A DNA stretch of 64,000 bases from positions 54,511,608-54,575,607 of the forward strand of contig CM068842.1 in the NCBI GenBank assembly GCA_028554795.2. The letters are read 5' to 3'. Positions within the stretch are counted from its first letter, which is position 1, and every line of letters starts with the position of its first letter. Both the position numbers and the translations under genes were made by a program. Below are positions 1 to 64,000 of the stretch, in pieces. The stretch comes from Sinohyriopsis cumingii (Eukaryota > Mollusca > Bivalvia > Unionida > Unionidae). A model generated the notes under the pieces. It did no database searches. It had not been told where the DNA came from and saw only the letters and a program-made list of their open reading frames with translations.

Positions 1-1553
1 TAATGTTCTCGGTGAGTGCAAGATAAGCTATAAGTGACAGCCAGTATAACTTTTGGAGGATGACCCTGGGAAAACCCTAGTAAGAACCACCTACCGACTG
101 GAAGCTACTGGTAGCTTTCTCACATACCCACATTGGCTGAGCCAGAGACTTGAACCCACGCAGAGAGAGGATTATTATTAATAATAATAATGATGATGAC
201 TGTTTGAAGATGAAGCTGATTTAGCCAGCTGACCAATCTTCCACTTGGCTTTGTACAGTTGCATGCATACAATGTCAGGTTTTTACAGGTTGTGGTGTAG
301 ACATCAAAGTCAGTAAAATCTCAATTGTGGATATACTTGTATAAAATATGTACCAGACATTAAAGATGAGTACATAAGGAATCGTACTAAGATTAGAAGT
401 GATCCTATATAGGGCATCTCAGGTGAGTATATGAACGAACATTAAAAGTAGAGTAGAAATCAGAGAAATACCAAATCGTACAAAATAATTGTTTCTGTAG
501 ATGCTTCTTAAAACACTTGGAGAAGTCAGCTGACTGTCAACAGGGTGGAATTGAGTTCCTTAGCTTGGCTCCATAATAAGCAATGCTATAATTATAAAAA
601 TAAGAATTTGTTTTAGGTAAATTTAATGGTTGCTTGAGATGAATCTCAGTTCATACATATTTGCATTTTCCATGACTTAAATTCGCCTGCAAGATAACCA
701 GGACCAGCCCATGTAAGGATTTGTAGACTTTTAAACCCTTTAAAGTTTTGTCTCTTAAAGCAGTGCAAATTCTGTCCCTTTTTTCTGTAAATTTAGTTAA
801 GTCAGAGCCTCCTATTCTATCATTCTATCCCTGTATACAGACAGTTTGAAAGATGGAGATGAAGTTACAGCTACCGTAGCAACACCCGACGACACCATCT
901 CCAAACAATTGCTGGATAAAGCCACACTACATTAAATTAAAATGGGGGGTTGGGGCAGGGGTATCATCTTTTTGGAGTCCCATTTCCACATTGAAAGCCT
1001 TACAGAATGTTAAATCTGACATACCATTAACATCCCAGTTATATGGGAAATAAGGGTAACTAAATGGCAGATTAAACAGCCATAGCTGCTCTGCAGTACC
1101 AGGTTACCAAAAGGTATATAGATATATAAATCAGCATGTTTATTCTAGAATTTCTATATTGTGAAGAAATAATAATCTCTATCAAGTTAGTTTGTTGACT
1201 TAACTCCTTATGAAATTGTATAATTATACTCTGTATGGAAGTATTGGTGAATAAATTGTGTGATAGGGAATGGTACAGTATCATGGGTTTAAACAAAACA
1301 GCTTGTGTATCTATTTGCTGAAGTGGACCCTATACAATGTCCTTGACTGAATGTTCAGATGTTCTTGTATCCTTTTTAAAAAATCCATGTTTTTGTTTAT
1401 TCTCAGCTGAGATACATGAATATTCTCAATATTAGCTGCTTGTTGCTGTTTCTTAGCATTTACTGACTCCCAGTAATTAATGACACTTCATTTTCCCAGG
1501 TGTTTCATCTGTTTTTGGTAATCCCTGCAATTGGCACAATTATATCTATAAAC

Positions 1554-1556
<3 letters not shown>
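1..1556. other. Intergenic or upstream stretch without a gene
   Basis: I see no convincing coding region on either strand. The stretch is AT-rich and has a short ATT/ATG-type simple repeat near 175-200. The only recognisable element is a minus-strand SINE fragment near the left edge, listed separately. The short open frame at 1072-1296 (minus) has no recognisable motif and is probably chance. Confidence 0.6.
54..166 (-). repeat. tRNA-derived SINE, family A (fragment)
   Basis: This matches the middle of SINE family A in reverse orientation: the segments for 'aagaaccacc', 'gaagctactgg', 'ctttctcacatacccacattgg' (in pieces) and 'cttgaacccacgcagagaga' recur in the same order as in the complete copies at 10581-10830 and 57790-58045. 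The tRNA-like head and the GTTAAACCC tail are missing or degraded. It is an old copy. Confidence 0.75.

Positions 1557-1621
<65 letters not shown>
1557..1621. repeat. (TA)n microsatellite
   Basis: About 32 TA repeats in a row. The array directly abuts the 3' end of the minus-strand L2-like LINE fragment at 1622-2949. The element is bounded by a second TA array on its other side. Confidence 0.95.
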
Positions 1622-1624
<3 letters not shown>

Positions 1625-2948
1625 TGAGGACTTTGTATAAGCACCTAATCTTTCGAAGCTCTAAGCGCTTTACAACATTAGACAACACCTATAAGATAAA
1701 AAACATATAATGATATGATTACAAAAACAAACCCCATTTAATTAGAAAACATTAAAAAACATGCTGAGAATATTTAAGGTAGGAAACATTATTAGGTCTT
1801 TAAGTTTGTTCTTGCAGTCGAAATAAGTGAGTTTTGAGAGCCCTCTTGAATGTGATCACTGTATCTTTGTGTCTGAGTTCAGTGGGCATTCATTCCACGT
1901 TGCTGGGCCCTGGTATGCAAAAGAATGCTGTCCATATGACTTTGTTTTCATACTTGGAATAATGAGTATACGATTGTCAGAAGAGGAGTGTAAGTATCTT
2001 GCTGGTGTGTACACATGGGTGAGGTCGGATAGGTATGTTGGACTAGACTCCGACAGTGAAACATAGCACAGAGAACAAATTTTGTGTTTGATTCTGGATT
2101 GAATGGATAGCCAGTGTAGGGTACAGAGCAGCGGAGACGTGTGCTCTGATCATGGTACTCTAAGTATGATCCAAGCAGCTGTGTTTTGAACTTTTTGAAG
2201 TTTCTGGAGCAGATATTGAGATGAATCAGACAGAATTGAGTTACAATAGTCCAGTCTTGAAAGTACTAATGAACATACAAGTGTTTTGGTGGCATCAGCT
2301 GAAAGATATTTGCGAATTGAGCTGATGCATCTCAGCTCAAGATATGCAGCCTTGCATATGTTCATGACATGTTGGTGCAATGTGAGAGTACTGTCCAGAG
2401 TAACACCTAGGTTTCGTACTGATTATGTGAATTTAATGTTGGTGTTGCTGATATTTATTGTTTGAGGTAAAGGATGTGAATGAGAAAGTCTTTGTGTTGT
2501 GATCAGAATGGCCTCAGTTTTATCATCATTCATCTGCAGCTTGTTACATGTCATCCATGATTTCACATCAGAAATGCACCTCTCAACACCTTGGATGGTA
2601 GCATCAACTTCAGTTGGGTGGCTAGATTAGAGTCATCAGAGTACAATTGGTGAGACAATGGATGATGATCTATGACACTTGAGAGAGACTGAGTGTACAG
2701 AATGAAGAGAACAGGTCCAAGAAACACCACAACATAGATCAACTGGGCTGGAGTGTATTCCATTTGCAGATACAATTTGTGTCCTGTTGACCAAGTAGGA
2801 CTTGAACCACAGTAAGGCTGCATCATGAATGCCAAATACATGCTGGAGACGGTGAAGTAATATATCATGGTCTATTGTGTCAAATGCTGCAGACAAATCA
2901 AGGAGGGTGAGGACTAATCTTTCCGCTATCCAATGCAGAGAGAATGTC

Positions 2949-2949
<1 letters not shown>
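1622..2949 (-). mobile_element. L2/CR1-group LINE fragment (reverse transcriptase C-terminal part plus 3' end)
   Basis: Reads on the minus strand as a 5'-truncated non-LTR retrotransposon. Near 2870-2900 it encodes LDLSAAFDTIDHDILLHRL, the reverse transcriptase motif with the first catalytic Asp. It continues through a degraded GVPQGS-like region and a YADD-like region (here YSDD), then the thumb segment ending KVQNTA.WIILRVP near 2150-2200, then a 3' UTR with the 'aagcgctt...' motif near 1665. It is closely related to the longer + strand copy at 50423-52440; nearly every block can be paired by eye. It carries several frameshifts and stop codons and is dead. Whether the family is L2, Crack or another CR1-group clade cannot be settled without a phylogeny. 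Confidence 0.85.

Positions 2950-2996
<47 letters not shown>
2950..2996. repeat. (TA)n microsatellite
   Basis: About 22 TA repeats immediately next to the 5'-truncated end of the LINE fragment at 1622-2949, so that the LINE is sandwiched between two TA arrays. Confidence 0.95.
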
Positions 2997-3000
<4 letters not shown>

Positions 3001-3289
3001 ACCTATTTGGTCTGTGTAGTACATGAATGAATATGAAATATGTGAGAAAGAAAATAAACAAGCCAAAAATGTATCACTGCTAATAAATAGCACAGTAATG
3101 TAAAAACAAGACAGTGAATCCATAAATATGGCACATTTGACTTAGGACAGAGAATTTTTAAAGTGAGAAGAAATGCCAGACCCAACACTTATGTTGCATT
3201 TAGAACACTTGCGGCAAAATATGTGGAATCAAAGTTCAGCACACAAACTTTGAAACATGAAGCATTATATTATCGCAGAAAAGTAGTAG

Positions 3290-3485
3290 TACTTTGCCTA
3301 TCTGGTATAGGAGACAAGTATACCTGACTCAATCAAGCATACCTACTTAAGGTGAATCGAAGGGAATGCATGCAGTGCAAATGTCCACAGACAGTGGGAC
3401 ACATCCTTATAGAATTTATCTTCCATCATGTTAAAGCGAAGCATTAAGATGTGCGTGAAGAAACTGTATGATGGTGTAGCCCAAC
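3290..3485 (+). mobile_element. Degraded LINE ORF2 C-terminal tail (zinc-knuckle-like)
   Basis: In one frame with stops the stretch reads like the cysteine/histidine-rich end of I/Jockey-type LINE polyproteins: a YLLKVNRRECMQCKCPQTV segment followed by GHILIEF. This fits the family pattern C-x2-C-x(4-8)-H-I-L. I see no other part of the element nearby. It is a small fossil piece and the assignment is by motif resemblance only. Confidence 0.5.
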
Positions 3486-3686
3486 CACTTAATAATTATT
3501 ATTGGACTTTTTCTAGTGATGCAGTGTAAATATAAATAAATTGGCACCTTGTGTTTTAATAAATTTTGAATGTTACCTCCTTACAATTTACAGTTTTATC
3601 TTCTACTTAATGTTTACTGTTTTTCGGAAGATTTATTTTTGTAATTTTTTTTTTGCATTTCATTGTTACATTTTCATTTTTCTTGG

Positions 3687-4012
3687 ACCGCTCCAGTGGC
3701 CTAGTGGTTAGAGCGTCTGCCTACAATGTGGGAGGTTGCGGGTTTGAACCCCGGCCAAGTCATACCAATGACTTATAAAATGGCACTGACAGCTGCCACA
3801 CTAGGCACTCAGCATTAAGAGGTTAGTGTTAAAACTGGTCAGCCTGGTGTCAGGATAATGTGACTGGGTGGGACATCATAGTACTTGTTTGCGGCACGAT
3901 TCCTCTGTGCTAGACATCACTCTAAACTGCCACACTGCAGACATCAAAGCGATATGACTGAAAAATCATTAAAGCTACGTCAAAAATCCAAATCACACAC
4001 ACATACGCACAC
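3687..4012 (+). repeat. tRNA-derived SINE, family B (near full length)
   Basis: The head is tRNA-like: box A 'tggcctagtggttagagcg' and box B 'gggtttgaacccc'. A conserved non-tRNA body follows ('ttaagaggttagtgtta', 'cctggtgtcaggataatgtg', 'actgggtgggacatcat', 'ctgccacactgcagacat'). The tail ends in a CA-rich run. The same order is seen at 6640, 10321, 20441 and 40153. The central block may correspond to one of the conserved SINE core domains known in invertebrates, but I could not check which. Confidence 0.85.
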
Positions 4013-4289
4013 AAATATTTTTCTATCTTTACGTTTAGTTGTCCCTATATAACCATTATTGTGCTGATGTGCCATAAAATACTATTACATGCATAACTCA
4101 GTGTTGTATACTAGATTCCATTGGCAAAGGCAAGGAACACTTTGTCCGCCACCATCAAAGTTTGGAGAAGACATTTTAGGCGACAAAGGAAAACAATAGT
4201 ACATAGTGTACTCATAGTGATATATAAATGAGATAATCTCCTGAAGTTAAGACCACGTTTAGTTTTCATATTCAGTCTCTTTAAATATC

Positions 4290-4570
4290 ACTGATCATTG
4301 ATGAAGTTCTGAAATCCTTCATAGTAAATTGCCGTGGTCTAGGCATCATGAAATAAATATCATCTGACTCCCTTTCCTTGGCCTCACTGTCAAATGCGGA
4401 TGTTTATTTAGAGAAGGAGCTTGGGTTTTGTAAGTAACACTTTGATCATACAATTTGTAAAATTTATTCAAGGTTGCGGCTGAACACGTTAGTTGTGCGG
4501 TAAGATCAAATAACACCACTCTTTTACTTGACACCACACACGCGGCTCAGTGAAAGATTTCTCACGTTTG
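4290..4570. repeat. Low-copy repeat X, copy 1
   Basis: This stretch shares scattered blocks, in the same order, with 25370-25600 and 38000-38290. Examples are 'gctgaacacgttagttgtgcgg' here (in pieces) against 'actgaacatgtgacagttgcacgg' at 25440, and the 'atgcggatgtttattta' block against 'atgcgggtgtttaccta' at 38076. Short open frames occur on the minus strand in all copies, but they differ in frame and have no recognisable motif. Divergence is high, so function is unlikely or unknown. Confidence 0.45.
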
Positions 4571-6639
4571 AAAACAAGCTATGCTATTCAATTCAGTTAT
4601 TTACTGGAAGAGGCAGACCTTCTTGGTTCTGAAACGCTGCATTTATTTGCGGCTCAAAAGGACATCTTAGCAAACCAAGGTTTTGATATGTAAGTGTATC
4701 TATACCTTGGCAGGTCAATAAGATGTTTTAGTGCTTTGCACTAGCGATATTGTTTGGTTTCAAGAGTTTCCTCTCTTAGTATGTAATGCCAACCAAGCAG
4801 TAACGTGTAACAGCATCGTCCGAAAATGGTGGAGGCAATTTAAATCAAAAGGATACTTTGCAAGTTTGATACGTAATGTCTGACTACATACCAGAAAGAA
4901 ACCATTGTAGGTGTATTTGAGGAAAATGATGTATTTACGCAAACACAGACCGGCAGTAGAAAATCGCTTATGTACGAGTCCAGTCCAGTTGTGTGCACCT
5001 CATGTCTTAATTATGGAGGAACAGTGTCCAAATTTGAAGTACTTGATCATGATTAGATGCAGTAGCTTGTCAATGCATCCAGTGAATTTCACAGGCCCGA
5101 AGCACTGAAATATCTGATTGACCCGCCAAGGTGTAAATTAGGCTAACATATCGGAACATTGGCTTTGGAAGACGTCAGAAGGACTGTAAACTTAAAAACA
5201 GAGTGAGTGATGCCTTTGCACCACCGAAAACTTTTATACGGTACACGGGTAGCTTGTGGCACATTTTAAAACCCAGGTTATTATCAACGGACGGGTACCC
5301 GAGTATCCGATACCCGCTGGCATCTTTTCCATTGATAGTGCCAGTAGATACATTTATTAACATCCACTTACACCAAAGACTATGTCAGTATGGTAATCTG
5401 TGCGTATTTATTCAAATTAAGTAAAATATTAACTGGTGTTCAAAAAGTAAATACTAGAACAGTTTAACCAGTCTATTTAGTCCTGACTGTTGAATGTTGT
5501 GCATCTCCAGTATCATCGAAAAACTTCCAGACGATAATTATTGATCGCGATGTACTTTTAAAATGGTTCCCTGGTACTAAACTGGGTTAAGAAAAGAGCA
5601 AGTCGGGCCTATCATAATAAATAATAGGGTTTTATGATTTTGTTTTCAGCCGACGCGCTATTTTCGTTGTGACATCACAGCACGCGACATTTAGTCAGGT
5701 TTGTACTTGGTCACACCTTTTAGGTTTGCTTCGTCTAATAATGTCAACGATATTTAACATTGACTTTGCCATATGTATTTTTGGGGCGTGGGTGGATTTA
5801 TAAGTACTATCTTCGAGAAGGAATGTGGATGTTTGTGGATTCAGATAAAGTTATCACTTGCCATTTAAATGTATCTGTAATAGAAATCTAACAAATTACA
5901 CTCGCTACTAAAGAGGCGGTTCTGAACACATGCATAACCTGTATGACTTTTAATGAAAAGCAATTTTTTTTATGTTGACGAGAAAGCTGCCAACAGGGCC
6001 AATATTTTGGGGACACGTGCCAAAAGAAATTGTAAGCGGGAGCGATGCATATAAAAAATTTTTTACTACAGTTATTTGTGGTCAAGTCTAAGTCCATGGT
6101 AGCATATACGACTGGTTAGAGCTTTAAATATGATCTTGTGTAATTTCTAAATACCAGAATGCTTTATTGCTTGAATGATTTAAAAAATTTGATTGAGAAT
6201 CTTCTAGTTTTTTTCTCCTTAATTTCATAGTTTTATAGGGGTAGTGTTTTCCATGTCCGTTCTAACCTCCCATCATATATTTCCTGTTGGTCAGCTTGTT
6301 TTTCCTTTCTTCCCATTACCGGTTTCATGAGTTGTTACTTCCGCCCCGAAATCGATGTAATCTCGTCTAATGTCAAGATTCTTTTATATATTGTTATATT
6401 TAATTTCTTTTGGGCTTTTGCGGGCTTTAAAAATAAAGCCTTATAAAGTTGTAATGTATTAATAATCTTATGTTAATCTATTTTATGGTGAATATACGTC
6501 GTTCTTTCTCCGCTCGCCCTCCTACTTGCCTATTACATTTGTCCACGTACGTGTGTGTGTGTGTGTGTGTGTATCTATATATCCTGTTTTGCTTTTCATC
6601 ATCAGTGGTCCATATGGTAGGAGTGTTGTTTCTTCCTTC

Positions 6640-6955
6640 GGATCCCACGTCGGATGCGGGAGGTCGCAGGTTCGGACCCCGACCGAGTGATACCAAAGAC
6701 AAAAAAAAAAATGGTACTAACAGCTCCCTAGTTAGGCGCTCCGCATTAAGGGGTTAGTGTTAGGACTGGTTGGCCTGGTGTCAGAATAATGTGACTGGGT
6801 GGGTAATGATGCTACATGTCTGCGGCATGATTCCCCAGTGCTAGAGCTCACTATAAACTGCCACAATGCAAACGTCGCAACAATTTGACTGAAAAATTGT
6901 AAGTTTCGTTATAAATCCTACGGTAGGTAATCACACACACACACACAGACACTCT
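6640..6955 (+). repeat. tRNA-derived SINE, family B (5'-damaged)
   Basis: Begins inside the tRNA-like head ('ggatgcgggaggtcgcaggt', box B 'ggttcggacccc'; box A is missing). It then follows the family B body through 'ggcctggtgtcagaataatg' and 'tgcggcatgattccccagtg' to a CA-rich tail. Overlapping open frames at 6470-6757 are a by-product of this SINE. Confidence 0.8.
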
Positions 6956-6999
6956 CTCTTCCTTCTGGTCATCTTTGCTAGCCAAGGTTTCTATATGAT

Positions 7000-8079
7000 A
7001 ACCCTGTTTACACCTTCGCGGGTCGAACAGATATACCGCTGATTTATCCTAGCGACATCTATTGGATTTCCTGAGTTGCCTCCCTTAGTATGTAATGCCA
7101 ACTAACCAATAACGTAGTGCATTGTACATCAGCCGAAAATTGTGGTGGCAATTGACCAAAACAGGATACATTGCAAGTTTAACATCGAACGTATGACTAC
7201 GTACCAGAGGGGAGCCATTTCATGTCTATCAGTAGATGACGATGGACGATTTCAGAAATGTATTAGACACTGAGGATCATTTATTAGACTTTGTACCAGA
7301 AGACGGTGAAATTTATTGGTTACTGTGTATTACAAAAAGGGGACTTAGCTAATATTGTTTATTAGTAACACATGTGAAATCATATGGAAGTAACATATAA
7401 TGGAATACTGTGAAACGAATCATTCTAAACTGTTTTCATACTGGTGTGTGGACTAGAACTCATGGACTTACCTAAAATTTAAATGGATTAAAAAATGACT
7501 AATTTGATTTTACTACATGACGATGGACAAATTGTAAAATATCCGTCTCGGTTGCTAACGGTCGCGGATTCGACATCTTTGCTAGCCAAGGTTTTGATAA
7601 CTTTGCCTGCACCTTGACGGATCGAACAGCTATATAGGTGCTTTTTCCTAGCGACATCTATTGGATTTCATGTGTTGCCTCTCTTAGTATGTAATTCCAA
7701 CTGACCAATAGCATGTTGCATTGTACATCGGCCGAAAACGGTGGTGACAATTGACCTCAAAAAGATACTTTAAGTTTAACATCGAAACTATGTCTATGTA
7801 CCAGAGGGAAGCCATTACGGGTCTATTTGAGTGAAAGGTATTTGTGCAAAACGGATCGGCAGTGGGAAATTGCTTATTTATGAGGTCATTCATGGTGTCT
7901 GCCCCCTTGCCTCGATCATGTAGGAACAGCGTTCGAATTTGAGGAAGTTAATTCTGATTGTATGCGCCGGCTTGCCGCCGCATCCGATCACATTAACAGA
8001 TCAGAAGCACAGAAATATCTGCTCGATACCCCAAGGTGTAAATATGGCCGTCACATCGGAACCTTGGCTAGTGAAGATC
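7000..8079 (+). repeat. Internal repeats of D1 with a decayed open frame
   Basis: Three related stretches, 4640-5170, 7000-7240 and 7575-8079, share 'tctcttagtatgtaatgcca' and nearby text. In 7890-8088 a frame without stops reads ...RRLAAASDHINR...EAQKYLLDTPRCKYG and then RHIGTLASEDLDQ before TAA. The 4980-5175 copy gives the same peptide ending (EALKYLIDPPRCK, HIGTLALEDV) but is broken by stop codons. I do not recognise the family. The peptide-level similarity between copies suggests a former coding exon or transposon ORF, now decayed. Confidence 0.4.
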
Positions 8080-8185
8080 TAGACCAGTAAGTTGTTCTCC
8101 ACCTTTTCTTTTTTTTTTGACTGGCGGCAGACGCCAGTCAAAAAAAACAAAAAAAAACAAAGGTGGAGAACAACTTGCTGGTCTA
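8080..8185. mobile_element. Foldback MITE (106 bp) with 9-bp target duplication
   Basis: Almost the whole element is one palindrome. The left arm starts 'tagaccagtaagttgttctc' and the right arm ends with its complement 'gaacaacttgctggtcta'. The centre is the stem GACTGGCG / CGCCAGTC around a 5-base loop. It is flanked by GTGAAGATC at 8071-8079 and again at 8186-8194. A second copy with its own 9-bp duplication is at 40383-40492. A 9-bp duplication is typical of Mutator-like elements; no transposase is encoded. Confidence 0.88.
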
Positions 8186-9226
8186 GTGAAGATCCCTTTA
8201 GGTATAGTAGTCTCTTTTTATTACTGTGGTTTAGACGGACAGGTGGATTGATGGAGGAAAACAATGATTCTAAACCGGGGAACGGTGGAGTCGGAATCTT
8301 GGGGTTGACTTCACCAAAGACTTGATGTATCTCGGTCCTGTTGGTGACGTTTCTTCCCATGGTTTGCTTGAGCAGCGTCAATAATAAGCAGTTATACTCA
8401 AAAATTGCTGAGTGGCGCACATGCCGATTGGCGACGTTAATTCAAAACAGACAAACTAGTTTCAGTCTGATTAGAATCAGATCTCCACTGGCCTGCGTGA
8501 AGATCTGACAGCGACCGTTAAAGGGTCTTGTTCTGGTGACCCATTCTATTACGGTTAATTTACCATAATTGCTAATTTTATCAGCCAATCAGATGAAGTC
8601 TTATATCTACGTTTGGGAGACTGGGCAGTATGACTGATAAGTATCAATGTGTGCTGAACGATTTGACTTTCAAATTTCTGAAAGCTGCATTTTCATTATT
8701 TAATTCAAGGTCAGCAGAACATGACCCCTTAGCGGTTGCTGTCAGATCTTCACCAAGAACACCGGAAATCTTATTTAATCAGATTTACTAGTTTAGGTCT
8801 CGTATTTGATCCTTGCATCCATGGCTGCTATTAGTTCTCCCAATAATGTGCGGGTATATTAGAGATGTCCACCGACCGGCATTGGGCCTGCCTTCCTCGA
8901 TTTATGTCATGTTGGTGTCGAAAAATTTTCTAGTTGTGTTTTTTTTTAATAATGTTAGGTCACACAAATCTCTTTTGGTAATAGATTGTTCTTGCATTCT
9001 TTCACTAGAACGTTTCAGCAGTGCATGTATACAGTGGTTGTTTTCATGGACTGATATCTCCCATGGAAGTTGAATTTTACTCACTCGGGGTACACAGTTT
9101 TTGATTTGTAAGTTTCATTATTTTCTAAAGGTTCTTGTCCAGCCATGAAATTACAGTTTTGCCTTATATTTTTAGGTAGGTTGCTATAATGCGGTGGTGA
9201 CTATCAAAGGCATGTTTCATCGGGCA

Positions 9227-9227
<1 letters not shown>

Positions 9228-9275
<48 letters not shown>
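9228..9275. repeat. (TA)n microsatellite
   Basis: About 24 TA repeats inside D1. The paralogous position in D2 carries a separate (TA)n at 13159-13229, so the array or its seed probably predates the duplication. Confidence 0.95.
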
Positions 9276-9276
<1 letters not shown>

Positions 9277-10320
9277 TTACACGTGACAGACAATTGTTTT
9301 AAACTGGAATGATCAGGGTTACTATGCAGGATTGTTTGAGGTGTTCCAGTTGAGACTGACCTACTGACCTATTCAGTGCATTTTAAATGTTTTGTAACTA
9401 ATATGTGCAGGGACGTTGATTGTTATGATCTCAGAGCGTATCACTTAGGATGTACATGAGAACAGAGCTAGTTATTGAAACAATCATCATCTGTTCAAGA
9501 AATACGGTGGTCTAGTGTTTTGGTTGGATAAGAACGTGTGGTGTAGTTGACGTGTGCTATAGCTGGAAGGGCTTGAGGTAAATTCTGTTTATATCGGTCA
9601 GAACAAGTCATTTAATGATTAATGCTAGAAACTAACAAGTTTTGATTTTACTCGTTTTAATTATTTTATGTCTTGAAGTTTTTAAATTAATAAGGACAGT
9701 TGTTGGTTGTTGTTTAACAGATCATCAATTAGATGATAGTTTGCATAAATTTTGTATCTTCTGTCACTATTTCAACCTAAAATTAAATTAAGTCTTCCTC
9801 GCCATAACTTCGAAAATGCGTTATATTAACGGTCGTTAAACATTTAACATTGCAACGGTTCCAAATGCCTTAAACTTGTAATGTTTTTATCGCCATTTCC
9901 TTTGATTACAAATAGATGCACATTGCTATCATACAGTTGTTGTCACCATTTGCGACTCTGGCCATTGATATGGCCAACAGAGACATGGATGGACGTACAA
10001 TTAAGAACAAAGTACATGTCTGTATGGTAGTCTATGCTTATTCAAATTAAATAAAATATTAACTGTTTTTCTAAAAGTTAATACTTGAATAGTTTAACCT
10101 AAAATAGTTTAGCTAAAGTCTATTCAGTTTTGACTGTCGAATACTCTACATCTCAAATATCACCGGAAGTCGGTCAGACGAAAATTACTGATTGCTATGG
10201 ACTTGTACATTCGTTGCCAGGAACTAAACTGGATCAAGAGGACGTCGAGCAAAAACTAACAAATAACAGGGTAGTACGAATTAATTTATTAACTAGGCCG
10301 CTAGATCAGCACCGCACCTG

Positions 10321-10905
10321 ACCGCTCCGGTGGCCTAGTGGTTAGAGCGTTCGCTTCGGATGCGGGAGGTCGTGAGTCGATCCCCGGCTGAGTCATACCA
10401 AAGACTTACAAAAATGGTACTGACAGCTTCCTCGCTTGGTGCTCAGCATTAAGAGGTTAGTGTTAGGACTGGTCGACCTGGTGTCAGGATAATGTGACTG
10501 GGTGGGACATCATGCTATATGTCTGCGACATGATGCCTCAGTGTTAGGCATCACTGTAAACTGCCACACTGCAGACATCGTTGCTGTTGTTGATGATGTT
10601 GTGGGGTTTAACGCCATTTTTCAGCACACGATAGGCTATGCATGTCGGCCAGTATTAATGGTGGAGGAAGAACCCGGGAAAACCCCGGAAAGAACCACCG
10701 ACCCACGAGAAGCTACTGGCAAGCTTTCTCACATACCCACGTTGGCCGAATCCTAGACTTGAACCTACGCAGAGAGAGGTGAGATGGCAGTGATCCGTAA
10801 CGGAGAGCGCTTTAGACCACTCGGGGCCCCTGCAGATGTCGTAGCGATATGACTGAAAAATTGGTAAAGGTACGTTAAAAATCCAGATTACACGCATTCA
10901 ACCTC
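10321..10905 (+). repeat. SINE family B, split by a later SINE A
   Basis: The tRNA-like head (box A 'tggcctagtggttagagcg') and body run to 10580. They resume at 10831 with 'tgcagatgtcgtagcgatat' and end in the usual 'gttaaaaatccag' tail. The gap holds a complete minus-strand SINE A. The open frame at 10502-10756 spans both SINEs and is not a gene. Confidence 0.88.
10581..10830 (-). repeat. SINE family A nested in SINE B, with target duplication
   Basis: A complete family A copy in reverse: it starts with GTTGTTG/GTGGGGTTTAACGCC (the 3' tail) and ends with CTCGGGGCCCC (the 5' end). It is flanked by TGCAGACATCG (10570-10580) and TGCAGATGTCG (10831-10841), the target-site duplication cut from SINE B. 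This shows that family A was active after this family B copy had inserted. Confidence 0.9.
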
Positions 10906-13157
10906 ACACCTGACTGAGTCAATACAAGTTTGGGGTTCGATTTATTGGACTAGTTTTCATCACCTGTGCCACTTTCATTGTGACATCACAGCGCGCTATA
11001 TTCAATCCGGTTTGTCAGCGTCACTTTGAGTTTGACCTAGTCCAAAAACGTTTACGTTATTTAGCATTGACTTTGCTGTATGTATTTCGCGCCGTATGTA
11101 TTTGGCTGGGCGTGTATGATCTTCAGAATGAATATGGAACACTTGTCATTTAAAGGTATGTGTATTCAAATTTTAAAGAATGGCACTCGTTACTAATGTG
11201 TCGGCTCTGAATACCTACATGACCTGTATGACTAATAATGAAAAACTGCAGGGGTGGGTGGGTGGTGGTATATTTTTCGATTTTTTTTTCTGACGGAAAA
11301 GGGGACCCACGGTGTCAGGTTATGAGGGATACAGGACAAAAATATTGCGAATCAGTGCTGAAAGTGCAGCACTGGATAATGTTATTTTTTTACTGCAATA
11401 AAAGATGTTATTTGTGGTCAACTCCATGTCCATCCCAGCATATATGGCTCATTGTTTAAACTATATAATAAAATGTTGATTCAGGATCTTCTAGTTTTGA
11501 TTTCCTAAGCTATCACCTTTTTGTTTTGACTCGTCGTTTCCAGGTCCATTCGCTTCTCCCATCAGGCAGTCTGCTTGCCTTTCCTTTCTCCCCATTACCA
11601 GTTTCATGAGTTGTGTGGCCTCCGCATCGAGATCTAATTAGTTTCGTCTAATATTAAATTATCCTTTTTATATTTATATATTATTGTATTTTGTTTATTT
11701 TAAATTCTTGCTGGCCTTAAAGATAAAATACTTACGAAGTTATCATTTATTATATTTAATCTATTTTATGGTGAGTATATGTCTTTCTTTCTCAGCTTTC
11801 TCCCTCATACTTGCCTGTTATATTTATATTAGTAAGTTGTTCGTGGATCATCTGATATTTCCTCATAATCTGTAATAGTCTGTCCTGCTTTGATATTTCC
11901 CTCACGTTATGTTTTCCTTTTCTGTGTTTTCTGGTTTCCCTACTGTGTATGGAAAATACACCCATTATACAAAGGTATCACAAGAAAGCCGTGCGTAAAA
12001 AAAGGTCCATATTTTGTTTTGCTTCTATATCGATTTCGATGATTCATGTCATGTTAGTACGGGGTATAACCTGTGCGTTCCCATTCTCTATCCATGTACT
12101 TGTGTTCCAAATTTTGGTCGCAGCCTTTCAGTTGTTGCTTCAGCTGGGATTTGTATGGGAAGCTCCAGTTGGGATTTGTATGGGAAGCTCGGAGATCTTG
12201 ATTTCTTCAATTTTGGCTTTATCTTTCTCGTTATCGGTACTGGTTCAGGTATCGTTAGTGTCTTTCCTTTCATCGTTGATCCGTACGGTAGGATTGTCCT
12301 GTCTTCCTTCGGTCATAGTAGTCCGTCTTTATTGCTATTGTTAGGCGGACGGACGGGTGGATGAAGAAAGACAATGAGTCGGGCCCTGGGAATGGTGGAA
12401 TCGGAATCTTTGAGGCTCCCCTTTCTACCTAAAGCTTGACGGATGTTGGTCCTGTTGGCGACCTTTCTTCTCGTGGTTTGTTTGGGCGGCGTTAATAATA
12501 AGCGGTTATTACGCACAAATGAGTGCGCAAACGCGTACAAATTAAAGGGTCGCATATGCCGATAGGCGTTAAACAAGTTCTTAATTCAGAACTATAGTTT
12601 AGGGCTCGTATTTGGTCTATTAGACTGCTTGCATCCATGGATGCTAATAGTTCCTCCATTGTAGGTCTTTTCTTTGAGGGTGTATCCGTGAGGTCAATCC
12701 CTCGAGTCCACTGAATGGCGTTGGGCCACAACTGTTGTGCCTACTCGATTTCTGTCATGGTGATGTTGATCAGTAGCTCCATTATTGCCATTTTTGAATA
12801 ATGTTAGGTCACATAAAACTGTTTTCGTAATAATTCTTTGTTGTATTCTTTCCCTAGAAAGTTTCAGCAGTGAATACGTCTTTTTCACGGACTGATAGGT
12901 ACTCGCGCTGAAGCTAAGTTTACTCACTCAGTATAAACATGTATTAGTGTTAGGGTTGTAAGTTCCATTGTTTTCTAAATTGTATAGTCCAGCCATCTAA
13001 TTATACAATCAGTCGTACCATACGTTTTTAAGTAGACTTACGATCAGTTTGCCTGGATTCGTCATTGCTATCATGCGGTTGTGACTATCAAGGGCATGCT
13101 GATTCAGATTCGAATAATGCCGCACAGTAAGATGATCATTCAAGTTAAACACAAGTT

Positions 13158-13158
<1 letters not shown>

Positions 13159-13229
<71 letters not shown>
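13159..13229. repeat. (TA)n microsatellite
   Basis: About 35 TA repeats within D2. They generate the spurious IYIYIY open frame at 13081-13299. Confidence 0.95.
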
Positions 13230-13232
<3 letters not shown>

Positions 13233-13981
13233 GATCATGTTACTGTACAGCATTAGTCGAGGCCTTCCTGTTGAGACTGACCTATTCCGTGCATTTTAAT
13301 TGTTTTGTTGCTAACCGGGCAAGGACGTGTTCGTTATAATCTCAGATCGAATCACTTGGGATGTAAATGAGAAGAACAGAGCCAGTGATTGAAACGATCA
13401 TCATATGTTCCAAATATGTGGTGATAAAGTGTTTTGGTTGGTTAAAAATGTGTGCTGTCGTAGTTCACCGGTATTTTTATCTGGAAAGGTTAGAGGTGAA
13501 TTCGGTCACGATAAAAAGAGAATAGGTCATTTAGTAATTAATGTTAGAAACTCTATAGTTTTTCTTATAGTACTATTTTAAAGTTTAAGTTTTGACCTTG
13601 CTAGGACATTGCTGTTTCGCGGTACATTTAACACATAAAATTGGTTTATCATACTAAGGCAGTGGGAGGTAAATTCCTTTCCAAAGGACAATTCGCATTC
13701 AACTGAGTGGGCTGGCCTGGGCGGTTGGAAAGGACAGACAGAACATCAGATGTAAATATTTTTAGATTTCCCACTGTGAAGAAGAAACTAGTAATCGGAC
13801 AGTTGCAGATAACAAAGTCAGCTTTATCCTGTACATGGTAAATATTAGCACTTTGGATTCATTGTGCAAGGTTTTCATGCTTCTATATCAACAATATTTT
13901 CATGCAACAATGTTCTGTTCTGAAGAAAGTACTTTCTCAGATATAACTTTTTATGTATGCATTTCTATTTTTCTGATTCAG

Positions 13982-14135
13982 TTGAGGAGGAAATGAGGGA
14001 GCCTGAAGTGTCGTCTGCATCCAGTCATCATATATGAAGACCATTTTTTAGAACTGCCAATTTTGTTCATACCCATTATCAGCAATCATATCTGTGGAAA
14101 ATCAATTCATTCACTGATATAAGCCAGAGCTCGAA
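13982..14135 (+). other. PHKG: Probable 5' UTR of canonical PHKG exon 1
   Basis: The stretch directly upstream of the start codon. A plausible 3' splice acceptor (pyrimidine-rich 'ctatttttctgattcag') ends at 13981, so the exon may begin at 13982 and be preceded by an untranslated exon further upstream, possibly in the D1/D2 duplications. Alternatively transcription could start within this region. No TATA-like box stands out. Confidence 0.45.
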
Positions 14136-14227
14136 ATGGCTAAAGATGAAGTGGATACAGATCTACCCACCCATGATCAAGCCAAGGAGTTCTATGCTAA
14201 ATATGACCCCAAGGAAGTTCTGGGAAG
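14136..14227 (+). CDS. PHKG: Phosphorylase b kinase gamma catalytic subunit, canonical coding exon 1
   Basis: Encodes residues 1-30 plus two bases of codon 31. The peptide starts MAKDEVDTD and ends AKEFYAKYDPKEVLGR. Vertebrate PHKG starts the same way (a short acidic leader, then FY..Y.PKE.LGRG), which identifies the family. The last residues are the first strand of the kinase domain and the first glycine of the nucleotide-binding loop. The donor at 14228 (gtaggt) leaves phase 2. The acceptor of exon 2 at 46057 completes AG+A = Arg and continues GVSSVVRRC, exactly the family sequence. Start choice: this is the first Met of the family-like segment, in context gaaATGg. The known role of PHKG is the Ca2+/calmodulin-regulated kinase that phosphorylates and activates glycogen phosphorylase in the alpha-beta-gamma-delta complex. 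Confidence 0.93.
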
Positions 14228-14964
14228 GTAGGTGTAGCTAAATGAATTGTTGTCTAACCTGCAGCAGATGTAATGAATTGTCGGCTGTCTACTTGTTCAT
14301 ATGTCTTTAATCTTTTGGCTGTCAACTTTATTGTCTTCACAGTAAAAAGGGGTCATATGTATACATTGAAGTGTTCCTACTTAGTCCAAGCATGGGTTCG
14401 TTTAGAAAATAAGCAGTGGTATGCATATATCATATCTCTTCTTCATTAAAATAATTAAACACTTGTCATTATCACTGTAAAATTGGTACTAGCGTATTCG
14501 TTTATAATTAAAGACAGGTGGATTATAGGAAATTTGCAAAGCATGTTTTGGGTTCATACTTTGTTGAATTTAAAATATAAACCGTCAACCCTTAAATAAA
14601 TTCAACAGCATAGATTGTTAAATAAACTGGTAGTTTAATAACATTCTTTTATTTAATCATATTTTTCATTTCATTCATACAGCAGAATCATACACAACAG
14701 TGAAGATTCATGATAAATATTTACAGGCAATCAGAGAAAAGCATTGTTTTTTAAAATCACACCCACCTTTCAGTTGAAGATGAGGCCGCCACTTCAGTTA
14801 AAAAATTAAAATCCATTCTTGTACAGCAGAAGTTATTGTCCACAAAGACTGTTTCATTGTTTTCAGGCAAAACATGATTTTTTCCCTTCATTTTTCAACA
14901 GTATATAGTACTGTATGCAAATCACAATGCAAAATGCCATTTCGAACTGTACCATCATGTATTC

Positions 14965-15480
14965 ACATCAAGATAGGTAAGCAGACAGTGTTTATTTATT
15001 CATTTAAAGTGTATTTCATTTGTAGCATTAGAAAATATATCTCATTTATTTGAGAGATAAAAAAGTAATGTATTTGGTCATGATTAAGATCTTGTTCAGG
15101 CTTTTATACATTATGTAATACCTATGTTATATTTTCGCATGGCTCATTTGGTTAGTGTTGTGCTCCTAAAATAAAGGTTGTTGGTTCGAACCCACCTGTG
15201 GCCACAAAATATATTTCCCTTTTCTTTTCCTTTTGTTTTGCTTTATTTTATTCTGCAAAACAAATTTCAAATTTACATATTGTAATGGTGAACAGATTTT
15301 ATATCGTACATTAATACATTTACACACTGATAAATTTCTCATGGTGCTGTTATATCTTTCACATCAAGAAATGTAAGTGGATGATGTTTATTTATTCATT
15401 TAAAGTGTATTTTACTAGCTGCATTAGCAAATATATCAAATTTATTTGTAAAAAGGTCCATTATTTGGTTCAGAATTAAA
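14965..15480. repeat. Local direct repeat of about 120 bp
   Basis: 'tttatttattcatttaaagt' with its flanks occurs at about 14990 and again at about 15388. The wider similarity runs from 'cacatcaaga' (14965 and 15361) through 'tcatttatttg' to 'atttggt'. The intervening 270 bp hold a tRNA-like sequence (15137-15203). The arrangement looks like a local duplication or the two ends of a small element. Confidence 0.5.
15137..15203 (+). repeat. tRNA-like sequence (tRNA pseudogene or SINE head)
   Basis: There is a good box B (GGTTCGAACCC at 15183-15193) and a box-A-like 'tggctcatttggttagtg'. The acceptor ends do not pair over seven bases and the anticodon arm is poor, so this is not a functional tRNA gene. 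No SINE body of family A or B follows. Confidence 0.45.
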
Positions 15481-15731
15481 CTCTTATATAAGAAGTCCGA
15501 GTTCAAGTGATCCTATATTCTAAATATAGTCCTTATCAAGTATTATGTACAGAAAAGTAGTGCAGGTGGGTGTGGTTTTAAAAACAATTGGGTAAAATAC
15601 AGGTATGAATCCAAACATTCAAAGGGCCTGGACAGTCATATTGCTTTAAATTGTAATGACAAGAAAACTTATTTAATTTTTATATGAACACATCTTTTCT
15701 TAAATATACTTAATAGGTTACTTATGTAAAC

Positions 15732-15970
15732 GGGGCCCCAAGTGGCTGAGTGGTCTAGAGCGCTGTTCATTACGGATCACTGCCATCTCACTTCTGTCTG
15801 TACCGGTTCGAGTCTAGGATTCAGCCATTGTGGGTTTGTGAGAAAGCTTGCCAGTAGCTTCTCATGGGTTGGTGGTTCTTTCTGGGGTTTCCCTGGGTTC
15901 TTCCTTTACCATTAATAATGGTCCCCATGTATAGCCTGAAAAATGGCGTTAACCCCACAACAACAACAAG
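15732..15970 (+). repeat. SINE family A, full length
   Basis: Starts GGGGCCCCAAGTGGCTGAG and has a leucine- or serine-tRNA-like head ('gagtggtctagagcgct', box B 'ggttcgagtctagg'). The body follows ('gagaaagcttgccagtagct', 'ggttctttctggggtttccc'). It ends 'ggcgttaaccccacaacaac'. Imperfect flanking repeats (acttatgtaaac / aagttatataacc) suggest an old target duplication. Confidence 0.9.
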
Positions 15971-16832
15971 TTATATAACCCTCATGATTGATCATACTGT
16001 TGTTGTGTGAAGTTGATGACTAAGTAGCAGCCTTTGACAAACCATGCCACACTCTATAGGATCAATTTGAAGTCTGTTCCCAGGACAGAATAGTCTTAAT
16101 GCAAATTTCATCAGAGATGGTTTCAACACAGTGCAGTTAAAAGGAAGAATGGGTCTTCTTAAATTCCTTGAAATTTGGTTTGCTAAGTAGAGCCTTGGTT
16201 ACTTGGAGGTATTCTTGTCATTCAGAATGTAGAATGTTTGCTTTTTAGATACATAAGTTAAATTTGCAGGCATCTTAGAATTGTTGCCAATTTATTAGCA
16301 ATAAATAAATTATTAATTATTAATTAATTAATATTGTATCTTATATACACTTGGTTTTGTATATTTTTTTTACTTTAAATTTCTTTGGTCTGTCAAATTA
16401 CTTTTGGCACACACACACACACACATTTTGCAAATCAGTTTATATAAAAGAATCTGACAAGACATTCCTCATCAGGACCCTAAGGGTACCAAGACACATG
16501 GAAGTGCCACGAAAATCAACAGAGCTGACTGGTAACTATGTTTCCTATATATTGGGTTGGTCAGTGCTGAAAACGATGTAAAAAAATACCAGAGATTTCT
16601 GATAACAAATGCCTACCAACATATGTTTCGTTTATCAGGTATTGGTGTAAGCTTGCTTGCTTGTTTCCATTCCAAGGAAAATAAACTTCTAAGAGGGGAT
16701 TATGCTATGAATATTTTTGATGCCATGCCTATCCGTTCCTGATGACAAAAGTCAATAAATCTTCAAGAGGGGGCAGTTTTATTTTTTAACTATCAGATTA
16801 TTTGGAGTTTATTCCTGTGAAATGGAAGTATG

Positions 16833-16834
16833 GC

Positions 16835-16868
<34 letters not shown>
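16833..16868. repeat. (CA)n microsatellite
   Basis: About 16 CA repeats. A shorter (CA)n lies at 16410-16426, paralogous to the run at 26633-26655 in unit B. Confidence 0.9.
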
Positions 16869-16869
<1 letters not shown>

Positions 16870-17730
16870 AAACAATGATAAAATAAATAAATCTTCATTA
16901 TTACATTTATGTGGCATTGATTCCCATATGTGTTATTCTAGTCCATATCCTGGGCCAGACCCAAAACAAAATGTGCTGCATCACTTGTGTATTGTCTGAA
17001 AACTTGCGATGGTGGCAGGTTCTCCAGTTGCACAGAAGAGGGAAAAAAATACTTGCTCTCTTGCCATCATAAAAGTTTGTCTAAAAATTCAGAGAGATAT
17101 AAAAAACAATGCACCCAATGTTGATTTTCAACTTGTCTGTTCCACCATGACTAGCATGTGTTCTTATTTGCACATAAGTCTAAACATAATTTAGAATTTT
17201 GAGTAACTTCATGTAATTACCTGCAAATAATATGATAGTTGCTGAGTAATTTCACATAATTACCTGCCAAACATATGATAGGTGCAGTATTTCCTTAAAG
17301 TGGTTATTTCAAAATCTTAGAAAGTTGACTGTCTAGACAATTGTCACTTGTACAGTAGGTGATCATAGAGCAGGTGATCCTGTAAAAGCATTAAATAAAG
17401 TCAGTGTAAAAGATAAGTACCTTTATTACAGCAACTTTTGATTCATAGGGTGTTTATGCAGATGTCTTGTAACTATGTTGATGCTAGATAAAGCATGTCT
17501 GATCCCTTGAATGCATGTTGGCTGGGTTATTCTTTCAGTGTACTGGAGTAGTATTTATTTGGAACTAGGTTGTGTTGAGACCAGCTCAATTATAGCAGGA
17601 AATTTCGTTAATAGTATAGAAAATGTTACATCTAGGAGGAGTATGGAAGTGTAGTTACATTTACCTGGAGTTGATTGATTAAATTTATTAGTTGTTAGAG
17701 GATTTGAAAGTAATGTAAAAATTATACATA

Positions 17731-19366
17731 CCGTCTATACTCGCTTATAAGTCGACTTCTTTTACAAAAGAATTTAGTAATGCAAAGTAGGGTCGTCCTA
17801 TAAGCGAAATAACGAACAGTATACAGTAATCTGACTTTACACCCTTTGCTTGTAAAGGCAGACTTGCGTTGTTTTCTCGATTCACAATGTTTTGATAGCG
17901 TTGCTAATTAGATCAAGATGATCTTAATCCTTTAGCATGTTTCACCAGTAATAGTGTTGCTTTTCTTTCTTTTCAAAGTCTATAACTAGCGTGCCTTGAA
18001 TTTGATATTTGTTCAGTGCTAGCTTAGTCCCTTTGATCATACCGTGCAACTGACACCAGTTCAGGTGCGGCAGTCCTTCGACTGTTTGATCAAGGTGTCT
18101 CTTACAGACCCCAAGCTCAGCCTCAAAATAAATAATAGTGTTCTGCCAGTTAGTGTACTTTGTCACTCAGGGATCATAGATCACGAATTGCTAAAGTTAG
18201 GTACTTTCAACAATATGGGGCAAAGAAAACAACGCGTACGATAGAGCCTTTAAGTTAAAGGTTATAGACTTTGTTGAGGAAGACAACGTAGTACTGCAGA
18301 AGGTGAATTTTGGCGTGTCGGAGAAATAGGTGCTTGTCTTGCGAAAGAAAAAGTCCGTTCTACTTGATAATACCTAAATAAAATTTCAATAATGACATGC
18401 CCTTATGCAAATGGAGAGTTTGGTTTATGATGTTGGAAGCTGCGTCGACATCAAGCATACAAAGCTTTGATCCCAGGCGGCACCACGTCGGTACTACAAC
18501 CATTGGCTGTTTGTCTAAACAAGCTGCTTAAGACAAATACGCGTAAACGGTGGCAAAAGGAGACTGCAGATAGGCCCAAAGAAATTACAAAAGGCAGGAA
18601 ATGTGGCGCGACCTGGGTTTGAGCTAGTATCTCAGTAGGTTTTTAATGCGTGGGAGGAAATTACAAATGCGATGTTGGTCAAATCGTTTAAGAAATGTGA
18701 TTTTTCCAGTACAATTTATGGGACGGAGGATGACGAACTCTTCATTGATTTTCTTCTAGATAATCAGACGAGGAATATGATTCGGTCGATGCTTACGACG
18801 ACCGGATGACAGTGGAGGAATTCCAAACTTTATTTGGTTACTCCTACGATGATGATGAATTCTTAGGCTTTGAAACGGATAATATTAAACAGTGTGAATC
18901 ACAAAAGTGTGGGCTACTTTGCTTATTATAATAATTGTGGGATTAATATAGTACGTGACATTTTGAATCGCATACTTTTGGATTATAATTGTTATACCTG
19001 CGATGCATGGATATATTATTTAAATGGCTTAAATATGTTAAGTGTTATGTATTTCATTACATAAAGATGGACAAAATGTAAGATGTCAGTTTATTTGTAC
19101 ATATTCTGCTGAATAATACATATATTCTGCATTGATTTTTGTCTTTGTCTTATCTCTTTCTCTCCATCTATCCATTTCAGCTAGGTTTTTTCTCTCTCCC
19201 AAATAAAACTTCGACTCACTGACCAGATGTCATCCCTTGCAGATAGATTTGACTTGCAAAAAATACCTCGACTTTTAGGAGCGTCGAGAGAAATTCGCTT
19301 TTGCAGCCCAAAAATTGGGATGTCGACATATTATAATTGAATCGGCTTATAAACGAGCATTGATGG
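17731..19366 (+). mobile_element. Decayed pogo-type (Tc1/mariner superfamily) DNA transposon
   Basis: The ends form terminal inverted repeats: CCGTCTATACTCGCTTATAAG at left (17731), and the complement of the right end reads CCATCAATGCTCGTTTATAAG. Both sides carry TA (17729-17730 and 19367-19368), the target duplication of this superfamily. Inside, broken frames give family-typical pieces: AFKLKVIDFVEEDN...NFGVSEK (about 18243-18335, the helix-turn-helix that starts JRK/pogo transposases), IPGGTTSVLQPLAVCLNK (about 18470-18525, the end of the DDE domain), and WEEITNAMLVKSFKKCDF (about 18650) followed by YGTEDDE. The part between the DNA-binding and DDE-end regions is missing. Unit B lacks the element at the matching position (about 27885), giving an empty site. 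Confidence 0.88.
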
Positions 19367-19869
19367 TAATGCTTGGTTGTCCAATTTGCTTAGGTCAAGT
19401 TTTAATCAATGCCACAGATTTTAAAAGTTGGGCAAGTCAGAAGGTAAACCGTACTATAATGGCGTGGTTTCATCACTAGCTGTCCAGTTTGGGTCATTTT
19501 CGATTTTCAGTCGATAGAGGGAGAAATGTTGATGCTAAATTCAGTATGGAGTTGGTAAATGTATAAATTCGAAGGAGAGTAAATGTATGTATTGAAAGGG
19601 AAGAGTACATGCATATATACTGCAATTCTAGCTCCATAATTCTACATCGATCGTTGAACAAAACAGTGTGTAAAAAATGAATACTTATAGCTGTTAGAAA
19701 TGAATTATTGCTCACTATTACTCAGTTCAAATACTTACATGGCTGTGAGGTCAGATAAGCTCATGGTATGGTCTAAACCTTTCTTTATGTGTCTGTGTCT
19801 TTAAAATCTCAGATCAGGTCAGGGATTCGTGCATATTAATGAGACGTTTTTGCATGTTATTGATTAAGG

Positions 19870-20400
19870 TTCTAGTCACTATGGAAGCCATAAATTTTGT
19901 CTGATTTTCATCAAACTTAGAATATAAATAAGGCTCTCAGACAAGTTGATTATTGCACAGGAAGTCAGATAGACGTGGGATTTTTTTTTTTACCGACTAA
20001 CTACTATTATTTATTGATACGAAATGAATGTATTGCGAATCAGACCTGCAATATGGCCACCACGGTGAACGTCTTGAAAATATTGCAGTTTAATCTGGAT
20101 CATATTGATCATATTGACAAAAAGATTTCGTCAATAGATTTCTTGTGATATCAAGTTCAACTTTAATGAAAACTGCGCTGATCTGACATCTAATGTGGCC
20201 ATCATGGCTGCAGTCATGAAAATCATATTACTAGTCTTGTAATGAAAAGTCAATTTGACAACATTTTCGCTATAGTGCATCATTTTAGATCTAGTCGGTT
20301 GCATAAAATGGCATTGATCTGACCTTAAATATGGCTGCATGATGGCCATTTTGAAAATCTTGTTATTGATACTTTTTCCTTGATAAACGGCCATATTGAC
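19870..20400. repeat. Dispersed satellite of about 140 bp, short array
   Basis: Three or more diverged monomers are marked by 'atggccaccacggtgaacg..cttgaaaat' at about 20053, 'tggccatcatggctgcag' at about 20193 and 'atggctgcatgatggccat' at about 20332, spaced 138-140 bp. Each is followed by a 'gaaaagtcatattgacatgg'-like block. The same monomer occurs near 28600-29640, 43290-43900, 46320-46560, 48480-48570 and 54030-54330. Confidence 0.7.
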
Positions 20401-20440
20401 ATGGGATTTTCACTGAAAGACTTGTGTTTACAGACGAAGT

Positions 20441-20757
20441 ACCGCACTGGTGGCCTAGTGGTTAGAGCATCCGCCTTTAATGCGGAAGGTCTCGGGTTCC
20501 AACCCCGGCCGAGTCATACCAAAGACTTTAAAAATGGTACTAGCAGCTTCATCGCTTGGCGCTCAGCATGAAGAGGTTCGTGCTAGGACTGGTCGACCTG
20601 GTGTCAGGATCATGTGACTGGGTGGAACATGATGCTACGTGTCTGCAGCATGATGTCCCAGTGCTAGACATCAATATAAACTCGCACTGCAAACATCGTA
20701 GCGATATGACTGAAAATTTTTTAAAACTAAGTTAAAAATACAAAACACACATCCAAA
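20441..20757 (+). repeat. tRNA-derived SINE, family B
   Basis: Box A 'tggcctagtggttagagca' and box B 'gggttccaacccc'. The body has 'ggtcgacctggtgtcaggat' and 'catgatgtcccagtgctaga', and the tail ends in CA-rich sequence. It is absent from the matching place in unit B, so it inserted after the A/B duplication or was lost from B. Confidence 0.88.
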
Positions 20758-20781
20758 TGTAATTTTCTTAGTCATTTTCGA

Positions 20782-20990
20782 TGGGAGCTTGGGTAGCGCA
20801 GTGGGTAGCATGCCGAATAGGGTTTGCATTTGAATTCTACCTTCAGATTTGCCTGTGTCTTCAGACAATCATGTATGTGGCTTTGGACAACACTTAACTC
20901 CATTTGTCTTAGCACAAAATAACCTATTTGTGATGCACTGCCGTACAGCACGTAACCAAGGTAAGCTAGTTGATTTTCATTTTGAAATCA
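20782..20990 (+). repeat. tRNA-headed SINE-like repeat, family C (unit A copy)
   Basis: 'gggtagcgcagtgggtagca' looks like a box A, followed by 'gtggctttggacaacactta' and 'actccatttgtctt'. The same element in the same place occurs in unit B (29922-30115). The insertion therefore predates the A/B duplication. Confidence 0.6.
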
Positions 20991-22329
20991 GATTATTTTT
21001 GTCTAGTCATATATACGAGATTGTGTTTCTGCAGGCTTCAGAACTGAAATCTAAACCACTCATTTTCCATTTGCATCAAATATTGGCTGTGTGGTGAATG
21101 ATAATTATAGCTGATTGAAATATCAGTTGTATTATGTAATTGGATATTTTTGGAGAGTCGTAGTTCACCATCAGCACTTGGTCACATACGAGGATGACCG
21201 TGCTACTTCGTCTCTTACTCAGTCCCTTACAACCTTACACATTTGGCTTTCATTTTTCTGAATCTCTTTAAAAAAATACAACTGAGAAAATCAATGCCCT
21301 AGACTCCAGCCAATGTTTGCTTCTATGACCTCCAGTTTTTTGGCCAATGTTTAACTTAATAATGTAAGAAACTGAATTAAACTAAAAGTTATTGGGTTCG
21401 ATTCTGCCTTACCTCACATCACAATCCATCTTTGAACTTTTTCTCCCCATAAAATTGTTTTGGTCCGAGTATCGTTCTCGTGATATGGATCGGTTCATTA
21501 TTTATTGTCTGTTCATTATATATTGACTCCAATTTTATTTCGCAATTCTGGTGCATCAGGTTGAAAAAGACCACATCGAATGTGGCTTGCATTTCTTGTA
21601 AAGGAGACAACAGTCGCTGATTAGTTTCGATGCAGACATCATAATTTTAGTTTCGATGCAGACATCATAATTTTACTTGGTCAGTAAAACTGTTTGATGT
21701 TAACAACTTTTTGAGGGTATTTTGTATGAATTACAAGTTTCTATTTTATAAAGCGTTATATAGAACATTTTTTGGGGTCAGCATTCTTTAGATGTATATG
21801 AAGTTTTATGATTTGTTGTGCCTTACAAGTCGACTTGTATAAAAGAGAACTCACTATAATGATGAATGTTGTTCAAACTCAGTGACTATTGGAATGATCT
21901 TGCGCATTTTTTCAATCCCAGAAAGACCACACTACGACGGAACGACTTAATTCACTTTTGGGATACATTGTTTAACATTTATATTATTTTAATTGCTCAT
22001 GAGTTTGTGTGGTTTTCAGGTTTGTTAGAGACACGTCATTCTCTGTCTACATAGAAAAGTAGTTCATTACCATATATTTTGAATTGTTTAGAAAATTTCC
22101 CATTGAATACCCTTCAGGAATAAAACTGAAAGAAAATTGTAGGAAGAGTTTAGGAATTGGAATATTTATTAGTTATTAAAATATTTTAGTATCTATCAAA
22201 ATTTTCCATGAATACCGTTCAGAAGAGATGAAATTAAGGTCACAAATGTAAGAAAAGTCATGGAATTTGAATACATATTAGGTTACAGTACTGTTTCTTT
22301 CAGGCATGTTTGATAATACGGTGAGGAAA

Positions 22330-22767
22330 AGGGTGACAATTGTCCTGTACTAAATTATTTTAATTTGGATCTGCCTAGACGGTTGATATTGCAGTGCTAA
22401 TTAAACTGATGGCTAACATAACAGAATACGCTATTGTTATAGCATGACCAAGCCAAATGAATTGACCGAGTATTCCAAAGGCCCAAGTTAGTATGTCAGG
22501 AGGTGTGATTTGATACAGCCCTTCTGTTCGTCCAGAACTGATTGAGGTGTGGCCTGTGCGTCAGCTGATCAACGTGAACTGTACTTATTGTAAGGTTAGT
22601 GGCACAAGGTACAGCTGTGTTTATCTAGCTGTTCGTCAGCTGGGTTGTCACTTTGTTTACATCCCCATTCGTGCCAAAACTATACATGTATTTTCCAGAT
22701 TTGCTTATTTCTGACCATAACGGGCAATTCCTCATTTTGTAAATACTCGTACAGATGAACAGAGACA
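22330..22767 (+). promoter_or_regulatory. Conserved region upstream of alternative exon A
   Basis: The region before the start codon is shared by the three units: 'ttggatctgcc', 'gaccgagtattccaa', 'ggtgtgatttgatacagcc', 'gtccagaactg', 'gaggtgtggc' and 'agatttgcttatttctgacc'. It is the best candidate for a duplicated promoter or leader. A conserved AG in a ttttccag context (22697-22698) could instead be a splice acceptor. Conservation may simply reflect the duplication. Confidence 0.4.
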
Positions 22768-22955
22768 ATGAAAGAATTGACGAGGCCTGGTTGGAGTATA
22801 AAAATGAACAATATTCTGATCAAAGGGTCCTTTGCTGACCTCCAGACTAGCGTTAAAAATAAAATATTGAAACAGCCTGATGTTCACTTGACAATAATAT
22901 TCGAGACAGAAGAAGGAATTACACCTGTATACATTCTGAAAGAAATCTGTGGCAT
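22768..22955 (+). CDS. PHKG: Candidate alternative first coding exon A of PHKG
   Basis: Encodes 62 codons plus two bases, starting MKELTRPGWSIKMNN and ending TPVYILKEICG. The donor GTAAGT begins at 22956 and leaves phase 2, the same as canonical exon 1. Joining to exon 2 gives AT+A = Ile and the sequence ICGIGVSSVVRRC, so the G-x-G of the glycine loop is rebuilt. An in-frame TGA lies upstream of the Met, within the region shared by the copies, which supports this start. Paralogous exons at 33705 and 41131 keep the frame; A and C share 43 of 62 residues by my count. The segment KGSFADLQTSVKNKILKQ has no family I recognise. It replaces the normal FY..Y.PKE leader. Function is unknown; a regulatory N-terminus or altered complex assembly is inference. 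Confidence 0.7.
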
Positions 22956-23004
22956 GTAAGTAACTATTCAGGGACGGTTGGTAGGTAACAATTTCAGTTT
23001 CTTG

Positions 23005-26000
23005 CCTTTTTTTCCTAATAGTTATTTACATGTATCTTTTATTAGCAGCGAGATAATGGGAAGAAAACCAAGAAAACTTTCTAGTAACCTTTTTCATTAA
23101 ATAAAAAAATACCTGCGTTATAAGAAACTAACTTGTATATAGCAAACTTTGAAATACAGATTTCGAGGTGTTGAAAAAGACAAAATTTATTGTAGTTAGA
23201 GGTTTTATAATGGATTAAAATGTATAAGATCAGATTTTGAAATATCTGTGACAAACCTGGTGTTAACATTTGTTTTCACTTGGTATTTAGATTTTGACTC
23301 CCCCCCCCCCGAAAAAACATTTATCTCATCCAAGTTTCAGGATAAGAATAATGGGCTTTTTTTGATTCAAATAACAAGGATACAGCCAACTTTTTTTTAT
23401 TGTTTCTGACAAGAACTTGATTCCTTCACATTCAAACGGATTGAAAGGAAAATAAGATGCTAATCATTTTATTATATAACGACAGACATTAAATCCTTAG
23501 CCATTTATAATATAACAGTGAAATTATTTTTTTCTCAATAAATAGACTGTTAAGTACTGTATTATGCATGTCAAAATTAAACATTAAAACATTTTACCCC
23601 TTATAACAACACTGTTCCCTTCCCCATCAAATAATCAACAATTAGTTTAATTCCCAAGAACTATCATGTTTTACTGTATTTTACAAAGTAGCATCACCAT
23701 TCGCAACATAACATCTTGCACGAGTAAACACCTTCCATTACACTGTACTTTGCATATGTACCTAAATTGCCAACATTAATGAAGCAAACCATGACAAAAT
23801 GTGTATCGATCCGCATAATTGCCACCCCACCCCCATCCCAAACTGATGAAAATCCAATACGTTAATTAGTAAACAGTGTTTAATGTCATATGAGTGGGTT
23901 CGAAAGGAAGAAAAGTGGGACATAATGTAAGATCTATTGAAAAGATGAATCGAACTAGATACATGTATTGTACCTAAATAATAGAGGTGCACACTATTTC
24001 CAATTCAGAATAGTATTCTTTTTCCGTGGTGCATACCACTGTACTTTTTCACTGTACAGGTGTTTTGTTAGGTTCCACCAGTATGGAATACACGGAAATT
24101 CCCAGGATATATTGTTTTAAATTTAATATGAACAGCATGTTTTTATTTTTATGAGAAAATAATTCACCAAATTATTATATTTTTTTCACGGAACAGTTGT
24201 ACTTGTAAAATAAATTTTGGATATTACAAATAAAGTTGTGATCCTTTTAGTCTCATGCGAATATGGTGGCCAGTTAATTGATTTGAAAAGGCATTTGTCT
24301 CAGTCGAATGGGATTCTTTCGAAAATGCTTCGAAACAATTTTAACTTTGGAGGTTCTACTTGTCTGTCGTTCAGAGTGTTTTGCAACACGTCGAAATGTA
24401 GTGTCGTGAACAATAGTCATCTACCTTAATTCTTTCCTTTGAGAGGGTACCTTCAAGGAGACCCATTAGCCCATGCCTATTTATTATTGGAATAGAACTT
24501 CTCTCCATTGTTTTCAGGAATGACATACTACTGCTGCTTCTGCTTTGGATTTTAGTCGTATGTCGCCATTAGCCATGCACGATTCGAAGTTGTTAATTTT
24601 CCTTCCTTTTAGAAGTTTATTATTTTTCGTGTACTATGAGCACTTGTATTTAACAAAAGCTTTGCCGAATCCATTGGGCTTCGTGTGATCCCAATTCGGA
24701 TGTCCTCAGCGTCGTGAATTTGTAAACCGAACCAGTCAGCATCCTTTCAGGGCCAATAAATTTGCCCCGAAAGAGGGCTTTCTTGGGCCAGAATGAAAGC
24801 CCTATTTGATAGGTGAGCGTGTGTTTTGCGTGGTTGGGTGGGAAGGGGTGGATGTGTGGGTGCTATACTATGTAAGTTAAAGGTTTTGATATCAATGTTA
24901 TTTGTTGGGGATGGCAATTTCGTTTCTGTATACTCGGGTTTTGGGCGTTTGTTTTATTTGTTTGAGTTGGCTTTTTCTGGTTTTAAAGTCTTTCTTTTCC
25001 TGCTCCTTTTTGTTTTTAGTACCACATAAGAAGTCGTTGTTTCTTCTATGTATGATCATCATTATTTCTGCTGGTCTTGCCTTGTTCCCACGTCCTGTTG
25101 TGGTGTTGCTTTCTTTTATTTCAGCTACGTGTTACTGGACTTTCCCTTGTTTTGAGAAAAAGAAAACTTTGAGAACAGGGTGTCGGCTTTAGTGTAAGCG
25201 CAATCGTTTTACTTTCTAACGCTACAGTTTTTAGATCATAACTAGTGCAACAATTTAACATGCATATATCAGATTCATTTATCATAAGGTAAGTGACCAT
25301 TTAATTTTCGGAAAGGGGTGTGGAGGCAGCTACATTCTCTTGACCTGAGATGTTTGACTTTCTTTTATCTCAATGCAGTTCATTTTTTTCTCTCAAATAA
25401 TATAACCGACATGCGGTCAGTGAAATCGATTGAAGGTGGCAACTGAACATGTGACAGTTGCACGGCAAGATCACGGAGTTAAGATTACAGACCTCTATTA
25501 CTTGTCGCATATCAGACTTGTAGCATGACGAAAGGGTTGTCACGAGTGTAAACATTGAGGGTGCTACCTTCACAATTTAAGGGATTATAGTCAAACATGG
25601 ACAGAATGTAGTAGAACTATACTTGGTACTACACAGTAAATTCTTGGATCGATTAAAAGGATTGTCGAAAACACAATACTGTCATTAAATACGAACTTGT
25701 CGCGCCAAGTTCTCTAGCAGAAAACTCGGGAGATATCACTTGGGAATTAAATCTAACTGTTGCAAAAGGAAAACACAATATACGTTTGGCTTGCACGAAA
25801 ATGAAAGCAGTATACTTACTTGTTAGTAAACACCCACGTAAACTACATTGTCGCCTCTTAACTTCACCTTGGGTAGTATTTAATTTACCCGTAGTAATTT
25901 TAAATTATTAAAATTTAAATAACTGTAAATTCACATAAAAAATGCATGCCATTTATGCATTTCTGAAAATTACAAAATATTTGAATTGACAATATTTTTT

Positions 26001-26080
26001 ATGTACTGCAAACTTTCTAACATTATCCTATAAAAAGATTTTTTTTTGTTGCGCTAAAACGACCCCTACACTGCATGAAA
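23005..26080. other. PHKG: Intronic stretch between units A and B
   Basis: The first 1 kb belongs to unit A and pairs with 33857-34740. After that I see no gene. There is a C-run at 23301-23310, a low-copy repeat X copy near 25370, and short unrecognisable open frames (24217-24429, 24826-25192) without motifs. The latter overlap each other in different frames and are probably chance. Confidence 0.55.
25370..25600. repeat. Low-copy repeat X, copy 2
   Basis: 'catgcggtcagtgaaatcga' corresponds to 'catgcggtccgtgaaaccta' at 38120, and 'gttgcacggcaagatca' to 'gttgtgcggtaagatca' at 4490. It lies between units A and B, while copy 3 lies just before unit C, so it may mark a common larger ancestral unit. 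Confidence 0.45.
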
Positions 26081-26132
26081 CAAATTTTTAGTTTGAAAAA
26101 AAAAATGTCGACTTACAAGCTAGTATATACGA
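25990..26132 (-). mobile_element. Terminal part of a second pogo-like element
   Basis: In reverse complement the stretch begins with TA, then tcgtatatactagcttgtaa and gtcgacat. This matches the left end of the element at 17731 (ccgtctatactcgcttataa, gtcgactt). Further in, 'agtgtaggggtcgttttagcg' matches 'aagtagggtcgtcctataagcg'. A TA follows at 26133-26134. I cannot find the opposite end, so this is a fragment or strongly diverged. Confidence 0.55.
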
Positions 26133-27735
26133 TAGTTGATCATAAATGAAAATAATGCCAAGGTTGACATTGGATATATTTACTATGACGACGGTCTTTG
26201 AAATTTGTGTTGTCATTGCTTCCATGAATGGTCATAGTGACATGGGGTTTACACCAAAGGACTTCTGATAATCTTTCCTTGGTCCTAGATGGAAAGGGTC
26301 CCAATTTTGCATCGAATATGACCACGAGAGCAACCAGTTTGAATATCTGTTAATACTGAAGACAAGCTTTTCAACACACAGCAGTTACACGGAAGAAATG
26401 GTCCTGTCTTGAATTCATAGATGTACTTTTTGCCAAGTAGAAGATCCATCCTTTCGATGGACTGTTGTTTTTTTAATGGCAAAATGTTTTTTAAAAAAGC
26501 AAATATTTTAGTATTTTAAATTTGCAACCACCTTAGAATTGTTGAAAATTCATCAGTAGTAAATGAAATTTCATTATTAACGCTGCATCTTATTTTGCAG
26601 TTTGTTGTACTTTAATTTTCTTTGGTCTGTCACACACACACACACACACACACAGAGAGTTTGGAAACAGTTATATATAAAGAAATCTGACAAGTAATAA
26701 TCCGAAATAAGGCTCCAAGGGTACCTTGACGCATCTAAATCCAGCACCACAAAGTAAACAGAGCTGACTAGTAACATGTATGTTTTCTAAAGATTGGGTT
26801 TGTCGATACTGAAAACAATAATGCAGAATTCATTGACGGCAAATGTCTACCAACTTTAGTCACCTTTATCAGGTGTCACTGTAAATAAATGTTTACATGT
26901 TTCCATGACAACAAAATAAAACTTCCAAGATAAGAATGTGAATGAAAATGTTTGAGATATGAAGCCCAGCCATTCTTGATGGCGAAAGTCAATAACTCAT
27001 AAAGAGGGATAGTTTTATCGTTTAAACTCTTCGATTATTTTGAGTGCATTGCTAAGAGATAAAAATATAGTCTGTGATTTATATTAATATGTAAGCAAAC
27101 CTTGACCATTGTACCGTTGGTCATTTATCAGTGTTGACCTTACATTGGTGGATTTTAATATTCATAGTTTACCCCAGAATTGCAAGATTCATCAACCATT
27201 TTTGTATTCTTACTTTAAAATGTGATAAATAGTGGCCATATCCAGGTTTCAGTATTACTTATAATACTTGTCCTTATTCTGGGTGAGATATGACTCAGCA
27301 CATTTCTTGTTGGGTCTCAGTAATATCATCGACTGAAAACGTGCCTTGGTGTTAGGTTCTTCACTTGCGCAAAAGAGACAAAAAAGACCTGGGGTTTTTT
27401 GCTTTCGTACATGTTATGCCAGATAGGATTAAATAAAATCGGTGTACCAGATAAGTGATTTTACTACAGCAACTTTTAAAGACTTAAAAGTTTTCTTCTT
27501 CCATTTTTGTCAGAATAGCGATCATACATCATCATCTTTTGGCTTCGTTGATGCTAGAGAAAGCATGTATAATTCCTACAAAGTCTTGACTGGAATTTCG
27601 TTACAGTGTAGTTGAGTGTAGTATTTATTTGGGACTAGGTCGTGTCTCAGACCAGATGAGTTGTAGCAGGAAAGACTGGTATATTTCACTATTGTTGCTC
27701 ATTAGAGTATCTTTGTCATGATTGTGGTGGTGGTG

Positions 27736-27753
27736 TGTGTGTGTGTGTGTGTC

Positions 27754-27791
<38 letters not shown>
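27736..27791. repeat. (GT)n/(GA)n compound microsatellite
   Basis: About 8 GT repeats followed by about 14 GA repeats. They create the spurious SLSLSLSHTDTHTHTH open frame on the minus strand. Confidence 0.9.
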
Positions 27792-28450
27792 CACAATAAC
27801 ATGAGTAGGGAAGGGTAGTTGCATCTACTTGGAATTTATTGATTGAAATTAGTAATATAAGAGGATTTGACGCTAATGTCAACACAAACAAAAGAAACTG
27901 CTTAGTTGTCCAAGTTGTCTAGGCCAGGTTTTAATAATTGTCACTGATTTTAGAATCACGGAGAAATCATAAAGGAAGATGCGCGATGATGGCGTGGTTT
28001 CAACACCATGCTTGCCCAGTTTGGGTTATTTTGTGTCTAGTGGATGGAAGCGGAAATGTTGATGCTAAATTCATCATGATAGTGAATAAGATAGTGAATA
28101 AATGTATGTATTATTAGGAGAGCAAACATATATTGTTGTGGGTGGCAGGAAATTTGTTTATTTAATATTTATGACTAGATGCGGACTAGCATTTTCCTTG
28201 AAAAGAGAACATTGAGAAGAAATACTAATTGACTGGTTTTTAGGTTACATTTTAAGTTACCCCCCCCCCATTTAAAAAAAAACAACAGTATTTATACTAA
28301 ATATACTTAGATGAAAACTTTACTGTGTAGTATTATCAGGGACAACTGTTAACATAGCTCACCGTCCCCTCGGGTGATGTTAACAGTCTGTAGAGATTAA
28401 AATCAGTCTGCTGATGAAGTCCTTAGTACGAAGACGAAAGCTTCAGATTA

Positions 28451-28454
<4 letters not shown>

Positions 28455-28536
<82 letters not shown>
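28455..28536. repeat. (TA)n microsatellite
   Basis: About 41 TA repeats, the longest such array in the window. No equivalent is seen at the matching place in unit A. Confidence 0.95.
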
Positions 28537-28538
<2 letters not shown>

Positions 28539-28769
28539 AGTAATGAGATCTCTGCATATTAATCATAATGAGATAATCTTGGATCCCATTGTTTTTCTTA
28601 TCACTCTGGAAGTCACACTTTTTTCTGGTGTTGATCAAACTTGGAACACTAGATAACATCATCAGGCTGTCAGATAAGTTCATTAACGCACAAAAGTCAA
28701 ATCTACGTTGGGGTTTTCACCGAAAGACTTAATGTGATCTTTAGTTGGTGCTAAATTAAAATGATTTGT

Positions 28770-28970
28770 TTGGATTTAACCCCATTTCTTAGCGCATGAT
28801 ACATGGGATGGAGGAAGACCCAGGGGAAATCCCGATATGAATCACATTAATCTACCTGTAAGCTTTCTCACATGTCCATCTTGACCGATCTCGAGAGTCG
28901 AACTCGAGGTGAGATGGCAGTGATCAGTAAAATGGAGTGCTTTAGACCACTCAGCCACCCAGGGACTCGA
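28770..28970 (-). repeat. SINE family A, degenerate
   Basis: Reverse family A order: 'ggatttaaccccatttctta', 'ggaggaagacccagggga', 'aagctttctcacatgtccat', 'ggtgagatggcagtgatca', 'tttagaccactcagccac'. Many substitutions and a few gaps. Confidence 0.8.
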
Positions 28971-29222
28971 GTGAAAAGGTGCTGATCAGACATGCAAAAT
29001 TTGGCCACCAAAATGACCATCTTGAAAATCTTGATATTGCAACGTGTTCTAGATAGATTATCATGTTGATAAAGGATTTCATGAAAAGATTTCCAATGAT
29101 ATCAGCTTGACCAAATATGAAGATAGTGCTGATTTCACATCCAGTATAACCACCATGGTTACCAACGTGAAAACCTTGTTTTTAATATTCTTCAATGAAA
29201 AGTTATATCAACATTCATTTTC

Positions 29223-29467
29223 GGGGCCCCTGGTGGCTGAGTAGTCGAAAGTGCTTGCCTTTACCGATCACAGCCGTCTCAGCTCAGTCGGCGTGGGTTA
29301 GAGTCTCGGGCTTGGCCGTTGTGGGCATGTGAAAAGGCTGCCGATAGTTTCCGTGGGTTGGCGGTTCTTACTGGGATTTTGCAGGGTTCTTCCTCCACCG
29401 GTTATACTGGACACGATGTACAGCCTATGTTGCGCTGAGAAATGCCGTTAAACCCAATACAACAACA
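29223..29467 (+). repeat. SINE family A, full length
   Basis: Begins GGGGCCCCTGGTGGCTGAG and ends with a CAACAAC tail. Flanking 'acattcattttc' and 'acatagcattttc' are an imperfect target duplication. Confidence 0.88.
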
Positions 29468-29921
29468 TAGCATTTTCACAAGAGAACATCTTTATATCTA
29501 TTTGGTTTAACGTACTAAATAAATTTGGTGATGATCTAACTTCTAGAATGGCCAACATTTTTGAAAATCTCGTTATTGCTTCTTTTCCTTGATAGATGGT
29601 CTTATTGTCATGGGGTTTTGGTGTTGTTGATGAAGTACATCAAGTCAGATATTGGACTGTCCCAAAGAATGCCATTTATGTAGAGAATTTTGACCATATA
29701 TTTGAATGACTTAAAGTTTTTACTGTCATCCTTTACAGGATATTTTTAAATATCTTTTTTTAATACCTTTTAAAGAATTCTACAAAATATGAAGGCAATG
29801 CGACATACTGGGTTGTCCTACAGTATCTTTACCTATATAAACAAAATTAATAATATATTTAGATTAAATGTTATTCTTTAACTGTTATTACCAAAGTTAT
29901 TTTTTTAATATATTTTCGTTG

Positions 29922-30115
29922 GAGCGGGGATAGCGCAGTGGCTAACAGGCCGAATTCTTGACCGAAAGGGGGTGCATTTAAATCGTTCAATGTGCCTGCG
30001 TCTGTATGGTGGTTTGGCTTTGGGCAACACTTAACTCCATTTGTCTCGGTACCCGCTTGTGTTGTAGTGCTATGCAGCACGTAACCATGCTAAGCTAGTT
30101 GATTTTCATTTTGAA
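29922..30115 (+). repeat. tRNA-headed SINE-like repeat, family C (unit B copy)
   Basis: 'ggggatagcgcagtggctaa' and 'tttggctttgggcaacactt' repeat the unit A element at 20782-20990, with the same downstream text ('ctagttgattttcattttga'). Confidence 0.6.
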
Positions 30116-30302
30116 ATCAGATTATTTTTGTCTATTCATTTATACGAGATTGTGTTTCTGCAGGTTTTAGAACTGAAATCTAAACCACTCATTGCCATTT
30201 GCATCGAATATTAATTACAACTGAGTGAAATATTAGTTGTAATAAGTAATTAGATACTTTGGAGAGTCATTGTTCAGCTCCAGGTCACATACCAGGATGA
30301 CA

Positions 30303-30305
<3 letters not shown>

Positions 30306-30356
<51 letters not shown>
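30306..30356. repeat. (TA)n microsatellite
   Basis: About 25 TA repeats within unit B, just after the 'cacataccaggatgacagtg' block shared with units A and C. Confidence 0.95.
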
Positions 30357-30359
<3 letters not shown>

Positions 30360-30696
30360 CTGGTTTGAGTCCACCTGCTTATTAAGCAACTAATGAAATC
30401 GGCTCAGACTGAGTGACTTGCTGACTGCACGTATTCATTTATCAAATCCCATGAAGACCACACACATACATGAAACATTGGAGTTCTCTGTATAATATTT
30501 ACATTACTTTTCATGCCTCTGATTGTGCGTATTTTAAATTTTCAGGTTTGTTAAAGAGAACTCATATATTTGCTTGCATAGATCAGTTATCAATATATGT
30601 TAGTATTTTAGGAAATTTTAGTGTTTTAGGACATATTCCACGAATACCGTTCAGAAAAGAAGAAATGATGGACAAATAAACGTAAGACAAGGTGTA

Positions 30697-32108
<1,412 letters not shown>

Positions 32109-33639
32109 GACATTTTTTTTTAGAAAATAGATTGACCTTGACTGTTAGTTTATAAACGCCAGGTGTTGATCTAAATCCTGACCTTGTTTCAGAATGTGTA
32201 GCAACCTTCGTAAACAGGTTCTATTTTATTTTAAAATGATTGGTTGTTTACAATGTTATGATGGGACTTGTAAGGGTTTTCGCTAGTGTCACACTGGGTA
32301 AACGTGAGCTGTAAGAAGTACTTGCTTCTGTAAACTTTTAGAAGATGATGACGTGACCCTTGTTTACGTTTTAGAAAGCCCATGATTTGGAGAATTAATC
32401 AGTAGAAGTTGGGCTGTTAAATTGTTAGTTGTATGTTGTATTATTTGGAGTTATTTCAGATTACTTGGTTTGGAGTTATTTCAAATTACTTGGATTCAAA
32501 AGGATTAATTCTATTATTTTTCTGGAAAATGCGTGTGCTCATGTAATATTGTGGAACAAGGACAGTTGTTTTTATCAAAATTTATTCAGCTATCATAAAC
32601 CGGAGTGATAATTCTTATTTCTACAAGGAACTGTAGACTTTAACACTACAGATTGTAGCATACGTCATCGTCTTCCATCTTGGATTCTTCGTCGGGATTC
32701 GAACGTGAAATCAGTAGAACATTTTGTTATTAGGACTAAAATTTTATTTTCGGATCATTTTTGGATTTGATTTAATAAAATCGTAAGTTATTTTTTTCTT
32801 CATTTTTACAGAATTTTTCTTGGGAAATAAATTGTCCTTTTTTTTAAAGCTTGTTGTTTTCAATCTTTCTTGTGTTACTGTTTATTCTAGCGTAAACAAG
32901 TGACATAAGATTTCTCATTTGTGATTTTTGTTAAGGGATCCTCCTTTTTATCCTGCTTTTGCCATATGTTTGATGCTATGTTGTGTTTTTACGTTCCCTG
33001 TGTATTTTTAGGACTGGTGCGATTAATCAAATCGATTCTTGGTTGTCTAATCGCTCTGTGTGTCTGTATAATAAAACTTCCTATTTTTTTCGTCATCTTT
33101 CCTGTCCTTTTTTTTTTTTTAGAGCTGACTCATTTTTAAAATAGTTTCACTTTGGATCTGCCAAGATGTTTGATAAGCAGTGTTAATTATTTAAGTTGAT
33201 TACGTAACATCAGACACCATTTTTAGAAACCGATTACGCACTGTAAAGTGACCCAGTATTCCAAGCGTCCAAGTAATTAGTGTCCGAAGGCGTGATTTGA
33301 TACAGCCATACTATTCGTCCAGAACTTGTGGAGGTGTGGCCTCTTTGCCCTCCGATCATTTTGAACTGTACAATGTAAGATTAGGGGTTGGTGTTACATG
33401 CACGACTGTGCGAAAACCACTTAAATCTTAATTGGCTAAGGTTAGGAGTTAGACGTATATGGCCTAACACGTCTATAATGTAAGATCAGTTAGTGGCACA
33501 CAGTAAAGTTTTGATTTTTAGCTCTCTGTCAGCAGGGTTTACATGTCATCATACGTTTTTACATCCTATTTGTGCCTGAACTATACATGTATTTGCAGAA
33601 TTGCTTATTTCTGACCATAATGGGCAAGTCTCCATGTTA

Positions 33640-33704
33640 TGACTACTTGTACATTTTAGCATAGACAATGGCAGAATTTTAGTTGCCTGGTTGGAGCGTA
33701 AAAA
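33640..33704 (+). other. Damaged leader of alternative exon B
   Basis: The segment matching the start of exons A and C is present ('agacaatggcagaatt', 'gcctggttggagcgtaaaa'). But its ATG opens a frame that stops after four codons, and one extra A in 'aaaaaatgaac' relative to A shifts the frame before the conserved part. The upstream 11-12 residues of A and C are therefore lost here. Confidence 0.65.
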
Positions 33705-33856
33705 ATGAACGAAATGCTTGACAAAGGGTCCTTTGCTGATCTTCAGACCAGTATTGAAAGAAAAATTCTAAAACAGTCAAGTGATGAATTCACATTAACG
33801 TTCGAGACAGAAAAAGGAGCTACATCTGTATATATTTTGAAAGAGATCCGTGGCAT
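33705..33856 (+). CDS. PHKG: Candidate alternative first coding exon B of PHKG (shortened start)
   Basis: Encodes 50 codons plus two bases: MNEMLDKGSFADLQTS at the start and GATSVYILKEIRG at the end. The donor GTAAGT begins at 33857 and leaves phase 2, so joining to exon 2 at 46057 gives IRGIGVSSVV. The core is free of indels relative to exons A and C, although the surrounding duplication has many, which argues for coding constraint. The start used here is the first Met in the conserved frame, because the leader is frameshifted. A Cys-to-Arg change precedes the loop glycine. It could be a functional shorter isoform or an early pseudo-exon. Confidence 0.58.
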
Positions 33857-34734
33857 GTAAGTATTTGTTTCTTCCCGTCGCACCAACGTGATTTACATAT
33901 ACAATTTTTTAAAAATAGAGATAATGGGAATAAAACCAGTACAAATTCTGCTATAAACTGAACCATTCAATTAACTTACGAAAGTTGTTGATGGAAAACT
34001 TGGACATATTCAAAGGTTTGCAACACAAAAAAAACCCCACAAAAAACCACACGAAGATTCCATAGCTCGGTGTTTTGTAATGGATTTACAAGTACAAAAT
34101 CAACCTCGAATTTTCAGTAATATACGTTTTATACGAATCAGTGACAAACCTATTGTTGCGTTTTCAGTTCGTTATTTAGTTTCTGTAAATTCTCCCCCTC
34201 CCCCACCATGAATGAATGAAACAAAGGCTGTTATCGGAATTGCAGGATGAGAACTGACTCCTGACTACTCAATGGTACAGTAATCAGGACACATTGAAAA
34301 ATGTAATATTTTTCAGTAAATAACATGTTACGTTCAAGTATTACATAAAAAATTACCAGTACAAAAACACTTCATCCACCCTCCAATGAACTCTATTTTT
34401 TGAATCACAAGAATGAGTAAAATTTCGTTTACAACATAAGTAAAGTTAACACCTGGCATTAGATTACCGTGCATATGAACCTAAATTTCCAAACTTAAGT
34501 GAAAGAAGGAATGACACAAAAATAAAAATAAATACCGAGCAGTATAATTGTAAAGCTTCTCCCAGAAACCTAATGAAAACAGATACGTTAATTAGTAATT
34601 AGTGTTTAACGCCTTAATAGTTTTTCTGAAAAGAACAAAGGTGGGACACGAAGTGGCTATATAAGATGCACATGGTACATGTACAATACCTAAATAGCAT
34701 GAAACCGTATATTTTAACTGTTGTTAATATCAAT

Positions 34735-34800
34735 GCATAAGCTGTATGGCTCGCGGGCTGCATCCGGCCCGTGACCTGGCTTTATCCATTAAATTACATC
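34735..34800. mobile_element. hAT-like terminal remnant
   Basis: 'ggctcgcgggctgcatccgg' followed by 'cccgtgacctgg' resembles the GC-rich palindromic block found near the ends of many animal hAT transposons. No transposase or second end is visible nearby. Low certainty. Confidence 0.3.
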
Positions 34801-35437
34801 AGAGGACGTGGCTTTAAAATTCACTTATCCGGCTTGCCCGCTGGAGGAAGGTGCCCATGCATGCTCTCAGTACTGATATCACCAGCCAAATAGAACGTTC
34901 GCCTAATTTTGTTGGCAGTAGTGTTCATTTCATCCTCTTAAATATGACCAGATTTCACCGATTGATTTTTACGAGGCAACTAACGTTTGTTCACTTCCTA
35001 ATAAAATAGCGTCTTCTGATATCGTTGTGCCTTAGTCACACCGCAGCTTAACAGTTGTTATTATTATTATTAGTTGTAGTATTCCACTTTTAATGGCATA
35101 TCGATGTTGAAATCAAACTGAGAAAGCTTTCGTCTCTTTAGGGATTTCTGTTCGAATCGTCACCAGTTTATTTCAAAGGTCATTACTACAAAAATGGGTG
35201 TAGTGTATTTGCCGAACATTCACAGGTGCTGCTCGATAGAACATCGGTTTTCTGTGAAATTGTGTCAGAGTAGCCTTCAGAGCGACATTTCTTTCCACAA
35301 GATTAATACCGTCATAAGGGTCAATTCCTTATTAGTAATGCTGGCTTCGTGCCTGTTTACTCAAGTCTAGCCTTTCACTATTCTGCCGAATGGCCCTGAC
35401 TGACCAAAAACAAACAAGGGGACATCGTCCATGTTTG

Positions 35438-35457
35438 TGTGTGTGTGTGTGTGTGTG
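35438..35457. repeat. (GT)n microsatellite
   Basis: About 10 GT repeats. Nothing else recognisable is seen in the surrounding 34.8-36.2 kb stretch. Confidence 0.85.
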
Positions 35458-36259
35458 GAAACGAGGCGCTTTACACAGAGAACGGTTACGTGCTTCGAGA
35501 ATTTCACGGGTGTTCGACCCGGAGGCTCGGGTCCCTTGAGAGCCCTATAAATTAACTGATAATATTTTATCACACCTCTGCTACTTTACACCTAAAAAGA
35601 ATTTATAGTAAAAGTGATCATCTAGAATGTTTTTCTTGCACCATAGACTTCCTAAATAGATTTCATTTCAATACTGGAGGTGGCAGATAGCATTATCTGA
35701 GAGTCATGTCTTCTAAGTTTTTGTGACTAATTTTTGTATCTCTAAATGTGAATATTCATGCAGCAGTTAAAATCCAGCATGGCATAAATATTTGTAAGCA
35801 TCGGCGTATGCGTGCATTAATGTTTTCAGAAACATCCGTTATCATAATTAAAAAGACATTAATATGTAGTAAATGCATATATTGACATATATTTTGTCTC
35901 AAGTTTTAACGCATAAAAAATCCATCAGTAGTCTCAGAATTCATATAAACGATAAAATGATCCATGTTATCTTTGTTACAAATGTCAACGAAATCATGTG
36001 AAGATTGTTGAAACTTAATAATAATAATAATGTCTTTAATGTTTGAGAATGACACGGTTAGGAATTTTTTTTTAGCCCCATGTGGAGATCAATTATCTAC
36101 ATATGTACCTGTAGGCAGATATATAAAATACAGTTGGAACAAACATTCAAAAAATATATAATGGATTCATGTACGTACGAGCAGCTAAGTATTGATTCAG
36201 CAATCGGAGCATTTTGTTACTTACGCGCATGAATGAAAGCTTTGTCATTCACACCTACA

Positions 36260-36260
<1 letters not shown>

Positions 36261-36330
<70 letters not shown>
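36261..36330. repeat. (TA)n microsatellite
   Basis: About 35 TA repeats directly beside the end of the minus-strand CR1-like LINE. Confidence 0.95.
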
Positions 36331-36333
<3 letters not shown>

Positions 36334-36334
36334 T

Positions 36335-37560
36335 TCCAAATGATTGGACTGGATAAAGTCGAATTATTTTGATACAGTTCAGTTTGGGGCTTAGGAAGAA
36401 GAAAGTTGTTAGATGACGTGGAGCGTAACATTGATAGACTAGAAACTGTATTGATATTATTTGTCCTTTTACGGAGCAGATTATTGACATAGTTGGAAAC
36501 TTTATACATAAATTTAGCCTTTCTTAAAAATATATAGTCATGATCTTCAAATCATTCATACATTCGTGAAATTCCGTTGTCATGGATGATTCAGATTACA
36601 TTCGTGGAACTCCGTTGTCATGGAGTTGTCATGGATAATTCAGATGGCTCGTTTTGAAACTTGTAACAGATTTGTTTTAGAAGCATTACCCCTTGTACTG
36701 TTGCAGTAGTCCAGATGAGGCTGAATATAACTTTTGTGAACCATTATCCTGTAGTTCAAATTAGAAATTCTTTAAATTTATTTTAGTAATCCGATTTTCT
36801 GAGCCATTTTTGGGGGTAACCTTATTGATATGTTTTGACCATAACTTAATGTGATCAGTTTAAACTCCCAAAAGTTATCTTGCGTTACATTTTTCAGGTC
36901 GACTTTATTAAAATCGATGTGGAGAATATTATATTTAATTCTGTCAAGTTTTTGTTGAGTGGTTAACAGCGTCATTTTGCTTTTGTCAAAATTACCGACC
37001 CTTCCTTTCTGTCTGCACCATTTAGAGTTTTACAGCAGCATTACGTAAGTTTCTTTCGATAGTAGCTTTAGACGAATTAATATATAAGGTTATGTTATCA
37101 AGATAAAGATCTGTTTCAGTATTTACTGTATGGAAATACAGATCATTTATAAACATAATACATAGTCGTGACCCTAGATTTGATCCGAGAGGTACTCAAC
37201 TTGTCACAAGCTTTTTGTCTGCATGACGCAGCTTATGTCAGCTTTTTTTTTTTACTTCCTTTTAAATACGATTTAAACGTTTTTGACAGTGTATTGTGAA
37301 TATAAAAGATTAACTCGTGTATAAGATAAAATTTTCATTAACAAACGTTTCGTTTTAACATGTTCTGTACAATAGCAATACCTTAATCGGGTACTGCATC
37401 CATTGGTTCATACGGTTTATCTTGACTGGAATTTTGTTATATGGGAGACTTATTATCTGATCCACCAATTTTGATCCAAGTAAATGAAATCTTTAATGAA
37501 CTTGTGAAAACAGTCATTCGTTTCGTATGATCGTCTTTCTTTTGGTGAAAGCCCACTGTT
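36335..37560 (-). mobile_element. CR1-like LINE fragment (reverse transcriptase C-terminal half)
   Basis: On the minus strand, broken frames read GSNLGSRLCIMFINDLYFHT (the GxPQGSxLGPxLFxxFINDL motif), LYLDNITLYINSS (in place of the catalytic YADD/YVDD), and the thumb region MTLLTTQQKLDRIKYNILHI with FNKVDLKNVTQDNFWEFK. The end has LSPKLNCIKIIRL. The order and spacing fit CR1-group LINEs. Catalytic Asp residues are changed and there are many stops, so it is dead. The exact 5' limit is uncertain. Confidence 0.7.
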
Positions 37561-37999
37561 TCAATCAGGATCGCCAACCTCTGAAGGTGGCGTGTCCACT
37601 TTTCAGAGTGGCTATTACGAATTTGTACAAGTACAAAGTAATACTTGCCACGACTGTTGAGTTCGTATTGGAACTAATAGATATATAACGGTAAAGAGAA
37701 CAGTTATGGACTAAATTACACAGCCAAGATAAGGTCAGAACAGGTGTCCTTTGAGTGATAGGGATTTTAATTTTGATGACAGGGTGTTTATTTAATAGTT
37801 ACCTGGTCTATCATCCTTTCGTGAGATAGCAAAAGTTATGATAGCTATCCCTAAACTAGTTGGAAAATTATCTTCAGACTTTACACCCACGTACATCCAT
37901 CACATGGTCTAGTTGGTCTTAAATGAGACTGGTACCCTATAAGTGTCAGTGTTTAATGTCATCTGGTTCAAAGACCAAGAATTTATCCTCATCGTTTTA

Positions 38000-38290
38000 T
38001 AAAATTCTGAAATCTTCGATCGTCGTATAGTCTTCATAAATCTCGGCCGACTCGGTTTCCTCAGTTTCACTCTCATATGCGGGTGTTTACCTAGATACAG
38101 CATGTAATCTGTAAGTGATCATGCGGTCCGTGAAACCTATTATCAGCTACAAATGAACACGTTTCATTTGTGCTGCAAAATAACCAGCGTCTGTAATTTG
38201 GCACTGAGCAAGTATTAAACTCGGGGCCTTTATCAAAATGATTGTCAACGTGAAAACAAATTGTCTGAGTTAGCTCTGACAGTTCCTGCC
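38000..38290. repeat. Low-copy repeat X, copy 3
   Basis: Shares ordered blocks with 4290-4570 and 25370-25600 (see copy 1). Minus-strand frames here (37909-38103, 38091-38294) contain LGKHPHMRVKLRKPS, which recalls LNKHPHLTVRPRKGS in copy 1. That could be a remnant of a shared coding segment. Confidence 0.45.
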
Positions 38291-40152
38291 CCATTTTTTT
38301 TTATTTTTTTATATCTTAACACTTAGGAGTATGGGCTGCATGATCACTTTAGGAAAGATGTAGTGACGTCATCGCGTTACACTCTGGTATTCGCCGTGGG
38401 TGAGTACACATGACCACGACGTTTGGAAAGTGTTAAAAGGACGAATTGACAGAGTCATCAATATAACATCGTTACAATTCGATTTTGCTATCAACGTCAT
38501 TACTATGATCGTCATAACCATAATAAATATGTCAGGGACTAACCATTTACTTTTCCGAGGGCTTTATATGATCCTCAAATAGCTTGAGAAAAGGTACTCT
38601 CGCTCTGATATGGGGAAAAAAAATCTGTCATGGTCTTTTTTATATGTCGAGATGAAAGAAAAACAATATCTTCTCTGATCATTTAATAGTCGGTCCCTTA
38701 CTCTACCCAGAGTCAAAATTGAGTGTACACGTATTCCTTTGTGGAGGTTAATAATATATCGAAATTAAATAAAAACACTATAAATGGCATTCTTTTAAAC
38801 GCACCAGTTTGGCTGATGATTTAGAAAGGATTATATTAAGATATGTCAGTTTCATTTGTAAGCTATCTGGCGATTTGAAATCTGTTGGCTGGCTTCAGTG
38901 GTTAAGTGCTGCGGCAGGAGTTGAAGAGATTCACTTTCATTCCTTAAATACAGCTCGCATGGGATAATAAATCTCGAGTTGAACTGGCAGGTGGCCACAC
39001 GATTTCAGTGCCAATATCCGAATAATCGTCGGAAAATTTATTTAATCCATATTTTCATAATGACTACTTCGACGACATCGTGCAAATCGTCCATTCACAT
39101 GACTTACGCGCGCGTGGGTAAGATCTTCCTTTTCCATACATTTTTTTTTTTTTACAACTTTCATCAGAAATATATTTAATATTAAAAACTGAACACATTC
39201 CGATCGTCTGTAATTTTATTATGGACATGCCCCTATTGAATAAGATTGATGAACCAATGTGTGTATTGTAAGTGCATATACTATAGCGAGACCGACCACA
39301 TTGTTATCTCTGGCGGAGACCCGGATGTAAATTTGTGACGTCATACCCAGATTCGCAGTACCCTATCAGCTCCAAATTACATACCAACATGACGGTGCTG
39401 CTTCCCCGCTTACTCATAGCCCATGCACCAGAGTTACAATTCTGACTTTCATTGCCCGAAATCTCCAATGAAACAAGCTTGATAAAATCCATGAGCACAA
39501 CATTTGACCCCAGCCTTTATTTTGCAGATATGAGACTTGAAAATATTAAGAAGCTACGTTAATTATACATTTCTGCTTTATTTCGTATCGCAAACCAACT
39601 TTTTCTCCCCATAAAATACGTTTAATACTATTGAACAGTTGGTTGATCGTTAAATGTCATTAAATAACAATGTAATTCTCTTGATTATTTAAGTATAGCG
39701 ACTTGGATTTTTTTATTTCAAAATTGTACTGCATCAGTCGGAAGAAGACATTCAGTGTCTTAGATGTGGCGTATCAATGTGAGTGAGTCGACAAATAGTG
39801 GCCGATTGCTTTATGAAAAAAACTACCTATGGCAGATGTCGCAAGCTTACATCTAAAATAAAAGATTATGATGCCGGGATGTAGGGTAGGGGAGGGTATT
39901 TTATATGAATTACAAGTTTTTATTTTTAAAGTGTTGCATTTCTTTTTTTCGGTCAGTATTCTTTGGCTGTATATAAATTTTTATGATGTTGTACCTTACG
40001 AGTCTGCTTATATAAAATAGAACTAAATGATGAATGCTGCGCAGACTGGGTGACTTGCTTTCTGCACTTGTTCATTCATCACACACAACGATGAAACAAC
40101 TTAATTCTCCGTTTTGGGATACATTGTTTAACATTAATGTTATTTTACATGC

Positions 40153-40557
40153 TACCGCTCCAGTGGCCTAGTGGTTAGAGCGTCCGCTCCGGATGCGGGA
40201 GATCGTGAATTCGAACCCGGCCGAGTCATGCCAAAGACTTACATTAATAGGTTAGTGTTAGGACTGGTTGGCCTGGTGTCAGGATAATGTGACTGGGTGG
40301 GACATCGTGCTACATGTCTGCGGCATGATGCCCCAGTGCTAGACATCACTTAAAAGTGCCACACTGCCGGTATCGTAGCGATTAGACCAGCAAGTTGTTC
40401 TCCACCCCTTTTGGTTTTTGGTTGTTTGACTAACGGCGCCAGTCAAACAAAAAAAAAAAAAAAGTAAAGGTGGAAAAGAACTTGCTGGTCTACGTAGCGA
40501 TATGACTGGAAAATTGTTAAAGCTACGTTAAAAATCTAAATCACACACACACACACA
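40153..40557 (+). repeat. SINE family B, split by the foldback MITE
   Basis: The tRNA-like head (box A 'tggcctagtggttagagcg') and body run to 40382. They resume at 40493 with 'cgtagcgatatgactgg' and end in a (CA)n tail. Part of the body between the head and 'ttagtgttagga' is deleted. Confidence 0.88.
40383..40492. mobile_element. Foldback MITE (110 bp), second copy, exact 9-bp target duplication
   Basis: Arms 'tagaccagcaagttgttctc' and '...gaacttgctggtcta' are inverted. The centre holds GACTAACGGC / GCGCCAGTC-like stems with an A-rich and T-rich pair. CGTAGCGAT occurs at 40374-40382 and 40493-40501. In other SINE B copies this site is single ('catcgtagcgatatgactg'), so the insertion is proven by the empty-site sequence. 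Confidence 0.92.
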
Positions 40558-40849
40558 CGTTTCTGTTTTTGTAAATATTACCTTTTCAGGTTTGTTAGAG
40601 ACGCCTCATTACGTATCTGGTTACATAGATCAGGTGTTAATTATTAAGGATTTTTAATTGTTTATGAAATTTCTCAGGAATACCAGTTAGGGAGGGAAAA
40701 AAACGAAAGCCAGAAAACTATGAAAAGTCAAGTACAGCTGAGATTCTTTCATGCATATATAATGATGTTTCATACGCGGGGTTAATTATATAGATGGATT
40801 ACTTAACATTATTACACTATTTTTAGAACATTACGTAGCATAATAGATT

Positions 40850-41130
40850 TGACCCAGTATTCGAAGTGCCAGTCTATATGGTTTAGAGGTGTGATGAAAT
40901 CCAGCCATCCTATTGGTCCAGAACTGGTGGAGGCGTGGCTCATGTAATCTGATCGGCGTAAACTGTACTATTACTTGTTAGGTTATTGACACTTAAAACC
41001 ATTTAGTTTGTATGTATGTCAGCGTGTTAACATCCTGTTTCATGGCTTCATTTTGTGGCAAAACTAGACATGCATTTTCAGATTTGCTTATTTCTGAAGG
41101 GAATAACCCATTGCTGTAAATAGAGAGACA
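40850..41130 (+). promoter_or_regulatory. Conserved region upstream of alternative exon C
   Basis: Contains 'gacccagtattcgaa', 'ctattggtccagaactgg' (with an inverted CCAAT-like ATTGG, changed to ATTCG or GTTCG in B and A) and 'ggaggcgtggc', then a 'cattttcag' acceptor-like motif (AG at 41080-41081) before 'atttgcttatttctga'. It could be a promoter with a leader or an intron end. Both readings are inference. Confidence 0.4.
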
Positions 41131-41318
41131 ATGGTGAAATTGTTGAGGCCTTGTTGGAGTGTAAAAATAAACAAAATTCTGGACAAAGGGTCATTTGCAG
41201 ACCTCCATACCAAAGTTAAAAAGAAAATGCTTAAACAGCCTGAGGTTGAATTCACAATAAAGTTCGAGACGGAAGAAGGAGCTACACTTGTTTATATTCT
41301 GAATGAAATCTGTGGCAT
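41131..41318 (+). CDS. PHKG: Candidate alternative first coding exon C of PHKG
   Basis: Encodes 62 codons plus two bases: it begins MVKLLRPCWSVKINKILD and ends ATLVYILNEICG. Donor GTAAGT at 41319, phase 2, identical to canonical exon 1 and to A and B. Joining to exon 2 yields ICGIGVSSVVRRC. In-frame TGA and TAA lie within 40 bases upstream of the Met, and the context gacaATGg is favourable. It is the copy nearest to exon 2 (4.7 kb) and looks intact. Conserved blocks in all three copies are KGSFADL, KQ, FETE.G and VYIL.EI.G; I know no named domain with this pattern. The VYIL.EI.G part resembles the first strand of a kinase domain. Confidence 0.72.
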
Positions 41319-41864
41319 GTAAGTAAATATACTGGGTCGGCTGGTAGGTAGGGAACAGTTTTAGTTTCTCAGGTACCTAAGTTACAATTTGATTAGTAAA
41401 TTTAAATTTAAATAACAATGAAATTGCCGAAGTTAAATTTTTCCGAATGTGGACAATATGATTATAACTTATCTGTGGAAGTTATGAAGATTATTAACGT
41501 AGATTTTATTGATGTTATCAGGAATTCTTACAAATAATATATGACAGGTAATGCAGTAATAAACTGATTTAAAAATATCACCACTTTATTTAAAATATAA
41601 TATGTTCCAATTGCAAACTAATTGTTTATCGTTGGATAAATATTTCAAATACAAAAGAAGGAACAAATGCAACACTTTATTTACATGTTGTCAGAACAGA
41701 TATAATTGGAAAGATAAAAACTTAATTATTTTACTGGGATAGACAGAAAAAAGAACAAAGTCATAGGGCAGCACCCACTTAAGTTGTTTTAGTTAAACTT
41801 TTATTTGGTTGAGATAATTATTGGAATTGGTGTAAGATGCAGTTTTCATTAATGCAGGTCTCTT

Positions 41865-42246
41865 CACATGGTCTGGAAATTAACAGGAATGAACAGCAAT
41901 CACAACTGCAGCAACAATAACAGCAACTATTGTTGCAATGAAATTGTGGTGGTGGCAGTTCACATGGTCTGGAAAGTAACAGGGATGACAGCAATCACAA
42001 CTGCAGCAACAATAACAGCAACTGTTGTTGCAATGAAATTGTGGTGGTGGCAGTTGACATGGTCTGGAAAGTAACAGGAATGACAGCAATCACAACTGCA
42101 GCAACAATAACAGCAACTATTGTTGCAATGAAATTGTGGTGGTGGCAGTTCACATGGTCTGGAAATTAACAGGAATGACAGCAATCACAACTGCAGCAAC
42201 AATAACAGGAACTATTGTTGCAATGAAATTGTGGTGGTGGCAGTTG
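41865..42246. repeat. Minisatellite, 95-bp unit, four copies
   Basis: Copies start at 41865, 41961, 42056 and 42151, each beginning 'acatggtctggaaa' and ending 'ttgtggtggtggcagtt'. Copies differ by few bases, so the array is young compared with its surroundings. It lies about 0.55 kb downstream of exon C. The overlapping open frames on both strands are artefacts of the repeat. Confidence 0.93.
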
Positions 42247-42807
42247 GGGGGTGAAATTGTTTTAGGGCATTCTACCAACGTAATATTGTACTGCACTCAT
42301 TGATAACTTAGTTGATCTGGACTGAAAGTTTACGGGGTGGGGGTGGAGCTTGTTAGCCAGTCAGCTAATTTTGACCAAATTTTATGAAATCATGAATTTG
42401 AAACCAGAACTTTTTTCTTTGTTACATTTTTATGGCTAAAACCCGACTGTTTGAGTCACCAATCTCTGGTCTTTGTAACCAGATCAGCTTGGGGATAGCC
42501 AAATTTTGTTTATGTTGTTTTCTTTTACCCTCATTTGTGCTTCAGAGGTCCCCATTTTTTAAAATTTGACCCCCATTTTTGTTACCAAAGTTTTTTTTAT
42601 AATTCAGTTTGACCCCTAGTTGTGACATGAAGGGGATTTTTGACTCTTAATCTTACCCTAGGGGATACATGGAGTTTAGTTTTTTAAGGTGGTGTGTCTA
42701 TTTTTTAGAATGGTCATTAAAAATTTGCAAAACCTTTAAAATTAGTGTCTGACATTTTGAGCTGAAAGTGGAAATGATTAAAATATCGATGGCATACAAA
42801 TCCTGTA

Positions 42808-43014
42808 ATGATACATGGTGGCCAGTGTAACTGGTGGAGGAAAAATCTGGGACTACCCCAGTAAGAACCACCATCCCATGGGAAGGTTTTTACAGCCTTT
42901 CTCGATACTGACATTGGCCAAGCCCAAAGTTTGAACCCTGTTTGGCGGATAATGGTTAGATAGCCATGATCAGTTAATGTTGAACAATTTAGACCACTTG
43001 ACCTGCCAAGCCCC
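42808..43014 (-). repeat. SINE family A, degenerate
   Basis: Reverse order family A blocks: 'tggtggccagtgtaactggt', 'aagaaccaccatcccatggg', 'gacattggccaagccc', 'tttagaccacttgacc' and 'aagcccc'. The 3' tail is not preserved. Confidence 0.75.
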
Positions 43015-43289
43015 TGCGTTATAGTGAATAGTTCTCATGGATTTTCTTGATTAGATAACCACAAGGCATTAGTAATAGGTGGCATTTAAGTGATACGATT
43101 TCAAATATAGGGAAAATATGTTCATTTAGAAAACTGGAGATGGATCAGGAGAGTTTATGGGATGCGATGTTGCCCATTCGTCATCTGTCATCCAGCCATC
43201 AGTTAGCTATTCCTATTCCACATAAACCAGGAGGATTACCTTCAGACTTTACACACACACATTCATCTCGAGTGTCTAGTTGGTTCTAA

Positions 43290-43900
43290 AAGAAGATGGT
43301 GCCAATCCAACCTCCAGTATGATCATCATGGCAGCCATCTTGAAAATCTTGTTAATCTTGTTATTGCTACACCTGCTGAATGAATGGTCATATCAACACT
43401 AAAAGACTTCAGAATGATATCTAGCTGGTTCTAAATATAGGTAAAAAGTGATTCTGAATTCTAATATGGCCACTGGCAGCCTTCTTAAAAATCACAGTAC
43501 ATGTACTTGAATAGAACATCATATTGATGTGAGGCTTTCACCAGAAGACTTGTCTTGTCCTGTTGTTCTTAAAATGGTGCAGATCTGACATGCAGTATGA
43601 CCGCCACAGCAGCCATATTGAAAATCTTGTTATTCCCGCTTCTCAAGAATGGAAAGTCATATCTTGAGGATATTGTTATCTCTATCCCTTTCCACATGGA
43701 TGATTATATCAACATGGGGTTTTTGCCAATAGACTTCTTATAATACCTAGTTGGTCCTAATCGAAAATGGAACCAGTTATACAATATGGCTGTCATGATG
43801 GTTGTCTTAAAAATGTTCTTGTCTCAACTCCATTTGAATGGATGATCATTAAAACATGGAGTTTTCATGAAATGACTTATGATATCTGCATTGTCCTGAA
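43290..43900. repeat. Dispersed satellite of about 140 bp, array of four to five monomers
   Basis: Marker blocks 'catggcagccatcttgaaaa' (about 43329), 'tggccactggcagcctt' (about 43468), 'accgccacagcagccata' (about 43599) and 'gctgtcatgatggttgtc' (about 43787) are spaced 130-190 bp, with 'aaagtcatat' and 'ggtttttgcca'-like blocks between. Confidence 0.65.
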
Positions 43901-43941
43901 TGTTATTGGGAATGTTCAGATGTTTTGGCACTTCCGCATTG

Positions 43942-44079
43942 TACATCATTTGGTTGTTGTTGTAGGGTTTAATGCCATTTTTCTACATCATTTGGTTGTT
44001 GTTGTAGGGTTCAACGCCATTTTTCTACATCATTTGGTTGTTGTTGTAGGGTTTAACGCCATTTTTCTACATCATTTGG
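43942..44079. repeat. 42-bp tandem repeat derived from the SINE A tail
   Basis: Three full copies (43942, 43984, 44026) and a partial fourth. Each has 'ttggttgttgttgtagggtt' followed by 'aacgccatttttc', which is the reverse complement of the SINE A 3' end. Since 42 is a multiple of three, it makes the repetitive open frame at 43767-44105 (HHLVVVVGFNAIF repeats). I see no reason to call that a gene. Confidence 0.9.
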
Positions 44080-44829
44080 CTACAAAATGTTGTAGGCTAG
44101 AGTAATAGCACATCAGGACCTCTATGGTGAAAGGCCTTGGAGAGAAGACAATCAGATTGCTTTTGTTTTAATTGCTGTACATCTTTTATCTCTCACTACA
44201 GGATTCAGTAAGACAAGCCTTTGTTGAATAAATCTGTGAAGTTAGGCAGAATTTATTTAGTTTATTGTGATCTTGTTTTTTTCTTCTTCTGTGGCATATA
44301 ATTAATAAAGAAATGGATAATGCAACTGAACAAGCTGTCTGGCATCTGAATTAGCTTACACCAGATGTACCACATGAATGTTTTGTTTCAACAGTTACCT
44401 CTTTGGTAAATGTTTACAGGAGAGAAGATAACTAAGCCTTACTACTGACCTAGATTGCTTTGTCAAATTCAGGCATTTGTCAGGTGTCACTTAAGTAAGC
44501 TATGTTGGGCCCATCTTGGTTTGTCTTTGAAGAATGTTCTTGTTTAGATGATAACTTAAATATTGCTCCAATTAGCTGTTTAAAATGCTATTAATGTGAT
44601 GGCATACGCTCATGTTATTGTTAAGCCAAAGCACTGTTAGTGCCATTGCATACGAATACATTATTCTTGTCCGCTGTCATAGCCTTGTTCATTAGGTGAT
44701 ATCCATTAGTTTTTTTTGACTGTATAGCTCTAATGCCAAAATCTACAGGTATCGTAAAAATAGATGGCCAAGTGGATGTGATTGTTTGATGTCATGCATC
44801 ATGTATTGAACTTGGGTCCTGCAGTTAAC

Positions 44830-45760
44830 TAGTCTTTGATCCTTAAAGAGTCATTCCATACCAAAATTGCCCCAAAATCTTCCCATCTCCAAAATCATTG
44901 AATTTTTTCCAGGTATACATCTATGTAAATTTGAGTACAGTAATCAAATTATGGGTGAAGTTATAGCTATTTGGAGTGAGGAGGGGTTGCTCAGTTTTTT
45001 TCTTCTCACTTGCAAATTCATGTGATAGCTGAGTTCAGATTTTCAATATCTCATATATTTATACACCCCTAAAGTTAGTTGGTTGTTCATTACAGATTTG
45101 TTTCTCTTCATATTTTAAGGTAGCACCTGGTCACATCACAGACACAAAATATGCCTTTGTATGAAAACTATAACTAAAGAGGATTGCAACAAATCTCATC
45201 AAGCTAATTTCAAGATGTACCTCAAGTTCAGACTTGAGACAACATCACAAAATGTGCAAATTTTGTCCGGATAACAGTTTGTTTGACCATGAGGACATTT
45301 CCTTGCATAATCAGTTGTTTTTTTTAATGTCATCAAGATACATATTTCTTTACCCTTAATTCATTTTGCTTGTACCTACATATTTCAAGCTTGAGATAGT
45401 ACAGAACTGCAAATCTGCCTACTTGTATGTATTGCCGTTAGAAGCAAATTATTTGCATATTATTAAGTTATTTTTCATTTAATCACTGGCATGCATAATT
45501 AATATCAAATTGCATATATATTAATGAAATGATTACAAAATATACACATTATACACAAACAAGACTTAGAGCCTCTGATGTGTATGATGGTTTCCGTCAG
45601 CACGATTTTAGTGCCAGAGCTCAGTCCAGCTACATCAATATAATGAAGGAACATCTTGCTCAAGGCCATCACTGGGACAAATCGCAAGCCACACTCCACC
45701 CATTTGTGGCGTATTACAGGATGGAGGGTGAGCTATATTGCTGGAACATTTTTTATTATT
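44830..45760 (+). mobile_element. Possible DNA transposon remnant with a transposase-like peptide
   Basis: At 45560-45740 a frame reads RASDVYDGFRQHDFSARAQS, then QGHHWDKSQATLHPFVAYYR. The last part resembles a motif (QxxHW.N.QATLHPF..YY) that recurs in uncharacterised, probably transposase-derived invertebrate proteins. The preceding 700 bp read 'gagtcattccataccaaaat' and onward without a long frame. The identification is from memory of the motif and is uncertain. Confidence 0.4.
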
Positions 45761-46056
45761 TCATTATTTATTATTAGATTTATTAGGTCAGGCATCACAC
45801 CATTACTTGTATATTCATTTATTTCAACCCTGATACCCAGTCTTATACCATGTTTACCATCCATTGAGAATATGGGTAGAATAATGCTTGCGAGTTGTCC
45901 CAATGATTACTTTGCATGACATCTTGGACGATGAAGCTGTAGTTTTTAGCAAAGTCCACTGAAATAACAGCTTCTGGCAGAGGAAGATCTTCCTTCAGGT
46001 ATTTTCATCTCCTAACAAACATTTTGATGGTTCATGGCTTGTTTTGTTTGTTTCAG

Positions 46057-46232
46057 AGGTGTAAGCAGTGTTGTGAGACGATGTACAGAGAAAGAAACGG
46101 GCAAGGAATATGCAGTAAAGATTATTGACATTAGTGGGGAGAAACAGGAGAATTATTTAGCAGAACAGACAAAGAGGGACACATTCAGAGAAATGAACAT
46201 TCTGCGCATGTGTAGTGGTCACCCATATATTA
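46057..46232 (+). CDS. PHKG: PHKG coding exon 2 (glycine loop, VAIK lysine, alpha-C helix)
   Basis: Follows the acceptor 'tttgtttcag'. The first base completes codon 31. The peptide reads GVSSVVRRCTEKETGKEYAV, then KIIDISGEK, later RDTFREMNILRMCSGHPYI. Lys52 of AVKI is the ATP-anchoring lysine and Glu76 of FREMN is the likely salt-bridge glutamate, by numbering of the joined product. Between them lies a charged stretch (QENYLAEQTKRD) somewhat different from vertebrate GGGSFSPEE..E. The donor gtaagt at 46233 leaves one base (phase 1). This is the common acceptor exon for canonical exon 1 and for candidate exons A, B and C. The 97-residue open frame at 46034-46327 covers it and runs into both introns. 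Confidence 0.95.
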
Positions 46233-46319
46233 GTAAGTTTTATGCCCTTATGACACATACATTGTTAACCATCTTCAGATTCTTGTTGTCACTATTCCAC
46301 CTGAATGGATGCTCATTTA

Positions 46320-46560
46320 GCTTTTAGTAAATGATTTCTAGCGATGTCTGGTAGATACTAAATGAAAATGGCCCTGTTCAGACATACAGTATGGCCACTG
46401 TGAAAGCCATCTTGAAAATATTCTTACTGCTACTCCTAAATGGAAAATCCTATTGACATGGGGTTTCCACCAGAAGACTATATGACATCTTGATGGACCT
46501 GAATAAAAATGATTATGACGTGACCTCATATACGGCCACGAAGGCAGCAACGTTTATATG
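46320..46560. repeat. Dispersed satellite of about 140 bp (one to two monomers)
   Basis: 'atggccactgtgaaagccat' with 'cttgaaaatattcttactgc' and 'cctattgacatggggtttcc' match the monomers at 43290-43900. Confidence 0.6.
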
Positions 46561-46981
46561 TGTAAACAGGGCAGTTTTAGTTTACTGTCTTTAGTCATAA
46601 ACAAAATCAGAAAATATGTACACAAACCGGCATGTGGTTATAGTTGACATGAGAACTGCCCATATAAATTAAATCTGTCTGTAATGGGACTGTTTATTAG
46701 GTTTTCTCTGTTGATTCTTTTCTTAACTTTGTAAAATTTTCACATTAGATAGGACATAAATTGGATAAAGTAGATGCTAGCGGTTGTGCACATTATGCAG
46801 CATTACACATGAGGGGAATTTACTGATAGTGCTGACAAATATTTCTTTACACTACATTATTTGCTTTTGAATAATGTGCTTGTTTGCAGAATATTCGATG
46901 GCTAATGTTTAAAAGTATTGCAAGTTTTGTAAGCTGTGCTTAAGTTTATTGGTCATTTCATCATGTACATTGTACATATTA

Positions 46982-46983
<2 letters not shown>

Positions 46984-47049
<66 letters not shown>
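46984..47049. repeat. (TA)n microsatellite
   Basis: About 33 TA repeats in intron 2. Confidence 0.95.
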
Positions 47050-47051
<2 letters not shown>

Positions 47052-47450
47052 TTGTGTAGTAGGGACTTTTATATGATTTAACTGTTTTCCAATTTTCTAG
47101 TCTTGTACATAGTCATGTTAAATAGAATCCACATCTTCCAAAACAATACAAGTAGAATCTTTACAGTACACTGACCCCATGATCTTATGGACATTAATCA
47201 TTTGGTTTAACAGGTCTAGCTCTATGGTCTATGTAAGTGAGAACAGGCATTTGTGTTTATGCAAATTAATTAAATGATTATTTACAGGACTTGCAATTAG
47301 TTTTAGATTTTGAAAATGTTGATGATATTAGAGACAAGATAGTAGATTAAGTTTCTCTAATTAGCAAGAGTATCTTACACAGATTTTAAAGAAATATATA
47401 TTTTATACTTGAACTCTGATAATCTTTACCAACCCTTACACTTAAAATAC

Positions 47451-47732
47451 GGGGCCCCGAGTGGCCAAGTGGTCTAAAGCGCTCTCCATTACGGATCACT
47501 GCCATCTCACCTCTGTCAGAGCTGGTTCAAGTCTCGGATTCAGACAATGTCGGTACGTGAGAAAGCTTGCCAGCAGCTTCTCATGGGTCAGTGGTTCTTT
47601 CCTAGGTTTTCCTGGGTTCTTCCTCCACCATTAATACTGGCCACCATGTATAGCCTATTGTGTGCTGAAAAATGCCCATGTATAGCCTATCGTATGCTGA
47701 AAAATGGCGTTAAACCCCACAACAACAACAAC
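47451..47732 (+). repeat. SINE family A with target duplication and duplicated 3' segment
   Basis: Starts GGGGCCCCGAGTGGCCAAG and ends CAACAACAAC. Flanks ACTTAAAATAC (47440-47450) and ACCTAAAATAC (47733-47743) differ at one base. The part 'catgtatagcctat..gtgctgaaaaatg' occurs twice (about 47645 and 47678), an internal duplication not seen in the other copies. Confidence 0.92.
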
Positions 47733-48479
47733 ACCTAAAATACATTTATTTAACATTTATATTTTGAGGAAGAGGTTGAAAGAGAGTGTGAGTCTGATCA
47801 GATATAATCATTTTTATGTTTTCAAATCAACTTCTAGACAACTCATTAGTGAGATATCAAATGTTTAGTTTAGTTTAATGTAGGAAAGAACAGATCTGTG
47901 TACCAGAAACAATAAAGCCATTTATAGAAATATGATATCAGGATGTCTCCTGTGAAGTCCACTAGGCTGATATATATACAGAGGCAGATATTGTTGGAGA
48001 GAGCTTTTGAATTTGAATTAAATAAATATGTAACCTAGATATTTGTTTGTTTGTTCTACAAGCAAATTCCCCAATGTAGTTGTTGCCACCCCACAAAGGT
48101 ACAACACTTGCAAGTCAAGTTAAACAGCAAAGATCCTTATCTTTGGTAGTATATTGTGCCTGAAGATCAACGTTATTTTGTTTGTTCTTCTGATTACTCC
48201 TAACAAGCAGCAAAGACCCAGATCTGTATGTTCATTGTGGTCAGTGCAGTGTGTAGTTAGACTGAATCCTATCACCATGGGAGATAAAAAAATATTCAGT
48301 GAATGAAACGGTTTCAACTTGAACAAGTTATGGCATGCTCATTATAATGTTGGTCAGTTGTTTAGCAAGCCTAGCAAGTAGATGGGGGAAAGGTTGAGTT
48401 TCTAATCACTTCGATTAATTAGCATCATTTCATTTATTGTAAAGCACATACACATTTACAGATTTTAGTCAGCATGTTA

Positions 48480-48570
48480 GCATTAATGGCCACCGAGGCA
48501 GCGATCTTGAAAATCTTGCTGTTGCTCCTTCTAGAATGGAAAATGGGGTTGTCATGAGTGTCTTGTTTGT
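48480..48570. repeat. Satellite monomer fragment
   Basis: 'atggccaccgaggcagcgat' then 'cttgaaaatcttgctgttgc' and 'tagaatggaaaatgg': one piece of the 140-bp satellite family. Confidence 0.6.
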
Positions 48571-48774
48571 ACTGAATGAGTCGAACTGCAAACAAACTGC
48601 AGTTTGTTACGGTATGAGTAATCAGTAGAACAAACAAAATAGGCTCTGATCTGCAGGCACAATATACTACTAAATATACAAACAAATATATATTTATATA
48701 AATATTGCTGACTAACATCTTCTGTTGAAACTCCTTTGTCTGAAAGAAGAAAACTTTCTTTAGCAAAACAACAT

Positions 48775-49440
48775 TAGTTCTACACCACAGATATCATATA
48801 GATTTGGGGGTCAAAGTTCACAGGTTAAAGTCACTGACTTAAAAAGTAGAAAAATTCTTCACAGTAATGTTAGTTCTATACCATAGATGTGACCAAATTT
48901 TGTGGATATCCTGCACTTGGACACCAGAAGAAACCTATTGATCTTGGGGTCACTGGACCAATAACAGGCTGAAAGAAATAGTTGTTTCTGTGCAAAATAT
49001 TAGTTTTGAACCATGTACTTTTACCATAATTTGTGGATGATATAAATGTTGTGTAAGATAGAGGCCTGTTAATTTTTGTGGTTAAAAAGACAGAGGTCAT
49101 GACCAGAGGGAACCAGCTTTTGGATAATAACTTTAATTTAAGATGATGCATGTTGATAAAAAAGTTTATAGTATTAAAGAGGCCCATTTATTTTGGGGTC
49201 AAAGGTCGGTTGGTTTGCCAGAACAATTTTTGTTTTAGAATAAGTACTTTGACAAAACTTTGTTGATGGCTTGTAGTTAAAGTAGTGACTTAGCATAAAT
49301 TTCTAGGAATGTAAAGGTCAGAAGCCAAAGTTGTGCTAAATCTGATAAGAAAATAATAGTTTCTGCACATAAAGTGTATTTAAGGACTTGTACTGTGACC
49401 AAAGTCAAAGTCATTGAGACTCGATAATTGATCTCAAGAG
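48775..49440. repeat. Diverged tandem repeat
   Basis: Related blocks recur: 'tagttctacaccacagatat' (48775), 'tagttctataccatagatgt' (48871), 'tagttttgaaccatgtactt' (49001) and 'tgttttagaataagtacttt' (49231). Each is followed by text like 'accaaattttgtgga' and 'ggggtcaaaggtc'. Spacing is 100-230 bp, so the array is old. The minus-strand open frame at 48876-49187 is a by-product. Confidence 0.5.
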
Positions 49441-49680
49441 CCTACCAAACCTTACTAGTGCCTACATAATGGACTATAAAACAGAACTATAATGGACTAT
49501 AAAACATGACTTTAATGGAACCATTCACAGTACTCATGTTTATTAAGTTGGAGAAGAAAAGAAGGAAAGTTTATTTTGGATAGAGAGAAGAAAGAAAAAC
49601 ATGTAAGAGGTGTATTATACTTGCATTTTCAAAATCAGTGAATATGAAATTTAATGACTACCCTTTGACTTCTTTTACAG

Positions 49681-49735
49681 TTGGTTTCCATGACTCATTT
49701 GAAACTCCCACCTTCATCTTCTTGGTGTTTGAATT
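49681..49735 (+). CDS. PHKG: PHKG coding exon 3 (hinge region)
   Basis: The acceptor 'cttcttttacag' ends at 49680. With the base left from exon 2 it gives I-GFHDSFETPTFIFLVFE and two bases of Leu (phase 2, donor gtaagt at 49736). This covers strands beta-4 and beta-5 leading to the hinge; the vertebrate counterpart is IQLKDTYETNTFFFLVFDL. Only 55 nt long. Confidence 0.95.
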
Positions 49736-49829
49736 GTAAGTACATGTCTATTTAAAGTGTATCAGTTTTATATGAAACCAGTAACTTTTTCCATTAAAAA
49801 CTATGAATTGGTTGAACAGAGGTTTCCTT

Positions 49830-50422
49830 CTGTTGGTAAAGCACAGTAGCACATGGGGGCCCTGGATGGAAGAGTGGTTTAACTCATTCACCTTTGGTAC
49901 CATGTTTGGGCATCAGGAGGTAGTACCCTACTTCCAAGCTCTGATGCGTCAAGGTCATTTAATATACATCAAAATGGATGTTATTACAGAAGAGTTCACA
50001 GACGTAGCTCTACAAGGGTGCAATATAATCTGGACTTTACTTGCATTACAAAATACAAAGGGAAAAACATGTTTTTTGAGACCTGTTTTTTTTACACCAA
50101 AAATTCACATGTCTGATTTGGATTTTTTGTCAGGATTTTAGACGTTTTGGCCTCAGGTCTAAGGCAGAAAAATCTGAACTGCACACAGACAGGCGAAACT
50201 TTGCAAAAAGTAGGATAAATTGGGGATTTCAAGTAAGAAGTGGCTAGGACATGAAAATGATGGGTCCAATAAGCAAAGAAAACAAAAGAACTCCAACTTT
50301 TACCCTTCTGCACATGTGCAAGCAAAATAGCCCATGAAAAACATTTCTAACATAACCAGGCATCAGGCTAAACGGAAATCTAATGGATGCAGTTTTATTT
50401 GGATGTATTCAAAATCAGCCCA
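49830..50422 (+). repeat. Unclassified interspersed repeat R, copy 1 (5' part)
   Basis: Pairs over about 550 bp with 52610-53165: shared 'catcaggaggt', 'aaggtcattta', 'tctgaactgcacacagacag', 'tttgcaaaaagtaggataa' and 'ggatgtattcaaaa'. The copy is split by the LINE at 50423-52440 and ends with 'gacaaaaatctccagaggtt' after it. No coding content is recognised. Confidence 0.75.
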
Positions 50423-52440
50423 CTACACTACTAAGATCATGGAAAGTTCCAGCTGCAAAGAGCTTTTTGAGATTACTAAGAAGCTAATGTCAAGGAACAA
50501 ATCAACACCACTTCCAACTACCTTCTCTCCAGTCAACCTTCCGGACATGTTTTCTTCCATGACAAAGTACAAACCATTAGAGATAAGCTTGACACCACAA
50601 TTTCAATTGACTTGTCATCACCATACAGTTGGGATACAGAATTTGAACAGCAAACATTAGCAACATTTGAATCTGTCTCTATGGATTTTGTACATACAAT
50701 CCTGATGAAGAGTGCACCAAAGTCTTGTGAACTTGATCCAATTCCAACATCACTGCTGCTTGAGTGCTTAGATCCAGTATTGCCTTCACTAACTGATATT
50801 ATTAATACCTCTCTCTCATCCAGGGAATTCATTTTTCAAAACTGCCATTGTAAAGCCTCTGCTGAAGAAACCAACACTGGACCATAATGATTTAAAGAAC
50901 TACCACCCAGTTTCTAATCTCCCATTCATATAAAAAATCTTAGAAAAGGTTGTTCTATCCCAGTTTGTATCTCATCTAAATTCAAACAGTATTTTTAGCA
51001 ATGTACAATCTGCATATCGCCCTTGCCACGGTACTGAAACTACTCTTCTAAAAGTAGTTAATGACATTCTTTCTGCGTTGGATAGCGGAAAGATTACAGT
51101 CCTCATCCACCTTGATTTGTCTTCAGCATTTGACACAATAGACCATGATATATTACTTCACTGTCTCCAGCATGTATTTAGCATTGATGATACAGCCTTA
51201 CTGTGGTTCACGTCCTACTTGGTCAACAGGACACAAATTGTATCTGCAAATAGAATACACTCCAGCCCAGTTGATCTATGTTGTGGTGTTCCACAGGGGT
51301 CTGTTCTTGGACCTGATCTCTTCATTCTCTACACTCAGTCGCTCTCAAGTGTCATAGATCATCATCCAGTGTCTCACCAATTGTACGCTGATGACACCCA
51401 AATATACAAATCTAGCCACCCAACTGAAGTTGATGCTACCATCCAAGGTGTAGAGAGGTGAATTTCTGATGTGAAATCATGGATGATATGTAACAAACTG
51501 CAGATGAATGATGATAAAACTGAGACCATTCTGATCACAACACAAAGACTTTCTCATTCACATCCTTTACCTCAAACAATAAATATCAGCAACATCAACA
51601 TTAAATTCACAAAATCAGTACGAAACCTAGGTGTTACTCTGAACAGTACTCTCACATTGCACCAACATGTCATGAACATATGTAAGGCTGCATATCTTGA
51701 GCTGAGATGGATCAGCTCAATTCGCAAATGTCTTTCAGTTGATGCCACTAAAACACTTGTTTGTTCATTAGTACTTTCAAGACTGGACTATTGTAACTCA
51801 ATTCTGTCTGGTTCGTCTCAATATTTACTCCAGAAACTTCAAAATGTTCAAAACTCAGCTGCTCGGATCATACTTAGAGTACCACAATCAGAGCACACCT
51901 CCCCGCTGCTCTGTACCCTACACTGGCTATCCATTTGATCCAGAATCAAACACAAAATTTTTCTCTGTGCTATGTTTCACTGTCGGAGTCTAGTCCAACA
52001 TACCTATCCGATCTCACCCATGTGTACACACCAGCAAGATACTTACGCTCCTCTTCTGACAATTGTATACTCATTATTCCCACTATGAAAACAAGGTCAT
52101 ATGGACAGCGTTCTTTTGCATACCAGGGCCCAGCAACTTGGAATGAATGCCCACTAAACTTAGACACAAAGACACAGTGATCACATTCAAGAGGGCTCTC
52201 AAAACTCACATATTTCGACTGCAAGAACAAACTTCAAGACCTAATAATGTTTCCTACCTGAAATATTCTCAGCATGTTTTTTATTTTTTAATGTTTTTCT
52301 AATTTCATGGTGTTTGTTTTTGTAATAATATTATGTTTTTTTTATCTTATAGGTGTTGTCTAATTTTTGTAAAGCGCTTAGAGCTTCTAAAGATTAGGCG
52401 CTATACAAAATCCTCATTATTATTATTATTATTATTATTC
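50423..52440 (+). mobile_element. L2/CR1-group LINE, 5'-truncated (reverse transcriptase plus 3' UTR)
   Basis: Starts within the linker before the RT (SCKELFEITKKLMSRN). It runs through DFVHTILMKSAPKSCELDPI (template-binding region), LDLSSAFDTIDHDILLHCL (first catalytic Asp), CCGVPQGSVLGPDLFILYTQ, and HQLYADDTQIY (catalytic Asp pair), to the thumb (WMICNKLQMNDDKTETIL) and KLQNVQNSAARIILRVPQ. A 3' UTR follows with 'aaagcgcttagagcttc...aggcgctatacaaaatcc' and an (ATT)n tail, typical of this group. The frame changes at several places, with a stop at about 51460, so it is inactive, though the RT catalytic motifs are intact. It is flanked by CAGCCCA at 50416-50422 and 52446-52452, a likely target duplication. 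Confidence 0.92.
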
Positions 52441-52609
52441 AGAAGCAGCCCAGAGGCGAAAGTGACAAAAATCTCCAGAGGTTAATGAGTTAATGGATTA
52501 AGTTTGGTGACGTCACCAAATTTGAATATTCTTTGCATATAAATTGCTCAGTTTGCCATTCCTTAACAATTTATAAGAGACTTCCAAAACCCTTGTTAAA
52601 TCATTAACT

Positions 52610-53165
52610 CTTGGCCCCATGTTTGTGCATCAGGAGGTTGTACCTTATGTCCGAGCTCTGCATCAAGGTCATTTAAGATACACCAAAATGGGTGGTATTA
52701 CAGAAAAGTAGACGGACATGGCTCTAGAGGGATACAAAATAACCTGGACTCTCTACTCACAATACAAAATACAGAGGGAAAAACATTTTTTAAACCCGAT
52801 TTATTTACTCAAAAAAATTAGACCGTTATTGGAATTGGATTTTGTTTCCAAATTTTAGACTTTTTGGCCTCAGATCTAAGGTAGATATGTCTGAACTGCA
52901 CACAGACAGGCAAACCTTTGCAAAAAGTAGGATAAGTTGGGAATTTGAAGTAAAAAGTGGCCAGGACACAAAAATGATGGATCCAATAAGCCAAATAAAC
53001 AAAACAAGAACTCCAGCTTTTACCCATCTGCTAGCATCAGGCTAAATGGAAATCTCTTTGATGCAGATTTATTTGGATGTATTCAAAAAGCACCCTCCAA
53101 AATATGTTTCCTACTCATTTTTCTGGTGAAAATGATAAAAATCTCAAGGGTTTAATAAGTTAAAT
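52610..53165 (+). repeat. Unclassified interspersed repeat R, copy 2
   Basis: Second copy of the repeat at 49830-50422, uninterrupted; it provides the empty-site version of the LINE insertion. Ends near 'aaaatctcaagggtttaata'. Confidence 0.75.
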
Positions 53166-53330
53166 TGCTTGTCTTTACCAATTTGCTGTCATTTCACTTG
53201 TCTGTGTGGGTTTGAATCCCAGGCATGGTCAGTGTGGGTATATGAGAAATTGTTTTAGTAGCTCCTTGTGGGTTGGTAGTTCCTACTGAGATTTTCCAGG
53301 GTACTTCATCACCAGTTATATTAAAGTAGT
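53165..53330 (+). repeat. SINE family A, degenerate 5' portion
   Basis: 'gtgggtttgaatcccaggca' (box B), 'gtgggtatatgagaaattgt', 'tgggttggtagttcctactg' and 'cagggtacttcatcacc' follow the family A order. The remaining 3' part ('ctggctgctaagtatcgcct', 'gtgctaaaaaatggcattaa') is found at 53935-54005, so an RT fragment lies between the two halves. Confidence 0.65.
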
Positions 53331-53880
53331 GCTTTTGACAATATCACTCATACAAAACTGCATTTGTTTCTATGATTGATAAATGGCTGGAAAGATTAGA
53401 TATAGGAGAAATGGTTAGTACTATTATGGTTGACTTTTGTAAAGCTTTTGATCTTGTAGGTCATGAAATTTTAGTTGAAAAATTGAAAATCCATTCAGTG
53501 TAATGAAACTTCATAAACTGGTTTACTTTTTGATTGATAGAGTGCAGAAAGTACAGTATCTCCATATGGTCACCTTTCTGAAGATAAGCATATTAATTGT
53601 GGAGTATGACAGGGCTCTATCATCAGACCTCTGTTATTCATTCTATTAATGACTTAAACCTTAAGATAGGTAATTTAATTTCTCCCACAGATGTTTATGT
53701 AGACATAGTTGGATTAAGCCAAGACTGAACTTGAGAATAACTTACAAGATGCTCTTAATGGACTTAAAGATTACATTATATCAAAGCAAAAAAGGAATTA
53801 TTGTAAAAGCTTTCAATATTCTGGTCCTCTAGTATGGAACTCCATTCCTAGTGACATAAGGCACTGGATCTTCATGGTTT
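53331..53880 (+). mobile_element. Degraded LINE reverse transcriptase fragment inside a SINE A
   Basis: Broken frames read MVDFCKAFDLVGHEILVEKL (the RT motif with the catalytic Asp and the KAFD pattern), then NCGV and QGSIIRPLLFI (GVPQGSxxGPLLF), and at the end YCKSFQYSGPLVWNSIPS, the usual C-terminus 'ySGp.lWNslP'. It differs from the L2-like copy at 50423 and is likely another CR1/Jockey-type family. Many stops and deletions. Confidence 0.65.
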
Positions 53881-54029
53881 TCTCTCCTGCTTTTAGCAGT
53901 TCTGCACAAAGTCCATTTTGTTCAGGTTCTTCCTGCATTCTTCCTCCAACAGATAAACTGGCTGCTAAGTATCGCCTAGCATGTGCTAAAAAATGGCATT
54001 AAGCCTTAAAAAGCAAACAAACTTAAATA

Positions 54030-54330
54030 AGAATGATTCTGATCAGACATCCAATATGGTAACCTTGGAAGCCACCTTGAACATCTTGACATTGAATCCA
54101 CCTTGAATTTCATGTTATTGCTACTCATCCAGAAAAGAAAGTCATATTGATATTGGTTGTTCACTAGAGGACATCTAAGTCAAGTAGGTTCACAAAGAAA
54201 ATGATTCCGATCTGACATTCAGTCTTTCAGTCCAATATGGCTGCAGCTATGGCTGAGTTGAAAATCATGTCACTCAAGAATATCAGGGATGGTTTCAGCA
54301 TTCAGCTCTTCAAAAGAAGAAATGGTCTTT
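54030..54330. repeat. Dispersed satellite of about 140 bp (two monomers)
   Basis: 'gacatccaatatggtaacct' and 'gacattcagtctttcag..caatatggctgcagctatgg' with 'agtcatattgatattggttg' belong to the same family as 43290-43900. Confidence 0.6.
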
Positions 54331-54484
54331 TCTTAAATTCCAGGAAATTCTTTTCAGACAGTAGAGTTTAAGTCCCTTTAATGGATTTTTTGGTTGCACA
54401 ACCAGGCTTTTACATTGGGAAAATGATTGTCTGGCATTGTTTTGTAGTCTGAGGCTCCTGGGGAATGTATTTGTTTAATTATGT

Positions 54485-55160
54485 CACTATAAAGTACTTC
54501 ATTTAAACATGATTCCTGTGATACGGTATGGTCCAGGATGCAATTTCATTAAGTTGTAGTAAAATTTGCATCATGTACTTCAGTTGTTACAAGGCAGTCT
54601 CACTATAAAGCTCATCATTATAACACAGTTCCTGTATAAGGCAAGGATGGTCATGGATCCCATTTTATTAAAGTTAAATTACATGTATCATGTACTTCAT
54701 TATAAGGCAGTCTCACTATAAAGCTCATCATTATAACACAGTTCCTGTATAAGGTAAGGATGGTCATGGATCCCATTTTATTAAAGTTAAATTACATGTA
54801 TCATGTACTTCATTATAAGGCAGTCTCACTATAAAGCTCATCATTATAACACAGTTCCTGTATAAGGTAAGGATGGTCATGGATCCCATTTTATTAAAGT
54901 TAAATTACATGTATCATGTACTTCATTATAAGGCAGTCTCACTATAAAGCTCATCATTATAACACAGTTCCTGTATAAGGCAAGGATGGTCATGGATCCC
55001 ATTTTGTTAAAGTAAAATTACATGTATCATGTACTTCATTATAAGGCAGTCTCAGTATAAAGCTCATCGTTACAACACAGTTCCTGTATAAGTTTGATCA
55101 TGGATCCCATTTTATTAAGTGGCAGTAAAATTACATGTATCATGTACTTCATTATAAGGC
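54485..55160. repeat. Minisatellite, 113-bp unit, about six copies
   Basis: Copies begin with 'cactataaagctcatcatta' at 54601, 54714, 54827 and 54940, with a variant at 55053. A more diverged first copy starts at 54485. Each contains 'cagttcctgtataagg', 'ggtcatggatcccatttta' and 'atgtatcatgtacttcatta'. The exact 113-bp spacing of the central copies points to recent expansion. Confidence 0.95.
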
Positions 55161-57380
55161 AGGAGAGTGGGTCAGGTCCACATGAACAATATTATAGTGA
55201 AGTACAACCTTAGTGGCTTGTCTTTCAATGCTTCATACAAGAAAGCTACTATAGAATAATGTTAGACCAGGTGTATGCAGTGGCATAGTTAGAAATCCCT
55301 TCCCCCCTCCCAACTTAATTCTGAGGGTCCTTTCTAGTTAAAGTAGATAATATTGTCATTGAATTTGATGTGTGTATTAATCACATACATTTGAAATCAC
55401 CATTAAAAGTAAATGTTGGTATTAAGTTCATGCTAACGTGGTTATGACAAGTCTTCAGTTTCTGTAATGTCAAGAAATGCCATTCATTAGAAGTTTCCTT
55501 GAAATTTTTATTTTCAATTACAAGAGTGAAAGAATAGAAAACTCTTGTGTCATGCAATTCATTTGTAACCTTTCCTAGTACTTGTAACCCAGGTTTTTAC
55601 TGGCTGATATCTAGGTAGGTGTTACAGTTTGGCTGTGGTGTTTATGGCTCTAGACTATTTACACAATGTTATAATGTGAGGTTGCTGTACATCCTTTTCT
55701 TCCACCAGATATGTCCTCATTTTAGGTCCTCAAATCTATATAGATCAATTATAAACTACACAGACTATCTGGAGTGTCCTCCTTTTTGAAAGTTCAAATA
55801 CAGTGACCCTGTCATAATGTGCCACTTGAATGTGACCTGAACACATTGACTTGGAATAGTATGTAACAAAGCATTTGCATTTCAACATTGATAGTTAACA
55901 TTTACCTACAAGCAATATTTTTAGTCATATTATTTAGTTTTTTGATGAAACTTCATTTTATTTAACTTGAACAAAAAGATTTAATAACTTACAGGTACAT
56001 GTATATGAAAATTAATGTCATCATAGAAAAAGCCAATGGATGTTGATGGTGGCAAAGTGTGGTTGTACAATAGTCAGGTGGTAGTAATACATAAACAGTA
56101 CCAATGGGGGTCATTATACATACAGCAGTATAGGCATGTTCCAATCCATAGACCAGTTATGATTTGCAGTAAACAGAAGCAAGTTTACCTAGATTTCAGC
56201 CAATCAGAGACCTGGATGAAACTGGAGTGGCTGACATAGATTACTGGGTTAGGAGTTAGCTGAGATCTGTTGTGTGAAAGAACTTGTTAAGGTCACCCAC
56301 AAGAGTAGTTCATGTTGGTGTATATACCTGCTTGCCAGTCCAGTCCACTGCAAAACTGCACAGACCTATATCTGCAGTCACATAATGCTCTGATAGGTTT
56401 ATGCAGTTTGTTAGGATTAATCTGTCCAACAGATAGTATTAACCCTGATATGGTGGCACATTATTCAACAGTACATCAGTTTGTTATTACAGTTAAACTA
56501 CACTTGTGAGTGAGGAGACATTGTGTATTTATGGGAATGAGACATCTGCTGCTAAATAAAAAGTACAGACTTTGTACTAACACAGAATTATTAAAATACC
56601 ATAAAGATGTATGCATGTGATAGTGTTATGCATACATCAGCACAATTATGGCAACATGTATATCATGCCAACTAAAAAGTAAAATTTGAAAAATATGAAA
56701 ATGAAGAATTGCACATAAAAACCTTTTAACTTCCAAATCATTGTAAACAGCATTTGATATTATAACTCCTAAATCAGTGTAAACAACACGGGATATAAAA
56801 GATTGTTCAGATTCTGGAAGAGGTATGCAAAATGAAAGGTAAAGGTAACACATGTAAAATTCTTGAAAAGATATGATTACAATAAAAGAAACTAAAGGTA
56901 TGGGAACTAAACAAAAAATTATGAAAATAATTGAAGATCTGCTGCTTTTAATATAATTGTAACCTTGTACGCCTGCCATAATTCAATTATAATAATCAGT
57001 TCATAGTTCATTAAAAACGTTGGTCATTCCTGATTTTCCTAATTTTGATTCTCTCCTTCTTTGAATTTTTTTGGAAGTAAATTATCATGTAATATCATAT
57101 CTAATTCAACATATTTATAGTCTTTGAGTAGTCAGATAAATCAACACACAAAACCTGTACTAGTATGTTGGTGGTTTGGGGGTCTAATCTTACTTAATCA
57201 TAAAACGCTGAATTGTTGCAGACAGCTGTGACCACAACACATTAGTGCATATGTTGACAGTTATTGGACATGGATATTTTTCATGGCTTTTTAGTTGTGG
57301 TCAGTTGCAATGGTATTTTAGCAATATGTTCAGCAGTATTCCGTGGCTGATCTGATCTTTAACAACTTGCATGTGTATGT

Positions 57381-57669
57381 GGTTTAACACAGCCTTATCA
57401 GCCATAGCCATTTTGAATGATTGGACTGTGGTTTAACACAGCCTTACCAGCCATAGCTATTTTGAATGATTGGACTGTGGTTTAACACAGCCTTACCAGC
57501 CATAGCCATTTTGAATGATTGGACTGTGGTTTAACACAGCCTTACCAGCCATAGCCATTTTGAATGATTGGACTGTGGTTTAACACAGCCTTACCAGCCA
57601 TAGCCATTTTGAATGATTGGACTGGTTTAACACAGCCTTACCTTCCGTAGCCATTTTGAATGATTGGAC
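57381..57669. repeat. Minisatellite, 49-bp unit, six copies
   Basis: Copies begin 'ggtttaacacagccttacca' at 57381, 57430, 57479, 57528, 57577 and 57624. Each continues 'gccatagccattttgaatga' and 'ttggactgt'. Copies 2-5 are almost identical; the last has lost two bases. Confidence 0.95.
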
Positions 57670-57789
57670 TGTATTGATGGACAAGCAGTATTGAGTGAAA
57701 AAGTCGGATGTGAATTTAGCTCATCCAGAATAGTTTTGGTTGGTTTGGTTATGCAACTCCAGCATCCATGTATTTAGCATGATAGTGTT

Positions 57790-58045
57790 GTTGTTGTTCT
57801 TGTTGTTGTAGGGTTTAACGCCATTTTTCAGCACACGATAGGCTATGCATGGCGGCCAGTATTAATGGTGGAGGAAGAACCCGGGGAAAACCCTGGAAAG
57901 AACCACCAACCCATGAGAAGCTACTGGCAAGCTTTCTCACATACCCACATTAGCTGAATCAGAAACTCGAACCCACGCAGACAGGTGAGATGGCAGTGAT
58001 CCGTAACGGAGAGCGCTTTAGACCACTCGGCCACTCTGGGCCCCC
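57790..58045 (-). repeat. SINE family A, full length, with target duplication
   Basis: Reverse copy from the tail (GTTGTAGGGTTTAACGCC) to the head (GGCCACTCTGGGCCCCC). Flanks ATGATAGTGTT (57779-57789) and ATGATAATGTT (58046-58056) differ at one base. It lies 266 bp before exon 4. Confidence 0.93.
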
Positions 58046-58311
58046 ATGATAATGTTAACGTTAGGAATATCTCATGTAACTTCTATGATGGTTCAATAGA
58101 ATACCAAAGTACAAAATGGACAGATTCATTTTACATTCTAACTCAAATTGAACTGAACACTGTCAGTTAATCCATCCATTTTGTAATTGGGCACATTATC
58201 AAACTTTCAAAATAGTCCTATGACAATATATTTTACCTCTCCTCCCCCCCCCCCAACCTCCAGTTCTAACCATATCTACATGTAATCATGTTTTCTTGTC
58301 TGTCTTTGCAG

Positions 58312-58377
58312 ATGCAAACAAGGCGAATTATTTGACTATTTAACTCAGGTGGTCACATTGTCAGAAAAGAGAACCAG
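58312..58377 (+). CDS. PHKG: PHKG coding exon 4 (GELFDYL segment)
   Basis: The acceptor 'gtctgtctttgcag' ends at 58311. The first base completes Leu108. The peptide CKQGELFDYLTQVVTLSEKR then T and the start of Arg (phase 2, donor gtgaga at 58378). GELFDYLT..VTLSEK.TR is diagnostic of PHKG and covers the alpha-D helix and the start of alpha-E. The Glu of GELFDYL is the substrate-contact position in this family. Confidence 0.95.
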
Positions 58378-58765
58378 GTGAGAGACTTTTAAAGTTTCAT
58401 TTTATGTCAGAGAAATAATTGTCAGAAATAACACAGCCTTGCTTTCTCATTAACCTGATACATTCTGTAAAACTTGTACTATTCTTTTCACAATTTTGGC
58501 ATTATATGCATATGGTATTTTTAATTGATAGTGAAAATTTCAAGCAAATTGGGTCAGAATAATGAATTTATACATGCATTTCATGCATCTAACCATCAGG
58601 ATCCTCAGTCTTTAAGTTTATAAATTTATTTGCAGAAAATTATTGCTGTCAACTTCATTAAATTGTGAAATCCTTGAATATTTGAATAGTCTGATGTGTT
58701 CATTTATATAGATTTTGACATAAGCTAGTTTTGCTATATTGAAGTGCTGGAAACGTTATTTGTAT

Positions 58766-58768
<3 letters not shown>

Positions 58769-58827
<59 letters not shown>

Positions 58828-58829
58828 AG
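58769..58829. repeat. (CT)n(CA)n compound microsatellite
   Basis: About 17 CT followed by about 13 CA repeats. They produce the SLSLSLSHTHTHTH open frame at 58739-58930. Confidence 0.93.
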
Positions 58830-59040
58830 ACAAAGTCACTGTGCATTATTTTAAGGCATTGCATATATTCATTGACATTATTCACAAATTATTTAAAATA
58901 TATTCTATATTTTGTATTTTTGGCTTTTAATAGAAATTAAAAGAAAAAAATCACTTGTGTAATTAATTACTAAAATTAAAGAACTGACCTTAAAAAAATC
59001 CTGAGATATTTGATTGTTAGTCTAGGGTGATCAGATGATG

Positions 59041-59106
59041 GGAATCAAACCCAACACCTTCAGTTCAATAGTCTATTGCCTTAACTACAGAGCCAATTCA
59101 GCATCA
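59041..59106 (-). repeat. tRNA-like sequence (pseudogene or SINE head)
   Basis: In reverse complement there is a box-A-like 'tggctctgtagttaaggca' and a box-B-like 'gggtttgattccc' at tRNA spacing. The acceptor stem is not convincing. No SINE body is attached. Confidence 0.4.
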
Positions 59107-59774
59107 TAATGGTGGGGATCCTAGAAGTGTCCGGGTTATGATTCAAGGGAGGAGGGGAGCAGCTCAGATACTCCCCCCACTTGTTAATGCCAAGTTAAGT
59201 GTATATACTTAAGGTCTGGGGCTGTGCACAGCAGCTTCCCATTTTTGTTCTACCATTTCAAGGTCTCAGAAGGGAATCATTGTTTTTCAGTTTACAATGA
59301 TTGAAATTAACATTATTTCTGGTTACTTAAAAAAAGTAAAATATGTTATAATTTACAATTTTGAGCATACTAAAAAAAAATTGAATTTTTGTCTCACAGT
59401 CATAAGCAGTGTGTGCCCAGTATGATTTTTTTCCAGCTTATGTTGATGCTTTGTAAAGCATGCAAGTGAATAAGGTATTTGCCATATGATATGTGGTAAG
59501 CTTGATAGCTGCTGGCGCAGTTTTGAAGACTTTCTGCTTTGCAGATTTTAACATTGTAGTCTTTTATTTTCACATCACTGTAATATTTTCTTTTAAATTG
59601 TTGCATTCACTTGACTTTGTACTTTTTATGATGCGTAGTCAGTTAACAATTGCTATTGACGACCACTCAACAGGATGTGACCAAATTTGTAGGACCACAT
59701 CCTGGTATGAAGCTCCATTGGATTTGTTCAGATGCTGCTGATCTGTCATCAAATTTGGCCACTGTTACTAAATA

Positions 59775-59965
59775 CGGGGGTAGGGGGAGAGGCCTTTGGC
59801 CTAATGGTTTGAAAAATTTCCGTTTACCAATCACTGCCATCTCAGCGTTGCCTGTGTTGGTTTGTGTCTTGGATCAATGTGATTATATGAGAAAGCTTGC
59901 CATTAACTTCCCATGGGTCTGTGGATCTTTTGGGGTTTTCCTGGGTTCTTCATTCACCAAATATG
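59775..59965 (+). repeat. SINE family A, degenerate
   Basis: 'aatcactgccatctcagcgt', 'tatgagaaagcttgccatta' and 'ggggttttcctgggttcttc' are in family A order. The head and tail are eroded. The open frame at 59650-60009 overlaps it and is not a gene. Confidence 0.7.
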
Positions 59966-60364
59966 CAGACCACGTTACTGGGAAATCAGGGAAAAGTCAG
60001 GAGAAATAATATTTTTCCTGACCTTGAAAAGTATTTGAATGTTGCAGATATTGACGAAAGTTGGGAAAAAACCAGGAATTTTCCATCACAACTTGACGCC
60101 TGAAACAATTACGTATCTGAGTCGTAACTGAACTGATCATGAGTTAAATTTATTGAGTTCTAACCAGAATATTAGGAGGTTGCAGTATGGATCATTTGTG
60201 TGCTTGCCATAAATAAATTTGTTGAGACAATCCAAATGCTTAATGGATTAGATTCATCTGGTAGACTTTTTGTTTCACAGACAGTTCGATATCCATATTT
60301 TTTTTATATATGGAAGGTATGAAAACCAGTCTAGCGTCACAAGAGGCCAACATGGTGGCATTAA

Positions 60365-61200
60365 AGCATAGCCACTTTGCGGATGGACTAGCAAACTTAA
60401 ACGTCATTAAATTGAGTTAAACCTGCATGAAATCGATATGAAAATTATTTATTTTCTCAGAAATTGCAAGTATTAAAATCGTTATGTCTTTAATCTGCTG
60501 AAAGACGATAAAACTAATGTGTTGATGAAATTTGAGCTGGTACTAGCGATTTTGATTGCTAGTCGCATGAGCACAAAGAATCTCACAACCATCATTTTCA
60601 AATGTTGTAGAAAAATATTTTAAATCAAAGTTGTATAGTGGTTGTAATAAAAATACAAAAACAAAAGAGTACAAAATTCTCTATATTTATTCTGAGACCA
60701 ACTTCCGGAGTTTTGTTGTATCATGTGACTACCATGTTGACATGTGCTTTCTCTCGCAGGGAGCATACGAAGTAAAGAACCAGACTATTCTGCTTGATGA
60801 ATCAGACTAGCCAAGTTTCTTGTAGTTGCTCTCGAAATAAATATGTTGAGAATTATATATTCTTTCTGGTTTTTACAAAAAGTATCAGACTATCATTTAA
60901 TATAATTGAAATTTTGTACAACGACATTAAAAAGGAGTTGTTGATATCGTGTGACTATTGGACTTCTGATGTCATTGTTTGAGAGTTGTGAAGTCATATG
61001 ACTGTTAACGCAAATGGCAATTACTGGTTCAGATTTCATCTTTGCCAAGTTTTGTCTAGTCTGTCAACAGATTAAAGACATAACGATTATAATACTTGCC
61101 ACTTTTGAGAAAATAAATAATTTCCTATCGATTTCATGCAGGTATAAATCGATATAACATAGATCAAATTTTCTGGTAAGCTATCTTACAGTGGCGGCAG
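60365..61200. mobile_element. Element with long imperfect terminal inverted repeats
   Basis: The left arm (about 60410-60560) contains 'cctgcatgaaatcgat', 'attatttattttctcagaaa' and 'aatcgttatgtctttaatct'. The right arm (about 61025-61150) contains their complements in mirrored order ('agattaaagacataacgatt', 'gagaaaataaataat', 'atcgatttcatgcagg'). Weaker pairing extends outward to 'gccac/gtggc' and inward to 'gatgaaatttgag / cagatttcatc'. No transposase frame is visible, so it is probably a non-autonomous DNA element. The exact ends and target duplication are not certain. Confidence 0.65.
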
Positions 61201-62169
61201 ATTCCAAATTTTTTAAAATATGTAATTGCTTTGAACCCACACTATATCCTAAATGTCCAAATGTGAAAAATGGGTTTGGAATATTCAGAGGAAACCCAGG
61301 TTAGAAAAATTTTGAATCTCTGAGCTGAACTTTGGTGCAAATCTATTACAATGACATGTAGCTTGAAGCATTGGTTTCAGATCTTAAATAAAACCCAGGT
61401 GAAATGGGAAATTGTAGTCCCTTTTATTATATATTAAGAAACGATAAGAGCCCATTTATCAATACAGGTTTTGGAACTGGTTTATTGAACTACAAGAAGA
61501 CAAGTTCATTTTACAGAAAATTCAGTCCTTGTTTATACAGCAATATAAAATTTTGAAGGTCTTTTGTCAAAATTTAAATCGACCCTTTTGTAAATGTCTT
61601 CAAATGATGGAATTTTTAACCAAATCATCTTAAGAAGTTTAGGTTGGTTGAAATATCTTGTTTGAGATTTTATTGGCACACATAAATTCAGGGTTAAAAT
61701 ATTTTTTATTACAAGTAAGATTCTAATACTTTGCATTTTTTGTTGTTGTTTTTCATACTGTGATAGAAAATGTTTACTTTGTATAACATGCACATACATT
61801 GCTCTAGAATTCTTTGGAATTAAAAGTTTGAAAGGAAACAATAATTTGTGCTCATTATGTTGTTTCCACATAGCAACATAATGCAGGTCAGCAAAGTAAA
61901 GTTGGAATTTGTATTCTGTACATTGAAATGGCTTTAAATGCCAATTTATAGGAATATAGTCAAATTTGTTGTGTGGCTCATTTTGTGGTTTTGTACATGA
62001 TCATCATTTCTGACATATATGTTTTGGAGAGTCTTGAAAGAGAAACATCTTCAGCTTCAGAAAATGCATATTTTATAATCCAAAACGTTCTTTAATTCCA
62101 TTCAGTAATGGTCATATGTTAACCTTGAAAAAATTAATTTCATCCTGGAAAAGACCTGGACATTTATAT

Positions 62170-62250
62170 ACAGAAAAACATGGGAACCATGTGACCACCA
62201 CGTATGGCCTATCATTGCTGAAAAATGGCCTTGAACTCATAACAACCAAC
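62170..62250 (+). repeat. SINE family A, 3' fragment
   Basis: 'cgtatggcctatcattgctg' followed by 'aaaaatggccttgaactcat' and 'aacaacc' corresponds to the 3' end of family A only. Confidence 0.6.
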
Positions 62251-62587
62251 CAATTTCACAAAACACAGCTCAGCATTGTTTGATAAAATCTGAAGAAAGT
62301 TAATGCCTTCAGTGGCTTTAAAATTTCTACAAATGCTGCCATCCATCCTCAGATATGGAAAACTTTAACAAAAATGGAAACCATCTAAGTCACTCTCAAG
62401 AAATAACTTTAGAGACATTGACAAAAAGCATCTTGACTTGAAAGGCTTTTAAATTTGTACAAATGAAGCAAATATGGCAGTAGCTACTAAAAAAAGGAAA
62501 GGTTCTACAAAGGTGCTGAATAAAATTGCAATGTTTATACATTCAGACACTGACATTACAGCTTACCATGCTTTTACAGGAGAGAGA

Positions 62588-62840
62588 GGGGCCATGAGTG
62601 GCCAAGTGGTCTAAAGTGCTCACCATTACGGATAAGTGCCTTCTCACCTCTGTCTGTGTGGGTTCGAGTCTTGGGTTCTGCCAATGTGGATATGTGAGAA
62701 AGCTTGCCAGTAGCTTCTTGTGGGCCGATGGTTCTTTCCAGGGTTTTCCTGGGTTCTTCCTCCACCGTTAATACTGGCTGCCATATATAGTCTATTTTTG
62801 TGCTGAAAAATGGAGCCAACCCTACAACAGCAACAACAAC
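62588..62840 (+). repeat. SINE family A, full length
   Basis: Starts GGGGCCATGAGTGGCCAAG, with box B 'ggttcgagtcttgg' and the body 'gagaaagcttgccagtagct', and ends 'ccctacaacagcaacaacaac'. The minus-strand open frame at 62574-62921 is its shadow. Confidence 0.92.
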
Positions 62841-62847
62841 TGGAGAC

Positions 62848-63005
62848 AGACATATCTCACAATGATTATACTTGAGACTGGCATTATATCTCATAATGAT
62901 TATACATGAAACTGGCATCATATCTCATGATGATTATACATGAAACTGGCATTGTATCTCACAATGATTATACACAAGACTGGCATCATATCTCACAGGA
63001 GACAG
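62848..63005. repeat. 34-bp tandem repeat
   Basis: 'atctcacaatgattatacat' then 'gaaactggcat' recurs with starts at about 62854, 62888, 62922, 62956 and 62990, exactly 34 bp apart. More degenerate copies follow to about 63090. It starts right behind the SINE tail. Confidence 0.88.
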
Positions 63006-63226
63006 TGACATTACATCTCACCATGTTTTTATGAGACTAGCACCATATCTCACAATTCTTATATATGTGATATAACATCTCACCATGCTTATGTAGGTGA
63101 GACCATAACTTTTGGAAAATCTTATTACAGTTATATATATGATTAGGTGGCTTACTGATGTGTGTGTGTGTTGGACTGCAGTTTGAATTTTTATTCTTAA
63201 TTAGAATTTAACCATGTTAATTGCAG

Positions 63227-63299
63227 GGTCATAATGAAGCAGCTCTTTGATGTTGTAGAATTTATCCACAGCAAGAAGATTGTTCACAGAGATCTTAAG
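63227..63299 (+). CDS. PHKG: PHKG coding exon 5 (catalytic loop)
   Basis: The acceptor 'ttaattgcag' ends at 63226. The first base completes Arg130. The peptide is VIMKQLFDVVEFIHSKKIVH then RDLK, ending in frame (phase 0, donor gtaaga at 63300). HRDLK (residues 150-154) is the kinase catalytic loop with Asp152 as the proton-accepting residue; the family reads IVHRDLKPEN, so PEN should open the next exon outside this window. The reading frame of the five exons joined has no stop (462 nt). Confidence 0.95.
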
Positions 63300-64000
63300 G
63301 TAAGAGCCAAGTTCACAAAGTTAAACCCAGAAAGTAGAGATCATTAAACAATGCTTATTGCAACAACAAAAGAATTGGTGAATTAATTTGAATAATTTCT
63401 GCATTTTGCTTGGTAGGTAAAGATTAAAATTATTTTTACATCTGTAAAGTCATGGCCATAAAGTACTGTAATCATTAGTAGAGAACATTTGGATCTCACA
63501 TGCTTAAGGTCATTAATAGTATGCATCCATGACTCATTTGGCTGTACATTTGTATAGGAAGAGATTTCAAGGTAAAACTATGTGGGGGAATTCTCAATTT
63601 TGTTTTCTCAAAGAACTGAAATAGTCTTTGAAAAGTGCTAGTTTTTAAAGCAGTTTAAATACATGTGTGTGTATGTTTCAGACCTTGTTTTTCAGAGGCT
63701 TGTATTTAGGAGATGAGTCTTGTACTTGAAGATAAGAAGACATTAAGCTAAATTAACTGTTACAAATTGAGTTTTATGGGCATTGGGTTAGCATAACTAT
63801 TGAAATTGATGCATGTGACAGTAAAACACAATTAACATCATCAAATCCACCAACGTAAGAAGTGATAGTAAGAACATCAATATAAAACTTGATGATAATG
63901 AAGATTTGGATTTAAAAAAGTAATGTCTTGCATTTGATGTGATACAAATAGAAGGTTTTGCTGTCAAGCTACAGTAGCCATATTCTCAGAGAAATGCTAG
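63300..64000 (+). other. PHKG: PHKG intron 5, incomplete
   Basis: Begins gtaaga after exon 5 and runs off the window. No exon starting with the expected PEN.LL continuation and no repeat family listed above is seen in these 700 bp. Confidence 0.8.

Follow-up and report, generated by a model that had tools for sequence, protein, structure and literature searches.

Genomic context of the candidate exons

The window analyzed here, the whole stretch of 64,000 nucleotides, carries exons of a phosphorylase kinase catalytic subunit gene (PHKG) and, between its first and second exons, three paralogous open segments (A, B, and C; Table 1). Joined at the canonical junction EVLGRGVSSVV, PHKG exons 1 and 2 encode a kinase N-lobe with a GRGVSSVVRRC loop, and genome searches place each of the two exons at a single location. 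All five structure matches of the joined peptide are phosphorylase kinase (1.3e-22 to 9.3e-19), including the solved PHKG chains 2y7j (1.3e-22), 8jfk (1.8e-20), and 1phk (6.3e-20). The catalytic motifs HRDLK, DFGF, and GTPGYLAPE follow downstream in order, in separate open frames; DFGF and GTPGYLAPE lie 3′ of the HRDLK frame, outside the window.

Table 1. Exons, candidate exons, and invariant runs at the PHKG locus (positions in the window; a slash marks the exon end)
Feature	Position	Strand	Remarks
PHKG canonical first coding exon (MAKDEVDTDLPTHDQAKEFYAKYDPKEVLG-)	14136..14227	+	phase 2; donor GTAGGT
Candidate alternative first exon A, ORF MKELTRPGWSIKMNNILIKGSFADLQ...VYILKEICG-	22768..22955	+	phase 2; inner ATG 22804
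Candidate alternative first exon B, ORF MNEMLDKGSFADLQ...VYILKEIRG-	33705..33856	+	phase 2; upstream leader broken
Candidate alternative first exon C, ORF MVKLLRPCWSVKINKILDKGSFADLH...VYILNEICG-	41131..41318	+	phase 2; weak PB1-like match
14-base invariant run TTGCTTATTTCTGA, 5′ of the ORF	A 22701..22714; B 33601-33614; C 41084-41097	+	
14-base invariant run GTGGCAT/GTAAGTA, exon end and donor	A 22949..22962; B 33850-33863; C 41312-41325	+	
Common PHKG exon 2 (GVSSVVRRCTEKETGKEYAVKIIDIS...MCSGHPYI)	46057..46231	+	acceptor TTTGTTTCAG; donor GTAAGT
Downstream PHKG exon inside open frame (...FHDSFETPTFIFLVFEL)	49584..49735	+	coordinates are those of the frame
Downstream PHKG exon inside open frame (...SKKIVHRDLK)	63201..63347	+	coordinates are those of the frame

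Segments A and C are 188 nt long and B 152 nt, each leaving a remainder of 2 on division into codons, and all three end in CAT/GTAAGTA in the same phase as exon 1. The sequence-only reading had given the coordinates, phase, donors, and location of these segments, and had called their ends identical to that of exon 1; these particulars are accurate except for the last, which holds for the phase but not for the donor, GTAGGT in exon 1. The junction peptides that it gave were reproduced as well: joined to exon 2, A and C read EICGIGVSSVV and B reads EIRGIGVSSVV. In every case, as would be expected of variable first exons, the GTAAGT donor is compatible with exon 2 and the frame stays open across the junction; A, B, and C are also homologous tandem copies 5′ of a common exon, at 76–82% DNA identity. 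The residue before the first loop glycine, Leu in canonical PHKG, is replaced by Cys in A and C and by Arg in B.

The copies differ at their 5′ ends. The 12 leading codons of A and C are not intact in B, where a stop and a 1-nt insertion interrupt them (MAEF-stop-LPGWSVK), and translation of B could therefore start only at its inner ATG (33705), 5′ of which lies a four-codon upstream ORF (33668-33682). Where A and B have the inner ATG, C has ATA.

Likeness to the kinase fold and other domains

The last eight residues of each segment were scored against the YDPKEVLG of exon 1, with 5,682 GT sites as controls. The end of A scores 19, a value that none of the 5,682 controls attains; that of B scores 18, reached by at most two (the number scoring at least 16); and that of C scores 14, which is attained by four control sites and by none of 166 GTRAG sites. 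When joined to exon 2, the segments reach Pfam Pkinase scores of 32.8 (A), 31.9 (B), and 32.8 bits (C), as compared with 27.9–30.3 bits for five control junctions, 29.9 bits for exon 2 alone, and 38.3 bits for the canonical join; the best control junction (30.3 bits) thus lies 1.6 bits below B. The segment ends would cover the Pkinase profile from positions 2–4 to position 9.

Searches for a domain in the remainder of the segments gave little. The PB1 profile (PF00564) matches C alone at 17.6 bits (E 0.0039), below the Pfam cut-off of 23.6 bits; neither A nor B is matched, and a hand-made majority sequence scores 16.8 bits, also under the cut-off. A PDB search with a three-row profile of A, B, and C recovered no PB1 chain and only chance-level matches (best E 0.44), and no PDB relatives were found for A plus its junction. 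Origin from another PB1 gene gained no support: PF00564 occurs at six places in the same genome, none of them corresponding to A, B, or C.

Duplication history

The segments lie within an old tandem duplication of the intron, in which patches of 16.3–23.9 kb match 26.5–34.6 kb and part recurs at 39.9–41.4 kb. Whether the genome was searched with the 44-residue core of A or with a 401-base stretch of DNA surrounding it, the matches were three in number, namely A, B, and C themselves, though such searches could miss more diverged copies. A transposon or repeat family is ruled out by these three matches at both protein and DNA level, and no fourth copy stands above chance level in the window. Exon 1 and the segments share no DNA similarity, which speaks against their origin as copies of exon 1; a loose tblastn search with the exon 1 join returned, above chance, only exon 1 itself and exon 2.

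Frame retention and selection

A 150-base core (50 codons) is free of indels and stops in all three copies. Flanking gaps, taken from 11 hand-chosen blocks of the same duplications, amount to 3.3 (A–B), 4.2 (A–C), and 3.8 (B–C) per 100 aligned bases, bearing out the earlier observation of an indel-free core among gap-rich flanks. At the flank gap rate about 8.5 indels would be expected in the core over the three-copy tree, and the probability of none is about 2e-4; in a simple neutral simulation, 19.6% of runs remain without stops.

Protein-level selection on the segments is modest. Variable columns fall at the three codon positions in numbers of 14, 8, and 24 (third position 24 of 46; chi-square p 0.014), and maximum likelihood estimates of omega for the three copies are 0.43–0.55, with likelihood ratio test p values of 0.027, 0.020, and 0.081 under three frequency models. 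The simulated ratio of N to S differences gives P = 0.059, and with the frame shifted by one the Nei–Gojobori ratio is similarly low for A–B and B–C, not for A–C. The dN/dS comparison that the sequence-only reading had named as a check thus yields a modest purifying signal overall, but the A–C pair taken alone (omega 0.65–0.73) is not distinguishable from 1 and is compatible with neutrality. Between the 12 leading codons of A and those of C, changes at the three positions number 5, 2, and 1, the opposite of a coding pattern.

These values bear on the possibility that the segments are relics: alternative exons that once worked, or one working copy that was duplicated, with some or all now decaying, the frame kept mainly by history, and perhaps one copy in use. 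The A–C omega and the broken leader of B are what such decay would produce, as is a core nucleotide identity (76–82%) that is not above that of the preserved flanking blocks (78–80% ungapped). However, the absence of any indel or stop from all three cores, the invariance of the donor across them, and the finding that the lowest ratios (0.38–0.40) belong to B, the most diverged copy, argue against it, and we consider this explanation unlikely.

Conserved stretches and splice signals

No invariant run in the three-way alignment is longer than 14 bases, a length reached by two of them (Table 1). One spans the exon end and donor, where conservation has a sharp edge: it drops from 15 of 20 columns to 0–2 of 20 directly after GTAAGTA. 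The other, TTGCTTATTTCTGA, is directly preceded in all three copies by CAG and two bases; it is a candidate promoter or leader element, or a candidate 3′ splice site.

An in-frame TAA stands directly 3′ of each segment (GGC ATG TAA) and closes its ORF, as it would if the segments had no connection to PHKG and were small single-exon genes of 51–63 residues ending in GM and a stop, or first exons of another nested gene. However, the TAA arises because a phase-2 GTAAGT donor reads as a stop in every case, just as exon 1 reads into TAG, and the invariance extends beyond the TAA, through GTA. Moreover, only coincidence would then make the last residues resemble those of exon 1, and the list of long frames, as inspected, shows no compatible other gene on the plus strand from C up to exon 2; separate genes are accordingly very improbable. 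Equally improbable are poison cassette exons, with the CAG before TTGCTTATTTCTGA as 3′ splice site and inclusion after exon 1 turning PHKG off through mRNA decay: after such splicing an in-frame TGA would indeed come within a few codons (for A and C, AGA TTT GCT TAT TTC TGA; for B, AGA ATT GCT TAT TTC TGA), and it coincides in all three copies with the end of this run, itself one of the two longest invariant ones, but the open, gap-free frame downstream and its beta-1-like end would be left unexplained, and the polypyrimidine tract 5′ of the CAG, judged by eye, is weak.

Probable alternative first coding exons of PHKG

These data suggest, with a probability of roughly 0.6, that A, B, and C are alternative first coding exons of PHKG, arranged in an old, small tandem array. 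Old segmental duplications within the first intron would have copied the segments together with the DNA around them. Each may be used in place of exon 1, transcribed from its own putative promoter or from a non-coding leader exon, with translation beginning at an ATG within the segment and the phase-2 donor spliced to exon 2, which all would share. The predicted product, presumably an active kinase, would keep the PHKG kinase core; its N-terminal tail, strand beta-1, and first ATP-loop glycine would be replaced (canonical YDPKEVLG-R-G becoming YILKEICG-I-G), with about 45–60 residues added in front. A likely purpose would be to let the N-terminus anchor or regulate the catalytic subunit in a tissue- or stage-specific way.

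The earlier proposal of one gene with exchangeable N-termini agrees with the genomic evidence, namely phase, donor, frame, the conservation edge, the beta-1-like ends, and a single host gene. The accompanying figure of up to four kinases may be too high, because in B the first glycine follows an Arg and the upstream leader is broken.

A further, tentative idea is that the N-lobe is modular: A, B, and C might bring a folded, perhaps PB1-like module fused directly to the exchanged beta-1 strand and half of the ATP loop, with Cys or Arg rather than Leu ahead of the first glycine, giving kinases that differ in ATP handling, redox response, or docking. If the exons are used, duplicated first exons extending into the catalytic fold have given a metabolic kinase new front ends, and exon choice can swap strand beta-1 and the first glycine in the N-lobe of a kinase, a swap permitted by the phase-2 position of the intron at that glycine. 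The array would then make it easy to test how residues ahead of the ATP loop determine phosphorylase kinase activity and holoenzyme assembly.

Comparison with known systems

The architecture itself is already known. In UGT1, GCNT2, and the protocadherins, tandem related first exons are joined to common downstream exons, with a separate promoter in front of every variable exon of UGT1 (PMC1885805; PMC3325998). A, B, and C are likewise tandem related candidate first exons with a common exon downstream; however, those are vertebrate clusters with demonstrated expression, whereas the present array comprises three copies in a protein kinase gene of an invertebrate-like genome, known from genomic sequence.

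Within the phosphorylase kinase family, the gamma gene of Drosophila has two annotated mutually exclusive exons that differ in length and sequence (PMC3228551). The family is the same and the alternative exons are annotated, but they are internal and unlike each other, whereas A, B, and C are three related candidate terminal exons. The open-access literature yielded nothing closer for alternative first exons of PHKG, so this absence is a weak sign.

Alternative first exons of kinases are known as well: those of PRKACA and PRKACB give the catalytic subunit different N-termini, and the 62 residues encoded by exon 1-2 of PKA C-beta-2 are about the size of the segments described here (PMC6143667; PMC5526564). 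In PKA, all active variants are invariant across the core (exons 2–10, residues 16–350), so that the exchange does not extend to the ATP loop (PMC6143667). The candidate exons of PHKG do not fit this pattern, in which the alternative exon is a tail before an invariant kinase core. What appears unusual is that the exchangeable piece would include strand beta-1 of the kinase and the first loop glycine; if so, a catalytic beta-1 strand is exchanged via alternative first exons, unlike the arrangement in PKA.

Candidate first exons in PHKG intron 1

Three segments in intron 1 of the phosphorylase kinase gamma gene (PHKG), here A, B and C, are candidate alternative first coding exons at the genome level, a reading to which we assign a probability of about 0.6. 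On this reading each copy would have a transcription start of its own or sit downstream of a non-coding leader, with translation beginning at an ATG within the copy and splicing to the common PHKG exon 2; B is the weakest predicted candidate for translation because of a short upstream ORF. Positions and ends of all three, as proposed by a sequence-only reading, were borne out on re-reading the sequence. Searches of the genome (2.9 Gb, 1138 contigs; the window lies on a contig of 71.8 Mb) returned one match each for PHKG exons 1 and 2, and only these three copies of A/B/C. In the PDB, the joined exon 1+2 peptide had five distinct matching sequences with E no higher than 1e-10, every one of them phosphorylase kinase.

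Features of the PHKG locus (window positions)
Feature	Position	Strand	Remark
PHKG exon 1	14136-14227	+
Candidate A	22768-22955	+	putative ATG 22768 or 22804
Candidate B	33705-33856	+	putative ATG 33705; upstream ORF at 33668
Candidate C	41131-41318	+	putative ATG 41131
PHKG exon 2	46057-46231	+
Further PHKG exons	near 49.6 and 63.2 kb, also beyond window	+
Invariant run TTGCTTATTTCTGA	22701-22714 (A), 33601-33614 (B), 41084-41097 (C)
Intron duplication	16.3-23.9 kb (A-region patches) vs 26.5-34.6 kb (B region)		parts of A's region again at 39.9-41.4 kb
Best preserved patch	20928-21064 vs 30057-30193		91% identical
Upstream duplication	4660-9633 vs 7572-13552		most blocks 67-75% identity
LINE-like open frame	50934-51938	+	PHKG intron
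LINE-like open frame	1859-2998	-	upstream of gene
Dispersed repeat	3687, 6654, 10321, 20441, 40154		tRNA-like beginning (GTGGCCTAGTGGTTAGAGC)

The intron carries an old tandem duplication, whose best preserved patch is closer than the candidate exons are; a second old tandem duplication lies just upstream of exon 1. By eye, two open frames resemble reverse transcriptase pieces of a LINE, and the dispersed repeat is probably a SINE.

Conservation and coding potential

Per 20-column step, the three-way alignment has 11-16 invariant columns over 22791-22969 and 0-2 immediately beyond; similarity between A and C continues to 23002, and the sharp edge therefore belongs to the three-way comparison. 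The longest invariant runs are two of 14 bases each: one comprises the exon end and splice donor, and the other, TTGCTTATTTCTGA, follows a conserved CAG and may be a promoter, a leader or a poison-exon 3' splice site. The claim of an indel-free core amid gapped flanks held, core length being equal in all three copies against ~8.5 indels expected over the tree (P(0) ~2e-4); this expectation uses the gap rate of 11 flank blocks picked for still aligning, which probably understates the real rate of the flanks.

Coding status of the core receives moderate support from substitution patterns. Across the 50 codons, variable columns fall 14/8/24 at codon positions 1/2/3 (p 0.014), and Nei-Gojobori ratios are 0.40 (A-B), 0.65 (A-C) and 0.38 (B-C). 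The dN/dS comparison among copies proposed by the sequence-only reading is favorable in part: codon ML on all three, run with three frequency models, put omega at 0.45, 0.43 and 0.55 (tests of omega = 1 gave p = 0.027, 0.020 and 0.081, respectively), whereas A-C alone (62 codons, omega 0.73) is indistinguishable from 1. It counts against coding that frame +1 also gives low ratios for A-B (0.35) and B-C (0.50, both computed from dN and dS), with A-C above 1; frame +2 exceeds 1 in all three pairs. The first 12 codons of A and C differ 5/2/1 by position, likewise against coding. Over 66 codons, A-C variable columns are distributed 9/8/19; no similar third-position excess occurred in other homologous window blocks, among the jointly open frames listed outside the A/B/C segments. 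A neutral simulation gave P = 0.059 for the ratio, which also counts against coding. Decay of the copies is a distinctly less probable reading than alternative first exons.

Fit to the kinase N-lobe

Controls were drawn from both strands of the window, where four exons were masked, and of six other loci; each was a phase-2 GT site with an open frame of eight codons. Similarity to YDPKEVLG, the end of exon 1, is 19 for A (reached by 0/5,682 controls), 18 for B (two of the 5,682 reach 16) and 14 for C (reached by 4/5,682); none of 166 GTRAG controls reaches 14. Against a Pfam kinase consensus, A's score of 13 is reached by 8/5,682. Pkinase bits are 38.3 for the canonical join, 32.8, 31.9 and 32.8 for A, B and C, and 29.9 for exon 2 alone; five control junctions, the longest among 11 non-focal frames, gave 27.9, 30.3, 28.3, 27.9 and 27.9. 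A, B and C thus stand 1.6-2.5 bits above the best control.

That A/B/C are a separate small gene is improbable. C alone matches PB1 (17.6 bits, E 0.0039, under the Pfam cut-off of 23.6); Pfam comparison found no PB1 match in A or B, and a profile search found no PB1 chain in PDB. A PB1 identity for the predicted module is a hint only. That A/B/C are poison cassettes, suggested by the conserved CAG and an in-frame TGA, is likewise improbable.

Comparison with known systems

Searches of open-access papers turned up no account of a PHKG first-exon array. Drosophila PhK gamma has two mutually exclusive internal exons, unlike each other (PMC3228551). Variable-first-exon clusters are known in UGT1 and protocadherins (PMC1885805, PMC3325998); the PHKG candidates would resemble these in their variable first exons. 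PKA C is a kinase with alternative first exons, as PHKG would be, but differs in that its active variants keep an invariant core (PMC6143667).
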